Source of the DNA: Blautia luti
GTDB lineage: Bacteria; Bacillota; Clostridia; Lachnospirales; Lachnospiraceae
Assembly (NCBI RefSeq): GCF_033096465.1
Contig: NZ_AP028156.1
Span: forward strand, 491,501 to 555,500
Direction of reading: 5' to 3'
DNA: 64,000 nt
The position numbers were made by a program, and so were the translations under genes. Position 1 is the first letter of the stretch. Every line of letters starts with the position of its first letter. The notes under the pieces are model-generated. The model saw nothing but the letters and a program-made list of their open reading frames with translations, ran no database searches and was not told where the DNA came from. This document shows positions 1 through 64,000 of this stretch, piece after piece.

Positions 1-63
1 CCGGACTGCAGTGATCTGCACAGCTTCCGGTAAAAATATATCAAAAGAAAAGAGGAAACGAAA

Positions 64-618
64 ATGGGAAAAATAAAAGTTACAGAATGTGGCGGAATTA
101 AAGGATTAAAAGTAGTAGAGCCAACAGTCTTCGGAGATGCAAGAGGCTACTTTATGGAAACTTATAACTACAATGATTTCAAAGAAGCAGGAATTGATGT
201 GGAATTCGTACAGGATAATCAGTCCAGCTCCCATAAAGGGGTTCTCCGTGGACTTCATTTCCAGATCAATTATCCGCAGGATAAACTGGTACGTGTAGTA
301 AACGGTGAGGTATTTGACGTTGCAGTGGACCTTCGTGAAGGATCTGAGACTTACGGCAAATGGTTCGGAGTTGTTCTCTCCGCAGAGAACAAGAAACAGT
401 TCTTTATTCCTAAGGGATTCGCACATGGATTCCTGGTACTTTCCGAACATGCGGAATTCGTTTACAAATGCTCTGATTTCTATCACCCGAACGATGAGGG
501 CGGACTGATCTGGAATGACCCGGATATCGGAGTAGAATGGCCGATCCCGGAGGGAATGGAATTAAGCTTCTCAGATAAAGATACCAAATGGGGAAGCTTC
601 AAGGATTACCGCAAATAG
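64..618 (+). CDS. rfbC: dTDP-4-dehydrorhamnose 3,5-epimerase
   Basis: This 184-residue cupin-fold enzyme inverts C3 and C5 of dTDP-4-keto-6-deoxyglucose on the way to dTDP-L-rhamnose in the cytoplasm. The RmlC signature is complete: GVLRGLHFQ with the catalytic-base His, the VFDVAVDLREGS strand with the paired Asp, and FIPKGFAHGFLVLSE in the barrel. The length is normal for the family. The ATG has an A/G-rich site (AAGAGGAAACG) just upstream. It is the first complete gene of the polysaccharide locus; the ABC permease follows after 12 bases, so the two are probably cotranscribed. Its presence implies rhamnose or a related 6-deoxysugar in the exported glycan. The other rml genes would lie to the left of the window. 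The 63 bases before it contain no gene I can name. Confidence 0.95.
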   Translation: MGKIKVTECGGIKGLKVVEPTVFGDARGYFMETYNYNDFKEAGIDVEFVQDNQSSSHKGVLRGLHFQINYPQDKLVRVVNGEVFDVAVDLREGSETYGKWFGVVLSAENKKQFFIPKGFAHGFLVLSEHAEFVYKCSDFYHPNDEGGLIWNDPDIGVEWPIPEGMELSFSDKDTKWGSFKDYRK

Positions 619-630
619 GAGAACGAGAGA

Positions 631-1446
631 TTGAAGACGATTTTTTCTTTACCCATGGACATTTACAAAAACAGACGGCTTGTGGCGAAGCTGGCGAAAA
701 ATGACTTCAAAACAAGATATGCAGGTTCGTATCTGGGAATCGTATGGGCATTTATCCAGCCTGTTATCACCATTCTGGTATACTGGTTTGTTTTCTCAGT
801 AGGATTCCGTTCAGGAACCGGTGATCTGGGAGTGCCTTTTGTCCTGTATCTGGTGGCAGGTATTGTACCCTGGTTCTTTTTCCAGGATGCCCTGATCGGC
901 GGAACCAATTCCATGCTGGAATATAATTATCTGGTAAAAAAGGTAGTATTCAACATCAGCGTGCTTCCGGTGGTCAAGATCATCTCTGCCATGTTTGTAC
1001 ATGTATTTTTCGTGCTGTTTACCATTATTCTGTATGCAGCGTATGGAAGAATGCCTGATATTTACTATCTGCAGCTGATCTATTACACAGGATGCGTGTT
1101 TATTCTGGTGCTGGGCTTATCCTACGCCACTAGTGCCATTGTAATCTTTTTCAGGGACCTGACACAGATCATCAATATTATACTTCAGGTAGGAGTGTGG
1201 CTTACACCGATCATGTGGATTGTGGAAACTTCTCCTCTTCAGGGACATCCGGTGATCATGAAGATCCTGAAACTGAATCCGATGTACTATATTGTTTCCG
1301 GATACAGAGATACGTTTCTTATGAAAACCTGGTTCTTCCAGCATGCGGGATGGACTGCTTATTTCTGGGTATTCACCATCCTGTGCTTCCTGTTTGGCAG
1401 CTGGGTATTTAAACGTCTGCGCATCCATTTTGCGGATGTATTATAA
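631..1446 (+). CDS. Polysaccharide ABC exporter, permease subunit (Wzm/TagG type)
   Basis: This 271-residue integral membrane protein is the transmembrane half of an ABC-2-type polysaccharide exporter. It has about six hydrophobic segments, an amphipathic N-terminus (KNRRLVAKLAKNDFKTRY) typical of Wzm/TagG, and the conserved C-terminal NPMYYIVSGYRDTFL motif. It should flip an undecaprenyl-linked glycan across the membrane with the ATPase encoded at 1527. The start is a TTG preceded by AGGAG at the end of rfbC; no ATG near it has a better site. The 80-base gap to the ATPase gene contains no obvious terminator. Family assignment is firm; the exact glycan (O-antigen-like polymer or teichoic-acid-like polymer) is inferred from the neighbours. 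Confidence 0.92.
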   Translation: MKTIFSLPMDIYKNRRLVAKLAKNDFKTRYAGSYLGIVWAFIQPVITILVYWFVFSVGFRSGTGDLGVPFVLYLVAGIVPWFFFQDALIGGTNSMLEYNYLVKKVVFNISVLPVVKIISAMFVHVFFVLFTIILYAAYGRMPDIYYLQLIYYTGCVFILVLGLSYATSAIVIFFRDLTQIINIILQVGVWLTPIMWIVETSPLQGHPVIMKILKLNPMYYIVSGYRDTFLMKTWFFQHAGWTAYFWVFTILCFLFGSWVFKRLRIHFADVL

Positions 1447-1526
1447 TACGGGTTACGTGTGAACGATAACTGATGAGGAACCACCTGGCTCCTGATATTA
1501 TAGAAATGTAGTGGAAAGGAAAGAAC

Positions 1527-2798
1527 GTGGAAAACAAGAAAGTAATTCAGGTGAAAAATCTCACCAAAATGTATAAATTATATGATAAGCCTTCAGATCG
1601 TCTCAAAGAAGCTCTGGGGCTTACCAAAAAGAAACTTTATAAAGAGCATTATGCACTGCGTGATGTAAACTTCGATATTCAGGAAGGGGAATGCGTGGGT
1701 ATTATCGGAACCAATGGTTCCGGTAAATCCACGATCCTGAAGATCATCACCGGTGTTCTGACTCCTACCCAGGGAGAAGTGAAGGTAGACGGACGTATCT
1801 CTGCCCTGCTGGAGCTGGGAGCCGGATTTAATATGGAATATTCCGGCCTGGAGAATGTATACCTGAATGGTACCATGATCGGATTTTCCAAAGAGGAGAT
1901 CGATGCCAGACTGGACGATATCCTGGAATTCGCAGACATTGGAGATTTTATCCACCAGCCTGTTAAGACATATTCCAGCGGTATGTTCGTGCGTCTGGCT
2001 TTTGCTGTCGCTATCAATATTGATCCGGAGATCCTGGTGGTAGATGAGGCACTGTCTGTAGGAGACGTATTCTTCCAGGCCAAGTGCTACCATAAATTCG
2101 AAGAATTTAAGAAGCAGGGAAAGACCATCCTGTTCGTAAGCCATGATCTCAGCAGTGTATCCAAGTACTGCGACAGAGTTATCCTGCTGAACAAAGGTGT
2201 GAAGCTGGATGAAGGTTCTCCGAAACAGATGGTAGACCTGTACAAACAGCTTCTGGTAGGACAGGATCCTGTGAAACAGCAGGAGGCAGATAAAGAGAAA
2301 AAGGCAGCAGTACAGTCCGAAGGCACAGGCAATTTCCAGGCCAACCCCAACATGCTGGAGTATGGAAACCGCATGGCTGAGATCATTCATTTCGAAGTCC
2401 TTGATGACAGGGGAATGCTTTCCAATACCATCGAAAAAGGAACGGAGTTTAAGATCCGCATGAAGGTTCATTTCAATGAGGATATCCAGGAGCCGATCAT
2501 GGCGTATACCTTTAAGAATATTAAAGGAACGGAGATCACAGGAACCAACACCATGTTTGAGAAGGCACAGGTTGCCAGATCAGGTGCCGGTGATGAATGT
2601 ACAGTCACTTTCACTCAGAACATGGACCTCCAGGGAGGGGAATATCTGCTGTCCTTTGGCTGTACCGGTTACAAGGACGGGGATTTCACTGTGTTCCACA
2701 GACTTTATGATGCCTGCAATATTACAGTAGTATCCAGTAAGAATACAGTAGGCTTTTATGATATGAATTCCAGAATAGAAATTCAGTGTGAGGAATAA
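1527..2798 (+). CDS. Polysaccharide ABC exporter, ATPase with C-terminal glycan-binding-like domain (Wzt type)
   Basis: This 423-residue protein has an ABC ATPase domain at about residues 1-240: Walker A GTNGSGKST around residue 61-69, signature YSSGMFVRLAFA, Walker B ILVVDEALSVGD and the H-loop LFVSHD. A charged linker follows, then a beta-rich domain (about 270-423, starting near GNRMAEIIHFEVLDD) matching the Wzt C-terminal domain. In Wzt of E. coli O8/O9a this domain recognises the modified end of the finished chain; plain TagH ATPases lack it. The GTG start has a GGAAAGGAA site. It ends two bases before the methyltransferase-kinase gene, so production of the chain-end modifier and the chain-end reader appears coupled. 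Substrate recognition by this domain is inferred from the family. Confidence 0.93.
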   Translation: MENKKVIQVKNLTKMYKLYDKPSDRLKEALGLTKKKLYKEHYALRDVNFDIQEGECVGIIGTNGSGKSTILKIITGVLTPTQGEVKVDGRISALLELGAGFNMEYSGLENVYLNGTMIGFSKEEIDARLDDILEFADIGDFIHQPVKTYSSGMFVRLAFAVAINIDPEILVVDEALSVGDVFFQAKCYHKFEEFKKQGKTILFVSHDLSSVSKYCDRVILLNKGVKLDEGSPKQMVDLYKQLLVGQDPVKQQEADKEKKAAVQSEGTGNFQANPNMLEYGNRMAEIIHFEVLDDRGMLSNTIEKGTEFKIRMKVHFNEDIQEPIMAYTFKNIKGTEITGTNTMFEKAQVARSGAGDECTVTFTQNMDLQGGEYLLSFGCTGYKDGDFTVFHRLYDACNITVVSSKNTVGFYDMNSRIEIQCEE

Positions 2799-2800
2799 AT

Positions 2801-5011
2801 ATGGGAGAAAAAATAGGAAAAGTATTCCTGGATGATACCTTATATCCGGGACAGGATTTATACAGCGACGGTGTCATCGAGGATGAGCTGCTGGAGATCG
2901 CCAGGGATTATCACCCGGAGGAATTTAACCGCGTGATCCGGGAGAGGGAAAGCTGGCCCATTCTCTATCATTTTTCCCATATCAGGGAAAACATCTTAAG
3001 CTGGCTTCCTTTTACAGGGGAAGAAAAGGTGCTGGAGATCGGTTCCGGCTGTGGCGCTGTTACAGGTGCACTCTGCAGGAAGGCGAAAGAAGTGACCTGT
3101 ATTGAACTTTCCATGAAACGAAGCAGGATCAACGCCTACAGGCACAGAGATCAGGATAACCTGAAGATCCTTGTGGGAAATTTCCAGGAGATCGAAAAAA
3201 ACCTTACTGAGAAATATGATTATATTACACTGATCGGTGTATTTGAATACGGGGAGGCCTATATTCAGAGCCAGGATCCGTATGTGGATTTCCTGAAGAT
3301 CATTTCCAGACATCTGAAACCCGATGGAAAGATCGTGCTTGCCATTGAGAACCGCCTGGGACTGAAATACTGGGCAGGATGTACGGAAGATCATTTCGGA
3401 ACCTTATTCGAAGGGCTGGAAGGATATCCCAGAACCAGCGGTGTAAAGACTTTTACACAGAAGGAATTCAGGGGAATCTTACAGAAAGCAGGGGATTTAA
3501 AAGCTGCCTGGTATTATCCATTCCCGGATTACAAGTTCCCAATGACTATCTATTCCGATGAGCATCTGCCTGCCAGAGGTGAGCTGAACCGTACGGAATA
3601 CAATTTCGACAGATTCCGTCTGCAGCTGTTTCAGGAGTCACCGGTATATGACACTTTGCTGGAAAATGATCTCTATCCGCAGTTCGCCAATTCTTTCTTA
3701 CTTCTGATCGGGAAAGAACAGCCGGAACTGAAGACTGTTTATGCGAAATTCTCCAATGAGAGAGACCGCAGATTTGCCATCTGCACAGAGATCACCAGGG
3801 ATGAACAGGGCAGTCTGGGAGTAAAGAAACTTCCGGAAACAAAGGAAGCCACAGAACATATCCGCAGACTTTCCAGAATTTGTACAGAGCTGAAGAAATT
3901 ATATCAGAGTGCGGGAATCCAGGTAAATGAATGCAGAGACAACAGCAATACGGATGACAGTAAATGTGCGGCAGAGCTTGAATTCCTTAATGGGATCACC
4001 CTGGAAGATAAACTGGATACTCTTCTGAAAGAAGGCAGAACCGATGCAGTGGAGGAATTACTGTTTACCTATATTGAGAAAGTAAAACAGATCCATGAGA
4101 AAGAAAGTTTCCAGAAAACACCGGAATTTATCCAGGTATTCGGAGATGTGGATCTGAAAGAAGGACTGAAATGTGCCCCTGTTTCCAATATTGATTTCCT
4201 TCCTGCCAATATTATTCTGGAGGAAGAGAAGACCACAGTAATCGATTATGAGTGGACGTTCTTTTTCCCGATACCTTCCCAGTTTCTGGTTTACCGTCTC
4301 ATCCACTATTATCTGGAGAGCGATGGTAAACGTGAGAGCCTGAAAGACCTGGATTTCTATGGAAAAGCAGGGCTCACAGAGAAAGACTGCAGGGTATACG
4401 GGGAAATGGAAAAGAATTTCCAGCGCTATATACTGGGAAGCCACACAGCCATGCTCAGCCTCTATGACAGAATTTCCCCGGGCAAAGCAGACGCAGTGCA
4501 GTTTTATGAGGAAAAGAAGCTGGAAGCATTACAGAATCTGCAGATCTTCTGGGATGCAGGAAAGGATTTCTGTGAGGCGGATTCCGGGAAATATCCTGTG
4601 AGAAACCACAGGGTACAGGTGGAATTAAAGCTTCCTGCCAATACTGCGAAACTTCGTCTGGATCCCGGTGAACTGCGAAGCGGTGTGAAGATCCATAAAC
4701 TTCTCTGGGATAATAAAGTTCCGGCAGCATTTGCTACAGAAGGGTTCCGCCTGGAGGAAGACACACTTTACTTCGGCGGGGAAGATCCCCAGATCATTAT
4801 CACAGAGATTCCGGAAGGGACCTCTTCCCTGATGATCGATCTGGAATTCCTGGATGAGAAGAAAACAGGACAGAAATTCTGGAATGCCTACCGCGAGCAG
4901 GAAAGACAAAAAGGGCAGCTGATGGAAGAACTGAAGAGAAAAGAGAAGCTGGTCCGTACCGTAGAAAGCAGCAAAATGTGGAAAGCCTACAGACATGTAA
5001 AGAAGATCTGA
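2801..5011 (+). CDS. Methyltransferase + kinase-like protein with C-terminal coiled coil; candidate glycan chain terminator
   Basis: This 736-residue multidomain protein starts with a class I SAM methyltransferase (motif I VLEIGSGCGAVTG at about residues 78-90, acidic post-motif, then HLKPDGKIVLAIENR). The middle (about 310-520) resembles an aminoglycoside-phosphotransferase or kinase fold: an N-lobe-like YAKFSNERDRRF stretch, then DFLPANIIL and IDYEW in the places of the catalytic loop and metal-binding segment, although the usual HGD is replaced by NID. A beta-rich part follows, and the last 40 residues are charged and heptad-like (EQERQKGQLMEELKRKEKL). The order methyltransferase, kinase, coiled coil next to a Wzt with a C-terminal domain is that of WbdD-type terminators. 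The resemblance is by domain order and motifs only; the kinase could be inactive. Confidence 0.72.
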   Translation: MGEKIGKVFLDDTLYPGQDLYSDGVIEDELLEIARDYHPEEFNRVIRERESWPILYHFSHIRENILSWLPFTGEEKVLEIGSGCGAVTGALCRKAKEVTCIELSMKRSRINAYRHRDQDNLKILVGNFQEIEKNLTEKYDYITLIGVFEYGEAYIQSQDPYVDFLKIISRHLKPDGKIVLAIENRLGLKYWAGCTEDHFGTLFEGLEGYPRTSGVKTFTQKEFRGILQKAGDLKAAWYYPFPDYKFPMTIYSDEHLPARGELNRTEYNFDRFRLQLFQESPVYDTLLENDLYPQFANSFLLLIGKEQPELKTVYAKFSNERDRRFAICTEITRDEQGSLGVKKLPETKEATEHIRRLSRICTELKKLYQSAGIQVNECRDNSNTDDSKCAAELEFLNGITLEDKLDTLLKEGRTDAVEELLFTYIEKVKQIHEKESFQKTPEFIQVFGDVDLKEGLKCAPVSNIDFLPANIILEEEKTTVIDYEWTFFFPIPSQFLVYRLIHYYLESDGKRESLKDLDFYGKAGLTEKDCRVYGEMEKNFQRYILGSHTAMLSLYDRISPGKADAVQFYEEKKLEALQNLQIFWDAGKDFCEADSGKYPVRNHRVQVELKLPANTAKLRLDPGELRSGVKIHKLLWDNKVPAAFATEGFRLEEDTLYFGGEDPQIIITEIPEGTSSLMIDLEFLDEKKTGQKFWNAYREQERQKGQLMEELKRKEKLVRTVESSKMWKAYRHVKKI

Positions 5012-5064
5012 GAGATATAAATGTAAAAGGTACGAACGTACAGGAGTATAAGAAGGGTGTAACT

Positions 5065-7587
5065 ATGGCGAAAATACTTTGGAGTGTGGATGAAAAGAAA
5101 TATAACGATAAAAATGCACATACTCTGATCCTTACAGGCTGGGCTGCAAGCACAGAGAAGAAACCATGCAGCTTTATCCTGCAGGGGAATGGAAATGTAA
5201 ATGAAAATATTTCCATTCCTGAGCCTTTCCGTTTCGACAGAGCAGACGTGGCCGGAAATTTCCCGGAACTTGCAGGGATCACAGATGCAGGCTTCACTGT
5301 GGAGATCCCCCAGGTGCTGGATCTGGCAGGAGAATACGGAAATCTGGAGTTTTTTGTAACAGACGGAGAAGAACAGGAGAAGATCTGGGGGGCATCTGCG
5401 GAAGAAATAAGAAATTTCTGCGCAGACTGCCTGATGGAATACCGGATCGACCGGGAACAGATCCTGGGCAAATCTACACTGATGGTGGATGGCTGGGTGC
5501 TGGATCAGAGAGGTACAGATGAGGTACTGGTAGAGGATAAGAATGGTATCCCTGTGAAATGTACCATTACCAGAGGCCGCAGGCCGGACGTGGAAGAAGA
5601 ACGTAAGATCCAGGCAGAAGGAAACCGTGAGATCGGTTTTTCCATTTCCGTGGATCTGCAGGAAACAGGGAACCGTGACCTGTACATCCGTTTCCAGGGA
5701 CCGGAGACACAGAAGACGTATGTGGTGGATGTCCGCAGGCTGAAAGCTGAGAAATCTGTGTTACGCCAGAGAATGAATCTGCTGGCCTGGGAGAATAAAG
5801 ATAAGAATCTGGAATATATCAGGGAAAAAGGCCTGGGAGAGTTTGTCCGTTATGTGGGAACCTATCAGCCGGAAGGTGTTTCCCAGGACTATGAAGAATG
5901 GCTGAAGGATCATGCAGCAGGAAAGAAAGAACTGAAAAGACAGAAAGCGGCAGTATTTTCCAGCAGTCCTCTCATCAGTATCGTGATCCCTCTGTATAAC
6001 ACGCCACTGGAATATCTGAAAGAAGTGATCGATTCTGTGATCGCCCAGACTTACAGTAACTGGCAGCTCTGTCTGGCAGACGGCAGTGAGGGCGATGAGA
6101 TCAGGGAACTCCTGAGAAAGAAATATAAAAAGGAAATCCGAATTTCTTATAAAAAACTCACGGAAAACAAAGGGATTTCAGAGAATACCAATGCAGCCAT
6201 CAAGCAGGCGATGGGGGATTATATCATGCTCTGCGACCACGATGATGTGGTGGCACCGGATGCTTTGTTTCATATTGTGAAGGCCATCACCGAGCAGAAA
6301 GCAGATGTGATCTACACAGATGAAGATAAAGTCAGCATGGACGGAAAGCATTATTTCGAACCTAATTTCAAACCGGATTTCAATCTGTTCAGATTAAGGG
6401 AGAACAATTACATCTGCCATATCTTCGTAGTGAAAAGGGAAATCCTGGAGCAGACAGGAACCTTCCGCTCAGAGTATGACGGAGCCCAGGACTTTGACCT
6501 GATCCTGCGTTGCTGTGAGAAGGCAGAATGCATCGTTCATGTGCCGAGAGTTCTTTATCACTGGAGAAGCCATATGAATTCCACAGCTGCCAACCCGGAG
6601 AGCAAGCGCTATGCATTTGAGGCAGGGAAAAGAGCAGTGGAAGCCCATTATGAAAGAATGGGAATCCCAGCTGAAGTGGAACTGACAGACCGTCCCGGAT
6701 GGTACAGAAGTCACGTGAAGATAGAGGGAGAGCCTATGATCTCCATCATTATTCCCAATAAAGACCATATGGAAGACCTGGAACTGTGTGTTTCTTCCAT
6801 CGAAGAAAGATCCACCTGGAAGAATTATGAAATCCTGGTTGTGGAGAATAACAGCGAAAAGAAAGAAACATTTGGATATTATGAGGAACTTCAGAACCGT
6901 TATGACAACGTAAGAGTCCTTACCTGGAAAAAAGAATTCAACTATTCTTCCATCAATAATTTCGCAGTAAAAGAGGCAAGAGGCCAATACCTTCTGTTTC
7001 TGAACAATGACGTGGAGGTCATCACCCACTCCTGGATGGAGGAAATGCTTCAGATCTGTCAGCAGGAAGGTGTGGGAGCTGTAGGAGCCAAGCTTTATTA
7101 TCCGGATGACACCATCCAGCATGCAGGTGTGGTCATGGGCCTTGGCGGGATCGCAGGGCATATCATGTGCAAGGCACCGCGGGAAGAGATCGGTTATATG
7201 GGGCGTATGGTATGCGTCCAGGAGATCAGTGCAGTCACTGCGGCATGCATGATGGTAAAGACTTCTGTATTTAAGAAAGCAGGGGGCTTTGATGAAGAGC
7301 TGAGAGTAGCGTTCAATGATATCGACCTCTGCATGCAGATCAGGCATATAGGAGAGAAGATCGTCTTTACGCCATATGCAGAACTGTATCATTATGAGTC
7401 CAAATCCAGAGGACTGGAAGATACACCGGAGAAGCAGCTTCGTTTCTCGAAAGAAGTGAAGTGCTTCCGCAGAAAATGGGACAGAGAGCTGCTGAAGGGA
7501 GATCCTTATTACAGCCCGAACCTGTCACTGAAAGAAGGAGACTGCTCCTTGCGAAAAGAAGAAAGAAATGGGGAGTATCATGCCTAA
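5065..7587 (+). CDS. Tandem-domain GT2 glycosyltransferase (first of three paralogues)
   Basis: This is an 840-residue cytoplasmic glycosyltransferase with two GT-A/GT2 domains. The N-terminal 300 residues are a beta-rich, non-catalytic region. The first GT2 domain (about 302-540) has ISIVIPLYN, the DxD-like CDHDDVVAP, YTDEDK and GAQDFDLILR. The second (about 557-830) has ISIIIPNKD, LFLNNDVEVI and FNDIDLCMQIR. Tandem GT2 proteins commonly extend heteropolysaccharides, one domain per linkage. I place the start at the ATG at 5065, after AAGGGTG, rather than an in-frame ATG 87 bases earlier that overlaps the preceding gene. The stop overlaps the start of the next paralogue by 8 bases. Donor and linkage cannot be read from sequence. 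Confidence 0.88.
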   Translation: MAKILWSVDEKKYNDKNAHTLILTGWAASTEKKPCSFILQGNGNVNENISIPEPFRFDRADVAGNFPELAGITDAGFTVEIPQVLDLAGEYGNLEFFVTDGEEQEKIWGASAEEIRNFCADCLMEYRIDREQILGKSTLMVDGWVLDQRGTDEVLVEDKNGIPVKCTITRGRRPDVEEERKIQAEGNREIGFSISVDLQETGNRDLYIRFQGPETQKTYVVDVRRLKAEKSVLRQRMNLLAWENKDKNLEYIREKGLGEFVRYVGTYQPEGVSQDYEEWLKDHAAGKKELKRQKAAVFSSSPLISIVIPLYNTPLEYLKEVIDSVIAQTYSNWQLCLADGSEGDEIRELLRKKYKKEIRISYKKLTENKGISENTNAAIKQAMGDYIMLCDHDDVVAPDALFHIVKAITEQKADVIYTDEDKVSMDGKHYFEPNFKPDFNLFRLRENNYICHIFVVKREILEQTGTFRSEYDGAQDFDLILRCCEKAECIVHVPRVLYHWRSHMNSTAANPESKRYAFEAGKRAVEAHYERMGIPAEVELTDRPGWYRSHVKIEGEPMISIIIPNKDHMEDLELCVSSIEERSTWKNYEILVVENNSEKKETFGYYEELQNRYDNVRVLTWKKEFNYSSINNFAVKEARGQYLLFLNNDVEVITHSWMEEMLQICQQEGVGAVGAKLYYPDDTIQHAGVVMGLGGIAGHIMCKAPREEIGYMGRMVCVQEISAVTAACMMVKTSVFKKAGGFDEELRVAFNDIDLCMQIRHIGEKIVFTPYAELYHYESKSRGLEDTPEKQLRFSKEVKCFRRKWDRELLKGDPYYSPNLSLKEGDCSLRKEERNGEYHA

Positions 7588-10024
7588 GGAAATATTTGAA
7601 GTAACAAGAGAAAGATTTCATCTGTTAGACCGGAATCAGTATATCGTACAGGGAACCTGGCCGAAAGAAGCGAAGATGGAAGCCTGCCTGGATGACCGGA
7701 AGCTGAAGACCACAGTGAAAAAGGTGGAGATGGTCAGTGCACTGGAGCGTTTTAAGGATCCTGATCTTATGCGCGGCGAACAGATCACTGCCGTACTGGA
7801 AATGCCGGACAGCCTGAAAGAGTTTAAGAAACTGGTGATCTATGCGGACCAGCCGGATAAAAGAACTGTATGGTTTTCCATTTCCGCCAGTGAGCTGGAG
7901 AAGAAAAGAGACAAACCCCAGGTGTATTTCGAGGAGGAAAAAGTTCAGCAGGGAATGGTCCGTTTAAGAGGCTGGGCCATTGCTCCGACTTCTGTGGAGA
8001 TCCGTATCTTCGATGAGAATAAGAAACCTCTGGCAGCAGAGATCCAGAGAACAGACCGTGTGGATGTAGACCAGCTTTATGAAGAGCTGGAAAACCCTGA
8101 GAAAACCGGTTTCTTTACAGAGGTGACCAATGTCTCCGGCAAATGTCTGTATGTGGTTTTCAAAGCAGGAGATAAAAAGACAATAAAGATCGTTCCCCTC
8201 AGAAAGATCGAAGTCCTTGCGAAAAAAGTAGATAAATATGCGAAAAAAGGAATCCGCTACTGGAAATCCCAGGGCGGTGCTGCATTGGCAGGAAAGATCA
8301 TCTCCAAGGTAAAGACTGCCTCTACCAGAGAGATTCCTTATCAGAAGTGGATTACCCGCCATCTTCCGGGAAAAGCAGAGCTGGAGAAACAGAGAAGGAC
8401 GAAACTGAAATACAGTCCGAAGATCTCCATCGTGGTACCTCTTTATAAAACTCCGGAGAAATATCTCAGAAGACTGGTGGAATCGGTACAGGAACAGACC
8501 TACTCCAACTGGGAACTGTGTCTGTCTGACGGAAGCGGCGCAGATTCTCCTGTTGCAGGAATCCTGAAACAGCTGGCTGCCTCAGACAAAAGGATCAAAG
8601 TGATCCCTCATGACAGTGCCCTTCAGATCTCAGAGAATACAAACAGCGCCATCGAAGCTGCCACTGGTGATTTTATTGCTTTCGCAGATCATGATGACGA
8701 GCTTACTCCTCATGCATTGTTTGAATGTGTGAAGGCACTGAACGATCATTCGGGGACACTGGTGGTTTATTCAGATGAAGACAAGATGTCCATGGACGGA
8801 CATAAATTCTTCCAGCCGCATTTCAAGCCGGACTATAACCCGGATCTTCTTTGCACAGTAAACTATATCTGTCATTTATTTGTAGTGTCACGTAAGGTCA
8901 TTGACCAGGTGGGAATGCTGCGTAAAGAATTTGACGGAGCCCAGGATTATGATTTCATTTTCCGTTGTGTGGAAGCTGTGAAGGATGAGGAAATCTATCA
9001 TGTGCCGAAGATCTTGTATCACTGGCGCTGCCACGAAGATTCCACTGCCGAGAACCCGGAGAGCAAGACGTATGCATTTGAGGCAGGAAGAAGAGCAGTG
9101 CAGGAGCACTATAACAGAACCGGCATTCAGGCGAAGGTTCTGGACGGAGAATTCCTGGGACTGTACAGAACAGAATTTATCCGTGATCATAATCCGCTGA
9201 TCTCCATTATCATTCCCAATAAAGATCATATTGACGATCTGAAACGCTGCATGGACTCCATAGACCAGAAGTCCACGTATCAGAATTATGAATATGTGAT
9301 CGTGGAGAATAACAGTACAGATCCTGCAACTTTTGAATATTATAAAAAGCTGGAAGCAGAGAATGAGAAAGTTCATGTGGTTTACTGGGATGGAGTATTT
9401 AACTATTCTGCCATCAATAATTACGGAGCTTCTTTTGCCAGAGGTGAATATTTCCTGCTCCTGAATAATGATACGGAGATCATCAACCCCAACTGTCTGG
9501 AGGAACTGCTGGGATACTGCATGCGAAGTGATGTAGGTGCAGTTGGCGCCAGATTATATTACGAAGACGATACTATCCAGCATGCCGGTGTAGTAATCGG
9601 CTTCGGCGGAATTGCCGGACACTGTTTCGTACTTCAGCCCAGAGGAACCACAGGCTACTGCCACAGGATCATCTGTGCCCAGGATTACAGCGCAGTCACT
9701 GCAGCCTGCATGATGGTGAAACGTACTGCTTTCGAAGAAGTGGGCGGACTTTCCGAGGAACTGCAGGTAGCCTTTAATGACATTGATTTCTGCATGAAAT
9801 TAAGAAAAGCAGGATATCTGATCGTATACAATCCATATGCGGAACTGTATCATTACGAATCCAAATCCAGAGGTCTGGAAGATACGCCGGAAAAGGTGGC
9901 AAGGTTTAACCGTGAGATATCTGTCTTCGAGAAAAGATGGCCGGATATCCTCAGAAACGGTGATCCTTATTACAATCCGAACCTTACATTGAAGAGCCAG
10001 GACTTCTCCCTGAAGCGGATTTAG
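7580..10024 (+). CDS. Tandem-domain GT2 glycosyltransferase (second paralogue)
   Basis: This 814-residue protein has the same plan as its upstream neighbour: a beta-rich N-terminal region of about 275 residues, GT2 domain one (ISIVVPLYK, FADHDDELTP, YSDEDK, GAQDYDFIFR) and GT2 domain two (ISIIIPNKD, LLLNNDTEII, FNDIDFCMKLR). The ATG at 7580 lies behind GGGGAG; an in-frame ATG at 7568 is further upstream and its own site is weaker. The overlap with the upstream gene suggests translational coupling. The two proteins align along almost their whole length, including the C-terminal stretch ESKSRGLEDTPEK, so they are probably products of a duplication that then diverged in acceptor or donor. It should add consecutive sugars of the repeat unit. 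Confidence 0.88.
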   Translation: MPKEIFEVTRERFHLLDRNQYIVQGTWPKEAKMEACLDDRKLKTTVKKVEMVSALERFKDPDLMRGEQITAVLEMPDSLKEFKKLVIYADQPDKRTVWFSISASELEKKRDKPQVYFEEEKVQQGMVRLRGWAIAPTSVEIRIFDENKKPLAAEIQRTDRVDVDQLYEELENPEKTGFFTEVTNVSGKCLYVVFKAGDKKTIKIVPLRKIEVLAKKVDKYAKKGIRYWKSQGGAALAGKIISKVKTASTREIPYQKWITRHLPGKAELEKQRRTKLKYSPKISIVVPLYKTPEKYLRRLVESVQEQTYSNWELCLSDGSGADSPVAGILKQLAASDKRIKVIPHDSALQISENTNSAIEAATGDFIAFADHDDELTPHALFECVKALNDHSGTLVVYSDEDKMSMDGHKFFQPHFKPDYNPDLLCTVNYICHLFVVSRKVIDQVGMLRKEFDGAQDYDFIFRCVEAVKDEEIYHVPKILYHWRCHEDSTAENPESKTYAFEAGRRAVQEHYNRTGIQAKVLDGEFLGLYRTEFIRDHNPLISIIIPNKDHIDDLKRCMDSIDQKSTYQNYEYVIVENNSTDPATFEYYKKLEAENEKVHVVYWDGVFNYSAINNYGASFARGEYFLLLNNDTEIINPNCLEELLGYCMRSDVGAVGARLYYEDDTIQHAGVVIGFGGIAGHCFVLQPRGTTGYCHRIICAQDYSAVTAACMMVKRTAFEEVGGLSEELQVAFNDIDFCMKLRKAGYLIVYNPYAELYHYESKSRGLEDTPEKVARFNREISVFEKRWPDILRNGDPYYNPNLTLKSQDFSLKRI

Positions 10025-10034
10025 GAGGACGTGC

Positions 10035-12518
10035 ATGAAAAAGGGTATGAAATTAAATAAAGAATCTCAAACAAGGCTGCTGCTTCTGGCAGCTTTGTTT
10101 GTCAGCTGCCTTTTTATTTTTCGAAGTTATCTGTTCGGGGATTCGGTGCTGGTGTTTGATGATGTAGGGGGAGATACCTGGCAGCAGTATACCATGCATT
10201 ATGCTTCTATTGTGAACCATCTGCGGGCGGGGAATTTTTCCCTGTGGGATTTCACCAATGGAATGGGAACCAATATGTTTTCCCTGAGTCTTTTTGACCC
10301 GTCCCTGATCCTTCTGTACCTCATCGGCGTGGTGCTGGGACCGGCACATATGCTGTTCTATCTGGTCTGGCTGCAGGTTCTGAAAGTTCTGGCAGCAGGC
10401 TGGGTGTTTTATCTGTTCCTGTCTGAGTTTACATACAGCAGACAGGCGAAATTCCTGGCTGCTTTTGCCTATGGCATGAACGGATATCTGATGGTATGGG
10501 GACAGCATTACCAGTTTGGAATGGTAACCATCTATCTGCCGCTGATCCTTCTGTTCGAAGAGAAGTTCCTGAGAGGGGAAAAGGGAAAAGGATTTTTCCC
10601 TGTAGCTGTATTTTTAAGCGGGATCTACAGTGTGTATTTCTCCTATATGAGCCTGATCGCAGCAGGATTTTACCTGCTGTTTCGGATCGCCATGGAGGAA
10701 AAGTTAAGCTGGAAACAGCGTATGGGTAAATTTTTCGGCGGCTGTGGACAGATGCTTCTGGGGATCGGCATGAGTCTGGCTGCGTTTCTGCCTACAGCAG
10801 CGACACTGATGAATTCTTCCAGGATCACTTCCGGAGAAAACGGGATCGGTGCCCTGTTGAAGGCATGTTTTTCCCGCTACAGTATCGCTTATTATAAATG
10901 TCTGCTGATCCGTCCTTTCTCCACTAATCTGGAAAACCTTCAGACACTTGGAGACGGGAAATATGAGGGACTGGTGAATTATTACGAGGATCCGGTGTTG
11001 TTTTGCTCTACCCTGGCTGTGCTGGCGGCAGTGCAGTTCGTCTTTGTATTATGGAGAAGCCAGGAGAAAAAGCGTGTGAAGATTTCTCTTTATGCAGCCT
11101 GTGCCCTGACAGTGCTTCTGGTGCTTCTGCCGCTGGGAGGGACTGCGTTTAATGCCTTTACAGATCCTACCAACCGTTACACTTATATCCTGATGGTGCT
11201 GCTATTGCTGGTGACTGCCTGGATGTGGGATTATCTCAGGGCAGGAGGCAGGATCAGTATTCTAGCGCTGGCTGTTACAGCGGTTCTGATGATGAGGGCT
11301 TATATGACAGGATATGAGCAGAGCATTTTTAAAGAATACAGGATCAACGCGCTGATCCTGGCAGTCACCGGCTGTGTGATGTTACTCTGCATCCTCTGCC
11401 TGGGATTTGTGAAAAATCAGTCCCCGCGCAGTCTTAAAGTGAGAAAGGTGGCAACAGGGTTTCTGGCAGCAGCGCTTCTGGTGAATGTGATATCTGAAGG
11501 CGGGATCACCTATGTAGATCGTGTGGTTTTGAAAAAGACAGACGCACCTGCAGATCAGATTCCGGAGCAGATGGAGGTTTATGCAGCGGCTGCCCAGGCA
11601 GAAGATTCTGAGGAAAAGAGCAGAGCTGTTTTTTATAAGCCGCAGACCTATTTCACAGAGCTGTACAGACAGGATCTTCAGGATGCACTGAATTATCTGA
11701 AAGAGACAGATCCGGAATTTTACAGAGTGGAGAAAGATTATTCTTCTGCAACCTATACCATGGATTCCCTGGCACAGGGATACAGAGGAATCAGCACGTA
11801 TAATTCCGTATTGAACGGGAATCTGAAAGAATTCGTAGATGTATGTTATCCGGAACTTTATTATATGGATCAGAACCGTTATGCGTTCTGGCCCAATGCA
11901 GAGGATAACTTCCTGGCGGCATTTACCGGTGTCCGCTACCTGCTTTCCAAGAGCGGGGATCTGGACAGCAGTAAATATGAGCTGATGCAGCAGTTTGGAG
12001 GGATTTACCTGTACAGGAATGTGCAGGAGGCGGCCACTGCCAGATTTTATGTAAATACCATTTCTGAGGATTCACTGAAAGAACTCTGTAATGAAGAAAA
12101 CAGGGAAACACTTCTGGAGAATTCCCTGGCTCTGGAGGATGGCAGGGAGATAGAAGATCTGTCAGATCTGGAGGAAATTTCAGATGCACAGAAGAAGTCC
12201 TCCGTGGTGCTGAATGCACCGGAGAAAGATTCCTGCATTACAGGAACGGTATCTGCCCGGGCAGATGGCTATGTACTGTGCATGATCCCTTATGAAAACG
12301 GATGGACTGTTTCCGTGGACGGAGAAGAAGTGGAAACAGAGAAGGGGGATCTGGGATTTCTGGCATTCCCTGTTAAAGAGGGAGAACATCAGCTGACTAT
12401 TACCTTCCATGCACCAGGCCTGAAAGCCGGTGCCGGAGCGAGCATTGTGTGCTGGATCATTTATTTCGGCATGCTTGGATATGGACGCAGAAGAAAGAGA
12501 AAGGCAGCGGTAAGCTGA
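10035..12518 (+). CDS. YfhO-family multi-pass membrane protein
   Basis: This 827-residue protein has about a dozen hydrophobic segments in its first 500 residues, then a large soluble part (about 520-790) and a last transmembrane helix near the C-terminus (AGASIVCWIIYFGMLGYG). The N-terminal DVGGDTWQQY motif after the first membrane segment is typical of YfhO and of GT-C-fold glycosyltransferases, where acidic residues in the first external loop bind the lipid-linked donor. YfhO homologues in Bacillus and Listeria decorate lipoteichoic or wall glycans with sugars outside the membrane. It starts 10 bases after the second GT2 gene behind TTAGGAGGA, so it ends this operon. A role in glycosylating the exported polymer is inferred. 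Confidence 0.82.
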   Translation: MKKGMKLNKESQTRLLLLAALFVSCLFIFRSYLFGDSVLVFDDVGGDTWQQYTMHYASIVNHLRAGNFSLWDFTNGMGTNMFSLSLFDPSLILLYLIGVVLGPAHMLFYLVWLQVLKVLAAGWVFYLFLSEFTYSRQAKFLAAFAYGMNGYLMVWGQHYQFGMVTIYLPLILLFEEKFLRGEKGKGFFPVAVFLSGIYSVYFSYMSLIAAGFYLLFRIAMEEKLSWKQRMGKFFGGCGQMLLGIGMSLAAFLPTAATLMNSSRITSGENGIGALLKACFSRYSIAYYKCLLIRPFSTNLENLQTLGDGKYEGLVNYYEDPVLFCSTLAVLAAVQFVFVLWRSQEKKRVKISLYAACALTVLLVLLPLGGTAFNAFTDPTNRYTYILMVLLLLVTAWMWDYLRAGGRISILALAVTAVLMMRAYMTGYEQSIFKEYRINALILAVTGCVMLLCILCLGFVKNQSPRSLKVRKVATGFLAAALLVNVISEGGITYVDRVVLKKTDAPADQIPEQMEVYAAAAQAEDSEEKSRAVFYKPQTYFTELYRQDLQDALNYLKETDPEFYRVEKDYSSATYTMDSLAQGYRGISTYNSVLNGNLKEFVDVCYPELYYMDQNRYAFWPNAEDNFLAAFTGVRYLLSKSGDLDSSKYELMQQFGGIYLYRNVQEAATARFYVNTISEDSLKELCNEENRETLLENSLALEDGREIEDLSDLEEISDAQKKSSVVLNAPEKDSCITGTVSARADGYVLCMIPYENGWTVSVDGEEVETEKGDLGFLAFPVKEGEHQLTITFHAPGLKAGAGASIVCWIIYFGMLGYGRRRKRKAAVS

Positions 12519-12545
12519 GAGAGAAATTTATAGAGAATGGAATAT

Positions 12546-12608
12546 AAAAACAGCCCGGAATGCAGGGGACGAGTTCAGAGATGCTCCCTGTATTTCAGGC
12601 TGTTTTTA
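12546..12608. terminator. Rho-independent terminator, probably bidirectional
   Basis: AAAACAGCC at the left pairs with GGCTGTTTTT at the right, and an inner AGGGGA/TCCCT helix extends the stem. It lies between the convergent yfhO-like gene and the D-Ala-D-Ala carboxypeptidase gene. A/T runs on both flanks allow use from either side. Confidence 0.8.
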
Positions 12609-12684
12609 TGTTAGAAAAATTATGCTGCTGAAGCAATCTGCCACAGGTGGATAAACCTGCAAGCAGGATTTTTTCCTGTGTTAC

Positions 12685-13965
12685 TTATGATTTTATCACC
12701 CGGATCATCAGAAACAGGAAGAACAGCAGGAATGCTGCGCCTATAGCTCCGATGATATAGTACGGTGCAGTTGTGTGGGAAACGGAGAAGTTCTGGGCTG
12801 CTTCCATATTCTTCTGGCCTGTTGCTGCAGCGTCATCTGTCTGTTGCTCTACATTCTCCAGGATTGCAGTACCTACCGGTGTACCTCCGAAATAGTACTG
12901 TCTGGTGATCTGGCCATCTGAAGAACTGTCCTCTGTGGTAAGGGCATCTGCTCCGGTTCCGGCAGGAACGATCACTGTACCGCCGGAAAGACGGTTGAAG
13001 TCATCATCCGGAAGTGTCAGAGGAGTGAAATTATCAAATCCGTAATTCAGAAGTGCAATAGCCTCGTCATCTGTCACGCCGGATGCACCGTTTAAGACGA
13101 CACATACCAGCTTCATGTTGTTCTTGGAAGCTTCACATACCAGAGTACTTCCGGATGCTTCTGTGTAGCCTTCTTTTCCTCCGATACATGGCTCATAGTA
13201 GCTGTCACTTGAACTGTTAATCATGGTGAAATTATTGGTCAGTACACGGTCACCGCCGGAAACATTGGTGGCAGGGATGGTATAGGAAGTGGTTTGGGCA
13301 ATGGTACGGAAAGTATCGTTGGCCATGGCAGCTTCCATGATCAGTGCCATATCGTGTGCGGTAGTATGCTGATTCTCATCTGGAAGACCGGTAGGATTGG
13401 TAAAGACTGTATTGGTACACCCAAGCTCCTGGGCACGCGTATTCATGGCTGCTACGAAATCCTCTACAGAACCGCTGATATGCTCGGCTACCTGCAGGGC
13501 AATATCATTGGCGGATGCGACCATAATGGCGTAGAGACACTGTTCCATGGTGAATACTTCATCCAGCTGTGCGGAGATATTGGCTCCTCCGTCTGTTACG
13601 CCGGATACGCCGGTAGCGGTCATGGTGACCTGGTCATCCAGACTGGAATTCTCCAGAGCCATCAGACAGGTCATAACCTTTACTGCACTGGCAGGATATA
13701 AGGCTTGGTCTGCGTTCTTGGAATAGAGAACTGTATTGGTGGAGGTTTCCATTACAATGGCAGCAGTGGAAGAAATGTCCGAAGCCTGAGGCCATCCTTG
13801 GATCCCGTTGGTAGTTACGATAGAAGGATCTGCTGTCTGTACTGCTGTGTCGGCAGCTGTATCTGCTGTTTTTTCAGCTGCACGGACCGGGAGCTGGGTG
13901 AATAAAGTGGCAGTACCAAGTCCCAGCGCCAGAAGAGCCGCGCTGAATCGTTTCATTTTTTTCAT
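12685..13965 (-). CDS. D-alanyl-D-alanine carboxypeptidase (DacA/DacF type, peptidase S11)
   Basis: This 426-residue penicillin-binding protein trims the terminal D-Ala of peptidoglycan pentapeptides outside the membrane. It has a Sec signal peptide (KRFSAALLALGLGTATLF, cleavage probably near VRAA) and the catalytic motifs SAVK (Ser93, Lys96) and SAN (151-153). The third motif reads KEG (264-266) where most relatives have KTG. A C-terminal hydrophobic helix (IGAIGAAFLLFFLFLMI) replaces the amphipathic anchor of PBP5. The start has an AGGAG site. It faces the polysaccharide genes on the opposite strand and is separated from both sides by a terminator and a divergent promoter, so it is an independent unit. 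The KEG variant may alter beta-lactam affinity, which is a guess. Confidence 0.92.
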   Translation of the reverse strand: MKKMKRFSAALLALGLGTATLFTQLPVRAAEKTADTAADTAVQTADPSIVTTNGIQGWPQASDISSTAAIVMETSTNTVLYSKNADQALYPASAVKVMTCLMALENSSLDDQVTMTATGVSGVTDGGANISAQLDEVFTMEQCLYAIMVASANDIALQVAEHISGSVEDFVAAMNTRAQELGCTNTVFTNPTGLPDENQHTTAHDMALIMEAAMANDTFRTIAQTTSYTIPATNVSGGDRVLTNNFTMINSSSDSYYEPCIGGKEGYTEASGSTLVCEASKNNMKLVCVVLNGASGVTDDEAIALLNYGFDNFTPLTLPDDDFNRLSGGTVIVPAGTGADALTTEDSSSDGQITRQYYFGGTPVGTAILENVEQQTDDAAATGQKNMEAAQNFSVSHTTAPYYIIGAIGAAFLLFFLFLMIRVIKS

Positions 13966-14120
13966 GGTATTAAATACTCCTGTTTTCAGTCAGCCGATGT
14001 TAAGATCTCTGCTGACGATAAATATTATCATATATATGTATCATGTATGCAGATGCCGGATAATTGCATTTTTTTTGTCCAGGCATCAGCTTTAACATTA
14101 TATCATATATTACAGCTTTC

Positions 14121-14149
14121 TTGCAAAAAATATCATACAATGTTAAAAT
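14121..14149 (+). promoter_or_regulatory. Sigma-A-type promoter for the third tandem GT2 gene
   Basis: TTGCAA, a 17-base spacer and TAAAAT, with TGT just before the -10 (extended -10). It sits 35 bases before the start at 14184, in the gap behind the divergent carboxypeptidase gene, and therefore starts a second polysaccharide transcript. Confidence 0.7.
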
Positions 14150-14183
14150 AAAATATCTTTACATGGAAATTCGAGGTTACAAT

Positions 14184-16070
14184 ATGAGTAAACAGCAATC
14201 ATCAGGGAGAAACATCCAGTGGACCAGAGTGTTAAAGAAGCTTTCTCCCTATACGATCCAGAAAGGATTCCGATATCTGAAACATTACGGACCGAAGGAA
14301 TTCTGGATCCGGCTTCATGAGCGCTTCGAGCCGGAAGAGGTACCCTATGGCCCATGGTATGACGCCTATGTACCGGATGAGAAAACACTGGAGAAACAAC
14401 GGACACATCAGTTTGCCTATGCACCCCAGATCAGTGTGGCAGTTCCTGCTTATCAGACCCCTACAGAGTTTCTGAAACAGATGATAGACAGTCTGATGGA
14501 ACAGACTTATTCCAACTGGGAGCTCTGCATTGCCAATGCAAGCCCGGATAATGAAGAAATGCAGCGCGTCCTCGCAGATTATGCAGCCAGAGATCCCAGA
14601 GTGCGTTTCTGCAATCTGAAAGAGAATCTGGGGATCGCGGAGAACACCAACAGAGCATTTGACATGGCGAAAGGGGAATTCCTGGGACTTCTGGATCATG
14701 ATGACCTTCTGGCACCCAATGCATTGTATGAGATCGTGAATATCCTGCAGGATCATCCTGAGGCGGACGCTGTCTACACAGACGAGGATAAAGTTACCAC
14801 AGAGCTGGACGAGCATTTCCAGCCTCATCTGAAACCGGACTTTAATCTGGATCTTCTCCGCTCCAACAATTATATCTGCCATTTCTTCGTGGCGCGCAGA
14901 TCAGTAGTGGAGCAGGTGGGCGGATTCAGAAAAGAATTCGACGGAGCCCAGGATTATGATTTTATTTTCCGCTGTACAGAAGAAGCCAGAGAAGTGGTGC
15001 ATGTACCGGAGATCCTCTATCACTGGAGAACACATAAGGCATCCACGGCAGATAACCCGGCAAGCAAGATGTACGCCTTCGAAGCAGGGAAAAGAGCCAT
15101 CGAAGCACATCTGGAGCGTACGAAGACACCGGGAACTGTGAGCCATACCCAGGATCTTGGCTTTTATCGTGTGCAGTATCCGGTGCAGGGTCAGCCCCTT
15201 GTTTCTGTGATCATCCCCAATAAAGATGAGAAAGAGACTTTGGAAACCTGCCTGGAATCTTTGAAAAAACATACGAACTATAAGAATTTTGAGATCATCA
15301 TCGTAGAGAATAACAGCACAACAGATGAGATTTTCCAGTATTATAAAGAGCTGGCGAAGGATCCGCAGATCCACCTTCTCCGCTGGAAAAAAGAATTCAA
15401 TTATTCTGCCATCAACAATTTCGGAGCAGCCCATGCGCAAGGAGAATACCTGCTGTTTCTGAACAATGATATCAAGGTGATCACACCGGAGTGGATGGAT
15501 GAGATGCTTGGCGTGTGCCAGCGCCCGGAAGTAGGAGCTGTAGGCGTGAAGCTGATCTATCCGGACAATACCATCCAACATGCCGGTTGTGTAGTGGGAA
15601 TGGGCGGTATCGCAGGGCATATGTTTGTAGATATGCCTGCAGAGCGCACCGGTTATCTCCACAAGGCATCCCTTCTTCAGGATATGAGTGCTGTAACAGC
15701 AGCCTGTATGATGATGAAGAAAGAAGCCTTTGACAGGGCTGGGGGATTTACCCAGGAGCTTGCAGTGGCATTTAATGACGTGGATCTCTGTCTGAAAGTA
15801 CGGAAAGCAGGCTATCTGATCGTTTATGATCCCTATGCGAAGCTTTACCATATGGAATCCAAGACAAGAGGGGCAGAGGACAGCAAAGAGAAGGTGCGCC
15901 GTTTCCAGACGGAGATCGAATATATGCGCTGCCACTGGCTGAACATCCTGAAGAACGGGGATCCATATTATAACAAAAATCTTTCCCTTACCAAGTGGAA
16001 CTATTCCCTGAAGCCTCTTCCGGGAATGGAGACGAAAGAGAAAAAGACAGCAGGAGGAGACCATGCCTGA
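14184..16070 (+). CDS. Tandem-domain GT2 glycosyltransferase (third paralogue, short N-terminus)
   Basis: This 628-residue protein lacks the long beta-rich N-terminal region of the two paralogues at 5065 and 7580; GT2 domain one starts already near residue 80 (ISVAVPAYQ, LLDHDDLLAP, YTDEDK, GAQDYDFIFR). Domain two starts near residue 339 (VSVIIPNKD, LFLNNDIKVI, FNDVDLCLKVR). The ATG at 14184 is chosen because it follows GAGGT and lies downstream of the extended -10 promoter; the frame is open for 40 codons upstream, but that stretch would include the promoter. Its stop overlaps the next glycosyltransferase by 8 bases. It probably adds two sugars of the same polymer as the other tandem GT2 proteins. 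Confidence 0.88.
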   Translation: MSKQQSSGRNIQWTRVLKKLSPYTIQKGFRYLKHYGPKEFWIRLHERFEPEEVPYGPWYDAYVPDEKTLEKQRTHQFAYAPQISVAVPAYQTPTEFLKQMIDSLMEQTYSNWELCIANASPDNEEMQRVLADYAARDPRVRFCNLKENLGIAENTNRAFDMAKGEFLGLLDHDDLLAPNALYEIVNILQDHPEADAVYTDEDKVTTELDEHFQPHLKPDFNLDLLRSNNYICHFFVARRSVVEQVGGFRKEFDGAQDYDFIFRCTEEAREVVHVPEILYHWRTHKASTADNPASKMYAFEAGKRAIEAHLERTKTPGTVSHTQDLGFYRVQYPVQGQPLVSVIIPNKDEKETLETCLESLKKHTNYKNFEIIIVENNSTTDEIFQYYKELAKDPQIHLLRWKKEFNYSAINNFGAAHAQGEYLLFLNNDIKVITPEWMDEMLGVCQRPEVGAVGVKLIYPDNTIQHAGCVVGMGGIAGHMFVDMPAERTGYLHKASLLQDMSAVTAACMMMKKEAFDRAGGFTQELAVAFNDVDLCLKVRKAGYLIVYDPYAKLYHMESKTRGAEDSKEKVRRFQTEIEYMRCHWLNILKNGDPYYNKNLSLTKWNYSLKPLPGMETKEKKTAGGDHA

Positions 16071-17019
16071 AGTATCAGTGATAATTCCTAATTTCAACGG
16101 GATGGCATATCTGGACGGAGTTCTTTCCGGCCTGGAATGCCAGACTGTAAAGGACTTCGAGGTGATCCTGGTGGACAATGGTTCCAGGGACGGTAGCTGT
16201 GCGTTTGTAGCTGCGTCCTATCCATGGGTACATCTGATCGAACTGCCGGAGAACTTCGGTTTCTGCAGAGCAGTCAATGAGGGGATAAAGGCCTCCCGTT
16301 CACCCTATGTTCTGTTATTGAACAATGACATAGAAGTTACAGACAATTTTATAGAAGAGATGACAGCGGCCATCAGCCAGCACACAAATGCGTTTTCCTG
16401 TGCAGCCAGAATGATCCAGTTCCATGACAGGGACAAACTGGATGATGCGGGAAATTATTACTGTGCACTGGGATGGGCTTACGCCAGAGGCAAGGGCAAA
16501 GATATCCGGACCTATGAGAAAGAGGAGAAGATTTTTGCATCCTGTGCAGGTGCTGCCATATACAGACGTAAGATCTTCGACAAGATCGGTTATTTTGACG
16601 AGGAACATTTCGCTTATCTGGAGGATATGGATGTAGGTTACAGAGCCCGGATCAATGGATATGAGAACTGGTATGCACCGAAAGCCATGGTCTATCATGT
16701 GGGAAGCGGCACCAGCGGTTCCAGATACAATCAGTTTAAGATTCGCTACTCATCCAGAAACAATATTTACCTGATCTATAAGAACATGCCTCTTGTGCAG
16801 ATCATCCTGAACCTTCCCTTCCTGATTGTGGGATTCGGGATCAAGATCCTGTTTTTTACCCTGAAAGGATTCGGAAGAGAGTATATTGCAGGGATCAAAA
16901 ACGGCTTCCAGATCAGCAGACGGGACAGAAAAGTTGTATTTCACTTTAAGAATCTTCCTCATTATTTGAGAATACAGTTAGAACTCTGGGTAAATATGTT
17001 CAGACGCCTTAAGGGATAA
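16063..17019 (+). CDS. GT2 glycosyltransferase, rhamnosyltransferase-like
   Basis: This 318-residue single-domain GT2 enzyme has VSVIIPNFNG at the N-terminus, VDNGSRDGS, ENFGFCRAVNEG, the metal-binding LLLNNDIEV and YLEDMDVGYRARINGYE. This pattern is common in WbbL/RgpB-like rhamnosyltransferases. The last 80 residues contain a hydrophobic stretch (LVQIILNLPFLIVGFGI) that may hold the protein to the membrane. The ATG overlaps the preceding gene and follows AGGAGGAG, so translation is coupled. Given rfbC at the start of the window, dTDP-rhamnose is a plausible donor, but the sugar is an inference. Confidence 0.86.
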   Translation: MPEVSVIIPNFNGMAYLDGVLSGLECQTVKDFEVILVDNGSRDGSCAFVAASYPWVHLIELPENFGFCRAVNEGIKASRSPYVLLLNNDIEVTDNFIEEMTAAISQHTNAFSCAARMIQFHDRDKLDDAGNYYCALGWAYARGKGKDIRTYEKEEKIFASCAGAAIYRRKIFDKIGYFDEEHFAYLEDMDVGYRARINGYENWYAPKAMVYHVGSGTSGSRYNQFKIRYSSRNNIYLIYKNMPLVQIILNLPFLIVGFGIKILFFTLKGFGREYIAGIKNGFQISRRDRKVVFHFKNLPHYLRIQLELWVNMFRRLKG

Positions 17020-17066
17020 AACAGAGAATTTCAAACAAATTTTATAAATTTCGGGAAAAAATTTTA

Positions 17067-17093
17067 TTGCTTTTAAAATCCAACTATTATAAT
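17067..17093 (+). promoter_or_regulatory. Promoter for the sugar-phosphotransferase gene
   Basis: A perfect TATAAT at 17088-17093 lies in an A/T-rich 108-base gap. The best -35 candidate is TTGCTT at 17067 with a short 15-base spacer; TTATTG at 17064 with 18 bases is the alternative. The -10 is convincing, the -35 is not. Confidence 0.5.
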
Positions 17094-17127
17094 ATAAAGG
17101 CAATGAAAAAAATGAGGTGACAAAAGA

Positions 17128-18531
17128 TTGCTAAAGGACAATGAAAAGAATTTCAGTCGTCTCCATATGATTGTCGATGGAATTGTACTTGTGTTATCTT
17201 ATTTCCTCGCATGGATGATACGTTTCGTGGGTCCTATGGCAGCTACTGCCGTAAGGACCAGAAGTTTCAGGCAGTATATGCTGATGCTGGTATTTATCGT
17301 ACCGGTATATCTGCTGCTGTATCAGGCATTTACGCTGTATACTCCTATGCGGATGCAGGGACGCCGGCTTGTTTTGGCTAACATTGTGAAGGCCAATTCG
17401 CTGGGGCTCCTCATTCTCATGTTTACATTCTATATGGTGAATGAAGGAGATTATTCCCGTTCTACCTATATTATGTTCTATGTGATCAATATCGTGCTCC
17501 AATGGGGGGCGCGGATGCTGATCTTTGGCCTTCTCAAGGATATGCGGGAGAAGGGGATGAACCAGAGACAGCTGATCTGTGTAGGTTACAGCCGTGCTGC
17601 AGAGGAATATATTGACCGCGTGCTGGCGAATCCCCAGTGGGGATACGTGATCCGCGGGATACTGGATGACAATGTTCCGGCAGGAACCATGTACAAAGGG
17701 ATCAAGGTACTTGGCAGGATCGCCAATCTGAATGTGATCCTTCCGGAGAACAAACTGGATGAGATTGCGATCACACTTGGTCTGAGTGAATACTATCGTC
17801 TGGAAGAGATCGTGGCACTCTGTGAGAAATCGGGAGTACACACGAAATTTATTCCGGATTATAATAAGATCATTCCCACCAAGCCTTATACAGAGGATAT
17901 TCTGGGGCTTCCGGTCATCAATATCCGGTATGTACCTCTGAATAATACATTTAATGCAATGATAAAGCGTGCCATGGATATCGTGGGCTCCATATGTGGC
18001 ATTATTGTAACATCTCCACTGATGCTGCTGATGTGCCTGCTGATCAAGTTGACATCGCCGGGACCGCTGATCTATAAGCAGGAGAGGGTAGGACTTCATA
18101 ACCGGACTTTCCGCATGTATAAGTTCCGTTCCATGGAAATACAGCCGGAATCCGAAGAGAAGAAGGCATGGACAGTGAAAAATGATCCCAGGGTGACCGG
18201 GATCGGTAAATTTATGCGGCATACCAGCATAGACGAACTTCCACAGCTGTTCAATATACTGAAAGGCGATATGAGCCTTGTGGGACCCAGACCGGAACGC
18301 CCGTTTTTCGTGGAGAAATTCCGGGAAGAAATTCCAAGATACATGGTGAAGCACCAGGTACGTCCGGGACTGACCGGATGGGCGCAGGTAAATGGCTACC
18401 GCGGAGACACATCCATCAGGAAGCGTATCGAGTGTGACCTGTATTATATAGAGAACTGGAGCATTGGATTTGATGTGAAGATCATATTCCTCACATTTTT
18501 CAAGGGCTTTATAAACAAAAACGCATATTAA
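17128..18531 (+). CDS. Polyprenyl-phosphate sugar-1-phosphate transferase (initiating enzyme)
   Basis: This 467-residue membrane enzyme transfers sugar-1-phosphate from a UDP-sugar to undecaprenyl phosphate, the first step of glycan assembly. The N-terminal third has about four to five membrane helices, followed by a Rossmann-like domain (about 140-260). The C-terminal bacterial sugar transferase domain (about 275-467) shows KQERVGLHNRTFRMYKFRSM, the HTSIDELPQLFNILKGDMS motif with the essential Asp-Glu, SLVGPRPE and VRPGLTGWAQVNGYRG. The architecture is that of the CpsE/WcaJ/WbaP class. The start is TTG behind GAGGTG. The gene has its own promoter and is followed 15 bases later by the LCP gene, so initiation and ligation of the polymer appear to be in one transcript. 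Confidence 0.93.
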   Translation: MLKDNEKNFSRLHMIVDGIVLVLSYFLAWMIRFVGPMAATAVRTRSFRQYMLMLVFIVPVYLLLYQAFTLYTPMRMQGRRLVLANIVKANSLGLLILMFTFYMVNEGDYSRSTYIMFYVINIVLQWGARMLIFGLLKDMREKGMNQRQLICVGYSRAAEEYIDRVLANPQWGYVIRGILDDNVPAGTMYKGIKVLGRIANLNVILPENKLDEIAITLGLSEYYRLEEIVALCEKSGVHTKFIPDYNKIIPTKPYTEDILGLPVINIRYVPLNNTFNAMIKRAMDIVGSICGIIVTSPLMLLMCLLIKLTSPGPLIYKQERVGLHNRTFRMYKFRSMEIQPESEEKKAWTVKNDPRVTGIGKFMRHTSIDELPQLFNILKGDMSLVGPRPERPFFVEKFREEIPRYMVKHQVRPGLTGWAQVNGYRGDTSIRKRIECDLYYIENWSIGFDVKIIFLTFFKGFINKNAY

Positions 18532-18546
18532 GATAAGGGGAAAAGT

Positions 18547-19989
18547 ATGGCTAGACCAGGAAAAAAGAGAAAAGTACTGTTTGTACTGGAAATCATCGTG
18601 CTGTTGCTTTTTATCGGCGGTCTGTACGTATATGGACAGATCTCATCACGACTGGATAAGATCAAACAGCCGGAACTGAAGAAAGAAGAAATCGTTGTAA
18701 ATCAGGAAGCTCCGAAAATGACAGGCTACAAGACATATGTACTTTTCGGTATTGACAGTCGTGGAGAAGGTTCTAAATTTTCAGCACAGAACAGCGATAC
18801 CATGATCATAGTCAGTGTAAACAATGACACGAAAGAAGTAAAAATGGCTTCTGTCTACAGAGATACACTGCTGAATATAGGAAATGATACGTATACCAAG
18901 GCAAATGCTGCCTACGCATACGGCGGACCGGAACAGGCGATCACCATGCTGAATACGAACCTGGACCTGGATATTTCCGATTATGCCACAGCGGATTTCT
19001 CAGCACTGGTAGAAGTGGTAGATGACCTGGGCGGCCTGGAGATTCCGTTATCCTATGCAGAAATCGAGCATATGAACAACTACTGTGTAGAGACTTCAGA
19101 ACTGACGGGAAAGAGCTACACACCGATCGAGAAACCAGATCCGGCTCCGGAAGATCAGGAGGCAACAGTTGATACTTACCATCTGAACGGTGTACAGGTA
19201 ACATCCTACTGCCGTATCCGTTATACAGCAAGTCTGGATATGGGACGTACAGAACGTCAGAGACGAGTACTGGGAATGCTCTTTGATAAGGCAAAGACAG
19301 CAGGCCTTTCTTCCATCTTCAAGATCATGGATGATGTATTCCCGATGGTACAGACTTCCCTTTCCAAACAGGATATCCTGGGCCTTCTGCCTACACTGAT
19401 CGGATATAAATTTACAGACAGCACCGGTTTTCCGTCCAAGTTCAAATTCTCCAATATCAAGGGAAGCATTATCGTTCCTACAGATCTGGAGAGTACAGTT
19501 ATCGAACTTCATAAGTTCTTATACAATGATGAGAATTATACCCCGTCCTCAGAGGTAAAAGCTCGCAGCGCGAAGATTATTGAGATTGTAGGTGGCGAGA
19601 GTTCTCTGGACGATGCAGCGAAGACACAGTCTGATGATACCACCAACACGACTGATACATTTGTATGGTCAGCTGACACATCCACAGATGATACAGATTA
19701 CAGTTATGATAATTCTGGTAGTGATTATGATTATGACTACGATAACAGCGGCAGTGATTACGATTATGATAATGACGGCGGTGGTTATGATGATACTACC
19801 GGTGGTGACTATAGTAACGATGACGGTGGTTATGATGATACTACCGGTGGTGACACTACCGGCGGAGATGATACTACAGGTGGTGATGATAACGGCGGCG
19901 GTGACGACTACAGTTATGATGATAATACCGGAGAAAGTGATTTCTCAGATGGAGACACAGATTCCGGAATGACTGAATCAGAAGAATAA
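18547..19989 (+). CDS. LytR-CpsA-Psr (LCP) family glycan ligase with repetitive acidic tail
   Basis: This 480-residue membrane-anchored protein has one N-terminal helix (VLFVLEIIVLLLFIGGLYVYG) and an extracellular LCP domain (about 60-290): FGIDSRG, NSDTMIIVSVN, the VYRDTLL strand and YCRIRYT followed by MGRTERQRRV with the catalytic arginines. LCP proteins move undecaprenyl-pyrophosphate-linked glycans onto peptidoglycan. From about residue 373 to the end the protein becomes a low-complexity stretch rich in Asp, Gly, Tyr and Thr (units like GGYDDTTGGD), encoded by imperfect tandem repeats. Such a tail is not part of the LCP fold. The gene follows the initiating transferase by 15 bases, which supports a role in anchoring the polymer made by this locus. 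Confidence 0.92.
   Translation: MARPGKKRKVLFVLEIIVLLLFIGGLYVYGQISSRLDKIKQPELKKEEIVVNQEAPKMTGYKTYVLFGIDSRGEGSKFSAQNSDTMIIVSVNNDTKEVKMASVYRDTLLNIGNDTYTKANAAYAYGGPEQAITMLNTNLDLDISDYATADFSALVEVVDDLGGLEIPLSYAEIEHMNNYCVETSELTGKSYTPIEKPDPAPEDQEATVDTYHLNGVQVTSYCRIRYTASLDMGRTERQRRVLGMLFDKAKTAGLSSIFKIMDDVFPMVQTSLSKQDILGLLPTLIGYKFTDSTGFPSKFKFSNIKGSIIVPTDLESTVIELHKFLYNDENYTPSSEVKARSAKIIEIVGGESSLDDAAKTQSDDTTNTTDTFVWSADTSTDDTDYSYDNSGSDYDYDYDNSGSDYDYDNDGGGYDDTTGGDYSNDDGGYDDTTGGDTTGGDDTTGGDDNGGGDDYSYDDNTGESDFSDGDTDSGMTESEE
19780..19900 (+). repeat. Imperfect tandem repeats encoding the acidic LCP tail
   Basis: Units such as GGTTATGATGATACTACCGG recur (around 19793 and 19828), with shorter GGTGATGAT-like units after them. 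They keep the reading frame and encode Gly-Gly-Tyr-Asp-Asp-Thr-Thr blocks. Such repeats can change in number by slippage. Confidence 0.75.
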
Positions 19990-20016
19990 AGCATAGCAGA
20001 TATAACAGACAATAAG

Positions 20017-20047
20017 AAGGACCATCCATCAGAAAGGATGGTCCTTT
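20017..20047 (+). terminator. Hairpin terminator after the LCP gene
   Basis: AAGGACCATCC pairs with GGATGGTCCTT around an 8-base loop, 27 bases after the stop. The following T run is short (TTTC), so termination may be partial and read into the glycosyltransferase at 20081. Confidence 0.65.
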
Positions 20048-20080
20048 CACAATATTTATGAAACGTATGGAGGATTAATC

Positions 20081-21001
20081 ATGGAGAAAAAAACAGTAGA
20101 TGTGATCATTCCTGTGTACCGTCCGGGAAAAGAATTCGGAGAGCTTCTGCGCAGGCTGGAGAAACAGGAGCACAGACCGGAGAAGATCCTGGTTATGAAT
20201 ACAGGCAGGGAGAACTGGAATGAGGAGTGGGAGAAGTGCCCGATCCTGGAAGTCCACCATCTGGAACAGAAGGATTTCGACCATGGCGGAACCAGGAAGA
20301 CCGGCGCAGTACTTTCTGATGCAGATATTCTGGTATTCATGACTCAGGATGCACTTCCTGCAGATAAGAAACTGATCGGAAATCTGATCCGGCCGCTGGA
20401 AGAGGAAAAGACAGGCGCAGCCTATGCCAGACAGCTTCCGAAAGAAGACTGCCGCTTTCTGGAATGCTATACCCGCAGTTTCAATTATCCGTCAGAATCC
20501 CATATACGGACTGCTGCGGATATTCCTTCCTGTGGGATCAAGACATACTTCTGTTCCAATGTGTGTGCGGCCTATGACAGGGAAGTGTATGAGAAACTGG
20601 GGGGATTTGTGGATCATGCGATCTTTAATGAAGACATGATCTATGCCGGAAATCTGGTCAAAAAGGGATATGCCATTGCCTATGCAGCAGATGCGAAGGT
20701 ATACCATTCCCACAATTATTCTGCGTTGCAGCAGTTTCACAGAAATTTTGACCTGGGTGTCTCTCAGGCAGAGCATCCGGAGATCTTTGCCAATGTACCA
20801 TCTGAAGGAGAAGGAATCCGTCTGGTGAAAAAGAGTCTGGCCTATCTGGTAAAGACCGGCCATATCTGGCTGATCCCTCAGCTTGTGATCCAGAGCGGCG
20901 CCAAATATGCGGGCTATTTCCTGGGCAAAAGATACTGGAAACTTCCACACAGGCTGGTAATGGCATGCACCATGAGTCCGTGGTACTGGAAGCAGAAATA
21001 A
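20081..21001 (+). CDS. GT2 glycosyltransferase, rhamnosyltransferase-like
   Basis: This 306-residue GT2 enzyme has VDVIIPVYRPG, then KDFDHGGTRKTGA, a motif typical of bacterial rhamnosyltransferases in O-antigen and rhamnose-polymer loci, VFMTQDA in the place of the DxD, and FNEDMIYAGNLVKKG before YHSHNYSALQQF. The length is normal for the group. The ATG follows GGAGG. It is the last polysaccharide gene of the window on this strand and lies behind a weak hairpin, so it may be partly cotranscribed with the LCP gene. The donor is probably dTDP-rhamnose, consistent with rfbC; the acceptor is unknown. Confidence 0.86.
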   Translation: MEKKTVDVIIPVYRPGKEFGELLRRLEKQEHRPEKILVMNTGRENWNEEWEKCPILEVHHLEQKDFDHGGTRKTGAVLSDADILVFMTQDALPADKKLIGNLIRPLEEEKTGAAYARQLPKEDCRFLECYTRSFNYPSESHIRTAADIPSCGIKTYFCSNVCAAYDREVYEKLGGFVDHAIFNEDMIYAGNLVKKGYAIAYAADAKVYHSHNYSALQQFHRNFDLGVSQAEHPEIFANVPSEGEGIRLVKKSLAYLVKTGHIWLIPQLVIQSGAKYAGYFLGKRYWKLPHRLVMACTMSPWYWKQK

Positions 21002-21068
21002 ACTCTGGAATACGAACGGTTCCTTCACGGCATTTTACGATAGTTGTCACATTTTGAACACAATTAAT

Positions 21069-21077
21069 TGCTATACT
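21069..21077 (+). promoter_or_regulatory. Extended -10 promoter of the HtrA-like gene
   Basis: TGC followed by TATACT 41 bases before the start codon. No good -35 sits at 16-18 bases; TTGTCA at 21044 is too far. Classed as an extended -10 promoter. Confidence 0.5.
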
Positions 21078-21118
21078 GAAGCCATAATTCAGATAAAGAA
21101 CAGAAGGGAGCCGATTAC

Positions 21119-22543
21119 ATGAATGATGAGAGAAACTGGGACGGAGGCCAGGATGATTCCGGACACCAGCCGCCCAGATATGAGCATTATCAGTTCCATG
21201 AGGAACATAAAGAAACATTGATCACACCCGGTCCCTCCGAGCATAAAAAGAACCAGAATTCTTTTCAGAAGAAAGTGGGAACGACGGTAGCGCTGGCTGT
21301 TATTTTCGGTCTGGTGGCATCTGTCGTATTTCAGGCGCTGAATTTCACAGCGGATAAATATTTGAAGACGAAAACAGGAACTACACAGATTGGAACTACA
21401 GAGAGTGTATTTTTGCAGGAGGCGTCATCCCAGGAGAGCGAATCTGACCAGACTGCGGCTGATACTGCCTCCGGGAATGGAACGGTGGTAGCTGTAGCGC
21501 AGGCTTCCATGCCGTCTGTAGTAGCGATAACCACTGTAAGCGTCCAGGAGATCCCAAGCTTTTTCGGATATGGATCCAGACAGTATAAGAGTGCTGCCAG
21601 CGGTTCCGGTATCATTGTAGGTGATAATGATGATGAGCTGCTGATTGCTACCAATAATCATGTTGTGGAAGGTGCGACTACTTTAAGTGTTTGTTTTATC
21701 GGAGATGACGTGGCCAACGCAGAGACAGAGACGGTCAATGCAGGAGACAGCGGGGATTTAAATCTGGAGGATGCAGTAAGTGCGAAGATCAAGGGCACAG
21801 ATGCAGACAATGACCTGGCTGTTGTGGCAGTCCGGAAGTCTGATATCCCGGAGGATACCCTGAACCAGATTAAGATCGCACAGATCGGAAGTTCAGATGA
21901 CCTGGTAGTAGGACAGCAGGTGGTTGCCATTGGTAATGCACTTGGGTACGGACAGTCTGTTACTTCTGGATGGGTCAGTGCGCTGAACAGAACCATTTCC
22001 ACAGAGGATGGAACGAACAGTACAGGACTGATCCAGACAGATGCAGCGATCAATCCTGGAAACAGCGGCGGTGCACTCCTGAATATGAAGGGTGAGCTGA
22101 TCGGCATTAATTCAGCCAAATATGCGGACAGCTCAGTAGAAGGTATGGGCTATGCGATCCCCATCTCCAAGGCGAAACCGATCCTGGAGGATCTGATGAA
22201 CCGTGAGACCAGGGAGAAAGTAGATACTAGCGAGAAAGGATATCTGGGAGTTGTACTTTCTAATCTGACGACAGAAGCTATTCAGATGTATAACATCCCG
22301 TCAGGAGCCTTCGTCAGGGGCGTAGATCAGGATTCCCCTGCAGAGAATGGAGGAATCTGTAAGGGTGATATCATCGTGAAATTCGACGGTCAGAAAGTCA
22401 GTGACGGAGATGATCTGCTGGATAAGCTCCAGTATTATAAATCCGGGGAGACTATTGAAGCAGTGGTTGCCAGGGCGGATAACGGTGAATATAAAGAGAG
22501 CACAGTGGAAGTTACTCTTGGCACCAGACCGGATAATAATTAG
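21119..22543 (+). CDS. HtrA/DegP-type membrane-anchored serine protease
   Basis: This 474-residue protease degrades misfolded proteins at the cell surface. A hydrophilic cytoplasmic N-terminus of about 55 residues precedes one membrane helix (TVALAVIFGLVASVVFQAL). The trypsin-like domain has the triad His181 (in ATNNHVVEG), Asp232 (in DNDLAVVAV) and Ser316 (in NPGNSGGAL). A C-terminal PDZ domain starts near GYLGVVLSNL and contains GAFVRGVDQDSPA and GDIIVKFDGQKV. The size fits HtrA/HtrB of Firmicutes. It forms a single-gene unit with its own promoter and a strong terminator. Stress control is usual for the family, but I see no specific operator. Confidence 0.94.
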   Translation: MNDERNWDGGQDDSGHQPPRYEHYQFHEEHKETLITPGPSEHKKNQNSFQKKVGTTVALAVIFGLVASVVFQALNFTADKYLKTKTGTTQIGTTESVFLQEASSQESESDQTAADTASGNGTVVAVAQASMPSVVAITTVSVQEIPSFFGYGSRQYKSAASGSGIIVGDNDDELLIATNNHVVEGATTLSVCFIGDDVANAETETVNAGDSGDLNLEDAVSAKIKGTDADNDLAVVAVRKSDIPEDTLNQIKIAQIGSSDDLVVGQQVVAIGNALGYGQSVTSGWVSALNRTISTEDGTNSTGLIQTDAAINPGNSGGALLNMKGELIGINSAKYADSSVEGMGYAIPISKAKPILEDLMNRETREKVDTSEKGYLGVVLSNLTTEAIQMYNIPSGAFVRGVDQDSPAENGGICKGDIIVKFDGQKVSDGDDLLDKLQYYKSGETIEAVVARADNGEYKESTVEVTLGTRPDNN

Positions 22544-22571
22544 AAACAGAATAAGAATGAATGATAGAGAG

Positions 22572-22604
22572 AAGAGACATTGCGAAAACTGCAGTGTCTC
22601 TTTT
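22572..22604 (+). terminator. Rho-independent terminator after the HtrA-like gene
   Basis: AAGAGACA-TGC pairs with GCA-TGTCTCTT around a 7-base loop and is followed by TT. It is 30 bases downstream of the stop. Confidence 0.8.
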
Positions 22605-22717
22605 CGAAATTAATAAAACTTTCATTTTGTGATAGACACAGAGTATGGTATAATTCATAGAAAGGCATCCCGTATATATCATATGGGAGGTAAGTATTGA
22701 GACAGAAAGGAGTCATT

Positions 22718-24133
22718 ATGAGCGGAATTTATAATGATGATGAAATAATAGAAAAGGATACAGATACAGAGGAGAAGGAAGATAAAGCTGAGAAATTCTG
22801 TTTCCTCTGCCGCAGACCGGAGAGCAAGGCAGGCCCTATGATCGAGCTTCCGAATAACATACATATCTGTACAGACTGTATGCAGAAGAGTTTTAATTCC
22901 ATGAATCAGCAGTTTAATGAAGGGAAATTCAATTATTCTGATCTGCTGAACATGCCCAATGTAAGCATGATCGATCTGAGTAGTTTCCAGAATCCTATGC
23001 AGCAGCCGAAGAAAGCGAAGAAGAAAAAGAAAGAAGAGAAGCCGGTTCTGGATCTGAAAAATATTCCGGCACCTCATAAGATCAAAGAGACTCTTGACCA
23101 GTATGTGATCGGCCAGGAGAAGGCGAAGAAAGTTATGTCTGTTGCTGTTTATAACCATTATAAACGAGTTGCTACAGATACCATGGATGAGATTGAGATT
23201 GAGAAATCCAATATGTTGATGATCGGACCTACAGGATGCGGTAAAACTTATCTGGTGAAAACCCTTGCGAAGCTTCTGGATGTGCCACTTGCCATTGCAG
23301 ATGCCACATCACTGACAGAAGCCGGTTATATCGGCGATGATATCGAGAGTGTTGTGTCCAAGCTTCTGGCAGCAGCGGATAATGATGTGGAGCGGGCGGA
23401 ACATGGTATTATTTTCATCGATGAGATTGATAAGATTGCGAAGAAAAAGAACACCAATCAGAGAGATGTCAGCGGTGAGGCTGTACAGCAAGGAATGCTG
23501 AAGCTTCTCGAAGGCAGTGAAGTGGAGGTTCCGGTAGGTGCGAACAGCAAGAACGCCATGGTGCCTCTTACTACAGTGAATACGAAGAATATTCTGTTTA
23601 TCTGCGGAGGTGCTTTCCCGGATCTGGAGAATATCATTAAGGAGAGACTGAATAAACAGGCTTCTATCGGTTTCTATGCAGACCTGAAGGACAAGTATGA
23701 CAATGATCCCCATCTCCTGGAGAAAGTAACCGTGGAGGATATCCGTAATTTCGGTATGATCCCGGAATTTATCGGACGTCTCCCTATTATCTTTACCCTG
23801 GATGGACTGACTGAGGACATGCTTGTGAAGATCCTGCAGGAGCCGAAGAATGCGATTTTGAAACAGTATCAGAAGCTTCTGGCACTGGATGAGGTGAAAC
23901 TGGAATTCGAAGATGGCGCGCTTCATGCCATTGCTGCGAAGGCACTGAAAAAGGATACAGGTGCCAGAGCATTAAGAGCAATCCTGGAGGAGTACATGCT
24001 GGATATCATGTATGAGATTCCGAAGGATGACAGCATTGGCAAGGTTGTGATCACCAGAGAATATATAGAAGGTAACGGCGGACCGAGGATCCTGCTTCGT
24101 GGACAGGAACCGGCACTTATAGAAAGGGGATAA
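22718..24133 (+). CDS. Second ClpX-like AAA+ unfoldase (divergent paralogue)
   Basis: This 471-residue protein has the ClpX plan: an N-terminal treble-clef zinc domain (CFLC near residues 28-31, then CTDC), a charged linker with a Lys-rich stretch, and a AAA+ module with Walker A GPTGCGKT, Walker B IIFIDEIDKI, sensor 1 ([10 protein letters not shown]), Arg finger (EFIGRLPIIFTL) and sensor 2 (TGARALRAILEE). The IGF tripeptide that docks on ClpP is kept (SIGFYADL, near residue 316), while the RKH pore loop of ordinary ClpX is replaced (VPVGANSKNAMV). The canonical clpX is at 52482. The ATG at 22718 follows AAAGGAG, so a TTG seven codons earlier is rejected. The zinc-ribbon gene follows after 4 bases. 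Confidence 0.9.
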   Translation: MSGIYNDDEIIEKDTDTEEKEDKAEKFCFLCRRPESKAGPMIELPNNIHICTDCMQKSFNSMNQQFNEGKFNYSDLLNMPNVSMIDLSSFQNPMQQPKKAKKKKKEEKPVLDLKNIPAPHKIKETLDQYVIGQEKAKKVMSVAVYNHYKRVATDTMDEIEIEKSNMLMIGPTGCGKTYLVKTLAKLLDVPLAIADATSLTEAGYIGDDIESVVSKLLAAADNDVERAEHGIIFIDEIDKIAKKKNTNQRDVSGEAVQQGMLKLLEGSEVEVPVGANSKNAMVPLTTVNTKNILFICGGAFPDLENIIKERLNKQASIGFYADLKDKYDNDPHLLEKVTVEDIRNFGMIPEFIGRLPIIFTLDGLTEDMLVKILQEPKNAILKQYQKLLALDEVKLEFEDGALHAIAAKALKKDTGARALRAILEEYMLDIMYEIPKDDSIGKVVITREYIEGNGGPRILLRGQEPALIERG

Positions 24134-24137
24134 TCAT

Positions 24138-24674
24138 ATGAGTACAGATTTTTTTGACGGACTGGTAAAGACTTTTTCAAAAACAACCAGGGAACTGGGA
24201 GCTCGTGCAGAGCAGACCATTGAGACTCAGAAGATCCGTAATAAGATTGCAGGTGAGGAGCGGATCATTGAGAAGATCAAAGTGGATATGGGGGATATTA
24301 TTTACAGAAGACATGAGGCCGGGGATGGGATTGACAGTGAACTCAGCTCTTTATGTCAGGAGATTGACCAGCATCTGCTGAAGATCAGGGAGTTTAAGGA
24401 TAATGCTGCGAATCTGAAGGGACAGAAGATATGTCCTTCCTGTGAGAGAGAAGTGGATATGAGTGTAAGTTTCTGTCCATATTGTGGTACTCCTTGTCCG
24501 AATCCGGAACCGACTGAGGTTGTGGAGGATGCTGAGGACGATGGGAGTCTGGAGCAGGAGAGTGAAGTTGCAGAGGAAACAGGAGATGCTGCAGAGCCAG
24601 AGGGTGTACAGCAGGAAGAAGCTGTGGAGGAGGCAGAAAAGCAGCAGGTGGAAGAAGAGAAGGTAGAAGAATAA
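24138..24674 (+). CDS. Zinc-ribbon protein with helical N-terminus and acidic tail
   Basis: I do not recognise a characterised family. The 178-residue protein has a charged, helical N-terminal 95 residues that look like a coiled coil (KIRNKIAGEERIIEKIKVDM), then one zinc ribbon with two CPxC knuckles (CPSC and CPYC, about 98-118), then about 55 residues rich in Glu, Ala and Gln. Similar zinc-ribbon coiled-coil proteins are common in Lachnospiraceae but their roles are not known to me. Its start is four bases after the ClpX-like stop, behind GGGGAT, so the two are very probably one operon. A role as adaptor or substrate of the ClpX paralogue is a guess from this linkage only. Confidence 0.75.
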   Translation: MSTDFFDGLVKTFSKTTRELGARAEQTIETQKIRNKIAGEERIIEKIKVDMGDIIYRRHEAGDGIDSELSSLCQEIDQHLLKIREFKDNAANLKGQKICPSCEREVDMSVSFCPYCGTPCPNPEPTEVVEDAEDDGSLEQESEVAEETGDAAEPEGVQQEEAVEEAEKQQVEEEKVEE

Positions 24675-24679
24675 CAAGA

Positions 24680-24769
24680 ACAGACCGGAAGTCTAAGGCA
24701 TCCCTCATCATCAGGCGAATAATCTGTCAATGAGGTGATATAGCCATCACAGACTATCCGGTCTGTTTT
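24680..24769 (+). terminator. Long multi-helix hairpin, terminator or small structured RNA
   Basis: ACAGACCGGA at 24680 pairs with TCCGGTCTGT ending at 24766. Inside it AGTCT pairs with AGACT, GGC with GCC, ATC with GAT and CCTCAT with ATGAGG, leaving a loop of about 20 bases. A T run follows. The outer stem alone would make a terminator for the clpX-like operon; the extra inner helices are more than a terminator needs. Confidence 0.65.
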
Positions 24770-24863
24770 ATAAGACAGGAAATCTTTTGCAAATGTATAA
24801 GAAACAAAAAGCATGCCGGAGACATATAATAGAATAAAAAGTATGATATGAGGAAATAGGCTT

Positions 24864-25157
24864 TTGGAACAGCTTGTAAATTATGTGAAGCCGGAGCTGC
24901 TGATTGTGGCTGTGGTGTTGTATTTTATGGGGATCTTTTTGAAAGAGGCACAGCCTGTGAAGGATAAATACATTCCTTTGATACTGGGAGGAATCAGTGT
25001 GGTGGTCTGTGCGGTTTATGTGTTTGCTTCTTCGGAGTTTAAGAGTGTGCAGGACGCTGTCATGGGAATTTTTACTGCGTTTACCCAGGGAATTCTCACA
25101 GCAGGGCTTTCTACATACATTAATCAGGTGATCAAACAATTAAATAAGGAAGAATAA
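24864..25157 (+). CDS. Small holin-like membrane protein (Hol44/phage_holin_5_2 type)
   Basis: This 97-residue protein has three hydrophobic segments (LLIVAVVLYFMGIFL, IPLILGGISVVVCAVYVFA, and the GIFTAFTQGILTAGLSTY region) and a charged C-terminus (NQVIKQLNKEE). The pattern VKDKYIPLILGGI plus TQGILTAGLSTYINQVIK is that of superfamily V phage holins (Hol44). I see no endolysin or phage structural gene beside it, so it is an orphan, either a prophage remnant or a domesticated membrane protein. The start is a TTG with AGGAAATAGG upstream; there is no ATG that keeps the first helix. TATAAT at 24825 may be its -10. Confidence 0.75.
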   Translation: MEQLVNYVKPELLIVAVVLYFMGIFLKEAQPVKDKYIPLILGGISVVVCAVYVFASSEFKSVQDAVMGIFTAFTQGILTAGLSTYINQVIKQLNKEE

Positions 25158-25254
25158 AATTTTAACTAAACTGCGGAGCAGATTGGAAATATCCGCTTGA
25201 CTCAGAAGCCAGTGGACTGTGAATGTACAGAAAAGCAAAAGAAGTAATAAGATA

Positions 25255-25297
25255 AAAACAGCTCTGGAAATCAGTAATAATCTCTCAGAGCTGTTTT
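25255..25297. terminator. Bidirectional terminator between holin-like gene and tRNA-Leu
   Basis: AAAACAGCTCTG pairs perfectly with CAGAGCTGTTTT. T runs occur on both strands, so it can stop transcripts from the holin-like gene (+) and from the tRNA (-). Confidence 0.85.
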
Positions 25298-25312
25298 AAG
25301 GTAAAAAAATAA

Positions 25313-25396
25313 TGCAGAAGATGGGACTTGAACCCACACGATATTGCTACCACAGGCACCTGAAGCCTGCGCGTCTGCCAATTCCGCCACTTCTGC
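25313..25396 (-). tRNA. tRNA-Leu (anticodon CAG)
   Basis: The 84-base class II tRNA has the acceptor pairing GCAGAAG/CTTCTGC with discriminator A, a D-arm with GGCGGAATTGGCAGACG, anticodon stem CAGGC/GCCTG around the loop TTCAGGT (anticodon CAG), a variable arm, and the T-arm loop GGTTCAAGTCC. The CCA end is not encoded. The CAG anticodon reads CUG codons. Confidence 0.95.
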
Positions 25397-25436
25397 ATTT
25401 CGTATTTATCAATCGCTCTCTCGCGACTGCTCACTT

Positions 25437-25465
25437 ATAATAACCGATGTATGGATAAAAGTCAA
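25437..25465 (-). promoter_or_regulatory. Promoter of tRNA-Leu
   Basis: On the minus strand TTGACT, a 17-base spacer and TATTAT lie about 40 bases upstream of the tRNA. It is a near-consensus sigma-A promoter. Confidence 0.8.
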
Positions 25466-25691
25466 TAGGTTTTTTGAATTTTTTTTATTTTTTTTACAGT
25501 ATGCTCAAAATATACAATTTTGTATTTGAAAAGTACTGAATTGGCAATAGATTAGCAGTTTGTTATAGAACAGGATTGTAACACGATCCTGTCCTGAGAG
25601 CTTTTGACATCCTAGCAATATCACAGATTAATTCTTTATAATACAAAAAAGTTTTTAATGCCAACATAATTATTTTTAGCATCGCATAAGG
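25466..25691. other. Intergenic stretch before carA with one hairpin
   Basis: The A/T-rich gap between the tRNA promoter and the carA promoter has no gene. The only clear structure is a hairpin at 25570-25592 (ACAGGATTGT pairing with ACGATCCTGT around AAC, one wobble). It has no directly following T run. No PyrR-binding sequence or other pyrimidine attenuator is evident. Confidence 0.55.
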
Positions 25692-25720
25692 TTGAAAAAA
25701 GCACTTCACTGTGATACAAT
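25692..25720 (+). promoter_or_regulatory. Promoter of carAB
   Basis: TTGAAA, a 17-base spacer and TACAAT with TGA directly before it (extended -10). It lies 60 bases upstream of the carA start and leaves a short leader without an evident attenuator. Confidence 0.75.
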
Positions 25721-25779
25721 CTTGAAGATTTAGGAAAAAATAAGTGATAGACACAATAAAGATAAGAAAGGGAGATTGT

Positions 25780-26856
25780 ATGAAAGCATTTCTGATATTA
25801 GAAGATGGCCATGTGTTCAAAGGTACAAGCATTGGTTCAACGAGAGACGTTATCAGCGAAATCGTCTTTAATACTTCCATGACCGGTTATCTGGAAGTAA
25901 TGACCGACCCTTCCTATGCAGGACAGGCAGTATGTATGACTTATCCCCTCATTGGGAATTACGGAATCTGTTATGATGACCAGGAGTCATCAAAGCCATG
26001 GGTGGACGGCTTTATTGTCCGCGAATTATCCCGTGTCCCAAGTAATTTCAGAAGCGTGGACACGATTCAGCATTTCTTAACAAAGCATGATATTCCAGGT
26101 ATTGCCGGAATTGATACCAGAGCCTTAACGAAGATCCTTCGTGAGAAAGGTACCATGAACGGTATGATTACTGTCAATGAAAATTACGACTTAGATACAA
26201 TTATCCCCCAGTTAAAAGCATATACAACAGGCAAGGTAGTAGAGAAAGTAACATGCCGTGAGAAAGAAATCTTAAAAGGTGATGGTCCGAAAGTAGCACT
26301 TCTTGACCTTGGTGCAAAGAGAAATATCGCACGTTCCCTCAATAAGAGAGGATGCCAGGTAACGATTTATCCTGCACTTACATCCGCAGAAGAGATTCTG
26401 AAGGATAATCCGGACGGCATTATGTTAAGTAACGGCCCTGGAGATCCGAAGGAATGTACTTCTATTATAAAGGAAATAAAAAAATTATATGATTCTGAAG
26501 TTCCGATCTTTGCAATCTGTCTTGGACATCAGCTCATGGCACTTGCAACAGGTGGAGATACCCATAAGATGAAATACGGACACAGAGGCGGAAACCATCC
26601 GGTCAAAGACCTTGCAACAGGACGTGTATATATTTCCTCACAGAACCATGGCTACGTCGTAGATGCCGAAGGACTTGAGGCAAAGAACATTGCGAAACCT
26701 GCATTCATCAATGTCAACGATGGAACAAACGAAGGTATGGCATACGAAGGAAAGAACATTTTCACTGTTCAGTTCCATCCGGAAGCATGCCCGGGACCGC
26801 AGGATTCCAGTTACCTGTTTGACAGATTTATGGATATGATGGGAGGAAATAAATAA
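25780..26856 (+). CDS. carA: Carbamoyl-phosphate synthase, small (glutaminase) subunit
   Basis: This 358-residue subunit hydrolyses glutamine and passes ammonia to CarB for arginine and pyrimidine synthesis. The N-terminal CPSase domain starts FLILEDGHVFKG and contains FNTSMTGYLEV and the GxxGIDTRALT motif. The class I amidotransferase domain (about 175-358) has the nucleophile Cys in FAICLGHQ and the His-Glu pair in VQFHPEACPGP. The ATG at 25780 has AAAGGGAG; an in-frame GTG 12 codons earlier is not used in my call. The stop overlaps the carB start by one base (TAATG), so translation is coupled. Confidence 0.97.
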   Translation: MKAFLILEDGHVFKGTSIGSTRDVISEIVFNTSMTGYLEVMTDPSYAGQAVCMTYPLIGNYGICYDDQESSKPWVDGFIVRELSRVPSNFRSVDTIQHFLTKHDIPGIAGIDTRALTKILREKGTMNGMITVNENYDLDTIIPQLKAYTTGKVVEKVTCREKEILKGDGPKVALLDLGAKRNIARSLNKRGCQVTIYPALTSAEEILKDNPDGIMLSNGPGDPKECTSIIKEIKKLYDSEVPIFAICLGHQLMALATGGDTHKMKYGHRGGNHPVKDLATGRVYISSQNHGYVVDAEGLEAKNIAKPAFINVNDGTNEGMAYEGKNIFTVQFHPEACPGPQDSSYLFDRFMDMMGGNK

Positions 26857-29800
26857 TGCCAAGAAATAAAGACATTAAAAAAGTACTTGTAATTGGTTCC
26901 GGCCCGATTATCATCGGCCAGGCAGCAGAGTTTGACTACGCAGGAACACAGGCTTGCCGTTCTCTGAAAGAAGAGGGCATCGAAGTTGTTCTTCTCAACT
27001 CCAACCCTGCAACCATCATGACAGATAAAGATATTGCTGACAGAGTTTACATCGAGCCTCTGACAGTAGAAGTAGTAGAGCAGCTGATTCTCAAAGAGAA
27101 ACCGGACAGTGTCCTCCCTACACTGGGCGGCCAGGCAGGTCTGAACCTTGCCATGGAGCTGGATGAGAAAGGTTTCCTGAAAGAACACAATATAAGACTG
27201 ATCGGTACTACGGCTCTGACCATCAAGAAGGCAGAGGACCGTCAGGAATTTAAAGATACCATGGAGAAGATCGGTGAGCCGATCGCAGCCTCCAAAGTCG
27301 TTACAACAGTAGAAGATGGTCTTGCATTTACAAACACCATCGGATATCCGGTAGTTCTTCGTCCTGCTTATACACTTGGTGGAAGCGGCGGCGGTATCGC
27401 ACATAATGAATACGAACTTCGTGAGATCCTGGAGAACGGTCTCCGTCTTTCCCGTGTAGGTGAAGTACTGGTAGAGCGCTGCATCGCAGGATGGAAAGAG
27501 ATTGAATATGAAGTAATGCGTGACAGTTCAGGAAACTGCATCACAGTCTGCAACATGGAGAACATTGACCCGGTTGGTGTCCATACAGGTGACTCCATCG
27601 TAGTTGCTCCGTCCCAGACACTTGGAGACAAAGAATACCAGATGCTCCGTACCTCAGCCCTGAACATCATCACAGAGCTTGGAATCACAGGCGGATGTAA
27701 CGTTCAGTATGCTCTGAAACCGGACAGCTTTGAATACTGCGTGATCGAGGTTAACCCGCGTGTAAGCCGTTCTTCTGCACTTGCAAGTAAGGCAACCGGT
27801 TACCCAATCGCAAAAGTTGCTGCAAAGATCGCTCTGGGCTACACACTGGATGAGATCCCGAACGCGATCACAGGAAAAACATATGCAAGTTTCGAGCCAA
27901 TGCTTGACTACTGCGTAGTTAAGATCCCGAGACTTCCATTCGATAAATTTATCACTGCAAAGAGAACCCTTACTACTCAGATGAAGGCAACAGGTGAGGT
28001 TATGAGTATCTGCCATAACTTCGAAGGTGCCCTGATGAAGGCCATCCGTTCTCTTGAGCAGCATGTAGACAGTCTGATGTCCTATGATTTCACACAGCTT
28101 ACAGACGAGGAGCTTCTTGCAGAGCTGAAAATCGTAGATGACCGCAGAATCTGGAAGATCGCAGAAGCAATTCGCCGCGGTATGCCGCAGTCTATGCTTC
28201 ACGACATCACACAGATTGACATCTGGTTCATCGACAAGATTGCAATCCTTGTAGGAATGGAAAATGCCCTCAAGACCAGAAAGCTCACAAAAGAACTTCT
28301 TCTTGAAGCAAAACGCATGGAATTCCCTGACTATATCGTTGCACGTCTGACAGGCAAAACAGAAGAAGAGATCAAAGCTCTCCGTGAAGAATATCAGATC
28401 AAAGCAGCATACAAGATGGTTGATACCTGCGCTGCAGAGTTTGCAGCAGCAACACCATATTACTATTCTGTATATGGCGATGAAGGTACAGAAAACGAAG
28501 CAGTAGCAACACCGGATAAGAAGAAAATCCTGGTACTTGGTTCCGGCCCGATCCGTATCGGTCAGGGTATCGAGTTTGACTTCTGTTCCGTACACTGTAC
28601 ATGGGCATTTGCAAAAGAAGGCTATGAGACAATTATCATCAACAACAACCCGGAAACAGTAAGTACAGACTTCGATATCGCAGACAAACTGTATTTCGAG
28701 CCTCTGACACCGGAAGATGTTGAGAATGTAGTAAATATCGAGAAACCAGATGGAGCAGTTGTACAGTTCGGTGGACAGACAGCGATTAAACTGACAGAAG
28801 CACTTACAAAGATGGGCGTGAAGATTCTTGGAACATCTGCTGAGAACGTAGACGCAGCAGAGGACCGTGAGCTCTTTGACGAGATCCTTGAGCAGTGCCA
28901 GATCCCGAGACCAAAGGGACACACTGTATTTACAGCAGAGGAAGCAAAGAAAGCAGCCAATGAACTTGGTTATCCGGTTCTGGTTCGTCCTTCCTACGTA
29001 CTTGGCGGTCAGGGTATGAGAATCGCTGTAAGTGACGAGGACGTAGAAGAGTACATCGGTGTGATCAACCAGATCGCACAGGAGCACCCGATCCTTGTAG
29101 ATAAATACCTGATGGGTAAAGAAATCGAAGTCGATGCAGTATGCGACGGCGAAGACATCTTGATCCCTGGTATCATGGAGCATATCGAACGTGCCGGAAT
29201 CCATTCCGGTGACAGTATCTCCGTATACCCGGCTAAGACTATCAGCGCAAAAGCAAAAGAAACAATCGCAGAATACACCAGACGTCTTGCAAGAGCACTG
29301 CATGTGATCGGTATGATCAACATCCAGTTCATCGTTCTTGGAGATGATGTATATGTAATCGAAGTCAACCCACGTTCCAGCCGTACTGTACCGTACATCA
29401 GCAAGGTAACCGGAATCCCGATCGTTCCCCTTGCAACCAAAGTAATCCTTGGATACAAACTGAAAGACATGGGTTATGAACCAGGACTTCAGCCGGAAGC
29501 AAAACATTATGCGATCAAGATGCCGGTATTCTCTTTCGAGAAGATCCGCGGTGCTGATATCAGCCTTGGACCGGAAATGAAATCCACAGGTGAGTGCCTT
29601 GGTATCGCTGAGACATTCAACGAAGCGCTTTACAAAGCATTTATCGGAGCAGGTATCCGTCTTCCGAAATATAAAAACATGATCATCACTGTTAAAGACG
29701 AAGACAAACAGGATATCATCCCGATCGCAAGAAGATTCGAAGCACTTGGATACAGAATCTATGCTACACTGGGAACTGCAAAAGTCCTCAAAGAAAACGG

Positions 29801-30071
29801 AATCAAAGTAATCCGTACCAACAAACTGGAGCAGCCTGCACCGAACCTTATGGATCTTATCCTTGGTCATAAGATTGACGTTGTTATTGATACACCGCCG
29901 CAGGGTGTTGAGCATCAGAAAGATGGTTTCGTCATCAGACGTAACGCCATCGAGACAGGTGTCAATGTTCTTACTTCTCTGGATACAGCAGAAGCACTGG
30001 CAACCAGCCTTGAGAACACAGATCTGAATAAATTATCTCTGATCGACATTGCGACAATTGCAAGAAGATAA
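26856..30071 (+). CDS. carB: Carbamoyl-phosphate synthase, large subunit
   Basis: This 1071-residue enzyme makes carbamoyl phosphate from bicarbonate, ammonia and two ATP. It contains two homologous ATP-grasp halves, each starting with a nucleotide-binding motif (VIGSGPIIIGQAAEFDYAG and LGSGPIRIGQGIEFDF) and each with the EVNPR signature (VIEVNPRVSRSSALASK and VIEVNPRSSRTVPYISK). The last 140 residues are the regulatory MGS-like domain (DIIPIARRFEALGYRIYATLGTA). The length is normal. It follows carA with a one-base overlap behind GGGAGG. Confidence 0.98.
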   Translation: MPRNKDIKKVLVIGSGPIIIGQAAEFDYAGTQACRSLKEEGIEVVLLNSNPATIMTDKDIADRVYIEPLTVEVVEQLILKEKPDSVLPTLGGQAGLNLAMELDEKGFLKEHNIRLIGTTALTIKKAEDRQEFKDTMEKIGEPIAASKVVTTVEDGLAFTNTIGYPVVLRPAYTLGGSGGGIAHNEYELREILENGLRLSRVGEVLVERCIAGWKEIEYEVMRDSSGNCITVCNMENIDPVGVHTGDSIVVAPSQTLGDKEYQMLRTSALNIITELGITGGCNVQYALKPDSFEYCVIEVNPRVSRSSALASKATGYPIAKVAAKIALGYTLDEIPNAITGKTYASFEPMLDYCVVKIPRLPFDKFITAKRTLTTQMKATGEVMSICHNFEGALMKAIRSLEQHVDSLMSYDFTQLTDEELLAELKIVDDRRIWKIAEAIRRGMPQSMLHDITQIDIWFIDKIAILVGMENALKTRKLTKELLLEAKRMEFPDYIVARLTGKTEEEIKALREEYQIKAAYKMVDTCAAEFAAATPYYYSVYGDEGTENEAVATPDKKKILVLGSGPIRIGQGIEFDFCSVHCTWAFAKEGYETIIINNNPETVSTDFDIADKLYFEPLTPEDVENVVNIEKPDGAVVQFGGQTAIKLTEALTKMGVKILGTSAENVDAAEDRELFDEILEQCQIPRPKGHTVFTAEEAKKAANELGYPVLVRPSYVLGGQGMRIAVSDEDVEEYIGVINQIAQEHPILVDKYLMGKEIEVDAVCDGEDILIPGIMEHIERAGIHSGDSISVYPAKTISAKAKETIAEYTRRLARALHVIGMINIQFIVLGDDVYVIEVNPRSSRTVPYISKVTGIPIVPLATKVILGYKLKDMGYEPGLQPEAKHYAIKMPVFSFEKIRGADISLGPEMKSTGECLGIAETFNEALYKAFIGAGIRLPKYKNMIITVKDEDKQDIIPIARRFEALGYRIYATLGTAKVLKENGIKVIRTNKLEQPAPNLMDLILGHKIDVVIDTPPQGVEHQKDGFVIRRNAIETGVNVLTSLDTAEALATSLENTDLNKLSLIDIATIARR

Positions 30072-30088
30072 TTTACCGGCCGGTAAAT
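30071..30088. repeat. Perfect 18-bp palindrome after carB
   Basis: ATTTACCGGCCGGTAAAT is self-complementary over its full length and starts on the last base of the carB stop codon. It may be a binding site, part of the transcript end, or chance. Confidence 0.5.
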
Positions 30089-30105
30089 AGAAAATAATAA
30101 AGACA

Positions 30106-30144
30106 GCAGCCGTATTTTTCATTATGGAAAAGGCGGCTGCTTTT
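30106..30144 (+). terminator. Rho-independent terminator of carAB
   Basis: GCAGCCG pairs with CGGCTGC around a loop of about 21 bases and is followed by TTTTATCTT. Confidence 0.85.
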
Positions 30145-30188
30145 ATCTTAATTTTACGTAGAATTAATATGAAAAATACAAATTACAG

Positions 30189-30218
30189 TTGTACCGGAGT
30201 GATAATGTGTAATATAAT
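30189..30218 (+). promoter_or_regulatory. Promoter of uppP
   Basis: TTGTAC, an 18-base spacer and a perfect TATAAT, 45 bases before the uppP start. Confidence 0.7.
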
Positions 30219-30263
30219 CATATAGGTAAAAAAACAGAAAGATGTAATAAGAAAGGAAAGAAT

Positions 30264-31166
30264 ATGGACTTTATTGAACTGTTAAAGGTCATTTTTCTTG
30301 GTATTGTAGAGGGAATTACAGAATGGCTCCCGATCAGCAGTACCGGACATATGATTCTTGTGGATGAGTTTCTGAAACTAAATGTAACAGAGGATTTTAA
30401 GAATCTGTTTTTCGTAGTGATCCAGCTCGGCGCGATCCTTGCGGTGGTTGTCCTCTATTGGAATAAGCTGTGGCCGTTTTACATCAGACCGATCTCAAAG
30501 AAGCAGCAGGCGATCCTTAACAGACACGGTGCTGTGTCTAGAGGAATCCTCATTTTTGTAGAGAAGTTCTGTGACAAAGACAAATGGGTACTCTGGTTTA
30601 AGATTGTAGTAGCCTGTATCCCGACGATCGTCATAGCTCTTCCATTTAATGATATCATCGAAGAGAAATTCAATAACTATGTAGTCGTTGCCATTGCCCT
30701 GATCGTATATGGTATTCTCTTCATTATCATCGAGAATTATAACAAGAGAAGAAGACCAACCTGTACCAATCTGGAAGAACTGTCATTCAAGACTGCATTT
30801 ATCATCGGTCTGTTCCAGGTACTCTCCGTAATTCCGGGTACTTCCCGTTCCGGTTCCACCATCATCGGCGGTATCCTTGCAGGAACCTCCCGTACAGTAG
30901 CAGCAGAATTTACCTTCTTCCTGGGAATTCCGGTTATGTTCGGAGCCAGCCTCCTGAAGATCCTGAAATTCGGTTTCTCCTTTACAGGAACAGAAGTGAT
31001 CATCCTGATCGTAGGTATGGTAGTCGCTTTCGTAGTTTCCATTATCGCGATCAAGTTCCTGATGGGATACATAAAGAAACATGACTTCAAGGTATTCGGA
31101 TGGTACAGGATCGTACTTGGTATTCTGGTACTTGGATACTTTATCGGTAAGACATTACTTGCCTGA
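30264..31166 (+). CDS. uppP: Undecaprenyl-diphosphatase (BacA type)
   Basis: This 300-residue multi-pass membrane enzyme dephosphorylates undecaprenyl pyrophosphate to recycle the lipid carrier used for peptidoglycan and the surface glycan made by the first part of the window. Both catalytic signatures are present: [17 protein letters not shown] near the N-terminus and [10 protein letters not shown] near residue 190. About eight hydrophobic segments follow the BacA pattern. The ATG has an AAAGGAAAG site. It is a single-gene unit between its own promoter and a strong terminator. BacA-type enzymes give bacitracin tolerance when abundant. Confidence 0.97.
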
Positions 31167-31182
31167 ATCGCTTTATAGGAAT

Positions 31183-31220
31183 AAAAATGCCGCATCCTTT
31201 ATGGGGAAGCGGCATTTTTT
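31183..31220 (+). terminator. Rho-independent terminator of uppP
   Basis: AAAAATGCCGC pairs with GCGGCATTTTTT around a 15-base loop, immediately after uppP. Confidence 0.9.
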
Positions 31221-31280
31221 CTTATAAAAAAACTCCACACCATTTATTGTTATTTTTTATAACAACATGTACTAATAAAA

Positions 31281-31307
31281 TTGACAGGCATACAAAAAAT
31301 TTATACT
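31281..31307 (+). promoter_or_regulatory. Promoter of modABC
   Basis: TTGACA at 31281 and TATACT at 31302 with a short 15-base spacer; TATAAA at 31307 with 20 bases is the alternative -10. A 7-bp hairpin (GCTTCTA/TAGAAGC, 31332-31353) sits in the leader. I could not match it to a known molybdenum-cofactor riboswitch. Confidence 0.5.
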
Positions 31308-31403
31308 ATAAATATAGTAATACATGCTGTTGCTTCTATTTCTGTTTAGAAGCGGCCGCATTCAGTTAATAACCCAAACAAAATATGAAAGGCGGCAAAA
31401 AAC

Positions 31404-32303
31404 ATGAGAAAGAAATTTATTGCAGCAATTATGGCAGGTGCATTAAGCGTAGGAATGCTCAGCACAGGAGTTTTTGCAACAGAAACATCTGATTTAAAGG
31501 GTGAAGTTAATACATTTATCGCAGCAAGCTTAAGCAATGCAATGGAAGAAATCCAGAAAGACTTCAACGAGACATATCCGGATGTTGAAATCTTTTACAA
31601 CGCAGACAGCTCAGGTACATTACAGACACAGATCGAAGAAGGCGCACGCTGCGATATCTTCTTCTCAGCAGCTGATAAACAGATGGACGCTCTGGTAGAC
31701 GAAGATCTGGCTAAGAAAGATACTGTAGAAGATATCCTTGAGAACAAAGTCGTTCTGATCAAACCTAAGGATGGAGAGACAAAAGTTACAGGATTCGAGA
31801 ACATCACAGATGCAGCAAACATCGCACTTGCAGGTGACAGCGTTCCTGTTGGACAGTATTCCAGAGAAATCTTTGACAATCTTGGAATCACAGATGAAGT
31901 AAACAAGATGGAGATCAACGAAGGTAAGAATGTATCTGAAGTTCTTGCAGCAGTAAGTGAAAGAAGTAACGAGATCGGTATCGTTTACGCTACAGATGCA
32001 GCTTCCGTTGCTGACAAAGTAGACGTTATCGCAGAAGCTCCGGCAGAAGCACTCAACACACCGGTTCTTTATCCTGTAGGTATGATCGAAGACAAAGAAG
32101 CATCTGATGATGACACAGCAGCTGCAGAAGCATTCCTTGAGTATATTAAATCTGATGACGCTATGAAAGTATTCGAGAAATACGGATTTACAGCATACAA
32201 AGCAGACGATACTGAAGAAACAAAAGATGATGCTGATGCAACAGAAGAAGCAGACGATACAGAAGCTGATACTGAGACAGAAACAACAGAGGAAGCTAAA
32301 TAA
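31404..32303 (+). CDS. modA: Molybdate/tungstate ABC transporter, substrate-binding protein
   Basis: This 299-residue exported protein captures molybdate or tungstate. It begins with a Sec signal (KKFIAAIMAGALSVGMLSTG, cleavage near VFA) and then the ModA core: TFIAASLSNAMEEIQKDF, YNADSSGTLQTQIEEGA, CDIFFSAADKQMD and VYATDAAS, the residues that ring the oxyanion. Unlike most Gram-positive binding proteins it has no lipobox Cys. The final 35 residues after YGFTAYKA are an Asp/Glu/Thr-rich tail not needed for the ModA fold. It leads modB by two bases. How the protein stays at the cell surface is not clear from the sequence. Confidence 0.93.
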   Translation: MRKKFIAAIMAGALSVGMLSTGVFATETSDLKGEVNTFIAASLSNAMEEIQKDFNETYPDVEIFYNADSSGTLQTQIEEGARCDIFFSAADKQMDALVDEDLAKKDTVEDILENKVVLIKPKDGETKVTGFENITDAANIALAGDSVPVGQYSREIFDNLGITDEVNKMEINEGKNVSEVLAAVSERSNEIGIVYATDAASVADKVDVIAEAPAEALNTPVLYPVGMIEDKEASDDDTAAAEAFLEYIKSDDAMKVFEKYGFTAYKADDTEETKDDADATEEADDTEADTETETTEEAK

Positions 32304-32305
32304 GA

Positions 32306-33001
32306 ATGAGTGAATTTCTGGCAAAAATAAACTGGAGTCCTTTATGGATTTCGTTAAAGACAGGTTTCACCGCTACGATCATTGCATTCTTTCTTGGAAT
32401 ATTCTTTGCAAGACTGGTAATGAAGATGAAACCTGTTTCCAGAGGCATACTGGATGGTATCCTGACCATGCCTCTGATACTTCCTCCGACAGTGGCCGGT
32501 TTCATTCTGCTTCTGATATTCAGTCTGAGACGTCCATTCGGAGTGTTTCTGCTGGATACTTTTGATATTAAGATCGTACAGACCTGGAAGGGGTGTGTTA
32601 TCGCAGCTTCCGTGATCGCATTTCCACTGATGTATCGAAATGCACGTGCAGCATTTGAGCAGGTGGATGTGAATCTGATCGCAGCAGGCAAGACCCTTGG
32701 TATGAGTGACAGAAGAATCTTCTGGACCGTTGTTATGCCGGCAGCAGGACCTGGAATCGCATCCGGTACTGTTCTTGCATTTGCCAGAGCAATCGGAGAG
32801 TATGGTGCCACATCCATGCTTGCAGGAAACATCCTTGGAAAGACCAGAACAGTTTCTGTTGCCATTGCAGCAGAGACCGCATCAGGAAACTATGGAATGG
32901 CCGGTTTCTGGGTAGTCGTGATCTTGATCATCTCATTTGTGATCGTTGCGGCGATCAATATCGTTTCCGGTAAGGGAATGAAGATGGGCAGGTGGATGTA
33001 A
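32306..33001 (+). CDS. modB: Molybdate ABC transporter, permease
   Basis: This 231-residue membrane subunit has about five helices and the cytoplasmic EAA-type loop (AAGKTLGMSDRRIFWTVVMP then GPGIASGTVLAFARAIGEYG) that couples to ModC. SWISS-style ModB features such as LPPTVAGFILL in the first third are present. It starts two bases after the modA stop and its stop overlaps the modC start by one base, so the three subunits are made together. Confidence 0.95.
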   Translation: MSEFLAKINWSPLWISLKTGFTATIIAFFLGIFFARLVMKMKPVSRGILDGILTMPLILPPTVAGFILLLIFSLRRPFGVFLLDTFDIKIVQTWKGCVIAASVIAFPLMYRNARAAFEQVDVNLIAAGKTLGMSDRRIFWTVVMPAAGPGIASGTVLAFARAIGEYGATSMLAGNILGKTRTVSVAIAAETASGNYGMAGFWVVVILIISFVIVAAINIVSGKGMKMGRWM

Positions 33002-34059
33002 TGGCAGTCAGTGTAGATATAGAGAAGAAACTTCACGGATTTACCCTGAGAGTGAAGCTGGAGAGCTATGGTTCTCCGATGGGGATCCTTGGAGCATCCG
33101 GAAGCGGAAAGAGTATGACTCTGCGCTGTATTGCTGGAATCCAGACACCGGACTCAGGAAGAATTGTCGTAAATGATAAGGTTCTTTTCGATTCAGAGAA
33201 GAAGATCAACCTGAAACCCCAGGAGAGAAAGGTTGGCTACCTTTTTCAGAATTATGCACTTTTTCCTACCATGACTGTAGAGAAGAACATTGCATGCGGA
33301 TACAGAGGGGATAAGAGCCAGCTTCAGGCAAAAGTAGCAGATTACATAGCGAGATATCAGCTGGACGGACTGGAGAAGCGCTATCCGGCACAGCTTTCCG
33401 GAGGTCAGCAGCAGCGAGTTGCACTGGCGCGGATGATGATCGGAGAGCCGGAAGTGATTCTTCTGGATGAGCCGTTCTCCGCACTGGATGGATATTTGAA
33501 GGATATCATGCAGCGGGATATGCAGAATTTCCTGAAAGAGTATACAGGCGATATGATCCTGGTAACTCACAGCCGTGATGAGGCTTACAAGTTCTGCGGA
33601 CATCTCACAATCCTGGACAGTGGTCAGGCACTTACGACAGGAGAAACAAAGAAACTCTTTGAGAGACCTGGTATTCTGCAGGCAGCCAGACTGACCGGAT
33701 GTAAAAACTTTTCGGCTGTACAGAAGATGGGAGAACACAACATTTATGCGGTGGACTGGGATCTGATGCTGCAGACCAAAGATGTGGTACCGGATGACGT
33801 GACTCATGTGGGAATCCGCGGTCATTGGATGAAGGGTTCATCCGAGGGCGGTGAGAACCGTATGGAAGTGGAAGTCGTGGAATATATTGAAACAACTTTT
33901 GAACATCAGTATTTACTGAAGAATAAGAAAGGCGGAGACTGTCAGCCAGTGTGGTGGATGTGTCCGAAAGAAGACTTTGAGGAAGATCCTCATACGAAGG
34001 TTCCGAAATATATTCATTTCCCGGCAGAGCATCTGATGCTGCTGAAAGAAGCGAAATAA
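33001..34059 (+). CDS. modC: Molybdate ABC transporter, ATPase
   Basis: This 352-residue ATPase powers ModB. It has Walker A GASGSGKS, the Q-loop in YLFQNYALFP, signature LSGGQQQRVALARM, Walker B VILLDEPFSALD and the H-loop LVTHSRDEAY. The C-terminal 120 residues form a TOBE-like region (HVGIRGHWM) but do not show an obvious MOP repeat. I chose the ATG in the TAATG overlap with modB; an in-frame GTG three codons earlier is possible. A very strong terminator follows, so the operon ends here. Confidence 0.95.
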   Translation: MAVSVDIEKKLHGFTLRVKLESYGSPMGILGASGSGKSMTLRCIAGIQTPDSGRIVVNDKVLFDSEKKINLKPQERKVGYLFQNYALFPTMTVEKNIACGYRGDKSQLQAKVADYIARYQLDGLEKRYPAQLSGGQQQRVALARMMIGEPEVILLDEPFSALDGYLKDIMQRDMQNFLKEYTGDMILVTHSRDEAYKFCGHLTILDSGQALTTGETKKLFERPGILQAARLTGCKNFSAVQKMGEHNIYAVDWDLMLQTKDVVPDDVTHVGIRGHWMKGSSEGGENRMEVEVVEYIETTFEHQYLLKNKKGGDCQPVWWMCPKEDFEEDPHTKVPKYIHFPAEHLMLLKEAK

Positions 34060-34073
34060 ATCCATAATAAATG

Positions 34074-34123
34074 AAAAGCGTTATATTTCCGGCGGAGATT
34101 TCTGCTGAAATATAACGCTTTTT
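34074..34123 (+). terminator. Rho-independent terminator of modABC
   Basis: A 16-bp perfect stem (AAAAGCGTTATATTTC with GAAATATAACGCTTTT) around a 17-base loop, then TAT. One of the strongest hairpins in the window. Confidence 0.92.
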
Positions 34124-34226
34124 ATGTCATAAAAATGATTCCGGAAAGTTCTGTTGATACAGAAATCCTTCCGTCAGGATCGCACTGCCGCAAAAAAGCC
34201 TGAAGGCAGAGTTTTTCTTGCGGTAT

Positions 34227-35315
34227 TTATGATGGATGGTTCTTGGAATATTTAATATAATCCACAACCATCATCGCCAGTTTGAAAGTCAGTGCGTCTT
34301 CAAATGCACGGATATCCAGTCCGAATTTCCGCTGAAGTTTCTCGAAACGGTAAACCAGAGTATTTCTATGTACATAAAGCTGTCTGGAAGTCTCAGAGAG
34401 ATTCAGGTTATTTTCGAAAAATGTACGGATGGTGATCAGGGTTTCTTCATCAATAGAGTCCAGAGTTTCTTCGTTAAAAATCTCATCAATGAACATTTCG
34501 CAGATAGAAACCGGAAGCTGGTAGATCAGTCTGCCGATGCCCAGCTGGTTATAACCGAATACATTCTTCTCTGCATAGAAGATCTTGCCCACTTCAAGGG
34601 CTGTATGCGCCTCTTTATACGTATCAGGAAGCCTGGAAATGTCTTCGGCCAGGTTACTGTAAGCAACCCAGGCAGAAGTCATTGCTTCGGTGTTTAACAT
34701 GTCTACAAGCATACAGGCGATGGAGTTCAGGTCTTCATAGGTTTCTGTGGACTGGAGCTCTCTGACGATAATGATCCCCGAGTCATCAATAGCTGTAATG
34801 AAATCTTTCGTTCTGGCGGAAAAAATATTCCGGATAGTGGCGAGAGCATTTTCATCTTTATTTTGTTTGGTTTCTACCAGAAAAACAGCACGCTGCACAG
34901 AGGTTGAGATATGGAGCTTTTTGGCCCGGTTGAAAGCATCCACTTCAGAATAGGTTCCCAGGAGGAGATTCTGCATAAAGGTATTTTTGTCGCTTTTTTC
35001 GGCATAGGCAGTGAGAAGACTCTGAACCTGGCAGACTGCCAGTTCGCCGATGGTGGAAGTGTTCTCACCTTTTCCCCATACTACCAGGATATAGGAAAGA
35101 GTATGGTTCTCCATGATCTTGTAAAGGCAACAGCTGGTATTTGACACACATAGAGCATTACTTTCGCGGAAATCGTTCAGTTTGGATTCAGCGGGAAGTT
35201 TTCTGTCGCAGGTGGAAACAAAGCTCCTGTTTTCCGAATCCAGGAGACAGAAATCAAGCTGGCTGATGTTTTTCCAGTCTGACAGGCATTTCTGGAGTAT
35301 CTGTTGTATTTTCAT
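34227..35315 (-). CDS. CdaR/PucR-type transcriptional regulator
   Basis: This 362-residue regulator ends with a PucR-type helix-turn-helix (NLSETSRQLYVHRNTLVYRFEKLQRKFGLDI, given here as position about 305-335). The middle has the GGDEF-like CdaR region with ISRLPDTYKEAHTALEVGK. The N-terminal 110 residues resemble a sensor domain with several Cys (SNALCVSNTSCCLYKI), perhaps ligand- or redox-responsive. CdaR members usually activate carbohydrate-use genes. It lies downstream of the MsmX-type ATPase on the same strand, but a strong terminator and an extended -10 (TGT-TATAAT, minus strand, 35363-35368) separate them. Its target is not evident; control of sugar uptake served by MsmX is a reasonable guess. 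Confidence 0.82.
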   Translation of the reverse strand: MKIQQILQKCLSDWKNISQLDFCLLDSENRSFVSTCDRKLPAESKLNDFRESNALCVSNTSCCLYKIMENHTLSYILVVWGKGENTSTIGELAVCQVQSLLTAYAEKSDKNTFMQNLLLGTYSEVDAFNRAKKLHISTSVQRAVFLVETKQNKDENALATIRNIFSARTKDFITAIDDSGIIIVRELQSTETYEDLNSIACMLVDMLNTEAMTSAWVAYSNLAEDISRLPDTYKEAHTALEVGKIFYAEKNVFGYNQLGIGRLIYQLPVSICEMFIDEIFNEETLDSIDEETLITIRTFFENNLNLSETSRQLYVHRNTLVYRFEKLQRKFGLDIRAFEDALTFKLAMMVVDYIKYSKNHPS

Positions 35316-35370
35316 ATAAATAAAATCCTTTCACTCATTGAACAGAGAATGTGTTCAGGATGATTATAAC

Positions 35371-35400
35371 ATAAAAGACCCGGGGAAAAAATCCCCGGGC
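35371..35400 (-). terminator. Rho-independent terminator of the msmX-like gene
   Basis: On the minus strand CCCGGGGA pairs with TCCCCGGG around a T-rich loop and is followed by TCTTTTAT. Confidence 0.88.
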
Positions 35401-35416
35401 CTCCTGATGTTTAAAA

Positions 35417-36529
35417 TTAGTTTGTGATAACAAGCTCTGTTTCTTTATCGAAGAAGTGAGCTTTTTCCATATCGAATGCGAATTTGATCGGATCGCCGGT
35501 CTTAGCTGTTGTACGAGGATCAACTCGTGCTGTAACCTGAGTTCCGTTTACATCGAAGTATAAGAATACTTCAGCACCGAGAAGCTCGTATACTTTAACT
35601 ACGGAGCTCATTGGAGCGCTTGGAGCAGCTTCGATGAACATCTGAGAGTCATGGATATCTTCTGGACGGATACCAAGAACAACAGTTTTACCTACATAGC
35701 CGCCATCTTTAAGAGCTTTTGCTTTAGCAGCCGGAACAGCCAGTTCATGCTCGCCAACTGTAGCAACAACATTGCCGCCTTTTTCAGAGATAACAGCGTC
35801 AAGGAAGTTCATCTGCGGTGATCCCATGAATCCTGCAACGAATAAGTTGCCTGGTTTCATATACAGGTTCTGTGGTGTATCTACCTGCTGAACAACACCA
35901 TCTTTCATAACAACGATTCTGGTACCAAGAGTCATAGCCTCTGTCTGGTCATGTGTTACATAGATGATTGTAGCGCCCAGTCTCTGATGGATCTTGGAGA
36001 TCTCGATACGCATCTGTACACGAAGTTTAGCATCCAGGTTGGAAAGAGGCTCATCCATAAGGAATACTTTAGGATTACGTACGATAGCACGTCCCATAGC
36101 AACACGCTGTCTCTGACCACCGGAAAGAGCTTTCGGTTTACGATCAAGAAGTTTCTCAAGGTCAAGGATTCTTGCAGCTTCACGAACTGCTTTGTCGATC
36201 TGGTCTTTCGGAACTTTACGAAGTTTCAGTCCGAATGCCATGTTATCATATACTGTCATATGAGGATACAGAGCGTAGTTCTGGAATACCATTGCGATAT
36301 CACGATCTTTAGGCTCTACATCGTTCATAACTTTGTCGCCGATTTTTAATGTACCGCCGGAGATTTCTTCCAGACCTGCAATCATACGAAGTGTAGTAGA
36401 TTTACCACATCCTGAAGGTCCTACGAAAATGATGAATTCTTTATCTTCGATCTCCAGGTTGAAATCTTTAACTGCCTGGAAACCATTTGGGTAAGTTTTG
36501 TTAATGTGCTGTAATGATAAGCTTGCCAT
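35417..36529 (-). CDS. msmX: Sugar ABC transporter ATPase (MsmX/UgpC type)
   Basis: This 370-residue ATPase energises carbohydrate ABC importers. It has Walker A GPSGCGKST, Q-loop MVFQNYALYPHMTVYDNM, signature LSGGQRQRVAMGRA, Walker B VFLMDEPLSNLD and H-loop YVTHDQTEAMT. The C-terminal TOBE/OB region contains LGIRPEDIH and ARVDPRTTAKTGDPI, typical of MsmX/MsmK/UgpC. No sugar permease or binding protein is beside it, which is usual for MsmX: one ATPase serves many importers encoded elsewhere. The start has a GGAGGAATAATC site. Codon use looks like that of a strongly expressed gene. Confidence 0.94.
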   Translation of the reverse strand: MASLSLQHINKTYPNGFQAVKDFNLEIEDKEFIIFVGPSGCGKSTTLRMIAGLEEISGGTLKIGDKVMNDVEPKDRDIAMVFQNYALYPHMTVYDNMAFGLKLRKVPKDQIDKAVREAARILDLEKLLDRKPKALSGGQRQRVAMGRAIVRNPKVFLMDEPLSNLDAKLRVQMRIEISKIHQRLGATIIYVTHDQTEAMTLGTRIVVMKDGVVQQVDTPQNLYMKPGNLFVAGFMGSPQMNFLDAVISEKGGNVVATVGEHELAVPAAKAKALKDGGYVGKTVVLGIRPEDIHDSQMFIEAAPSAPMSSVVKVYELLGAEVFLYFDVNGTQVTARVDPRTTAKTGDPIKFAFDMEKAHFFDKETELVITN

Positions 36530-36870
36530 GATTATTCCTCCAAATTACTTTTATGTTTTTGCTGATTACTTGCTTTTTTCATCTGTAGACAGTATAGCGA
36601 AAAGGAGGGGGGTTGGCTAGGGAAGAATCGTACAAAGATTTCGGAGGTTTCTTGTCAATCTGACGAAAAGCCAGAAAAGGAATAGACAGCTTCCGTCAAA
36701 CTGTCAAAAGACATGGGAAAAGCGCAGGGTAAAATGACGAAATCCTGCCTGCGCTTTTCAGAATTAGAGTCAGAATATGGTTCTTTTTATTATCTGTTAC
36801 TATCAAGTATATACAAAGTGAGGGCTTAAAATCTTACAACTATTACAGGAGAATCAGAGAGTGGAAAACG
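36530..36870. other. Intergenic region with a minus-strand terminator and msmX promoter elements
   Basis: This 341-base gap separates the msmX-like gene from the binding-protein gene, both on the minus strand. At 36717-36759 AAAAGCGCAGG pairs with CCTGCGCTTTTC and makes a terminator for the binding-protein transcript. At 36591-36596 a minus-strand TATACT could be the msmX -10, without a convincing -35. A G-run (GGAGGGGGG) lies at about 36604-36612. No gene is seen. Confidence 0.6.
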
Positions 36871-37887
36871 TCAGGAAGCATTTTGCGCAAACTCTGTATT
36901 GACCAGTTCTGCGTAAGGTGTACGTTCATTCAGTTCTCCGGCACCTTCCAGGATATCCTGCAGCAGTTCAAATCCATCCTGACCGAATATCAGATTCTCT
37001 TTCCAGGTATCCTGATCATAATAACGCTTCACAATGGCAGTGACAGTGTCCAGATCTGTCTCCGGGAACTGTGGTTCGATCACTTCGGCAATTTCCTCCG
37101 GAGTATGGTTCTGGACGTAATCCATACCTTTCTGGAGAGCGTTGGTGAATTTTTGCATGATATCAGGATTCTTTTCCATATAACTGGTTTTGGCACTGTA
37201 AGAGGTGTATGGTACATAGCCGGAGTCAACACCAAGGGATGCAACAACAAACCCTGCCCCCTGTTTCTCGAGAGCAGTTGCAGACGGTTCAAACTCTACT
37301 GTGAAATCCGACGAATTATCCCCTGTAAAGGCTGCTGCAGTAGCACCGAAGTCGATACTCTGGTCAATAGACAGATCTTTCTGCGGGTCAAGACCATTCT
37401 GTTTCAGAATATACTCGAATACCATTTCAGGCATGCCACCCTTCCGGCCGCCAAGAACCTTTTTGCCCTTCAGATCTTCCCATTTAAAGTCCGGCATCTC
37501 TTCCCGTGCAACCAGGAAATTTCCTGCCCGCTGGGTCAGCTGTGCGAAATTCACAACAGGGTCGGTAGCCCCCTCCTGATAAGCATAAATAGAAGCCTCC
37601 GCTCCCATAAACCCAATATCCGCCTCACCGGAAATCACTGCAGTCATCGTCTTATCCGCTCCAAATCCGGTAACCAGCGTGAGATCCAGCCCTTCATCTT
37701 TAAAATATCCGTTCTCAATTGCCACATACTGTGGCGCATAGAAAATAGAATGAGCCACCTCATTTAAAGTAATCTTTACAAGTTTATCATCCGAAGAGTC
37801 CTTTTTCTTCGCAAATACTGTTACCGGCAGAGCTGTTACCGCAAGCACAACTGCAGCTGCCAGCGCAATCCATTTTTTATTTTTCAT
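36871..37887 (-). CDS. NMT1/SsuA-like ABC transporter substrate-binding protein
   Basis: This 338-residue exported protein belongs to the NMT1/THI5/SsuA group that bind thiamine precursors, taurine, alkanesulfonates or nitrate. A Sec signal (KWIALAAAVVLAVTALPVTVFA) is followed by the core: APQYVAIENGYFKDEGLDL, GEADIGFMGAEASIYAYQ, FLVAREEMPDFKWEDLKGKKV and GGMPEMVFEYILKQNGL. As with ModA there is no lipobox Cys after the hydrophobic core. No permease or ATPase gene is adjacent, so it is an orphan or works with a transporter elsewhere. The substrate cannot be told from the sequence. A minus-strand TATAAT at 37988-37993 may be its -10. Confidence 0.85.
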   Translation of the reverse strand: MKNKKWIALAAAVVLAVTALPVTVFAKKKDSSDDKLVKITLNEVAHSIFYAPQYVAIENGYFKDEGLDLTLVTGFGADKTMTAVISGEADIGFMGAEASIYAYQEGATDPVVNFAQLTQRAGNFLVAREEMPDFKWEDLKGKKVLGGRKGGMPEMVFEYILKQNGLDPQKDLSIDQSIDFGATAAAFTGDNSSDFTVEFEPSATALEKQGAGFVVASLGVDSGYVPYTSYSAKTSYMEKNPDIMQKFTNALQKGMDYVQNHTPEEIAEVIEPQFPETDLDTVTAIVKRYYDQDTWKENLIFGQDGFELLQDILEGAGELNERTPYAELVNTEFAQNAS

Positions 37888-38024
37888 GCAGATACTCCTT
37901 TTGAAGACTTCTGCTGTTAGGATATGCAGAAAGCAGAAAAATCGTTCGCATTTATTATTGCGAGATCAGAAGAAAATTGATATGGAAATTATACATTTTT
38001 TCGCATAAAAAAAATCGAATTTTG

Positions 38025-38053
38025 TTGACAAGCCTGCACACATTTGATAAGAT
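38025..38053 (+). promoter_or_regulatory. Promoter of the manganese-exporter operon
   Basis: TTGACA, a 17-base spacer and TAAGAT. Transcription would start just before the yybP-ykoY aptamer. Confidence 0.8.
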
Positions 38054-38073
38054 TTGTCAAGTAACTTAATATT

Positions 38074-38168
38074 CCATGAGGGAGTAGTTAGCGCGAAAGT
38101 GTGATTTGTCAACATTCTGATTATATTAGAGAGTATAATCTGGCAAATCTTAAATAATGAGACTCATG
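38074..38168 (+). promoter_or_regulatory. yybP-ykoY (Mn2+) riboswitch aptamer
   Basis: The aptamer is closed by CATGAG (38075-38080) pairing with CTCATG (38163-38168). The conserved GGAGTAG follows the 5' strand directly, then a GCGAAAG-type hairpin, then the long helix GATTTGTCA/TGGCAAATC with a distal GATTATA/TATAATC stem, and CAAC in the junction. This layout and the downstream manganese-exporter-family genes match the yybP-ykoY class, which binds Mn2+ and turns expression on. The 3' strand of the closing helix is shared with the following terminator, giving a clear switching mechanism. Confidence 0.85.
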
Positions 38169-38231
38169 TATATCGATTAACAGCTTATGTATGATACATT
38201 GGCTTGTAATCGATATACATGGGTCTTTTTT
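38161..38231 (+). terminator. Riboswitch-controlled terminator
   Basis: A 19-bp stem (38161-38179 with 38207-38225, one wobble) followed by six T. Its 5' strand starts with GACTCATG and competes with the closing helix of the aptamer: when Mn2+ holds the aptamer, the terminator cannot form. Confidence 0.88.
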
Positions 38232-38349
38232 ATACCATAGAAAATTACCTCGCAAGGTTCTTGTGATATAAAAAAATCTGTTGGGAATACTCGTAATAGC
38301 AGATGTTTCGGCTGACAATCCTGTTATGGAGAAACAAAAGGAGGAAAAT

Positions 38350-39351
38350 ATGGAAAGATTTATTAACAATGCCCCATTTGCTCTTGTACTTGTATTTCTT
38401 GTAATCGGTTTTATACTGCTTATCAAAGGTGCGGACTTTTTTGTAGAGGGAAGTTCAAGTGTGGCAAAGAGACTGCATGTTCCGTCTATCATTATCGGAC
38501 TTACCATTGTTGCAATGGGAACATCACTTCCGGAGACAGCAGTCAGCGTATCAGCTTCACTTATCGGCAATAATGAACTTGCAGTAAGTAATGTAGTCGG
38601 CTCCAATATATTTAACCTGATGGTTGTTATTGGTGTGTGTGCAATGATTGCTACAGTAGATGTTGCAAAAGAAACAATAAAAAGAGATATCCCATTTTCA
38701 CTTATCTGTGCAGGACTTTTATTGCTTTTGGGAATTGCAGGATTTGGTGACAAGGCAGGCATGACACTTGGACATCTTGACGGTGTGATATTCATTGGTT
38801 TCTTTGCCGGATATATTTTCTATATGATCAAGATTGCATTAAAGGCAAGCAAAGAAGGCAAAAAAGTTGAAATCGAAGGCGGATCAGATGAAGATATCAA
38901 GCTGATTTCAGTCCCGCTCAGTATTGTGTTCATAATTGGCGGTGCTGCTGCAATTGCGCTCGGCGGAGACATAACGGTAGATGCTGCATCAAGAATAGCA
39001 TCTGACCTTGGAATGAGCCAGACACTTATTGGACTTACCATTGTTTCAATAGGAACATCACTTCCGGAACTTGTGACTTCAATAGTTGCTGCCAGAAAGA
39101 AAGAAGTCGATATGGCACTTGGTAATGCGATCGGTTCCAATGTATTTAACATTCTTATGGTACTCGGTATTGCATCAACGATCAGTCCAATCAGCATCAT
39201 TACTGAAAATATCATTGATCTGTGTGTACTTATTGCATTTACGATCTGTGTATGGATCTTTGCAGGAACAAAGAAGAAAATCGGAAAAATCGAAGGATTC
39301 GCTATGGTTGTATTTTATGCGGCATATGCAGTTTATATCATCATAAGATAA
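38350..39351 (+). CDS. CaCA-family cation/proton or Na+/Ca2+ exchanger (YrbG type), probable Mn2+/Ca2+ efflux
   Basis: This 333-residue membrane protein has ten or so helices in two inverted repeats. Each repeat has the alpha motif of the family: GLTIVAMGTSLPETAVSVSA followed by NVVGSNIFN, and GLTIVSIGTSLPELVTSIVA followed by NAIGSNVFN. It should move divalent cations out of the cell. The ATG at 38350 follows AAAGGAGG; a TTG 23 codons upstream without such a site is rejected. It is the first gene after the Mn2+ riboswitch, so Mn2+ is a likely substrate. The GDT1-type gene follows after 16 bases. Confidence 0.9.
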   Translation: MERFINNAPFALVLVFLVIGFILLIKGADFFVEGSSSVAKRLHVPSIIIGLTIVAMGTSLPETAVSVSASLIGNNELAVSNVVGSNIFNLMVVIGVCAMIATVDVAKETIKRDIPFSLICAGLLLLLGIAGFGDKAGMTLGHLDGVIFIGFFAGYIFYMIKIALKASKEGKKVEIEGGSDEDIKLISVPLSIVFIIGGAAAIALGGDITVDAASRIASDLGMSQTLIGLTIVSIGTSLPELVTSIVAARKKEVDMALGNAIGSNVFNILMVLGIASTISPISIITENIIDLCVLIAFTICVWIFAGTKKKIGKIEGFAMVVFYAAYAVYIIIR

Positions 39352-39367
39352 AGGAGATATCAGAAAA

Positions 39368-40054
39368 ATGTTATTGTTTTTAAAGATATTTTTTACTGAA
39401 TTCATAGCAGAGATGGGGGACAAAACCCAGCTCATGCTTATTGCTCTTACTCCTAAATATAAGTTAAAAGATATTATGTTCGGAACCGCTGCAGCAATCC
39501 TTGTACTTAATGGACTGGCTGTTCTTGCAGGCGGACTTGTCAGCGAATTTATTCCGGACTGGCTCATCAAGACTGCAGCAGCACTTGCATTTCTTTACTT
39601 TGCTGCATCAACGATCGCCGGTGATGATGACGATGAAGAGGAAGAGGGCGGTAAATCAAAGATTAAGTTCGCTCCACTCGCAGTTTTCTGTACATTTTTC
39701 TTAGCAGAACTTGGAGATAAAACACAGCTTACTGCCATTACATTTGGTGCAAATGAAGGTATGGAATCAGCACTTATTGTATGGATCGGATGTTCACTTG
39801 GACTTTTTGCAGCAGATATTCTTGGAATGTTCGTCGGCTATCTTTTAAAGAGCAAGACTCCGGAAGGACTGCTTAATACACTTGCATTTGTGATCTTCTC
39901 TGTATTCGGTGTGTACACATTCTATCAGGGACTTAAACTTATCAGCACAGGTGTCTGTCCAATCCCGGTATGGCCGGGACTTATCGTGGTAACTGTTGCG
40001 TTTGCTGTTTTATGTGTCTGTCTTTTTGTGAGAAGAGAAAAAAAAGTTAAATAA
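39368..40054 (+). CDS. TMEM165/GDT1 (UPF0016) family manganese exporter
   Basis: This 228-residue membrane protein carries the two ExGDK(T/S) motifs that define the family (EFIAEMGDKTQLM near the N-terminus, FFLAELGDKTQLTAITFG in the middle), separated by an acidic cytoplasmic loop (GDDDDEEEEGG). Bacterial members (MneA, Mnx) export Mn2+. It is cotranscribed with the CaCA exporter under the yybP-ykoY riboswitch and is followed by a strong terminator. The pairing of two exporter families behind one Mn2+ sensor supports manganese detoxification as the operon's job. Confidence 0.92.
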   Translation: MLLFLKIFFTEFIAEMGDKTQLMLIALTPKYKLKDIMFGTAAAILVLNGLAVLAGGLVSEFIPDWLIKTAAALAFLYFAASTIAGDDDDEEEEGGKSKIKFAPLAVFCTFFLAELGDKTQLTAITFGANEGMESALIVWIGCSLGLFAADILGMFVGYLLKSKTPEGLLNTLAFVIFSVFGVYTFYQGLKLISTGVCPIPVWPGLIVVTVAFAVLCVCLFVRREKKVK

Positions 40055-40060
40055 ATTGAT

Positions 40061-40098
40061 AAAATCCCCTTGCCACATACAAAGCAAGGGGATTTTTG
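40061..40098 (+). terminator. Rho-independent terminator of the manganese-exporter operon
   Basis: AAAATCCCCTTGC pairs with GCAAGGGGATTTTT around a 10-base loop. The T run is clear. Confidence 0.92.
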
Positions 40099-40102
40099 AT
40101 CT

Positions 40103-40608
40103 CGTTTTATTTTAACGTACATTCTTACGTCCCTTTTGGATTTGATCTTATCTTCATACATATTCAGATCCGCTTCATTTAACTCTAAGACCATTAAATT
40201 TCAATATCATATCCCGGATCTTCTGGATCAGTTCCTCAGCTTCTTCTCTGCCGGAGATATTTTCCGCGATCACGATAAATTCATCTCCGCCGAATCGTTC
40301 CACAAAATAATTCAGTGGCACAACTTTTCACAGCAGCTTGGCGAAGCTGATGGATATCTGATAGCCTGTATTGGAAATGTTCAAATGGGACAATGACTCG
40401 AATTCATTCCTGTATGCGTAATAGGTATCCGGGCTTATGAGAGAACAGGTTGCATTACCCGAAGAAACGGCATCCAGACAATCCTCAATGCTGTCACAAA
40501 GTACAAGCTCTGAATCCGGGAAATAACAGGAGGCGATGCAAAGATCAGGATCGCTATGATCAGTAAGATAAACATATTTGTGAGCATTGTCAAAGATGTA
40601 ATAGTATT
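40103..40608 (-). pseudogene. Remnant of a membrane diguanylate cyclase (SBP-type sensor + GGDEF)
   Basis: Reading the minus strand from 40608 gives about 75 residues that look like the end of an extracellular solute-binding sensor (SELVLCDSIEDCLDAVSSG, then YYAYRNEFESLSHLNIS). This runs directly into the middle of a GGDEF domain (SFAKLL, a TGA stop, then VERFGGDEFIVIAENISGRE). After LIQKIRDMILKFNG a shift of frame is needed to reach the normal GGDEF end (NEADLNMYEDKIKSKR). The rest of the sensor, the membrane helix and the first half of GGDEF are missing, so an internal deletion, a nonsense codon and a frameshift have inactivated it. The catalytic GGDEF itself is intact. Confidence 0.82.
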
Positions 40609-40629
40609 GTTATATACTGGTAAGAAAAT

Positions 40630-40658
40630 CTGACAATTATAGAGATATGTGTTATAAT
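40630..40658 (+). promoter_or_regulatory. Promoter of the DUF6440 gene
   Basis: CTGACA, a 17-base spacer and a perfect TATAAT, about 90 bases upstream of the start codon. Confidence 0.7.
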
Positions 40659-40748
40659 AAAAAGCACAATTTATCAGAAAACATATAAAGATCAGGCACA
40701 GTGGACTACAGTTCTATTTGTTTGATATTGGTATTGGAGGAAAATGAA

Positions 40749-40928
40749 ATGGCCAAAAATGAGAGATTTAAGAAAGTTTATTCTTAGGGTGCGATGACAG
40801 GAACTGAAATCTGGGTTGACAGAGAAACAGGCGTAAATTATGTATTTCATTTCAGTGGGTATGCAGGTGGATTGACACCGTTACTGGATAAGGATGGAAA
40901 ACCGGTTGTTACTCCGATTGAGGATTAA
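40749..40928 (+). pseudogene. DUF6440-type small protein interrupted by an in-frame TAG
   Basis: The 59-codon frame reads MAKNERFKKVYS, then TAG (40785-40787), then GAMTGTEIWVDRETGVNY and FHFSGYAGGLTPLLDKDGKP, ending at TAA. This is the whole DUF6440 family pattern, in which the interrupted position is usually Gln, so a single CAG-to-TAG change explains it. Everything else looks functional: a promoter, a GGAGG ribosome site 9 bases upstream, and no other lesion. It may be a fresh nonsense mutation, a sequencing error, or a codon read by a suppressor. The function of DUF6440 is not known to me. The 96 bases after it, before the dipeptidase, hold nothing clear. Confidence 0.8.
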
Positions 40929-41024
40929 TCTTACCTGATAACTGAATGGCTTTAAGATTTTGCTTTCTGATTTTTAAAGTTTTTAAAGAGAAAAATATTA
41001 TTAAAATTGGAGGATAGAAGTAGA

Positions 41025-42383
41025 ATGGATATTAAAGAACAAATTCATGGATTAACAGAGGAAATGCTTGCAAACCTTGGCAGACTGGTAGCAATTGACT
41101 CCCAGCTTGGAACTCCTGCAGAGGGAATGCCGTTTGGTGAGGGACCTGCCAAAGCATTGGAAGAGGGACTGAAAATTGCCGAAGAACTTGGTTTCAAGAC
41201 CGTAAATCTGGACAACTACTGCGGTTACGCAGAGATGGGTGAGGGTGAAGAAATCGTAGGTATTGCCGGACATCTTGACATTGTACCTGTAGGCGGCGAC
41301 TGGAACTATGATCCATTTAAACTGACACGCGACGGTGATTACGTTTATGGACGTGGAACAACTGATGACAAAGGACCAGTTCTGGAGGCTCTTTATGCAA
41401 TGAAACTTCTCCGTGACTCCGGCGTGAAATTGAACAAGAGAGTCCGTCTGATCATGGGATGCAACGAAGAAACCGGCTCCAAATGCATGGAACATTATAA
41501 TGAAGTAGCAGAAGAACTATCCTGCGGCTTTACACCGGATGCCAGCTTCCCATGTATCCATGGTGAAAAAGGCCATATGGGAATAATGGCATATTCCAAG
41601 AATACAAAGATCATTTCTGCAGACGGTGGTTTCGTATCCAATGCAGTGTGCGATTCCTGCACCATTGTTGTTCCGGCAGAACCAGGACTGAAAGAAAAAA
41701 TGGAAGCAGCACTTTCTGAAACAAAACTTCAGGAATACAAACTGACAGAAGAGAACGGACAGCTCAGCATCTATGCAAAAGGCGTTCCTGCACATGCCAG
41801 CACACCGACTCTCGGCGTGAATGCAGCAGGCGTTACTTTTGAATGCCTGGAGAAAGCAGGATTCGAAGATGATTTCGTGAAATTCTACAATACACATATC
41901 GGCACATCCTGCGATGGTTCAGAAATCGGACTGAAATTTGCAGATGAGTACGGAGATCTTACCTTATGTAACGGAATCATCAAGACTGAAAACGGCGTTG
42001 TTTCCTGTACCATCGATATCCGTGTTCCTGTCACATTAAAAGCAGGCGAAGTCCGCAAAATGTGTGCAGACAGACTGGAAGACGAAAACGGCCGTATGGA
42101 AATCCTGGAGATCGGTGATCCGTTATTCTTCCCAAGAGAATCCCCACTTGTAAATGCTTTATACAAAGCATATACAGATGTAACAGGCGATACTGAGAAC
42201 AAACCAATGGTAATCGGCGGCGGAACTTACGCAAAATCCCTCAAGAACATCATCGCATTCGGACCTGAGAAAATGGGAATCGACTACAGAATCCACAGCG
42301 CGGATGAATATATTCTTGTATCTGGAATGGAAGAAGCAGTTCTGATTTATATGGAGGCTATTAAGAATCTTCTGGCTATCTGA
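41025..42383 (+). CDS. pepV: M20 family dipeptidase (PepV/Sapep type)
   Basis: This 452-residue zinc dipeptidase cleaves beta-Ala-His-type and other dipeptides in the cytoplasm. The metal ligands are visible: His83 in GHLDIVPVGGDW, Asp115 in RGTTDDKGP, the Glu pair 148-149 in GCNEETGSK, and an Asp in TPDASFP. The lid domain lies at about 190-320. The C-terminal His in YRIHSADEYI completes the site. The ATG at 41025 follows TTGGAGG; a TTG six codons upstream overlaps that site and is rejected. It is a single gene with a hairpin terminator. Confidence 0.93.
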   Translation: MDIKEQIHGLTEEMLANLGRLVAIDSQLGTPAEGMPFGEGPAKALEEGLKIAEELGFKTVNLDNYCGYAEMGEGEEIVGIAGHLDIVPVGGDWNYDPFKLTRDGDYVYGRGTTDDKGPVLEALYAMKLLRDSGVKLNKRVRLIMGCNEETGSKCMEHYNEVAEELSCGFTPDASFPCIHGEKGHMGIMAYSKNTKIISADGGFVSNAVCDSCTIVVPAEPGLKEKMEAALSETKLQEYKLTEENGQLSIYAKGVPAHASTPTLGVNAAGVTFECLEKAGFEDDFVKFYNTHIGTSCDGSEIGLKFADEYGDLTLCNGIIKTENGVVSCTIDIRVPVTLKAGEVRKMCADRLEDENGRMEILEIGDPLFFPRESPLVNALYKAYTDVTGDTENKPMVIGGGTYAKSLKNIIAFGPEKMGIDYRIHSADEYILVSGMEEAVLIYMEAIKNLLAI

Positions 42384-42402
42384 TAAATGTGAAGTTGACT
42401 AT

Positions 42403-42454
42403 AAAAATAGTGGAGCAGCATATCAAGAGGGATGTGCTGCCCCTTGTTATTTTG
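42403..42454 (+). terminator. Hairpin terminator after the dipeptidase gene
   Basis: GCAGCATATC pairs with GATGTGCTGC (one wobble), the stem is extended by an outer AAAATA/TATTTT pairing, and a T-rich run follows. Confidence 0.7.
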
Positions 42455-42519
42455 GGGTGAATAATTTGATTGAATCAAGTAAGCGTTGAAACTGGATGCG
42501 AATATTTACTTGGTTGTAG

Positions 42520-42822
42520 GAAAAAAATAGAAAAGGAGAGTATGCACAGGCAGAAAAACATAACCTTAAATGCCGCCAGGTTCTGTATACACCTCTGAAA
42601 TATACATACGATTTTAAACATGATGATGCAATTGTTTTTATCGGAACATCAGATCCGTGGAGCGTAGTTTCGGAAGTAGAGGAACTTTCCCAAAAACAGA
42701 AAGTACCAATGTATGTTTACGAAAATACAAATCACTCATTGGAAACAGAGGATACATTGGAAAATCTGAAAATTCTTCAGGATGTGATGATAAAGACAAG
42801 GGAATATTTAATTAAAAGGTGA
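42520..42822 (+). pseudogene. C-terminal fragment of an alpha/beta hydrolase
   Basis: The open frame of 100 codons has no start codon near its 5' end. It translates to an alpha/beta-hydrolase C-terminus: IVFIGTSDPWSVV, carrying the acid residue after the sixth strand, and YENTNHSLETEDTLENL, carrying the catalytic His. A preceding short piece in another frame (NIYLVVGKK) could be more of the same gene after a frameshift in an A7 run. The nucleophile-elbow half is missing. The stop lies 6 bases before the LysR gene, and the end of this fragment supplies its ribosome binding site. Confidence 0.68.
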
Positions 42823-42828
42823 ATAAAC

Positions 42829-43707
42829 ATGGACTTACGAGTATTACGCTACTTCCTGACAGTAGCAAAAGAGCAAAGCTTTACAAAAGCCGCCGAACAA
42901 CTTCATATTACCCAACCAACCCTTTCCCGTCAGCTTGCAGCCCTTGAAGAGGAACTGGAAACACCACTCTTTAAGCGCGGCGGCCATCATATCACACTCA
43001 CGGACGAGGGCATTCTGCTGAAACGCAGAGCACTGGAAATCATAGACCTGGAAGAGCGTCTGATAGATGAGTTCAAAGGAAACAAGGAACTCATCGAGGG
43101 TACGATTACCATCGGATGTGGAGAATTCGCAGCAGTAGAGACTCTGGCGAAGATATGCAAACAGTTCAGACAAAAATATCCCATGATACAGATTGCGCTT
43201 CACACAGCAACTGCCGACATCGTCAGCGAAATGATGAACAAGGGTCTGGTAGACATTGGAATGTTTCTGGAACCGGTAGATACAGAGGGCTTCGATTACG
43301 TCAGGATTAAAAGCAGCGACCACTGGGTAGTAGGAATGTGCCCCGACGATCCTCTTGCTGAAAAAGAATATATTACAAAAGAAGACCTGCTTGAAAAACC
43401 TCTGATTTTGCCGGAGCGTGTCAACATCCAGAGCGAACTTGCCAATTGGTTTGGAAAAGACTTCAAAAAACTCAATATCGCATTTACAAGCAACCTCGGA
43501 ACCAATGCAGGAGTCATGGCAATGTATGGACTTGGCTATCCTGTTTCCATAGAGGGAGCACCAAAGTACTGGAGAGAGGATCTGCTTGTCCAGCGGAAAC
43601 TTTCCCCGGAAATTAAAACAAGCACCGTGATTGCATGGCGGAGACACATTCCGCATTCCCGTGCAGTAAATAAATTTATCGATGAAGTTAATGCTTTTGA
43701 GGCATAA
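42829..43707 (+). CDS. LysR-family transcriptional regulator
   Basis: This 292-residue regulator has the N-terminal winged helix (RVLRYFLTVAKEQSFTKAAE then LHITQPTLSRQLAALEEELE) and a periplasmic-binding-protein-like effector domain (about 90-290; GTITIGCGEFAAVETLAKI). It looks like the group that controls small oxidoreductase genes. The ATG follows AAAAGGTG. The flavodoxin and CMD-cupin genes downstream on the same strand are plausible targets, although a strong terminator follows this gene and no divergent gene exists. The inducer is unknown. Confidence 0.92.
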   Translation: MDLRVLRYFLTVAKEQSFTKAAEQLHITQPTLSRQLAALEEELETPLFKRGGHHITLTDEGILLKRRALEIIDLEERLIDEFKGNKELIEGTITIGCGEFAAVETLAKICKQFRQKYPMIQIALHTATADIVSEMMNKGLVDIGMFLEPVDTEGFDYVRIKSSDHWVVGMCPDDPLAEKEYITKEDLLEKPLILPERVNIQSELANWFGKDFKKLNIAFTSNLGTNAGVMAMYGLGYPVSIEGAPKYWREDLLVQRKLSPEIKTSTVIAWRRHIPHSRAVNKFIDEVNAFEA

Positions 43708-43760
43708 AAAATAATTTAATATAAGTATTAGACATAATGATATTTACAGATTAAAATAGT

Positions 43761-43796
43761 GTGCAGGATATGAAGAAAGTATCCTGCACATTTTTT
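43761..43796 (+). terminator. Rho-independent terminator of the LysR gene
   Basis: GTGCAGGATA pairs perfectly with TATCCTGCAC around a 9-base loop, followed by ATTTTTT. Confidence 0.92.
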
Positions 43797-43893
43797 ATAA
43801 CTTTGAATCAGAAAAAATCCTGCTTTTATTTATTGAGATAGAAGTCAGGTGAACAATAGAAACTAATTTATTTTATCAAGGAGGAATTTTATC

Positions 43894-44364
43894 ATGGCAA
43901 AAAAATTAGTAGCATATTTCAGTGCAAACGGAACAACAAAGAGAGTAGCAGAAATGGTTGCCGAAGCAGCAGACGCAGACCTGTATGAAATCGAACCAAC
44001 CGTACCATACACAAAAGCAGATTTAAACTGGATGGACAAGAATTCCAGAAGCAGCATAGAAATGAAAGACAAAACATCCAGACCGGAAATCAAACCAACA
44101 GATGCAAAAGTAGCAGACTACGATGAAATCCTCATCGGTTTTCCAATCTGGTGGTATGTAGCTCCGACCATCATCAACACATTCCTGGAAGCTTATGATT
44201 TCTCAGGAAAGAAGATCACACTCTTCGCAACATCCGGTGGAAGCGGATTCGGAAAAACAGTTCAGGAATTACAGCCATCCGCACCAGGCGCAGAAATCCG
44301 TGAGGGCAAACTCCTTAACGGTGGAAGCAAACAGGAAATTGAGACTTGGGTTAAATCTTTATAA
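43894..44364 (+). CDS. Flavodoxin
   Basis: This 156-residue FMN electron carrier has the phosphate-binding loop near the N-terminus (AYFSANGTTKRVAEMVA), the second FMN loop in the FPIWWYVAPTIINTFLEAYD region and the ATSGGSGFGKTVQEL segment. It is of the short flavodoxin group similar to proteins annotated flavodoxin_4. The ATG follows AAGGAGGAA. The CMD-cupin gene lies 160 bases downstream without an obvious terminator between them. Partners could be a reductase elsewhere; none is adjacent. Confidence 0.92.
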   Translation: MAKKLVAYFSANGTTKRVAEMVAEAADADLYEIEPTVPYTKADLNWMDKNSRSSIEMKDKTSRPEIKPTDAKVADYDEILIGFPIWWYVAPTIINTFLEAYDFSGKKITLFATSGGSGFGKTVQELQPSAPGAEIREGKLLNGGSKQEIETWVKSL

Positions 44365-44524
44365 TAAAAAATGAGGATTAGATTCTCGTGACAGAATTCC
44401 AGATTTTAATGAGTAAATAATAGTTTATATTTAGCTATTAAACATGAAATTTACAAACTGAAAATTAATAATTGCGAATGAAATAATCAGCAGAAATCAC
44501 AACTCATAGCAGGAGAAAATTATT

Positions 44525-45292
44525 ATGGCAAAGATTGTACAGACAGCAGGCAGAAATGCACTGGGAGAATTTGCTCCGGAATTTGCACATTTCAACGATG
44601 ATGTACTCTTCGGAGAAAACTGGAATAACCAGGACATTGACGTAAAAACAAGAAGCATCATCACAGTAGTAGCATTAATGGCATCAGGAATCACAGATTC
44701 TTCCCTGAAATTCCATTTACAGAATGCAAAAGACCACGGCGTAACACAGAAAGAAATCGCAGCAATCATCACACACGTAGCATTCTACACAGGATGGCCC
44801 AAAGGATGGGCAGTATTTAACCTTGCAAAAGAAATCTGGCAGAACGGCGAGGGAGATCTTCCATACGAAGATGAAGCCATGAGAGCACATGCAAAATCCA
44901 TGGTATTTCCGATTGGTGCACCAAACGATGCATTCGCTCAGTATTTCATCGGAAAGAGCTATCTGGCACCTGTATCCACAAGCCAGGTTGGAATCTTCAA
45001 TGTAACATTTGAGCCTGGATGCCGAAATAACTGGCATATTCACCATGCAAAGAACGGCGGAGGACAGATCCTCGTATGTGTTGCAGGACGTGGATACTAT
45101 CAGGAAGAGGGAAAAGAAGCCATCGAGCTGAAACCAGGTGACTGCATCAACATTCCTGCAGAAGTAAAACACTGGCACGGCGCAGCACCGGACAGCTGGT
45201 TCTCCCACCTTGCAGTTGAAGTTCCGGGAGAAGAAAGCTCCAATGAATGGTGCGAAGCAGTTTCAGATGAAGAATATGGTAAATTAAAATAA
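44525..45292 (+). CDS. Carboxymuconolactone-decarboxylase-like domain fused to a cupin
   Basis: This 255-residue protein combines an N-terminal CMD/AhpD-like helical domain (about 20-110; SIITVVALMASGITDSSLK, IITHVAFYTGWPKGWAVFN) with a C-terminal cupin (about 145-240; the WHIHHAKNGGGQ and KPGDCINIPAEVKHWHGA motifs carry the metal-binding His and Glu). The CMD part lacks the CxxC pair of AhpD-type peroxidases, so it is not a thiol peroxidase of that kind. Such fusions are found beside flavodoxins and LysR regulators in Clostridia; the reaction is not established. The start follows GCAGGAGAA. Confidence 0.85.
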   Translation: MAKIVQTAGRNALGEFAPEFAHFNDDVLFGENWNNQDIDVKTRSIITVVALMASGITDSSLKFHLQNAKDHGVTQKEIAAIITHVAFYTGWPKGWAVFNLAKEIWQNGEGDLPYEDEAMRAHAKSMVFPIGAPNDAFAQYFIGKSYLAPVSTSQVGIFNVTFEPGCRNNWHIHHAKNGGGQILVCVAGRGYYQEEGKEAIELKPGDCINIPAEVKHWHGAAPDSWFSHLAVEVPGEESSNEWCEAVSDEEYGKLK

Positions 45293-45301
45293 ATATTTGA
45301 C

Positions 45302-45449
45302 AGAATCAGGCAAGTTAACCGTTTCGATAGCAGAGAGCCACCTGATTCTATTAAAACAGGTAGCGGTACAAAGAATTTTATCTACCTGATATTAAGTAAA
45401 TCCCCCTTAGATATCATTGTGAAAACAATCATTTATAAAGGGGGATTTT
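45302..45449 (+). terminator. Three consecutive hairpins, the last a terminator
   Basis: AGAATCAGG/CCTGATTCT (45302-45349), CAGGTA/TACCTG (45357-45388), and AAATCCCCCTT/AAGGGGGATTT (about 45400-45449, followed by TATT). The third is a normal terminator for the CMD-cupin gene and runs into the beginning of the MATE remnant. Confidence 0.65.
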
Positions 45450-46391
45450 ATTCTGTTTTATCAATGGATTCACAGGAGGCTTCGGTATCTGTCTCGGACA
45501 GAAATGCGGGGCGAAAGATGAAAAAGGAATGCGCAAGAGTGTTGCAGTTTCGACACTGTTGAGTATTGCATTTACAGTAGTTCTGACACTGATCTGCTGT
45601 CTGCTTGCACATCAGATCCTGCGCTGGATGCAGATTCCATCTGACATTTCCGGCGAAGCATATGACTATATGTTTGTAGTTTTATTCGGTACAGGTGCTA
45701 CTGTTTTCTATAACATGATTTCCAACATGCTTCGTGCACTGGGAGACAGCAAGACACCATTGTATTTCCTGGTATTTTCATCAGTTTTGAACATTTTCCT
45801 TGATATTCTGTTTATTGTACCGTTACATATGGGCGTAGCAGGTGCTGCATGGGCAACTATCCTTTCTCAGTTCCTCTCAGCAGTTCTGAGCCTGATAGTA
45901 GGATTAAAAAATTTCCCGATCCTGCATCTGCGTAGAGAAGATTTTACAGATTTAAAAGATGCAGTAATCCTGCATTTAAAGACCGGATTTCCAATGGGAT
46001 TTCAGATGTCAGTTATGTGCATCGGACAGCTTGCCATGCAGACAGTTGTAAACTCACTGGGTACTGCAGCAGTCGCAGGATACACCGCCGCATCCAAGGC
46101 AGACCAGCTTTCTGTACTGGTAAATAATGCAATGATGACAGCAATCTCCAACTATGTAGCCCAGAACTTTGGAGCCGGCAGAACGGACGAGCACCGTTTG
46201 CTGCATGTATGATCGAACTTATAATGCGAATTGCTGCAACAGTAGGACTTTCTGGAGTGATTGGTTACACATCCGTATGTATTACCAGCCCAATGGCATG
46301 GATCGGAGCCTGCTCACTGCTGATCCCGGTTTATTATAAGATGATGAAAACATCAAAAATGTCGGGTGCATCTGCAAAGGAAACTGCCTGA
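45439..46391 (+). pseudogene. MATE-family efflux transporter, truncated and frameshifted
   Basis: The frame opens inside a terminator hairpin and reads FINGFTGGFGICLGQKCGAKD and KGMRKSVAVSTLLSIAFT, the sequence normally found about 60 residues into a MATE transporter, so the N-terminus is gone. The body continues through several helices to NYVAQNFGAGRTDEH, then stops at 46212 after a non-homologous LLHV. The true C-terminal helix (RIAATVGLSGVIGYTSVCIT, then WIGACSLLIPVYY) resumes in another frame from about 46209 to 46391. Sequence between these parts is missing. The first ATG that could start a product is at 45529. It is not expected to form a working transporter. Confidence 0.85.
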
Positions 46392-46400
46392 AAAATATTA

Positions 46401-46452
46401 AAAAACAGAAGCTATTGTACTGTGCAAAACTGTACATAACTTCTGTTTTTTG
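46401..46452. terminator. Hairpin terminator after the MATE remnant
   Basis: AAAAACAGAAG pairs with CTTCTGTTTTTT; the inner TACTGT/ACTGTA adds a second helix. T runs lie on both strands. Confidence 0.82.
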
Positions 46453-46487
46453 ATGTCAAAATAAATCAGTGTAAAAAAGAAACATGA

Positions 46488-46516
46488 TAGAAAAAGAAAG
46501 ATGTCTGCTGTATAAT
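46488..46516 (+). promoter_or_regulatory. Promoter of the nhaC-like gene
   Basis: A perfect TATAAT at 46511 with TAGAAA 17 bases upstream as a weak -35. Confidence 0.55.
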
Positions 46517-46533
46517 ATTCCCGGAGGCGAATT

Positions 46534-47832
46534 ATGGAATTATTATTACTAGGAATATTTGCTGCAGTTCTTTTAGTATGCGTATTTACCGGAATTTCCA
46601 TTATATATGCTATGATCCTGGGACTGGTGCTGTTTTTTACATATGGTCTGATAAAAAAGAAAACCTGGAAACAGATGCTGATTTTTTCCTGGCAGGGAGT
46701 GAAGGCTGCGAAGAATATTCTGCTGACTTTTATTCTGATCGGAATTATGACCGCAGTGTGGAGAGCGAGTGGTTCCATTGCATTTATTGTCTATTATGCA
46801 GCGGGAATATGCGCACCGTCGATCATGCTGCTGGCATCATTTCTTTTATGTTCTCTGGTATCTTTTCTGACAGGAACTGCATTTGGAACAGCAGCTACCA
46901 TGGGTGTGATCTGCATGACAATGGCGAAAAGCATGAATGTTTCAGATGTCCTGGCAGGAGGTGCAATTCTTGCGGGAATTTATTTTGGCGACAGATGTTC
47001 GCCGGTTTCTACCAGTGCACTGCTCGTAAGCGAACTGACGAAAACAGATTTATACGAAAACCTGAAAGGCATGGCGAAGGCTGCAATAGTGCCATTTGTT
47101 ATTTCCTGTACGGTTTACTGGACTTTGGGACTGCGGACACATATAGGAACTGCAGATGGAGAAATCAGAACAGTACTGGGAGAATTCTATCATCTGTCAG
47201 CATGGACATTACTTCCTGTTGCAGTTGTGCTTGTTTTTTCTGCAATGCGTGTCAATGTAAAAAGAACTCTGGCAGCCAGTGCATTATGCGGAATTTTTGT
47301 CGCAGTCCTGATACAGAAATATCCGGTTCCCAAACTTCCTGCATTATGTGTTTCGGGATTTCAGCCGGATGATATGCAGATTAATCGACTGATGGGCGGA
47401 GGCGGAATCCTTTCCAATATGAAAGTCATTGCTATCGTAGGTATTTCTTCCTGCTATTCCGGCATTTTCAAAGGAACAGATTTCCTTCACGGAATCAAAG
47501 ATTTGATTAGAAAATTAAACAGCAAAATCACACCATTTGGAACAACCCTGCTGACCTCTGTTGTAACAGCAGCCGTATCCTGCAATCAGACCTTATCCAT
47601 CATGCTGACCAATCAGCTCTGCGGAGAAAACAACCCAGATAAAAAAGAGTTTGCGCTTTCGTTGGAAAATTCGGCAGTTGTAGTGGCGCCTCTACTTCCC
47701 TGGTCAATTGCGTCAGCGGTACCGCTGGCGTTTATCGGTGCACCGACAATGAGTGTGTGCGCGGCAATTTATCTGTATCTGCTTCCGATATGGTATTTTA
47801 TTTCTGTTAATTTTCGGAGAAAAAAGAAATAG
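46534..47832 (+). CDS. NhaC-family Na+/H+ antiporter
   Basis: This 432-residue membrane protein has about eleven helices. The family signature GIYFGDRCSPVSTSALLVSE lies near residue 150, with the preceding GTAFGTAATMGVICMTMA segment typical of NhaC and MleN antiporters. It exchanges Na+ for H+, or in some relatives Na+-lactate for malate. The ATG follows GGAGG. It is a single-gene unit between the MATE remnant and proC. The ion or organic-acid preference cannot be decided from the sequence. Confidence 0.88.
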   Translation: MELLLLGIFAAVLLVCVFTGISIIYAMILGLVLFFTYGLIKKKTWKQMLIFSWQGVKAAKNILLTFILIGIMTAVWRASGSIAFIVYYAAGICAPSIMLLASFLLCSLVSFLTGTAFGTAATMGVICMTMAKSMNVSDVLAGGAILAGIYFGDRCSPVSTSALLVSELTKTDLYENLKGMAKAAIVPFVISCTVYWTLGLRTHIGTADGEIRTVLGEFYHLSAWTLLPVAVVLVFSAMRVNVKRTLAASALCGIFVAVLIQKYPVPKLPALCVSGFQPDDMQINRLMGGGGILSNMKVIAIVGISSCYSGIFKGTDFLHGIKDLIRKLNSKITPFGTTLLTSVVTAAVSCNQTLSIMLTNQLCGENNPDKKEFALSLENSAVVVAPLLPWSIASAVPLAFIGAPTMSVCAAIYLYLLPIWYFISVNFRRKKK

Positions 47833-47839
47833 AGGACAC

Positions 47840-47868
47840 TTTACTTTACTAAAGGATTATACTATAAT
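47840..47868 (+). promoter_or_regulatory. Promoter of proC
   Basis: TTTACT, a 17-base spacer and a perfect TATAAT. The leader is about 115 bases. Confidence 0.65.
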
Positions 47869-47989
47869 ATGCGAAAAGCAGAGACAAATAAAAAGTTATC
47901 TGATGCAGGAATTTACACTCTGAGGTGCCGGACTGCATACAGTACTTTCTGAAATTACTATAAAAGTAGATACGAGAGGAGTTAAGCTT

Positions 47990-48784
47990 ATGAAAATCGG
48001 ATTTATCGGATGTGGAAATATGGGTTCCGCAATGATCAGCGGTATGTTGAAAAAAGGACTCTATAAGAAAGACGAGATCATTGTTTCCAATCTTACAGAA
48101 GAGGGAAGTAAACGAAGCAAAGAGAAATTGGGTGTTGTGACAACTCTGGATAACTGTGAAGTAGTAAAAAATACAAAGCTGGTTTTCCTGGCAGTGAAGC
48201 CACAGTTCTATGAAGAAGTACTGAACGAAGTAAAAGACGAACTGACACCGGAACACACAGTTGTAGGCATTGCACCGGGGAAAACTCTTGCGTGGTTAGA
48301 GGAGAAATGTGGACAACCTCTGAAAGTAGTAAGAATGATGCCAAACACTCCTGCCCAGGTTGGCGAGGGTATGACAGGTGTATGCGCTAATGAAAAAGTA
48401 TCAGCAGAAGAACTTGATCAGATCTGCGAGATCACGAACAGCTTCGGTCGTACAGAAGTAGTTCCGGAACGTCTGATGGACGCAGTAGGTGCTGTAAGCG
48501 GCTGCTCTCCGGCTTATGTATTCATGTTCGTGGAAGCGATGGCAGACGCAGCAGTAGCCCAGGGAATGCCAAGAAAACAGGCGTATCAGTTTGCTGCACA
48601 GTCTGTACTGGGAAGTGCGAAAATGGTACTGGAAACAGGGATGCATCCAGGCGAATTAAAAGATATGGTATGCTCTCCGGCAGGAACTACCATTGAAGGA
48701 GTACGAATCCTTGAACAGAACGGATTCAGAAGTGCTGTTTTTGAAGCTTTGAATGGAGCGGCTGAAAAAGGGAAAAAGATGTAA
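47990..48784 (+). CDS. proC: Pyrroline-5-carboxylate reductase
   Basis: This 264-residue enzyme makes the last step of proline synthesis, reducing pyrroline-5-carboxylate with NAD(P)H. The Rossmann motif GFIGCGNMGSAMISGML is at the N-terminus, followed by FLAVKPQFYEEVL and VVRMMPNTPAQVGEG. The C-terminal signature DAVGAVSGCSPAYVFMFVEA and SPAGTTIEGVRILEQNGFR completes the family pattern. The length is usual. The ATG follows AGGAG. The long-hairpin element starts 22 bases after its stop. Confidence 0.96.
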   Translation: MKIGFIGCGNMGSAMISGMLKKGLYKKDEIIVSNLTEEGSKRSKEKLGVVTTLDNCEVVKNTKLVFLAVKPQFYEEVLNEVKDELTPEHTVVGIAPGKTLAWLEEKCGQPLKVVRMMPNTPAQVGEGMTGVCANEKVSAEELDQICEITNSFGRTEVVPERLMDAVGAVSGCSPAYVFMFVEAMADAAVAQGMPRKQAYQFAAQSVLGSAKMVLETGMHPGELKDMVCSPAGTTIEGVRILEQNGFRSAVFEALNGAAEKGKKM

Positions 48785-48805
48785 TCTTGTTTGGATAAGA
48801 GGGAC

Positions 48806-49009
48806 GCTCCGAAATATTGTTCTGTTGATATGTGGTTTCGGAATCTAGTAACTCTAAGATTCTGAAAATCCGCTAAAACCATAAAAAATCCGCCCAAACT
48901 CGCCTATGTGGCTCAGACAGTGGGTGGATTTTTTATAACGCGAATTTCCAGAACCTAAGAGTTATTACGATCCCTGCAAATGCATATCAACAGAACAATA
49001 TTTCGGAGC
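48806..49009. mobile_element. 204-bp long-hairpin element (MITE-like) with internal terminator
   Basis: A perfect 27-bp inverted repeat bounds the element (48806-48832 with 48983-49009). Inside it a second, imperfect pair (about 48848-48872 with 48940-48966) continues the stem, and the centre holds a hairpin AAAAAATCC-CCCA with TGGG-GGATTTTTT that would act as a terminator. It codes for nothing. This could be a miniature inverted-repeat transposable element, a repeated extragenic palindrome, or an elaborate terminator of proC. I see no target-site duplication at the ends. Confidence 0.65.
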
Positions 49010-49068
49010 TGTTTTTTCCAATAATTAATGTTATAAATTCTTTTGGTTATATTGTTTTGGGAAATGAG

Positions 49069-49524
49069 TTATAGATTTCCCTGACTCAGACGGCTGTTAT
49101 GGTATTTACCGGAGTTGGTAACGTCTTCTCCGAACCATGCAGGTGGATTATAGCTGAGTGCCTGTTCTTCGGAAGAAAATTCTACTTCTGCGAGGTAAAG
49201 TCCTTCATATGGGACATCAAATACATCCAGTTCGATGGTAAGTCCGCCTTTTTCCGGAATAAGATAGCGTGTTTTGGAAATGAGGATTCCATCGGCTTTG
49301 GGACGCATGTGTTTGTAGGATTCTTTGGTAAGTGGAAGATTGTATTCTTCACGGGTCATAAGGCCTTTGGATTTATAAGTGAGGTAGTAGTTATCATCCT
49401 CTTTGCGGATGCGGACTACAGGGGAGGTGGATAAGTAGCCCTGCTCTAGTTTGTGGTGTGGATAAGAATCCAGATTGGATGGCAGGTTTTCTTTGGATAT
49501 TAAAAATTTACGTTCTATTTCCAT
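49069..49524 (-). CDS. CYTH-domain protein (triphosphate tunnel metalloenzyme)
   Basis: This 151-residue protein starts with the CYTH signature MEIERKFLI (ExExK) and continues with charged beta strands of a tunnel fold: VVRIRKEDDNYYLTYKSKG, ISKTRYLIP, TIELDVFDVPYEGLYLAEVEF. Members hydrolyse triphosphates such as inorganic triphosphate or thiamine triphosphate with Mg2+; which one is not clear here. The start follows AAAGGAG. It is convergent with proC, with the long-hairpin element between them. Confidence 0.92.
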   Translation of the reverse strand: MEIERKFLISKENLPSNLDSYPHHKLEQGYLSTSPVVRIRKEDDNYYLTYKSKGLMTREEYNLPLTKESYKHMRPKADGILISKTRYLIPEKGGLTIELDVFDVPYEGLYLAEVEFSSEEQALSYNPPAWFGEDVTNSGKYHNSRLSQGNL

Positions 49525-49718
49525 GTGAGACTCCTTTACAATGTGTAATGTTTCAGACTGATATGGTAATGGATTTATAATAGCATTTTCATGAGAGAAA
49601 ATCCAGTTCCTGTACAGGGGAATTGTTGTAAAAAGTGGGCATGGATGCTATAATCAGACCAGAAAAAGCAGACGCTGGGCATAATGCTGACAGCGGCAGA
49701 TTACGGGAGGTAGTTGTT

Positions 49719-50279
49719 TTGAGTAAAAAAGTTTATATTTTTCTTGCAGATGGTTTTGAGGACATTGAAGGACTGACAGTGGTAGATCTGCTGAGACGTG
49801 CACAGATTGATATTAAAACTGTTTCCATTAAAGATACGAAAGAGGTACAGACTGCTCATGGAATTTCACTTTTGACAGACCTTCTCTTTGATGAGGTGGA
49901 TTTTACAGACGCAGATATGCTGGTCCTTCCGGGAGGAATGCCGGGAACGAAGTATCTGGCAGGATCCAAACCGCTGACAGATCTGCTGACAGATTTCTAT
50001 AATAAAGGAAAGAAAATTGCTGCGATCTGTGCAGCACCCAGTGTTTTCTCAGGACTTGGTTTCCTGAAGGGAAGAAAGGCAACTTCTTATCCATCCTTTA
50101 TGGAAGTGATCGCTGGAGACGGTGCTGTGACAAGTGAGGACAGCGTGGTTGTGGACGGCAATGTGACTACAAGCAGAGGCCTTGGTACTGCAGTAGATTT
50201 TGCACTTTCTCTCATCACCCAGCTGGAGAATCAGGAAAAAGCAGAAGAAATCGCAGAATCTGTGGTATACAGACACTAA
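49719..50279 (+). CDS. DJ-1/PfpI family protein
   Basis: This 186-residue protein has the DJ-1 fold signatures: YIFLADGFEDIE with the conserved Glu, LVLPGGMPGTKYL, and the nucleophile-elbow Cys104 in IAAICAAPSVF. Relatives are glyoxalase/deglycase-like or protein-repair enzymes, and some are 4-methyl-5(b-hydroxyethyl)-thiazole monophosphate biosynthesis (ThiJ) annotations by similarity only. The start is TTG at 49719, directly behind GGGAGG; the frame is open for 28 codons further upstream, but without such a site. The gene before it is on the other strand, so it has its own promoter. Confidence 0.88.
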   Translation: MSKKVYIFLADGFEDIEGLTVVDLLRRAQIDIKTVSIKDTKEVQTAHGISLLTDLLFDEVDFTDADMLVLPGGMPGTKYLAGSKPLTDLLTDFYNKGKKIAAICAAPSVFSGLGFLKGRKATSYPSFMEVIAGDGAVTSEDSVVVDGNVTTSRGLGTAVDFALSLITQLENQEKAEEIAESVVYRH

Positions 50280-50337
50280 AAAATATGCCAAAAGCCTTAT
50301 TTTATGCGAAAAAACACTGGCACTTTTCAATTTTTTG

Positions 50338-50346
50338 TGCTATACT
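50338..50346 (+). promoter_or_regulatory. Extended -10 promoter of tig
   Basis: TGC followed by TATACT, 85 bases upstream of the tig start. CTGGCA 18 bases upstream may serve as a weak -35. Confidence 0.55.
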
Positions 50347-50430
50347 GCTACAATGACTGTAAATATATATATAGAAAAAACGTCAAAATATAAAAATGAT
50401 ATAACCTGAAATTAAGGAGGAACACGAAAC

Positions 50431-51717
50431 ATGAGTTTACAGGTGGAGAAAATGGAAAAAAACATGGCGAAACTTACCATCGAAGTTTCCGCTGAGGATT
50501 TAGAGAAAGCTATGCAGAATGCATACCAGAAAGCAAAAGGCAGAATCACAATCCCAGGATTCCGTAAAGGAAAAGCTCCTAGAAAAATGATCGAGCAGAT
50601 GTACGGAAAAGGAATCTTCCTTGAAGATGCTGTAAACGCTCTTATTCCGGAACACTACAGCAAAGCTATGGGAGAATCCGAACTTGAGATCGTTTCCCAG
50701 CCTAAGATCGACCTGGTACAGGCTGAGCCTGGTAAAGAACTGATCTTCACTGCAGAAGTTGCTGTGAAACCGGAAGTAACTTTAGGTGAGTATAAAGGTG
50801 TAGAAGTTCCGAAGTCTGACGTAACAGTAACAGACGAGGATGTTGATGCAGAAGTTAAGAAAGAGCAGGAGAAAAACTCCAGAACAATCACTGTAGAAGA
50901 TCGTGCTGCTCAGTTAAACGATACAGTAACAATCGACTTCGAGGGTTCCGTAGATGGTGTTGCATTTGATGGCGGCACAGCTACAGAATATCCTCTGACA
51001 CTTGGTTCCAACACATTTATCCCGGGATTCGAGGAGCAGCTTGTTGGTGCCAACACAGGTGATGATGTAGAAGTCAAAGTTACATTCCCAGAAGAATATC
51101 AGGCAAAAGAACTTGCTGGCAAAGAAGCAATCTTCAAATGTGCAGTTAAGAAGATTGAAGCAAAAGAACTTCCGGAACTGGATGATGATTTTGCAAAAGA
51201 TGTTTCTGAGTTCGATACTCTTGCTGAGTACAAAGAACACGTTAAGACAAACCTTGAAGAAAGAAAAGTAAACGAAGCAAAACGTGCAAAAGAAGATGCA
51301 GCAGTAGATAAAGCAATCGAGAATGCACAGATGGATCTTCCGGATGCAATGGTTGAAACACAGTGCCAGCAGATGCTTGATGACTTCAGCAGAAGAATGC
51401 AGTCCCAGGGATTATCCATGGATCAGTACTTCCAGTTCACAGGCATGACAGCTGAGAAGATGATGGAAGACATGAAACCACAGGCAGTTAAGAGAATTCA
51501 GACAAGACTTGTTCTCGAGAAGATTGCAGAAGTTGAGAATATCCAGCCTACAGAAGAGGAAGTAAATGAAGAAATTTCCAAGATGGCTGAAACATATAAA
51601 ATGGAAGCTGACAAGTTAAAAGAATTACTTGGAGAGCGTGAAATCGAGCAGATCAAGAAAGACATGGCTGTACAGAAAGCAGTTTCTCTTGTTGCAGACG
51701 CTGCAAAAGAAGTTTAA
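50431..51717 (+). CDS. tig: Trigger factor (ribosome-associated chaperone and peptidyl-prolyl isomerase)
   Basis: This 428-residue chaperone binds nascent chains at the ribosome exit. The N-terminal ribosome-binding domain has the signature GFRKGKAPRKMIEQMYG. The FKBP-type PPIase domain lies at about 160-245 (NDTVTIDFEGSVDGVAFDGG, FIPGFEEQLVG), and the rest is the helical chaperone domain. It starts behind AAGGAGGAA. It leads the tig-clpP-clpX-lon-ysxC block; a short hairpin separates it from clpP and may reduce readthrough. Confidence 0.97.
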   Translation: MSLQVEKMEKNMAKLTIEVSAEDLEKAMQNAYQKAKGRITIPGFRKGKAPRKMIEQMYGKGIFLEDAVNALIPEHYSKAMGESELEIVSQPKIDLVQAEPGKELIFTAEVAVKPEVTLGEYKGVEVPKSDVTVTDEDVDAEVKKEQEKNSRTITVEDRAAQLNDTVTIDFEGSVDGVAFDGGTATEYPLTLGSNTFIPGFEEQLVGANTGDDVEVKVTFPEEYQAKELAGKEAIFKCAVKKIEAKELPELDDDFAKDVSEFDTLAEYKEHVKTNLEERKVNEAKRAKEDAAVDKAIENAQMDLPDAMVETQCQQMLDDFSRRMQSQGLSMDQYFQFTGMTAEKMMEDMKPQAVKRIQTRLVLEKIAEVENIQPTEEEVNEEISKMAETYKMEADKLKELLGEREIEQIKKDMAVQKAVSLVADAAKEV

Positions 51718-51724
51718 TTTAACC

Positions 51725-51750
51725 AAATCAAGGAATTCCCGCTTGATTTT
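51725..51750 (+). terminator. Short hairpin between tig and clpP
   Basis: AAATCAAG pairs with CTTGATTT around a 9-base loop, followed by TA-rich sequence. It is weak and probably attenuates rather than stops transcription into clpP. Confidence 0.5.
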
Positions 51751-51786
51751 AAAAAGTCAGCCGAAAAGAAAAATGGAGGCGTTTAT

Positions 51787-52368
51787 ATGAGTTTAGTACC
51801 TTATGTCATTGAACAGACAAGCAGAGGGGAGAGAAGCTACGACATCTATTCAAGGCTTCTGAAAGACAGAATCATTTTTCTTGGCGAAGAAGTTAATGAT
51901 GTGAGTGCAGGACTGATCGTATCACAGCTTCTTTTCCTGGAGGCAGAAGATCCTGGTAAAGATATCCAGCTGTATATCAACAGCCCGGGCGGCTCCGTAA
52001 CAGCCGGCATGGCGATTTACGATACCATGCAGTATATCAAGTGTGATGTTTCTACAATCTGTCTGGGAATGGCTGCCAGTATGGGAGCATTTCTCCTTGC
52101 AGGCGGTGCAAAAGGTAAGAGATTTGCTCTTCCTCATTCCACCATCATGATCCATCAGCCGTCAGGCGGTGCACAGGGTCAGGCAACAGAGATTCAGATC
52201 GTAGCAGATCACATTGCACAGACGAAGAGAACTTTAAATGAATTATTGGCTGCAAATACCGGTCAGCCGATAGAAGTTGTTGAGCGTGATACAGACCGGG
52301 ACAACTATATGACTGCTGAAGAAGCAAAGGCATATGGACTGATTGACGGTGTAGTCATGCATAAATAG
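51787..52368 (+). CDS. clpP: ATP-dependent Clp protease, proteolytic subunit
   Basis: This 193-residue serine peptidase forms the tetradecameric chamber used by ClpX. The triad is Ser98 in [11 protein letters not shown], His123 in [11 protein letters not shown] and an Asp in [10 protein letters not shown]. The N-terminal [22 protein letters not shown] stretch is typical. It follows tig by 69 bases behind GGAGG. It may serve both the canonical ClpX encoded next and the divergent ClpX-like protein at 22718, which keeps the IGF docking loop. Confidence 0.98.
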
Positions 52369-52373
52369 TGCTG

Positions 52374-52416
52374 AAGATAAGACTCCTGTGGATCGTCACA
52401 GGAGTCTTCTTATCTT
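52374..52416 (+). terminator. Long hairpin between clpP and clpX
   Basis: AAGA-AAGACTCCTGTG pairs with CACAGGAGTCTTCTTATCTT around a 6-base loop, with a three-base bulge. No long T run follows, so it may act as a processing or partial termination site. Confidence 0.7.
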
Positions 52417-52481
52417 AAATGAAAGGCAGGTATGCATCAGCGTACCTGAATAGTTGAGATTAGAAAGGATAGACAAGATTC

Positions 52482-53798
52482 ATGGCAGAAAAGATAAGAG
52501 AAGGAAAAGTCAGATGCTCATTTTGCCAGAAGACAGAAGATCAGGTGAGAAAATTGATCGCAGGTCCGGATGGTAAGACATTTATCTGTGATGAATGTAT
52601 TGGAATTTGTTCAGAGATCATGGAAGAAGAATTGAATTCCTATGACGACGATATGATAGATTCTGATATTAACCTGCTGAAACCGGAGGAAATCCATGCA
52701 GTTCTGGACGATTATGTGATCGGACAGGATGAGGCCAAAAAGGCACTGGCTGTAGCTGTTTACAACCATTATAAGAGAATCCTGGCATCCCGTTCCTCTG
52801 ATGTAGAGCTACAGAAAAGTAATATTCTCATGCTTGGCCCGACAGGTTCCGGTAAGACTCTGCTTGCTCAGACTCTCGCCAGAATGCTGAATGTACCTTT
52901 TGCCATTGCGGATGCTACCACATTGACAGAAGCAGGCTACGTAGGAGAAGATGTTGAAAATATTCTTCTGAAAATTATCCAGGCAGCAGATTACGATATC
53001 GAGCGTGCCCAGTATGGAATCATATATATAGATGAGATCGACAAGATCACAAGAAAGTCTGAAAATGCATCCATTACCCGTGATGTTTCCGGTGAGGGTG
53101 TACAGCAGGCATTATTAAAGATCCTGGAGGGAACAGTTGCAAGCGTACCGCCTCAGGGAGGCCGTAAACATCCACACCAGGAATTCATTCAGATTGATAC
53201 TACGAATATTCTATTCATCTGTGGTGGTGCTTTCGAAGGTATCGAGAAACTGATCGAAGCCAGAAAGGATACGAAATCCATTGGATTCGGTGCAGAAGTG
53301 GCAGTGAAGGAAGAACGGAATGTAGGAGAAGTTCTGAAAGAGGTTATGCCAGAGGACTTTATTAAATTCGGACTGATCCCTGAGTTTATCGGACGTGTGC
53401 CGGTAGTGGTAACTCTGGATGCACTGGATGAGAAAGCTCTCATCAGCATTCTGAAAGAGCCTAAGAATTCTCTGACCAAACAGTATCATAAACTGTTTGA
53501 ACTGGACGGAGTAGAACTTGATTTCAATGATGATGCACTGGAACTGGTAGCGAAGAAATCTCTGGAACGTAAGACAGGAGCCAGAGGACTTCGTGCGATC
53601 ATGGAAGGATCACTTATGGATCTTATGTATAAGATTCCATCAGATGATACCATCCGCAAGTGTACTATCACCAAAGATGTAGTGGAAGGCACCGGTGAGC
53701 CGGAAATTGTCAGGGGAGAAGCTCCTGCATCTGCAAAAACAGCAGGAACCAGACGGAAATCCCGCAGCCACAAAAAGGGAACATCGGAAACAGCCTGA
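52482..53798 (+). CDS. clpX: ATP-dependent Clp protease, ATP-binding subunit ClpX (canonical)
   Basis: This 438-residue unfoldase feeds substrates to ClpP. The zinc domain has CSFC and CDEC. The AAA+ module carries Walker A GPTGSGKT, the pore loop GYVGED, Walker [11 protein letters not shown], the RKH loop ([12 protein letters not shown]), the ClpP-docking IGF (KSIGFGAEV), the Arg finger [11 protein letters not shown] and sensor 2 [13 protein letters not shown] short Lys/Arg-rich C-terminal extension follows. It lies between clpP and lon as in many Clostridia. Compare the ClpX-like paralogue at 22718, which lacks the RKH loop. Confidence 0.98.
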
Positions 53799-53818
53799 TG
53801 AAAGGGACTGAATAATCA

Positions 53819-56134
53819 ATGACAAATCAAAATATTGTGCTGCCATCTATTGCGCTGCGTGGAACTACCATTCTTCCGGGAATGATCGTTCATTTCGATG
53901 TGAGCAGAGAACGTTCCATCAAGGCAATTGAGGCTGCCATGCTTCATGATCAGAAGATCTTTCTGGTCACACAGAAGGATCCGGAAGTAGAAACTCCGGA
54001 TGCTTCCGGCGTTTATCAGGTGGGAACGATCGCTTATATTAAACAGGTAGTGAAGCTCCCACAGAATCTTCTGCGCGTACTTGTAGAAGGTATCGGCAGA
54101 GGACTTTTGGTAAAGTTTGAACAGGAATTTCCGTTTCTGAGAAGTGAGATCACACCGGTAGATGAAGAAAGTATTCAGATGCCGGAAGCTTTGATGGAAG
54201 CTATGCACAGAAGTCTGAAAGAACTGTTCCACCGTTACTGTATGGAAAATGGCAAGATCAGCAAAGAGCTGGTAACACAGATTTTAAATATAGAACAGAT
54301 TGAGGAACTGGTTGAGCAGATTGCTGTAAATATTCCTCTGTCTTACCAGAATAAACAGAAGATCTTGGAAGCACTTACCCTGGAGGAACGCTATGAAGTT
54401 CTGGGTGCGATCTTAAGCAATGAGATCGAGATCATGCAGATTGGCAGGGATCTCCAGAAGAAAGTGAAAGCCAGAGTTGACAAAAACCAGAGGGAATACA
54501 TTCTCAGAGAGCAGCTGAAACTGATCCGTGAGGAACTGGGGGAGGACAATACTGCAGATGAAGCAGATGAGTTTAAGAAGAAGCTTAAGGAGCTTCAGGC
54601 CAGCGACGAAGTAAAAGAGAAGATCAGCAAAGAGATTGAGAGATTTAAGAATACCAACAGCAATGTATCTGAGAATGCGGTACTCCGCGGTTATATCGAG
54701 ACTATGCTGGCACTTCCGTGGGATAAGAGATCCACAGATTCTGATGATCTGAAAGAGGCATGGAAAGTGCTTCAGGAAGGTCATTATGGACTGAAAGATG
54801 TGAAAGAGCGCGTGATGGAATTCCTTTCTGTCCGTAAACTGACACACAAAGGCAAGAGCCCGATCCTTTGTCTGGTGGGACCTCCTGGAACAGGTAAAAC
54901 ATCTATCGCCAAGTCCATTGCAGAAGCTATGCACAAGAAATATGTGCGCATCTGTCTGGGCGGTGTGAGAGATGAAGCGGAGATCCGAGGCCACAGAAAG
55001 ACTTATGTAGGAGCAATGCCTGGCAGAATTACTGCAGCATTACAGCAGGCAGGCGTATGCAACCCGCTGATGCTTCTGGATGAGATCGATAAGACCAGCA
55101 GTGACTATAAGGGTGATACTTCCGCAGCGCTTCTGGAGGTACTTGATCCGGAGCAGAACAGCAAATTTATGGATCATTATATAGAAGTACCGCAGGATCT
55201 TTCCGAAGTACTGTTTATTGCAACTGCAAACGATGTTCAGGGCATTCCGAGACCTCTTCTAGACCGTATGGAACTGATCGAGATCGCAGGCTACACAGAG
55301 AATGAGAAAGAGCACATTGCAAAGGAACACCTGATTCCGAAGCAGATGGAAGAGAACGGGATCGAGAAAGGCAAACTGACTATTCAGTCTGCAGCACTTA
55401 AGAAGATTATCAATAATTATACAAAAGAGGCCGGTGTTCGAAATCTGGAGAGAACCATCGGACAGATCTGCAGAAAAACTGCACGTCTGATCATGGAAGA
55501 AGATAAGAAGAAAGTTACCGTAACTTCCAAGAATCTGTCAGATTTTCTTGGAAAAGAACATTTCAACTATCTTATGGCAAATAAGAAAGATGAGATCGGT
55601 ATTTCCCGTGGCCTTGCATGGACACAGGTTGGCGGTGACACCTTGCAGATCGAAGTCAATGTAATGCCTGGAAAAGGTGAGCTGATGCTTACCGGACAGC
55701 TTGGAGATGTGATGAAAGAGTCTGCACAGGCAGGTATTACTTATATTCGTTCCATTGCTGCTGACTATAAAGTTGGACCGGAATTTTTCCAGGAGAACGA
55801 TATTCATGTGCATATTCCGGAGGGAGCAGTACCAAAAGACGGACCGTCCGCAGGTATTACCATGGCAACTGCGATTCTTTCCGCAATTATTAAGAAGCCG
55901 GTAAGAGCAGATCTTGCAATGACCGGTGAGATCACACTGAGAGGAAGAGTCCTTCCGATCGGCGGTTTAAAAGAGAAACTTCTAGCAGCAAAATATGCGA
56001 AGATCAAAGAAGTATTAGTACCGGCAGAGAATAAACCGGATATTCAGGAATTAGACAAGGAAATCACAGACGGACTTACGGTCACATTTGTAAGTTCTAT
56101 GAAAGAAGTACTGAATAAAGCACTTGTATCATAA
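53819..56134 (+). CDS. lon: ATP-dependent protease Lon
   Basis: This 771-residue LonA protease has an N-terminal substrate-binding domain (about 1-200), a helical part, the AAA+ domain (Walker A GPPGTGKT, Walker [10 protein letters not shown]) and a C-terminal serine-lysine protease domain. The dyad is Ser677 in [10 protein letters not shown] and Lys720 in [10 protein letters not shown]. The start follows AAAGGGACTG, 20 bases after clpX. No CtsR or HrcA operator is obvious in front of the block. Confidence 0.98.
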
Positions 56135-56246
56135 AAAATGGTTACTGTTTATTCCATTCTCAGTAACATGGTTTACGATGTACAGGATTGATATTATGTT
56201 TATCGGAGTTTTACCAGGATGCAGTGTGACAGTAACAGAAAAGAAT

Positions 56247-56280
56247 AAAGAGTCAGTCTGGATCTGGATTGACTCTTTGT
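56247..56280 (+). terminator. Hairpin after lon
   Basis: AAAGAGTCA pairs with TGACTCTTT around a 14-base loop, followed by GTTGTG. It sits close to the ysxC ribosome binding site and may terminate only partly. Confidence 0.6.
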
Positions 56281-56301
56281 TGTGAAAAAGAGAGGAAATC
56301 A

Positions 56302-56907
56302 ATGGTTATCAAAAATGTATCATTAGATATCGTATGCGGTATCACCAGCAAACTCCCGGATACCAACAGACCGGAGGTTGCATTTGCAGGAAAATCAAAT
56401 GTAGGAAAATCATCTCTGATCAACGGGCTGATGAACCGGAAATCTCTTGCCAGAACAAGTGCACAGCCGGGAAAAACACAGACTATTAATTTTTACAATA
56501 TCAATGAAGCCATGTATCTGGTAGACCTCCCGGGCTATGGATACGCAAAGGTTTCACAGTCTGAGAAGGAAAAATGGGGCAAGATGATCGAGAGATATCT
56601 CCATACATCCCAAAACCTTAAGGCAGTTTTTCTTCTTATTGACATCCGTCATGATCCATCTGCAAATGATAAGATGATGTATGACTGGATCCTGAACAAT
56701 GGTTATGAGCCGATCATCATAGCAACCAAGCTCGACAAGCTCAAACGAAGCCAGGTTCAGAAGAATATCAAAGCAATCAAAGAAGGGCTGAAGCTGAGCA
56801 AAAATGGTGTCATCATTCCTTTCTCCGCTGAGACGAAGCAGGGAAGAGATGAGATCTGGGCTCTGATCGATGAGTTGACCGGACTGGCAGCTACTGAAGA
56901 AGCCTGA
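56302..56907 (+). CDS. ysxC: Ribosome-biogenesis GTPase YsxC/EngB
   Basis: This 201-residue GTPase helps assemble the 50S subunit. The G motifs are visible: G1 [11 protein letters not shown]2 Thr in [11 protein letters not shown]3 DLPGYG and G4 TKLDK. The ATG at 56302 lies behind GAGAGGAAA; an in-frame ATG 11 codons earlier is less well placed. It is the usual gene after lon in Firmicutes. The ECF ATPase gene follows after 25 bases and is probably cotranscribed. Confidence 0.96.
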
Positions 56908-56932
56908 GAAAATATACGAGGACAAAAATATT

Positions 56933-57778
56933 ATGGGAATTATCAAGGCATTCAAGCTGGGATTTGACTATCTCAAGTATGATGAAGACGGCAACGTGCA
57001 GGATATGCAGCGTGCCGTCAATGATGTAAACCTGGACATTGAAGCCGGACAATTCGTGGCTGTTCTGGGACATAATGGTTCCGGAAAATCTACTCTTGCA
57101 AAACATTTGAATGCACTTTTGCTTCCGACAGAAGGTACATTATGGGTAGATGGGATTGACACGTCTAAAGAGCCGGAACTATGGAAAGTCCGCCAGAAAG
57201 CGGGCATGGTTTTTCAGAATCCTGACAATCAGATCATAGGAACTGTAGTAGAAGAAGACGTAGGTTTCGGACCGGAGAACATGGGCGTGCCTACAGAGAA
57301 AATCTGGGAACGTGTAGATGAGAGCCTGAAGAAAACAGGCATGACCTCCTACCGTTATCATTCTCCGAATAAACTTTCCGGCGGACAGAAGCAGAGGGTT
57401 GCCATTGCCGGTGTCATGGCAATGCGCCCGAAGTGCATCATCCTGGATGAGCCAACTGCCATGCTGGATCCGAATGGACGAAAGGAAGTTCTCGAGGCAG
57501 TCAGTGACCTTAACAAACAGGAGGGAGTAACAGTCATTCTGATTACACATTATATGGAAGAGGTTGTCCGTGCAGACAAGGTTTATGTCATGGACAGCGG
57601 AGAAGTGGTGATGCAGGGAACACCAAGGGAGATATTTTCCCAGGTGGAAACTCTGAAAGAATACAGACTGGATGTGCCGCAGGTAACACTTCTGGCACAC
57701 GAACTTCATAAAGCCGGAGTGGATATTCCGGAGGGAATACTGACTACAGAGGAGCTGGTGAATGCCTTATGTCTATAG
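56933..57778 (+). CDS. ecfA1: ECF transporter ATPase, EcfA1 type
   Basis: This 281-residue ATPase is one of the two energising subunits of an energy-coupling-factor importer for vitamins or metal ions. It has Walker [11 protein letters not shown]-loop [11 protein letters not shown], signature [16 protein letters not shown], Walker [14 protein letters not shown] and H-loop LITHYMEEV. The C-terminal part ([16 protein letters not shown]) is typical for CbiO/EcfA. The stop overlaps the start of ecfA2 by 10 bases, so the two are translationally coupled. No substrate-binding S component is beside it. Confidence 0.94.
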
Positions 57779-58653
57779 AATTAAAGAACGTAACCTATAC
57801 CTACAGTCCGGGAACTGCCTATGAGATCCATGCGCTGAAAGATGTAAATCTCACTATTCCGGACGGACAGTTTATCGGAATCATCGGGCATACAGGAAGT
57901 GGAAAATCCACATTGATCCAGCATTTTAATGCGCTGATCCGACCGACTTCCGGTACCATTACCTATAACGGAGAGGATATCTGGGGTGAGAAATATGACC
58001 GCCGTGCTTTGCGAAGCGAGGTAGGTCTGGTGTTCCAGTATCCGGAGCATCAGCTTTTCGAGAATGATGTGCTCTCTGATGTCTGCTTTGGACCGATGAA
58101 TCAGGGATTATCCAGAGAAGAGGCAGAAGTGGAAGCGAAGAAAGCGCTGGAGCATGTAGGTTTTAAAGAGGAGAATTACAGCAAATCTCCTTTTGAACTT
58201 TCCGGAGGACAGAAGAAACGAGTTGCCATTGCAGGAGTTCTGGCAATGAACCCGAAAATTCTCATCCTTGATGAACCGACAGCAGGTCTGGATCCGAAAG
58301 GACGTGATGACATCCTTGACCAGATCGCAGAGCTTCATAAAGTAAGAGGAATTACCATTATCCTTGTATCTCACAGCATGGAAGATATCGCGAAATATGC
58401 AGAGAGACTGATCGTAGTCAATGATGGAGAGATTGCATACGATGACGTTCCGAAGGCGGTATTTGCCCATTACAGAGAACTGGAAGCCATGGGACTTGCA
58501 GCACCACAGATTACCTATATCATGCATGCACTGAAAGAAAAAGGGCTGGATGTGGATGTAACTGCGACTACGGTGGAGGAAGCGAAAGCGAATATTCTGG
58601 AAGTGTTGAGAAAAACAGCACCAGAGAAAATTAAGGGAGGACAGGAAGCATGA
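57769..58653 (+). CDS. ecfA2: ECF transporter ATPase, EcfA2 type
   Basis: This 294-residue second ATPase pairs with EcfA1. It has Walker [11 protein letters not shown]-loop [14 protein letters not shown], signature [16 protein letters not shown], Walker [14 protein letters not shown] and H-loop LVSHSMEDI. It overlaps ecfA1 at its start and ecfT at its end by four bases. The heterodimer contacts EcfT through a groove near the Q-loop. Confidence 0.95.
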
Positions 58654-59453
58654 TCCGAGATATTACATTAGGACAGTATTATCCTGCCAATTCCATTCTT
58701 CACAAGATGGACCCAAGAGCAAAACTGGTAGGCACAATGGTATTTATTATCTCCGTATTTGTATTCCATACATTTCCGGGATATGCAGTAGCAACGTTAT
58801 TCCTGGCAGGTATGATCATAATTTCAAAAGTTCCGCCGAAATTCATGTTCAAGGGACTGAAGGCGATCGTAATGCTGCTTATGATCACAGTGATCTTTAA
58901 TATTCTGCTGACTCCTGGAAAAGTTCTCTGGCAGTGGGGAATCCTGCATGTAACAGAAGAGGGCCTGAAACTGGCAGGAAGAATGGCAATCCGCCTGACT
59001 TATCTTGTGATCGGTTCCTCAATCATGACGCTGACAACAACACCAAATCAGCTCACAGACGGCCTGGAACGACTTCTCAGACCGCTGAATAAGCTTCATG
59101 TACCAATCCATGAGATTGCCATGATGATGTCCATTGCATTAAGATTCATCCCGATCCTGCTGGAAGAAACTGACAAGATCATGAAAGCACAGATCGCCCG
59201 CGGTGCAGATTTCGAAAACGGAAACCTGATCCAGAAGGCCAAGAATATGATCCCGCTTCTGGTGCCGCTGTTTATTTCAGCATTCCGAAGAGCCAACGAT
59301 CTGGCAATGGCAATGGAGGCAAGATGCTACCACGGTGGCGATAACAGAACACAGATGAAGCCACTCCATTATGAATCCAGAGATTATATTGCATATGTGG
59401 TGATGTTTGCTTATCTGGCGATTGCGATTATATTCAGAATCGCAGGAATTTGA
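58650..59453 (+). CDS. ecfT: ECF transporter transmembrane subunit EcfT
   Basis: This 267-residue membrane scaffold joins the ATPases to exchangeable S components. It has several N-terminal helices and, toward the C-terminus, the two short cytoplasmic coupling motifs of the family, QIARGADF and MEARCYHGG, the latter with Cys in the third place (ARG/ARC type). The A1-A2-T order with overlapping genes is that of a group II module shared by many S subunits. S components must be encoded elsewhere. Confidence 0.95.
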   Translation: MIRDITLGQYYPANSILHKMDPRAKLVGTMVFIISVFVFHTFPGYAVATLFLAGMIIISKVPPKFMFKGLKAIVMLLMITVIFNILLTPGKVLWQWGILHVTEEGLKLAGRMAIRLTYLVIGSSIMTLTTTPNQLTDGLERLLRPLNKLHVPIHEIAMMMSIALRFIPILLEETDKIMKAQIARGADFENGNLIQKAKNMIPLLVPLFISAFRRANDLAMAMEARCYHGGDNRTQMKPLHYESRDYIAYVVMFAYLAIAIIFRIAGI

Positions 59454-59491
59454 TGAGATACGGAATAGTTACTGATTTATAATGATATTTT

Positions 59492-59530
59492 ATATGCTGT
59501 AATCCGGTAAAAATGGGTTACAGCATATTT
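59492..59530 (+). terminator. Terminator of the ecf operon
   Basis: ATATGCTGTAA pairs with TTACAGCATAT, followed by TTCTATTT. Confidence 0.78.
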
Positions 59531-59588
59531 CTATTTATGAACAGAAAAAGGCATATTTTTATCTGTTATAAAGGTTCTATAATAAACA

Positions 59589-61109
59589 TTAATCGAAAGA
59601 TTTAAAAAGAAGCCTTTGGCAGGATAACCAAAGTAACCCGAGTTCTGATTGAGACAGCTTAGAAAAAGTTATATTTAATAAATCTTCTATTTTTTTTATC
59701 CGATAAATAACAGTATGACGATGTATAAATAAATTAGAAGCTGTTGCCGATAAATTCAGACCGGAAGAAATATATTGTTCAAGGCAGATGAGTAAATCCT
59801 GTCGGTATTCTTTTTTTATGTTTTGAAAATTTTTCATAGATGGAAACATCAATCCATCTGCTTCATTTGATGTAAATAATGTTTTTACAAGATATTCTGG
59901 CAAAATTTCCAGAAAAGATATCCCTGGTTCTTTTTTTCTTTGACTTAAAGCTATCTGAGACTGCATAAATGCAGTATGCAACTCCGTAATGTTTTCAAAG
60001 CACATACTTTGACCAAAATACATATGACATTGATTTAGAAAATTAGTCATTTTTTTGTAAAATGTTAAGTTGTGATAGTGTTCAAGATTTTGGTCGACTG
60101 CAACAATTTGATCAGAATAATTATATATCATCTCAAGATTCAGGAGATATGAAATATTAGGAATGAAATTTTTTATAGATGGTCCATCTGCTGAGTCTTT
60201 TTGAAAAGTCCAGACAAAATATTTCTTTTCTTTAATAAATCCATTACGCGCAAGATTGAAAAAAAGTACTTCCTGATTAATTTCTTTCCCTCTTATAAGC
60301 TGTTCAATGTACCATGGCATATGTTTACTTGAAAAAGCAAATTCAGTGGTATGTTGAATTGCCTGTTCAATAAATGTCTGAATCTGTACGACATTCAGAT
60401 ATTCTCCAGGTGTAAATTCTGCAGAAACATCACTTAATGCCAATGTACCAAATATTGATTCATTTCGATAGAGTGGTGCAATGAGTCGCTTTATTTTGTG
60501 GAAGCGATTATCTGACTGGAAGAAAAAAGGTTTACGTCCATTATTTAAAAGTGAATTAAGACTCGGACTGATTTCTGATTCGTCAGGCGAACGGCCATGA
60601 GACAGAACATAATTCCAAAGTTCTCCTTTGGTGGAAATATCTGGAACATGGCCGGCCGTCATTAAAAGATTTTGTTGCATGTCAAAAATAGCGATAGGAT
60701 TTTTGAGCATTTTTGTACATATTTGTAAAATATTTTTTAATGATGAATTTTTTAAAATACATTGAAGAATCTGACATTCCCAATTTTGATATTCTGCAAT
60801 GATATCAGATATAGTATACAGTAGCGAATCTATAGAAATATCTGTTGTAGTGAGAACGCTGCAGGAGAGAAAAACAGAGGGAACAGATTCGGGATATTGA
60901 TTAATAAAAAGCATATGTGCTGGAAAGGAAAAATCTGGTGGGAAAGAATACAACGAATCAATCAGATAAAGAGTATCAGAGTCAATAACTGTTGTTTCAG
61001 GTAAAAATTTCCGTACGCGGGTAATTGTGCAGGAATTTTGATTTTGTTCTTTTATTACAAAAATATCTGCTGAAATTTGTTCAAAAATCTGATGAATATT
61101 GAGTTTCAT
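59589..61109 (-). CDS. PucR-family transcriptional regulator
   Basis: This 506-residue regulator has an N-terminal PucR-type domain (about 1-110, MKLNIHQIFEQ), a long middle with FGTLALSDVSAEFTPGE that looks GAF/PAS-like, and the C-terminal PucR helix-turn-helix (SATASNLFIHRHTVIYRIKK, about 455-480). The start at 61109 has a perfect AGGAGGG; the frame is open another 28 codons upstream, which I reject. It is divergent from the aminomethyltransferase gene and shares a 143-base control region. PucR regulators usually sense a catabolic substrate. The A/T-rich codon use differs from the ecf genes next to it. Confidence 0.88.
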   Translation of the reverse strand: MKLNIHQIFEQISADIFVIKEQNQNSCTITRVRKFLPETTVIDSDTLYLIDSLYSFPPDFSFPAHMLFINQYPESVPSVFLSCSVLTTTDISIDSLLYTISDIIAEYQNWECQILQCILKNSSLKNILQICTKMLKNPIAIFDMQQNLLMTAGHVPDISTKGELWNYVLSHGRSPDESEISPSLNSLLNNGRKPFFFQSDNRFHKIKRLIAPLYRNESIFGTLALSDVSAEFTPGEYLNVVQIQTFIEQAIQHTTEFAFSSKHMPWYIEQLIRGKEINQEVLFFNLARNGFIKEKKYFVWTFQKDSADGPSIKNFIPNISYLLNLEMIYNYSDQIVAVDQNLEHYHNLTFYKKMTNFLNQCHMYFGQSMCFENITELHTAFMQSQIALSQRKKEPGISFLEILPEYLVKTLFTSNEADGLMFPSMKNFQNIKKEYRQDLLICLEQYISSGLNLSATASNLFIHRHTVIYRIKKIEDLLNITFSKLSQSELGLLWLSCQRLLFKSFD

Positions 61110-61164
61110 AGGAACCCTCCTGTAATATGGACATTTATGTATAAAAATAGTATCTGTTTTTTTG

Positions 61165-61193
61165 ATTATACAGACGATGAATATAAAAAACAA
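61165..61193 (-). promoter_or_regulatory. Promoter of the PucR gene
   Basis: On the minus strand TTGTTT, a 17-base spacer and a perfect TATAAT, about 55 bases upstream of the start. Confidence 0.7.
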
Positions 61194-61207
61194 GTGTATT
61201 ATACTTG
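61191..61207. promoter_or_regulatory. Candidate operator in the divergent control region
   Basis: A 17-base near-palindrome (CAAGTGTATTATACTTG, one mismatched pair). It overlaps the -35 of the PucR promoter and a TATACT (61200-61205) that may be the -10 of the aminomethyltransferase gene, so a bound regulator could control both. Confidence 0.45.
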
Positions 61208-61252
61208 GGTTTAGAAAGTGTACAAAAATATATAAAAAGAAAGGGGAAAATT

Positions 61253-62602
61253 ATGAACGAATCAAGAAATCCACTAATGGAAGGTGCCAGTTTACTATAT
61301 CAGGTTGCACCGGGAGCATTGCTTCCATATGAATATCGAGGAGTAAGACCGGAGATTAAAGCATACCAGACAAGTGCATGGATTGGAACTGCACTGATGA
61401 TTTCACCAATTTACGATGTGTATGGACCGGATGTGATCAAGTTTTTTAATTCTATCTGTACAAATGATTTTTCTAAACTCGGGATGAAAGGGCTTCGTCA
61501 TGCAGTAATCTGCAATGAAAAAGGACAGATTATGACAGATGGTGTTGCAATTAAGGTTGCTGAGGACAGAATCCGAACATATTGGTTAAATCCACCTCTT
61601 GCGTATCTTGTAGAATCATCTGAAATGGATGTACATGGGGAAGATATGTCAGGAAAAGAATATATTATTCAAATTGATGGAGAAAAATCTCTTGAAATTC
61701 TGGAAGATGCTTTTCAAGCGGATTTACATGATATTAAATTTGCACGTCATAGATGTCAGGATGTAGATGGAAAGACAGTACGTATTATTCGCCTTGGGAT
61801 GTCTGGCAACCTTGCTTATGAAATTCATGGGGATATTTCAGAGTTTGTATATATTTATGATAAGGTTTGGGAAAGCGGGAAAAAATTTGGTGCTCAGAAA
61901 TTAGGACTTCATGCCTATAATCTTTTTAATCATACGGAAGCAGGATTTCCAAACATCAATCTCCATTATCCGCTTCCATGGTTTGAATCGGGAGAAGGAC
62001 TGGCCAATTATCTGTATCAGCATCCGGAGACTGCTTTTTATAATATTAAACGTTATCTGCTTGGCAGTGTGGGAGATGATCTTGAAAGTCGTTTTATGAC
62101 GCCATTTGATGTTGGATGGGATTTCCTTGTGAAATTTAATCATGATTTTACCGGAAAAGATGCTCTTTTGAAACTTGCTGAAGAAAAACGCAGAACAGCA
62201 GTAACTCTTGAATGGAATGGAGAGGATGTAGGAAAAATTTTTACTACGAAACTGATTCCGGGAGAGGAACCTTGTGAAGATATTTCCGTACAGAGTGATG
62301 TATTCTGGAATGAACAGCCGGAAGAACCAGGATTCACTTATAGAGCAGATAAGGTATTTGCCGGAGAAAACCAGATTGGCATTTCATCTGGAAGAATAAT
62401 TTCCTATAATTACAATAGTATGATTTCTCTTGGATTTATTAATCCTAAATATGCAAAAGAAGGAACGAAACTGGAAATTTTGTGGGGGACTCCTGGTACG
62501 CGTCAGATGAAAGTACGTGCAACAGTAAAAAAACTTCCTTATAATAGCGAGTTTATCCGCAATGAAAACAAAGATGTAGAAGAAATTCCTCATTTATTCT
62601 AA
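61253..62602 (+). CDS. Aminomethyltransferase-family protein, possible THF-dependent O-demethylase (LigM/GcvT like)
   Basis: This 449-residue protein has the GcvT fold. The N-terminal part shows ISPIYDVYGPDVIKFFNSIC (the GcvT-like DxSxxxxxxxxG-type region), the middle contains RLGMSGNLAYEIHG, and the GAQKLGLHAYNLFNHTEAG segment is close to LigM and DmdA-type demethylases. Such enzymes move a methyl group from methoxy aromatics, sulfonium compounds or methylamines to tetrahydrofolate. The ATG follows AAAGGGGAAA. Substrate is inferred only from the family; glycine cleavage is unlikely because gcvH and gcvP are absent. The MFS transporter and reductase next door fit a catabolic role. Confidence 0.82.
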   Translation: MNESRNPLMEGASLLYQVAPGALLPYEYRGVRPEIKAYQTSAWIGTALMISPIYDVYGPDVIKFFNSICTNDFSKLGMKGLRHAVICNEKGQIMTDGVAIKVAEDRIRTYWLNPPLAYLVESSEMDVHGEDMSGKEYIIQIDGEKSLEILEDAFQADLHDIKFARHRCQDVDGKTVRIIRLGMSGNLAYEIHGDISEFVYIYDKVWESGKKFGAQKLGLHAYNLFNHTEAGFPNINLHYPLPWFESGEGLANYLYQHPETAFYNIKRYLLGSVGDDLESRFMTPFDVGWDFLVKFNHDFTGKDALLKLAEEKRRTAVTLEWNGEDVGKIFTTKLIPGEEPCEDISVQSDVFWNEQPEEPGFTYRADKVFAGENQIGISSGRIISYNYNSMISLGFINPKYAKEGTKLEILWGTPGTRQMKVRATVKKLPYNSEFIRNENKDVEEIPHLF

Positions 62603-62614
62603 GGTTTAACAGGG

Positions 62615-62643
62615 GGCGGCTGTTTTACGACAGCCGCTTTTCA
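62615..62643 (+). terminator. Terminator between the aminomethyltransferase and MFS genes
   Basis: GGCGGCTGT pairs with ACAGCCGC around TTTACG and is followed by TTTTC. It separates or attenuates the downstream genes. Confidence 0.88.
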
Positions 62644-62668
62644 TATATTGTTTGGAAGGAGATACATA

Positions 62669-63862
62669 TTGAATAAAAAACAGAAATATACATTTATAAG
62701 TCTTATGCTGGCATCTACTGTTGCTGCTTATGCTCAATATCAGATGAATGTGTTTTCGATTGATCTGATAACAGCGTATCAAATATCTGCTTCTCGTTTT
62801 GCGTTTTTATTTACTGCACCAATGCTTCCGGCAATTTTTCTGAGCATTCCATTGGGAAAATTGTCTGATAAAATTGGCTATAGAAATGCAATACAGTTGG
62901 GACTTGCTTTTACTATATTAGGACTTACAGGTCGTATTTTTGCAGAAAGTTATTCTACACTATGGATTTGTATGGCATTTAGTGGCGCATCTTCTATTAC
63001 ACTGTTTGTTAATAGCGCAAGAGTATTGGAAGAAGTAGTTCCTGCAGAAAAATCAGTTTTATTTATGGGAATATATACTACGGCCAGTATGCTTGCGCAG
63101 ACTTTTGCAACTGCAACATCTGCAGTTTTGTATTCAACATTACAAAAAGCTTATGTTGGAGCATTAGTATACGCAGTTGTAATTACTGTTATATGGGCAG
63201 GGAACTATTGTATAGAGAAAGAAAATGCTGAAAATACAGAATTCAGAAATGCAGATAGATCTTCAGAGCAAAAAGGAAAATTTTCGGAAGTTCTGAGCTG
63301 CAAAGGTATCTGGTTTACTGCAATCAGTTTATTCTGTATTCTGGGAGCGACTATTACATTAAATACATTTCTTCCAGCAGCACTTATGGAAATTCATGGA
63401 TTTTCTAAATCGCAGGCAGGTACTGTTGCATCTATGATATCATTTGGAAATATGTTTGGTGCAGTTATAGGGCCCGTTTTGTATCGAAAGTTAAAGAAAT
63501 TTTCAAGACTTATCTTTTTATTTGGAGGAATTTCTATTATAGGATGTATTGAGGGATGGATGCTTCATGAACAAATCCTTATGATAATTATATATTTTAT
63601 TACAGGGATTGCTATTGGAGGTGCAATGCCAATTTATTTTACAATGCCGATTAGATTAAGAGAAATTTCATCTGATAATATTTCTACAGCAGGAGGGTTG
63701 ATTACAACATTTCAGTTAGGTGGAGCGGTAATAGTTCCATCTTATATGATTGCTCCAATTGCAGGAAATAATTATTCAGAAATTTTTATCCTGACTGCAG
63801 TTGTGATTGCAATTGCTGTTGGATTGGGTGTATTGCTTGAAAAAGAACTGGTTAAATTGTAG
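62669..63862 (+). CDS. MFS transporter
   Basis: This 397-residue protein has twelve predicted membrane helices in two halves. The MFS motif A-like loop GKLSDKIGYRNAIQ follows helix 2, and a second GPVLYRKLKKFSRLIF lies at the equivalent place in the C-terminal half. A hydrophilic central loop (about 185-215) is rich in Glu and Asn. The start is TTG at 62669 behind AAGGAGAT; an earlier TTG overlaps this site and is rejected. It probably imports the substrate of the neighbouring aminomethyltransferase, or exports the product; direction is a guess. Confidence 0.9.
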   Translation: MNKKQKYTFISLMLASTVAAYAQYQMNVFSIDLITAYQISASRFAFLFTAPMLPAIFLSIPLGKLSDKIGYRNAIQLGLAFTILGLTGRIFAESYSTLWICMAFSGASSITLFVNSARVLEEVVPAEKSVLFMGIYTTASMLAQTFATATSAVLYSTLQKAYVGALVYAVVITVIWAGNYCIEKENAENTEFRNADRSSEQKGKFSEVLSCKGIWFTAISLFCILGATITLNTFLPAALMEIHGFSKSQAGTVASMISFGNMFGAVIGPVLYRKLKKFSRLIFLFGGISIIGCIEGWMLHEQILMIIIYFITGIAIGGAMPIYFTMPIRLREISSDNISTAGGLITTFQLGGAVIVPSYMIAPIAGNNYSEIFILTAVVIAIAVGLGVLLEKELVKL

Positions 63863-63881
63863 TAGAAAGGAAGTACTGATT

Positions 63882-64000
63882 ATGAAAAAAATATTGCTTA
63901 ATGGTGTTGATGGAAATTTCGGAGGAAAATCTGCCGGAATACTTCTGGAAAAATATCCTCATGAGGATTTGATTTTTACTGCACCAAGAGAAAAAGCACT
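63882..64000 (+). CDS. Rossmann-fold NAD(P)-binding protein, partial (cut by window end)
   Basis: Only the first 39 codons are present. The reading MKKILLNGVDGNFGGKSAG shows a dinucleotide-binding loop (GVDGNFGGKSA) at the end of the first strand, as in NmrA-like or extended short-chain dehydrogenases. A GAAAGGAAG site precedes the ATG, and it follows the MFS gene by 19 bases, so it belongs to the same operon. Nothing of the catalytic site lies in the window. Confidence 0.7.
   Translation, partial: MKKILLNGVDGNFGGKSAGILLEKYPHEDLIFTAPREKA

Follow-up and report, generated by a model that had tools for sequence, protein, structure and literature searches.

The window analysed here, a stretch of 64,000 nucleotides of Blautia luti DNA, lies within a 3.74 Mb single-contig genome, and the nearest named related loci are those of other Blautia, such as Blautia schinkii (L002, 73% identity). 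On the forward strand between positions 64 and 12518, the genes follow one another in the order rmlC, wzm, wzt, P0001, a pair of glycosyltransferases that both have two GT2 domains, and a YfhO protein (Table 1). Beyond the opposite-strand gene that comes next there are further glycosyltransferases, together with a polyprenyl-phosphate sugar transferase and an LCP protein. As rmlC is present in the cluster and rmlB and rmlD were found elsewhere in the genome, the host probably synthesises dTDP-rhamnose. The ATG at 5065 is perhaps the true start of the first of the two adjacent glycosyltransferases.

Table 1. Features of the locus (positions within the window; residue numbers refer to the protein named)
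Feature	Position	Strand	Evidence
rmlC, dTDP-4-dehydrorhamnose 3,5-epimerase	64..618	+	TIGR01221, E 5.3e-77, over cut-off
Wzm, ABC-2 permease	631..1446	+	PF01061, E 1e-10
Wzt, ABC ATPase with C-terminal Wzt_C	1527..2798	+	ABC_tran, E 1.1e-24; PF14524; PDB 8dku
Wzt_C domain, putative chain-end reader, residues 277-413	2355..2765	+	PF14524, E 9.1e-45
P0001, methyltransferase-kinase-beta-coil protein, predicted chain terminator	2801..5011	+	Pfam, alignment, AlphaFold model
P0001 methyltransferase domain, residues 1-306	2801..3718	+	
P0001 kinase domain, about residues 310-577	3728..4531	+	
P0001 kinase active-site motifs NIDFLPAN (463-470) and DYEW (482-485)	4187..4255	+	invariant residues, 63/63 loci
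P0001 beta-rich domain, residues 579-683, possibly carbohydrate-binding	4535..4849	+	model secondary structure
P0001 helix 686-722 (short coil) and terminal helix 725-735	4856..5005	+	model
Glycosyltransferase, two GT2 domains	4978..7587	+	PF00535, E 2.8e-49, two stretches
Glycosyltransferase, two GT2 domains	7568..10024	+	PF00535, E 1.5e-42, two stretches
YfhO-family membrane protein, possible side-chain glycosyltransferase	10035..12518	+	PF09586, E 5.5e-64
Opposite-strand gene	12685..13965	-	
Third glycosyltransferase with two GT2 domains	14064..16070	+	home-made GT2 profiles
Polyprenyl-phosphate sugar-1-phosphate transferase, possible chain initiator	17128..18531	+	TIGR03023, E 5.4e-151, over cut-off
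LCP-family protein, possible wall ligase (pathway membership inferred)	18547..19989	+	PF03816, E 6.3e-30

The ORFs of Wzt (423 residues, GTG start) and P0001 (736 residues, ATG start) are both intact and are separated by two bases. The initial annotation had described the former as an ABC ATPase with an extra beta-rich C-terminal domain, and this was borne out, as the ABC domain is followed by a Wzt_C domain scoring 152.6 bits against a cut-off of 30.4. The top PDB match of Wzt, covering residues 7-404, was 8dku (E 1.3e-84), which we take to be from Aquifex; with residues 277-423 alone it was 2r5o (E 1e-7), presumably the O9a Wzt domain, and 8dku followed at E 4.9e-4. The Wzt_C of the window is thus alike, by sequence match, to solved Wzt_C structures which we assume to come from Gram-negative systems.

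For P0001, a methyltransferase, a kinase-like part and a coiled coil had been proposed, and all three were recovered by Pfam or in an AlphaFold model (mean pLDDT 90.3), but the beta-rich domain between kinase and coil had been overlooked and the coil amounts to a single helix of about 37 residues. Methyltransf_12 matches residues 78-178 (E 2.4e-9) and a structural search assigns the methyltransferase a class I fold. No Pfam kinase match was found in P0001 at E 0.01 or better; the second domain, when modelled alone, does match kinases, so that structure prediction, the check that had been suggested, came out in favour of a kinase. One listing of 50 structural matches of this model is mostly of the APH type. 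The 50 matches of a Foldseek search also include JAK entries, and their TM-scores are low (0.32-0.51 by query), which counts against the explanation that we favour below.

We had also considered that the coil might be clearly shorter than in Gram-negative relatives, an idea that found no support from a crude helix measure (medians of 39 for the Lachnospiraceae type, 47 for bridging proteins and 43 for the Pseudomonas type). A profile of the beta-rich domain finds a single match among 121 Pseudomonas-type proteins and another among 120 bridging ones, so that homology of this domain to the carbohydrate-binding module (CBM) of the O7 enzyme described below is not supported by profile search.

The kinase active site and the O7 terminator

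Conservation was assessed in 63 loci, comprising the window, 22 related loci and 40 hand-picked from better matches, which is not a random sample. The residues D465, N470, D482, E484, W485, R499, R321 and T329 are invariant in all 63, and K343 is kept in 62; that K343 is replaced by H or R in two aligned gammaproteobacterial enzymes counts against our explanation. The initial annotation had noted NID in place of HGD, which we locate at residues 463-465, and had suspected that the kinase may be dead or changed. We see no support for a dead kinase, as the catalytic aspartate and the metal-site residues never vary in the 63 loci and the lack of the histidine seems common to the family. At the position of the usual HxD histidine the 63 loci carry D (36), N (26) or V (1), and 60 listed motif matches of bridging proteins (intermediate sequences from several phyla, 120 listed of 381 found) have F, Y, L or A. 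The motif D-x4-N ... D-x-E-W/F/Y without the histidine occurs in 116 of the 120 listed bridging proteins and in none of the 120 after one shuffle each. Absent from all 63 loci and from the 60 listed motif matches, the histidine looks like something this family does without, rather than something lost by decay.

The closest characterised enzyme to P0001 is ORF6, the terminator of Klebsiella pneumoniae O7. According to excerpts of a study of the O4 and O7 antigens (JBC 2024, PMC11231755), ORF6, deposited under GenBank MN173773.1, is built of a methyltransferase, a kinase that resembles AmiN and carries no annotation, an Ig-like CBM, a coiled coil and a pair of GT2 modules. On a test acceptor it adds phosphate, and in part methyl, at O-3 of the rhamnose that ends the chain, and it loses kinase activity upon the exchange D441A. 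In the same excerpts its kinase is called quite different from that of WbdD, CBMs are said to be unreported in other terminators, and the orthologues named on the basis of sequence are from alpha- and gammaproteobacteria, cyanobacteria and the archaeon Methanoculleus, with no Firmicutes found among them (PMC11231755).

The register was taken from the Pseudomonas asturiensis protein P0250, a stand-in for ORF6, whose own sequence is outside the alignment. P0250 has six SAM-site residues at exactly the ORF6 numbers (Y28, Y66, G91, G93, E112, Y158), as have 86 of 120 listed relatives, and P0001, aligned through P0250, has identical residues at all six. The catalytic aspartate, 441 in ORF6 and 443 in P0250, aligns to D465 of P0001; among the 86 in-register relatives, none has the motif aspartate at exactly 441 (range 431-450), which weighs against our explanation. 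A relative of 649 residues is encoded on a Citrobacter braakii plasmid in the order rmlB, A, C, D, IS630 transposase, wzm, wzt with Wzt_C, the relative itself, and glycosyltransferases. It matches by BLASTP at E 5e-43, with 32% identity over 374 columns that are mainly methyltransferase; its kinase was not matched by the kinase profile and has E for D482, two observations that also count against us.

Module arrangement and pairing with one class of Wzt_C

Of the 63 loci, 39 have methyltransferase and kinase in one protein and 10 have them split; in another 10 a kinase-GT2 fusion accompanies a separate methyltransferase, in 3 all three modules are joined, and one locus is truncated at the edge of its contig. 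L001 and L024-L032 do not enter these counts, as they overlap the window or L033-L041; L056 is placed with the split loci, although an unrecognised part may lie in its kinase ORF of 961 residues. We argue from these fusions that methyltransferase, kinase and GT2 act in one step. Two loci, L007 and L008, were considered as a methyltransferase-only, O8-like version and rejected, as the kinase there is fused to the next glycosyltransferase.

In 11 of the 63 loci the only Wzt near the enzyme is a short one that lacks Wzt_C, and in a further 4 no Wzt is present in the stretch examined. Ten of the 11 form a divergent group (30-35% identity) that includes Eubacterium plexicaudatum, and in 5 of its 10 genomes, which may be incomplete, no Wzt_C match is present. 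The enzyme thus occurs in genomes without a Wzt_C match, so that the enzyme family as a whole does not require a Wzt_C reader. In the one member of this group that was aligned (L012), two of the six SAM-site residues are missing (P22; a gap).

The pairing was counted in 200 Lachnospiraceae genera, one genome each. Kinases were scored with profile A3 at E below 1e-10, dropping weaker matches (the only ones in G005, G095, G145 and G163), the second parts of split matches, and 7 Wzt_C rows below the Pfam cut-off; 105 of the 200 genera have the kinase. Wzt_C domains were divided into a high class (133 bits and more) and a low class (121 and less) by a threshold set after the gap in the scores had been seen. 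The high class occurs in 100 of the 200 genera, and 99 of these 100 genomes have the kinase, the sole exception (G170) having its Wzt_C within 300 bases of a contig start. A kinase is also present in 6 of the 100 genomes without high-class Wzt_C, which counts against our explanation (Fisher p 3e-48 for the pairing, phylogeny being ignored). The kinase lies 0-6 kb downstream of the high-class Wzt_C in 95 of 100, and of the 36 low-class domains over the cut-off none has a methyltransferase or kinase match 0-6 kb downstream; one of them, of 121 bits in G023, has a kinase 2.1 kb away on its other side. Twenty genomes with weaker Wzt_C only, G023 not among them, yielded no kinase.

In a phylum-wide set, 11 of 398 genomes match, 4 of them Lachnospiraceae out of 5 Lachnospiraceae sampled, which indicates that the system is concentrated in this family. 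The module is real and is widespread in the Lachnospiraceae genera examined, and the cap-and-read logic first suggested for this locus has gained support from the almost perfect co-occurrence of kinase and high-class Wzt_C, as well as from the match to 2r5o.

Proposed chain termination and its alternatives

We think it quite probable that P0001 is a chain terminator that caps a glycan with methyl-phosphate, and that the cap is read by Wzt_C before export through Wzm/Wzt and fixation to the wall, probably by an LCP protein. The GT2-GT2 enzymes encoded next to P0001 would polymerise a surface glycan containing rhamnose, the sugar that we infer, and its non-reducing terminal residue would be phosphorylated by the kinase, at O-3 if the analogy with K. 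pneumoniae O7 holds. Methylation of this phosphate would stop the neighbouring two-domain GT2 polymerase, the capped end would be recognised by the Wzt_C of the adjacent exporter, and finished chains would be exported and attached. The LCP step is the one against which the gene map speaks, as the LCP gene is set apart from the cluster by the opposite-strand gene. As an account of growth, end modification, recognition, export and attachment, this is the most economical way to join the observed domains, folds, conserved residues, co-occurrence and fusions. We lean, if slightly, towards the wider view that about half of the Lachnospiraceae genera cap a rhamnose-type envelope glycan with methyl-phosphate, the cap serving as an export ticket for the matching Wzt_C.

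P0001 might instead decorate internal or side-chain sugars with (methyl-)phosphate without ending the chain, as no product is known for it and some of its relatives adjoin a Wzt without Wzt_C. We regard this as unlikely in view of the kinase-GT2 fusions in 13 of the 63 loci, the near-perfect pairing of the kinase with one Wzt_C class, and the assignment of O7 ORF6 as a terminator in excerpts of PMC11231755. It is similarly improbable that, on a chain that does carry a cap, Wzt_C recognises the rhamnan backbone instead, the gene linkage reflecting operon inheritance only; this reading shares the cap with ours, so that the two overlap and their likelihoods are not meant to be added up. It draws on the lineages that have the enzyme without a Wzt_C match and on a co-occurrence test that ignores phylogeny, and has to contend with the contrast in position between the two Wzt_C classes (0/36 against 95/100), to which the G023 domain, with its kinase on the other side, is the low-class exception. 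That the kinase is inactive or has a regulatory role, with capping left to the methyltransferase as in E. coli O8, we consider very unlikely: the replacement of the HxD histidine would suit it, but the unvarying D465, N470, D482, E484, W485 and R499, the near-constant K343, and the frequency of the histidine-less motif in the bridging proteins against shuffled sequences do not.

A further alternative is that P0001 is a true homologue of WbdD in both kinase and methyltransferase and works as the E. coli O9a enzyme does. In excerpts of PMC3482155, the WbdD kinase is likened to eukaryotic kinases, the coiled coil lies after it in the C-terminal region 460-708, and the modified end is described as essential for recognition by the carbohydrate-binding module of the transporter; the phosphate-site residues of the WbdD methyltransferase are R203, H132 and H133. 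P0001 is like WbdD in joining kinase and methyltransferase in one protein next to a Wzt with a C-terminal domain, in its cap logic, in the order methyltransferase-kinase-helix, in the logic of the gene neighbourhood and in its class I methyltransferase fold. Unlike the long coil region of WbdD, the model has the helices 686-722 and 725-735 only. No WbdD-named entry appeared among the PDB profile matches with the whole protein and the kinase (best 60 of 139, and 12, the best of the 12 being JAK1 at E 0.26) or among 50 rows of each of three structural listings, an absence that is no proof. With an APH-like kinase model, and the O7 terminator as the nearest characterised enzyme, the initial description of P0001 as WbdD-like does not hold in the strict sense, and true homology to WbdD, with action as in O9a, seems highly improbable.

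To our knowledge, length control of ABC-exported wall glycans in Gram-positives is largely open, and Lachnospiraceae are common in the gut. If P0001 does terminate chains in this way, it would be the earliest case of methyl-phosphate termination in a wall glycan of Gram-positives; the polymer would go on to an LCP ligase, and its cap would be detectable on abundant gut bacteria. The proposal names an enzyme, points to D465 as a catalytic residue and predicts the chemical nature of the end group. It would also widen the range of a terminator for which there is experimental evidence in K. pneumoniae and which has been followed by sequence into proteobacteria, cyanobacteria and one archaeon.

Comparison with known capping systems

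The combination had been thought undescribed. This is too broad for caps as such, which have been proposed for a Geobacillus S-layer glycan and for lactococcal rhamnan, whereas for a methyl-phosphate terminator of a Gram-positive wall glycan our literature search, with most subscription journals outside it, found no description among the papers listed, and no paper on WbdD in Firmicutes. In Geobacillus stearothermophilus, according to excerpts of PMC2943079, WsaE and Wzm/Wzt produce a polyrhamnose with a 2-O-methyl rhamnose cap that Wzt is predicted to recognise. That system is Gram-positive and resembles ours in polymer, ABC export and end modification, but its cap has no phosphate, no kinase domain is named in WsaE in these excerpts, and the glycan goes to an S-layer protein (PMC2943079). 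For the wall rhamnan of Lactococcus lactis, an end modification is proposed in excerpts of PMC5596347 to couple termination and export. Here the likeness is that of a Gram-positive wall polymer attached by LCP proteins; unlike in the window, the ends were deduced to be Glc or GlcNAc, and the words Wzt and methyltransferase are absent from the main text available (PMC5596347). The main text of a review of rhamnose wall polysaccharides has neither Wzt nor termination; the glucorhamnan of R. gnavus is given in part of a review as 1,2- and 1,3-linked rhamnose, and it is tempting to regard it as a candidate product of such a cluster.

The likeness to O7 ORF6 goes further. P0001 has the methyltransferase, the AmiN/APH-like kinase and, after these, a beta-type domain followed by a helix or coil, its neighbours are rml, wzm and wzt, and SAM site and catalytic aspartate are in register through P0250. 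ORF6 differs in being fused to its own GT2-GT2 polymerase, where the window has separate glycosyltransferase genes, in having an extended coiled coil (excerpts of PMC11231755) in place of a 37-residue helix, and in serving a Gram-negative O antigen, whereas the window is Gram-positive with an LCP gene near. The module is thus best seen as an O7-type methyltransferase-kinase terminator in a Gram-positive form, with one particular Wzt_C class as its partner.

Wzt_C in the divergent group

In a divergent group of ten loci (L009-L012, L016-L019, L021, L022), the methyltransferase-kinase gene adjoins a short Wzt that lacks Wzt_C, the putative reader of the capped glycan end, and a genome-level search found no Wzt_C match in 5 of the 10 genomes. 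Four others, G599 (L012), G601 (L017), G602 (L018) and G603 (L019), carry 9 to 12 matches each, so that one strain may perhaps export many different glycans via Wzt.

A possible side chain

The transaminase and glycosyltransferase encoded just upstream of the window, together with two putative ATP-grasp proteins and the window's membrane protein YfhO, suggest that its glycan receives an amino-sugar side chain, attached outside the membrane. The glycan cluster is itself broken by a minus-strand gene.

Features of the window, its flank and related loci
Feature	Location	Strand	Remark
D-Ala-D-Ala carboxypeptidase-like gene	window 12685-13965	-	resemblance judged by eye
WecE-type dTDP-4-amino-4,6-dideoxygalactose transaminase	L074:15817-16947		directly upstream of window; NF008687, 638 bits
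PgfS/ArnC-like glycosyltransferase	L074:14871-15824		precedes transaminase gene
Two proteins, read by us as ATP-grasp	L074:11670-14128		before transaminase
Methyltransferase-kinase protein, non-Lachnospiraceae	L079:5109-9776		GT2 domains in same protein
Methyltransferase-kinase protein, non-Lachnospiraceae	L078:6200-7998		truncated by contig end
Methyltransferase-kinase relative (terminator)	L084:7980-9929		Citrobacter braakii plasmid pF217-3

Relatives outside the Lachnospiraceae

Plasmid pF217-3, typed as conjugative, bears an O-antigen-like locus (rml-wzm-wzt-terminator-GT), whose kinase aligns E464 with the metal-site Asp of the others. In both L079 and L078, rmlC-wzm-wzt (with Wzt_C) lies upstream of the methyltransferase-kinase gene, and their proteins link the Blautia form with the Pseudomonas form.
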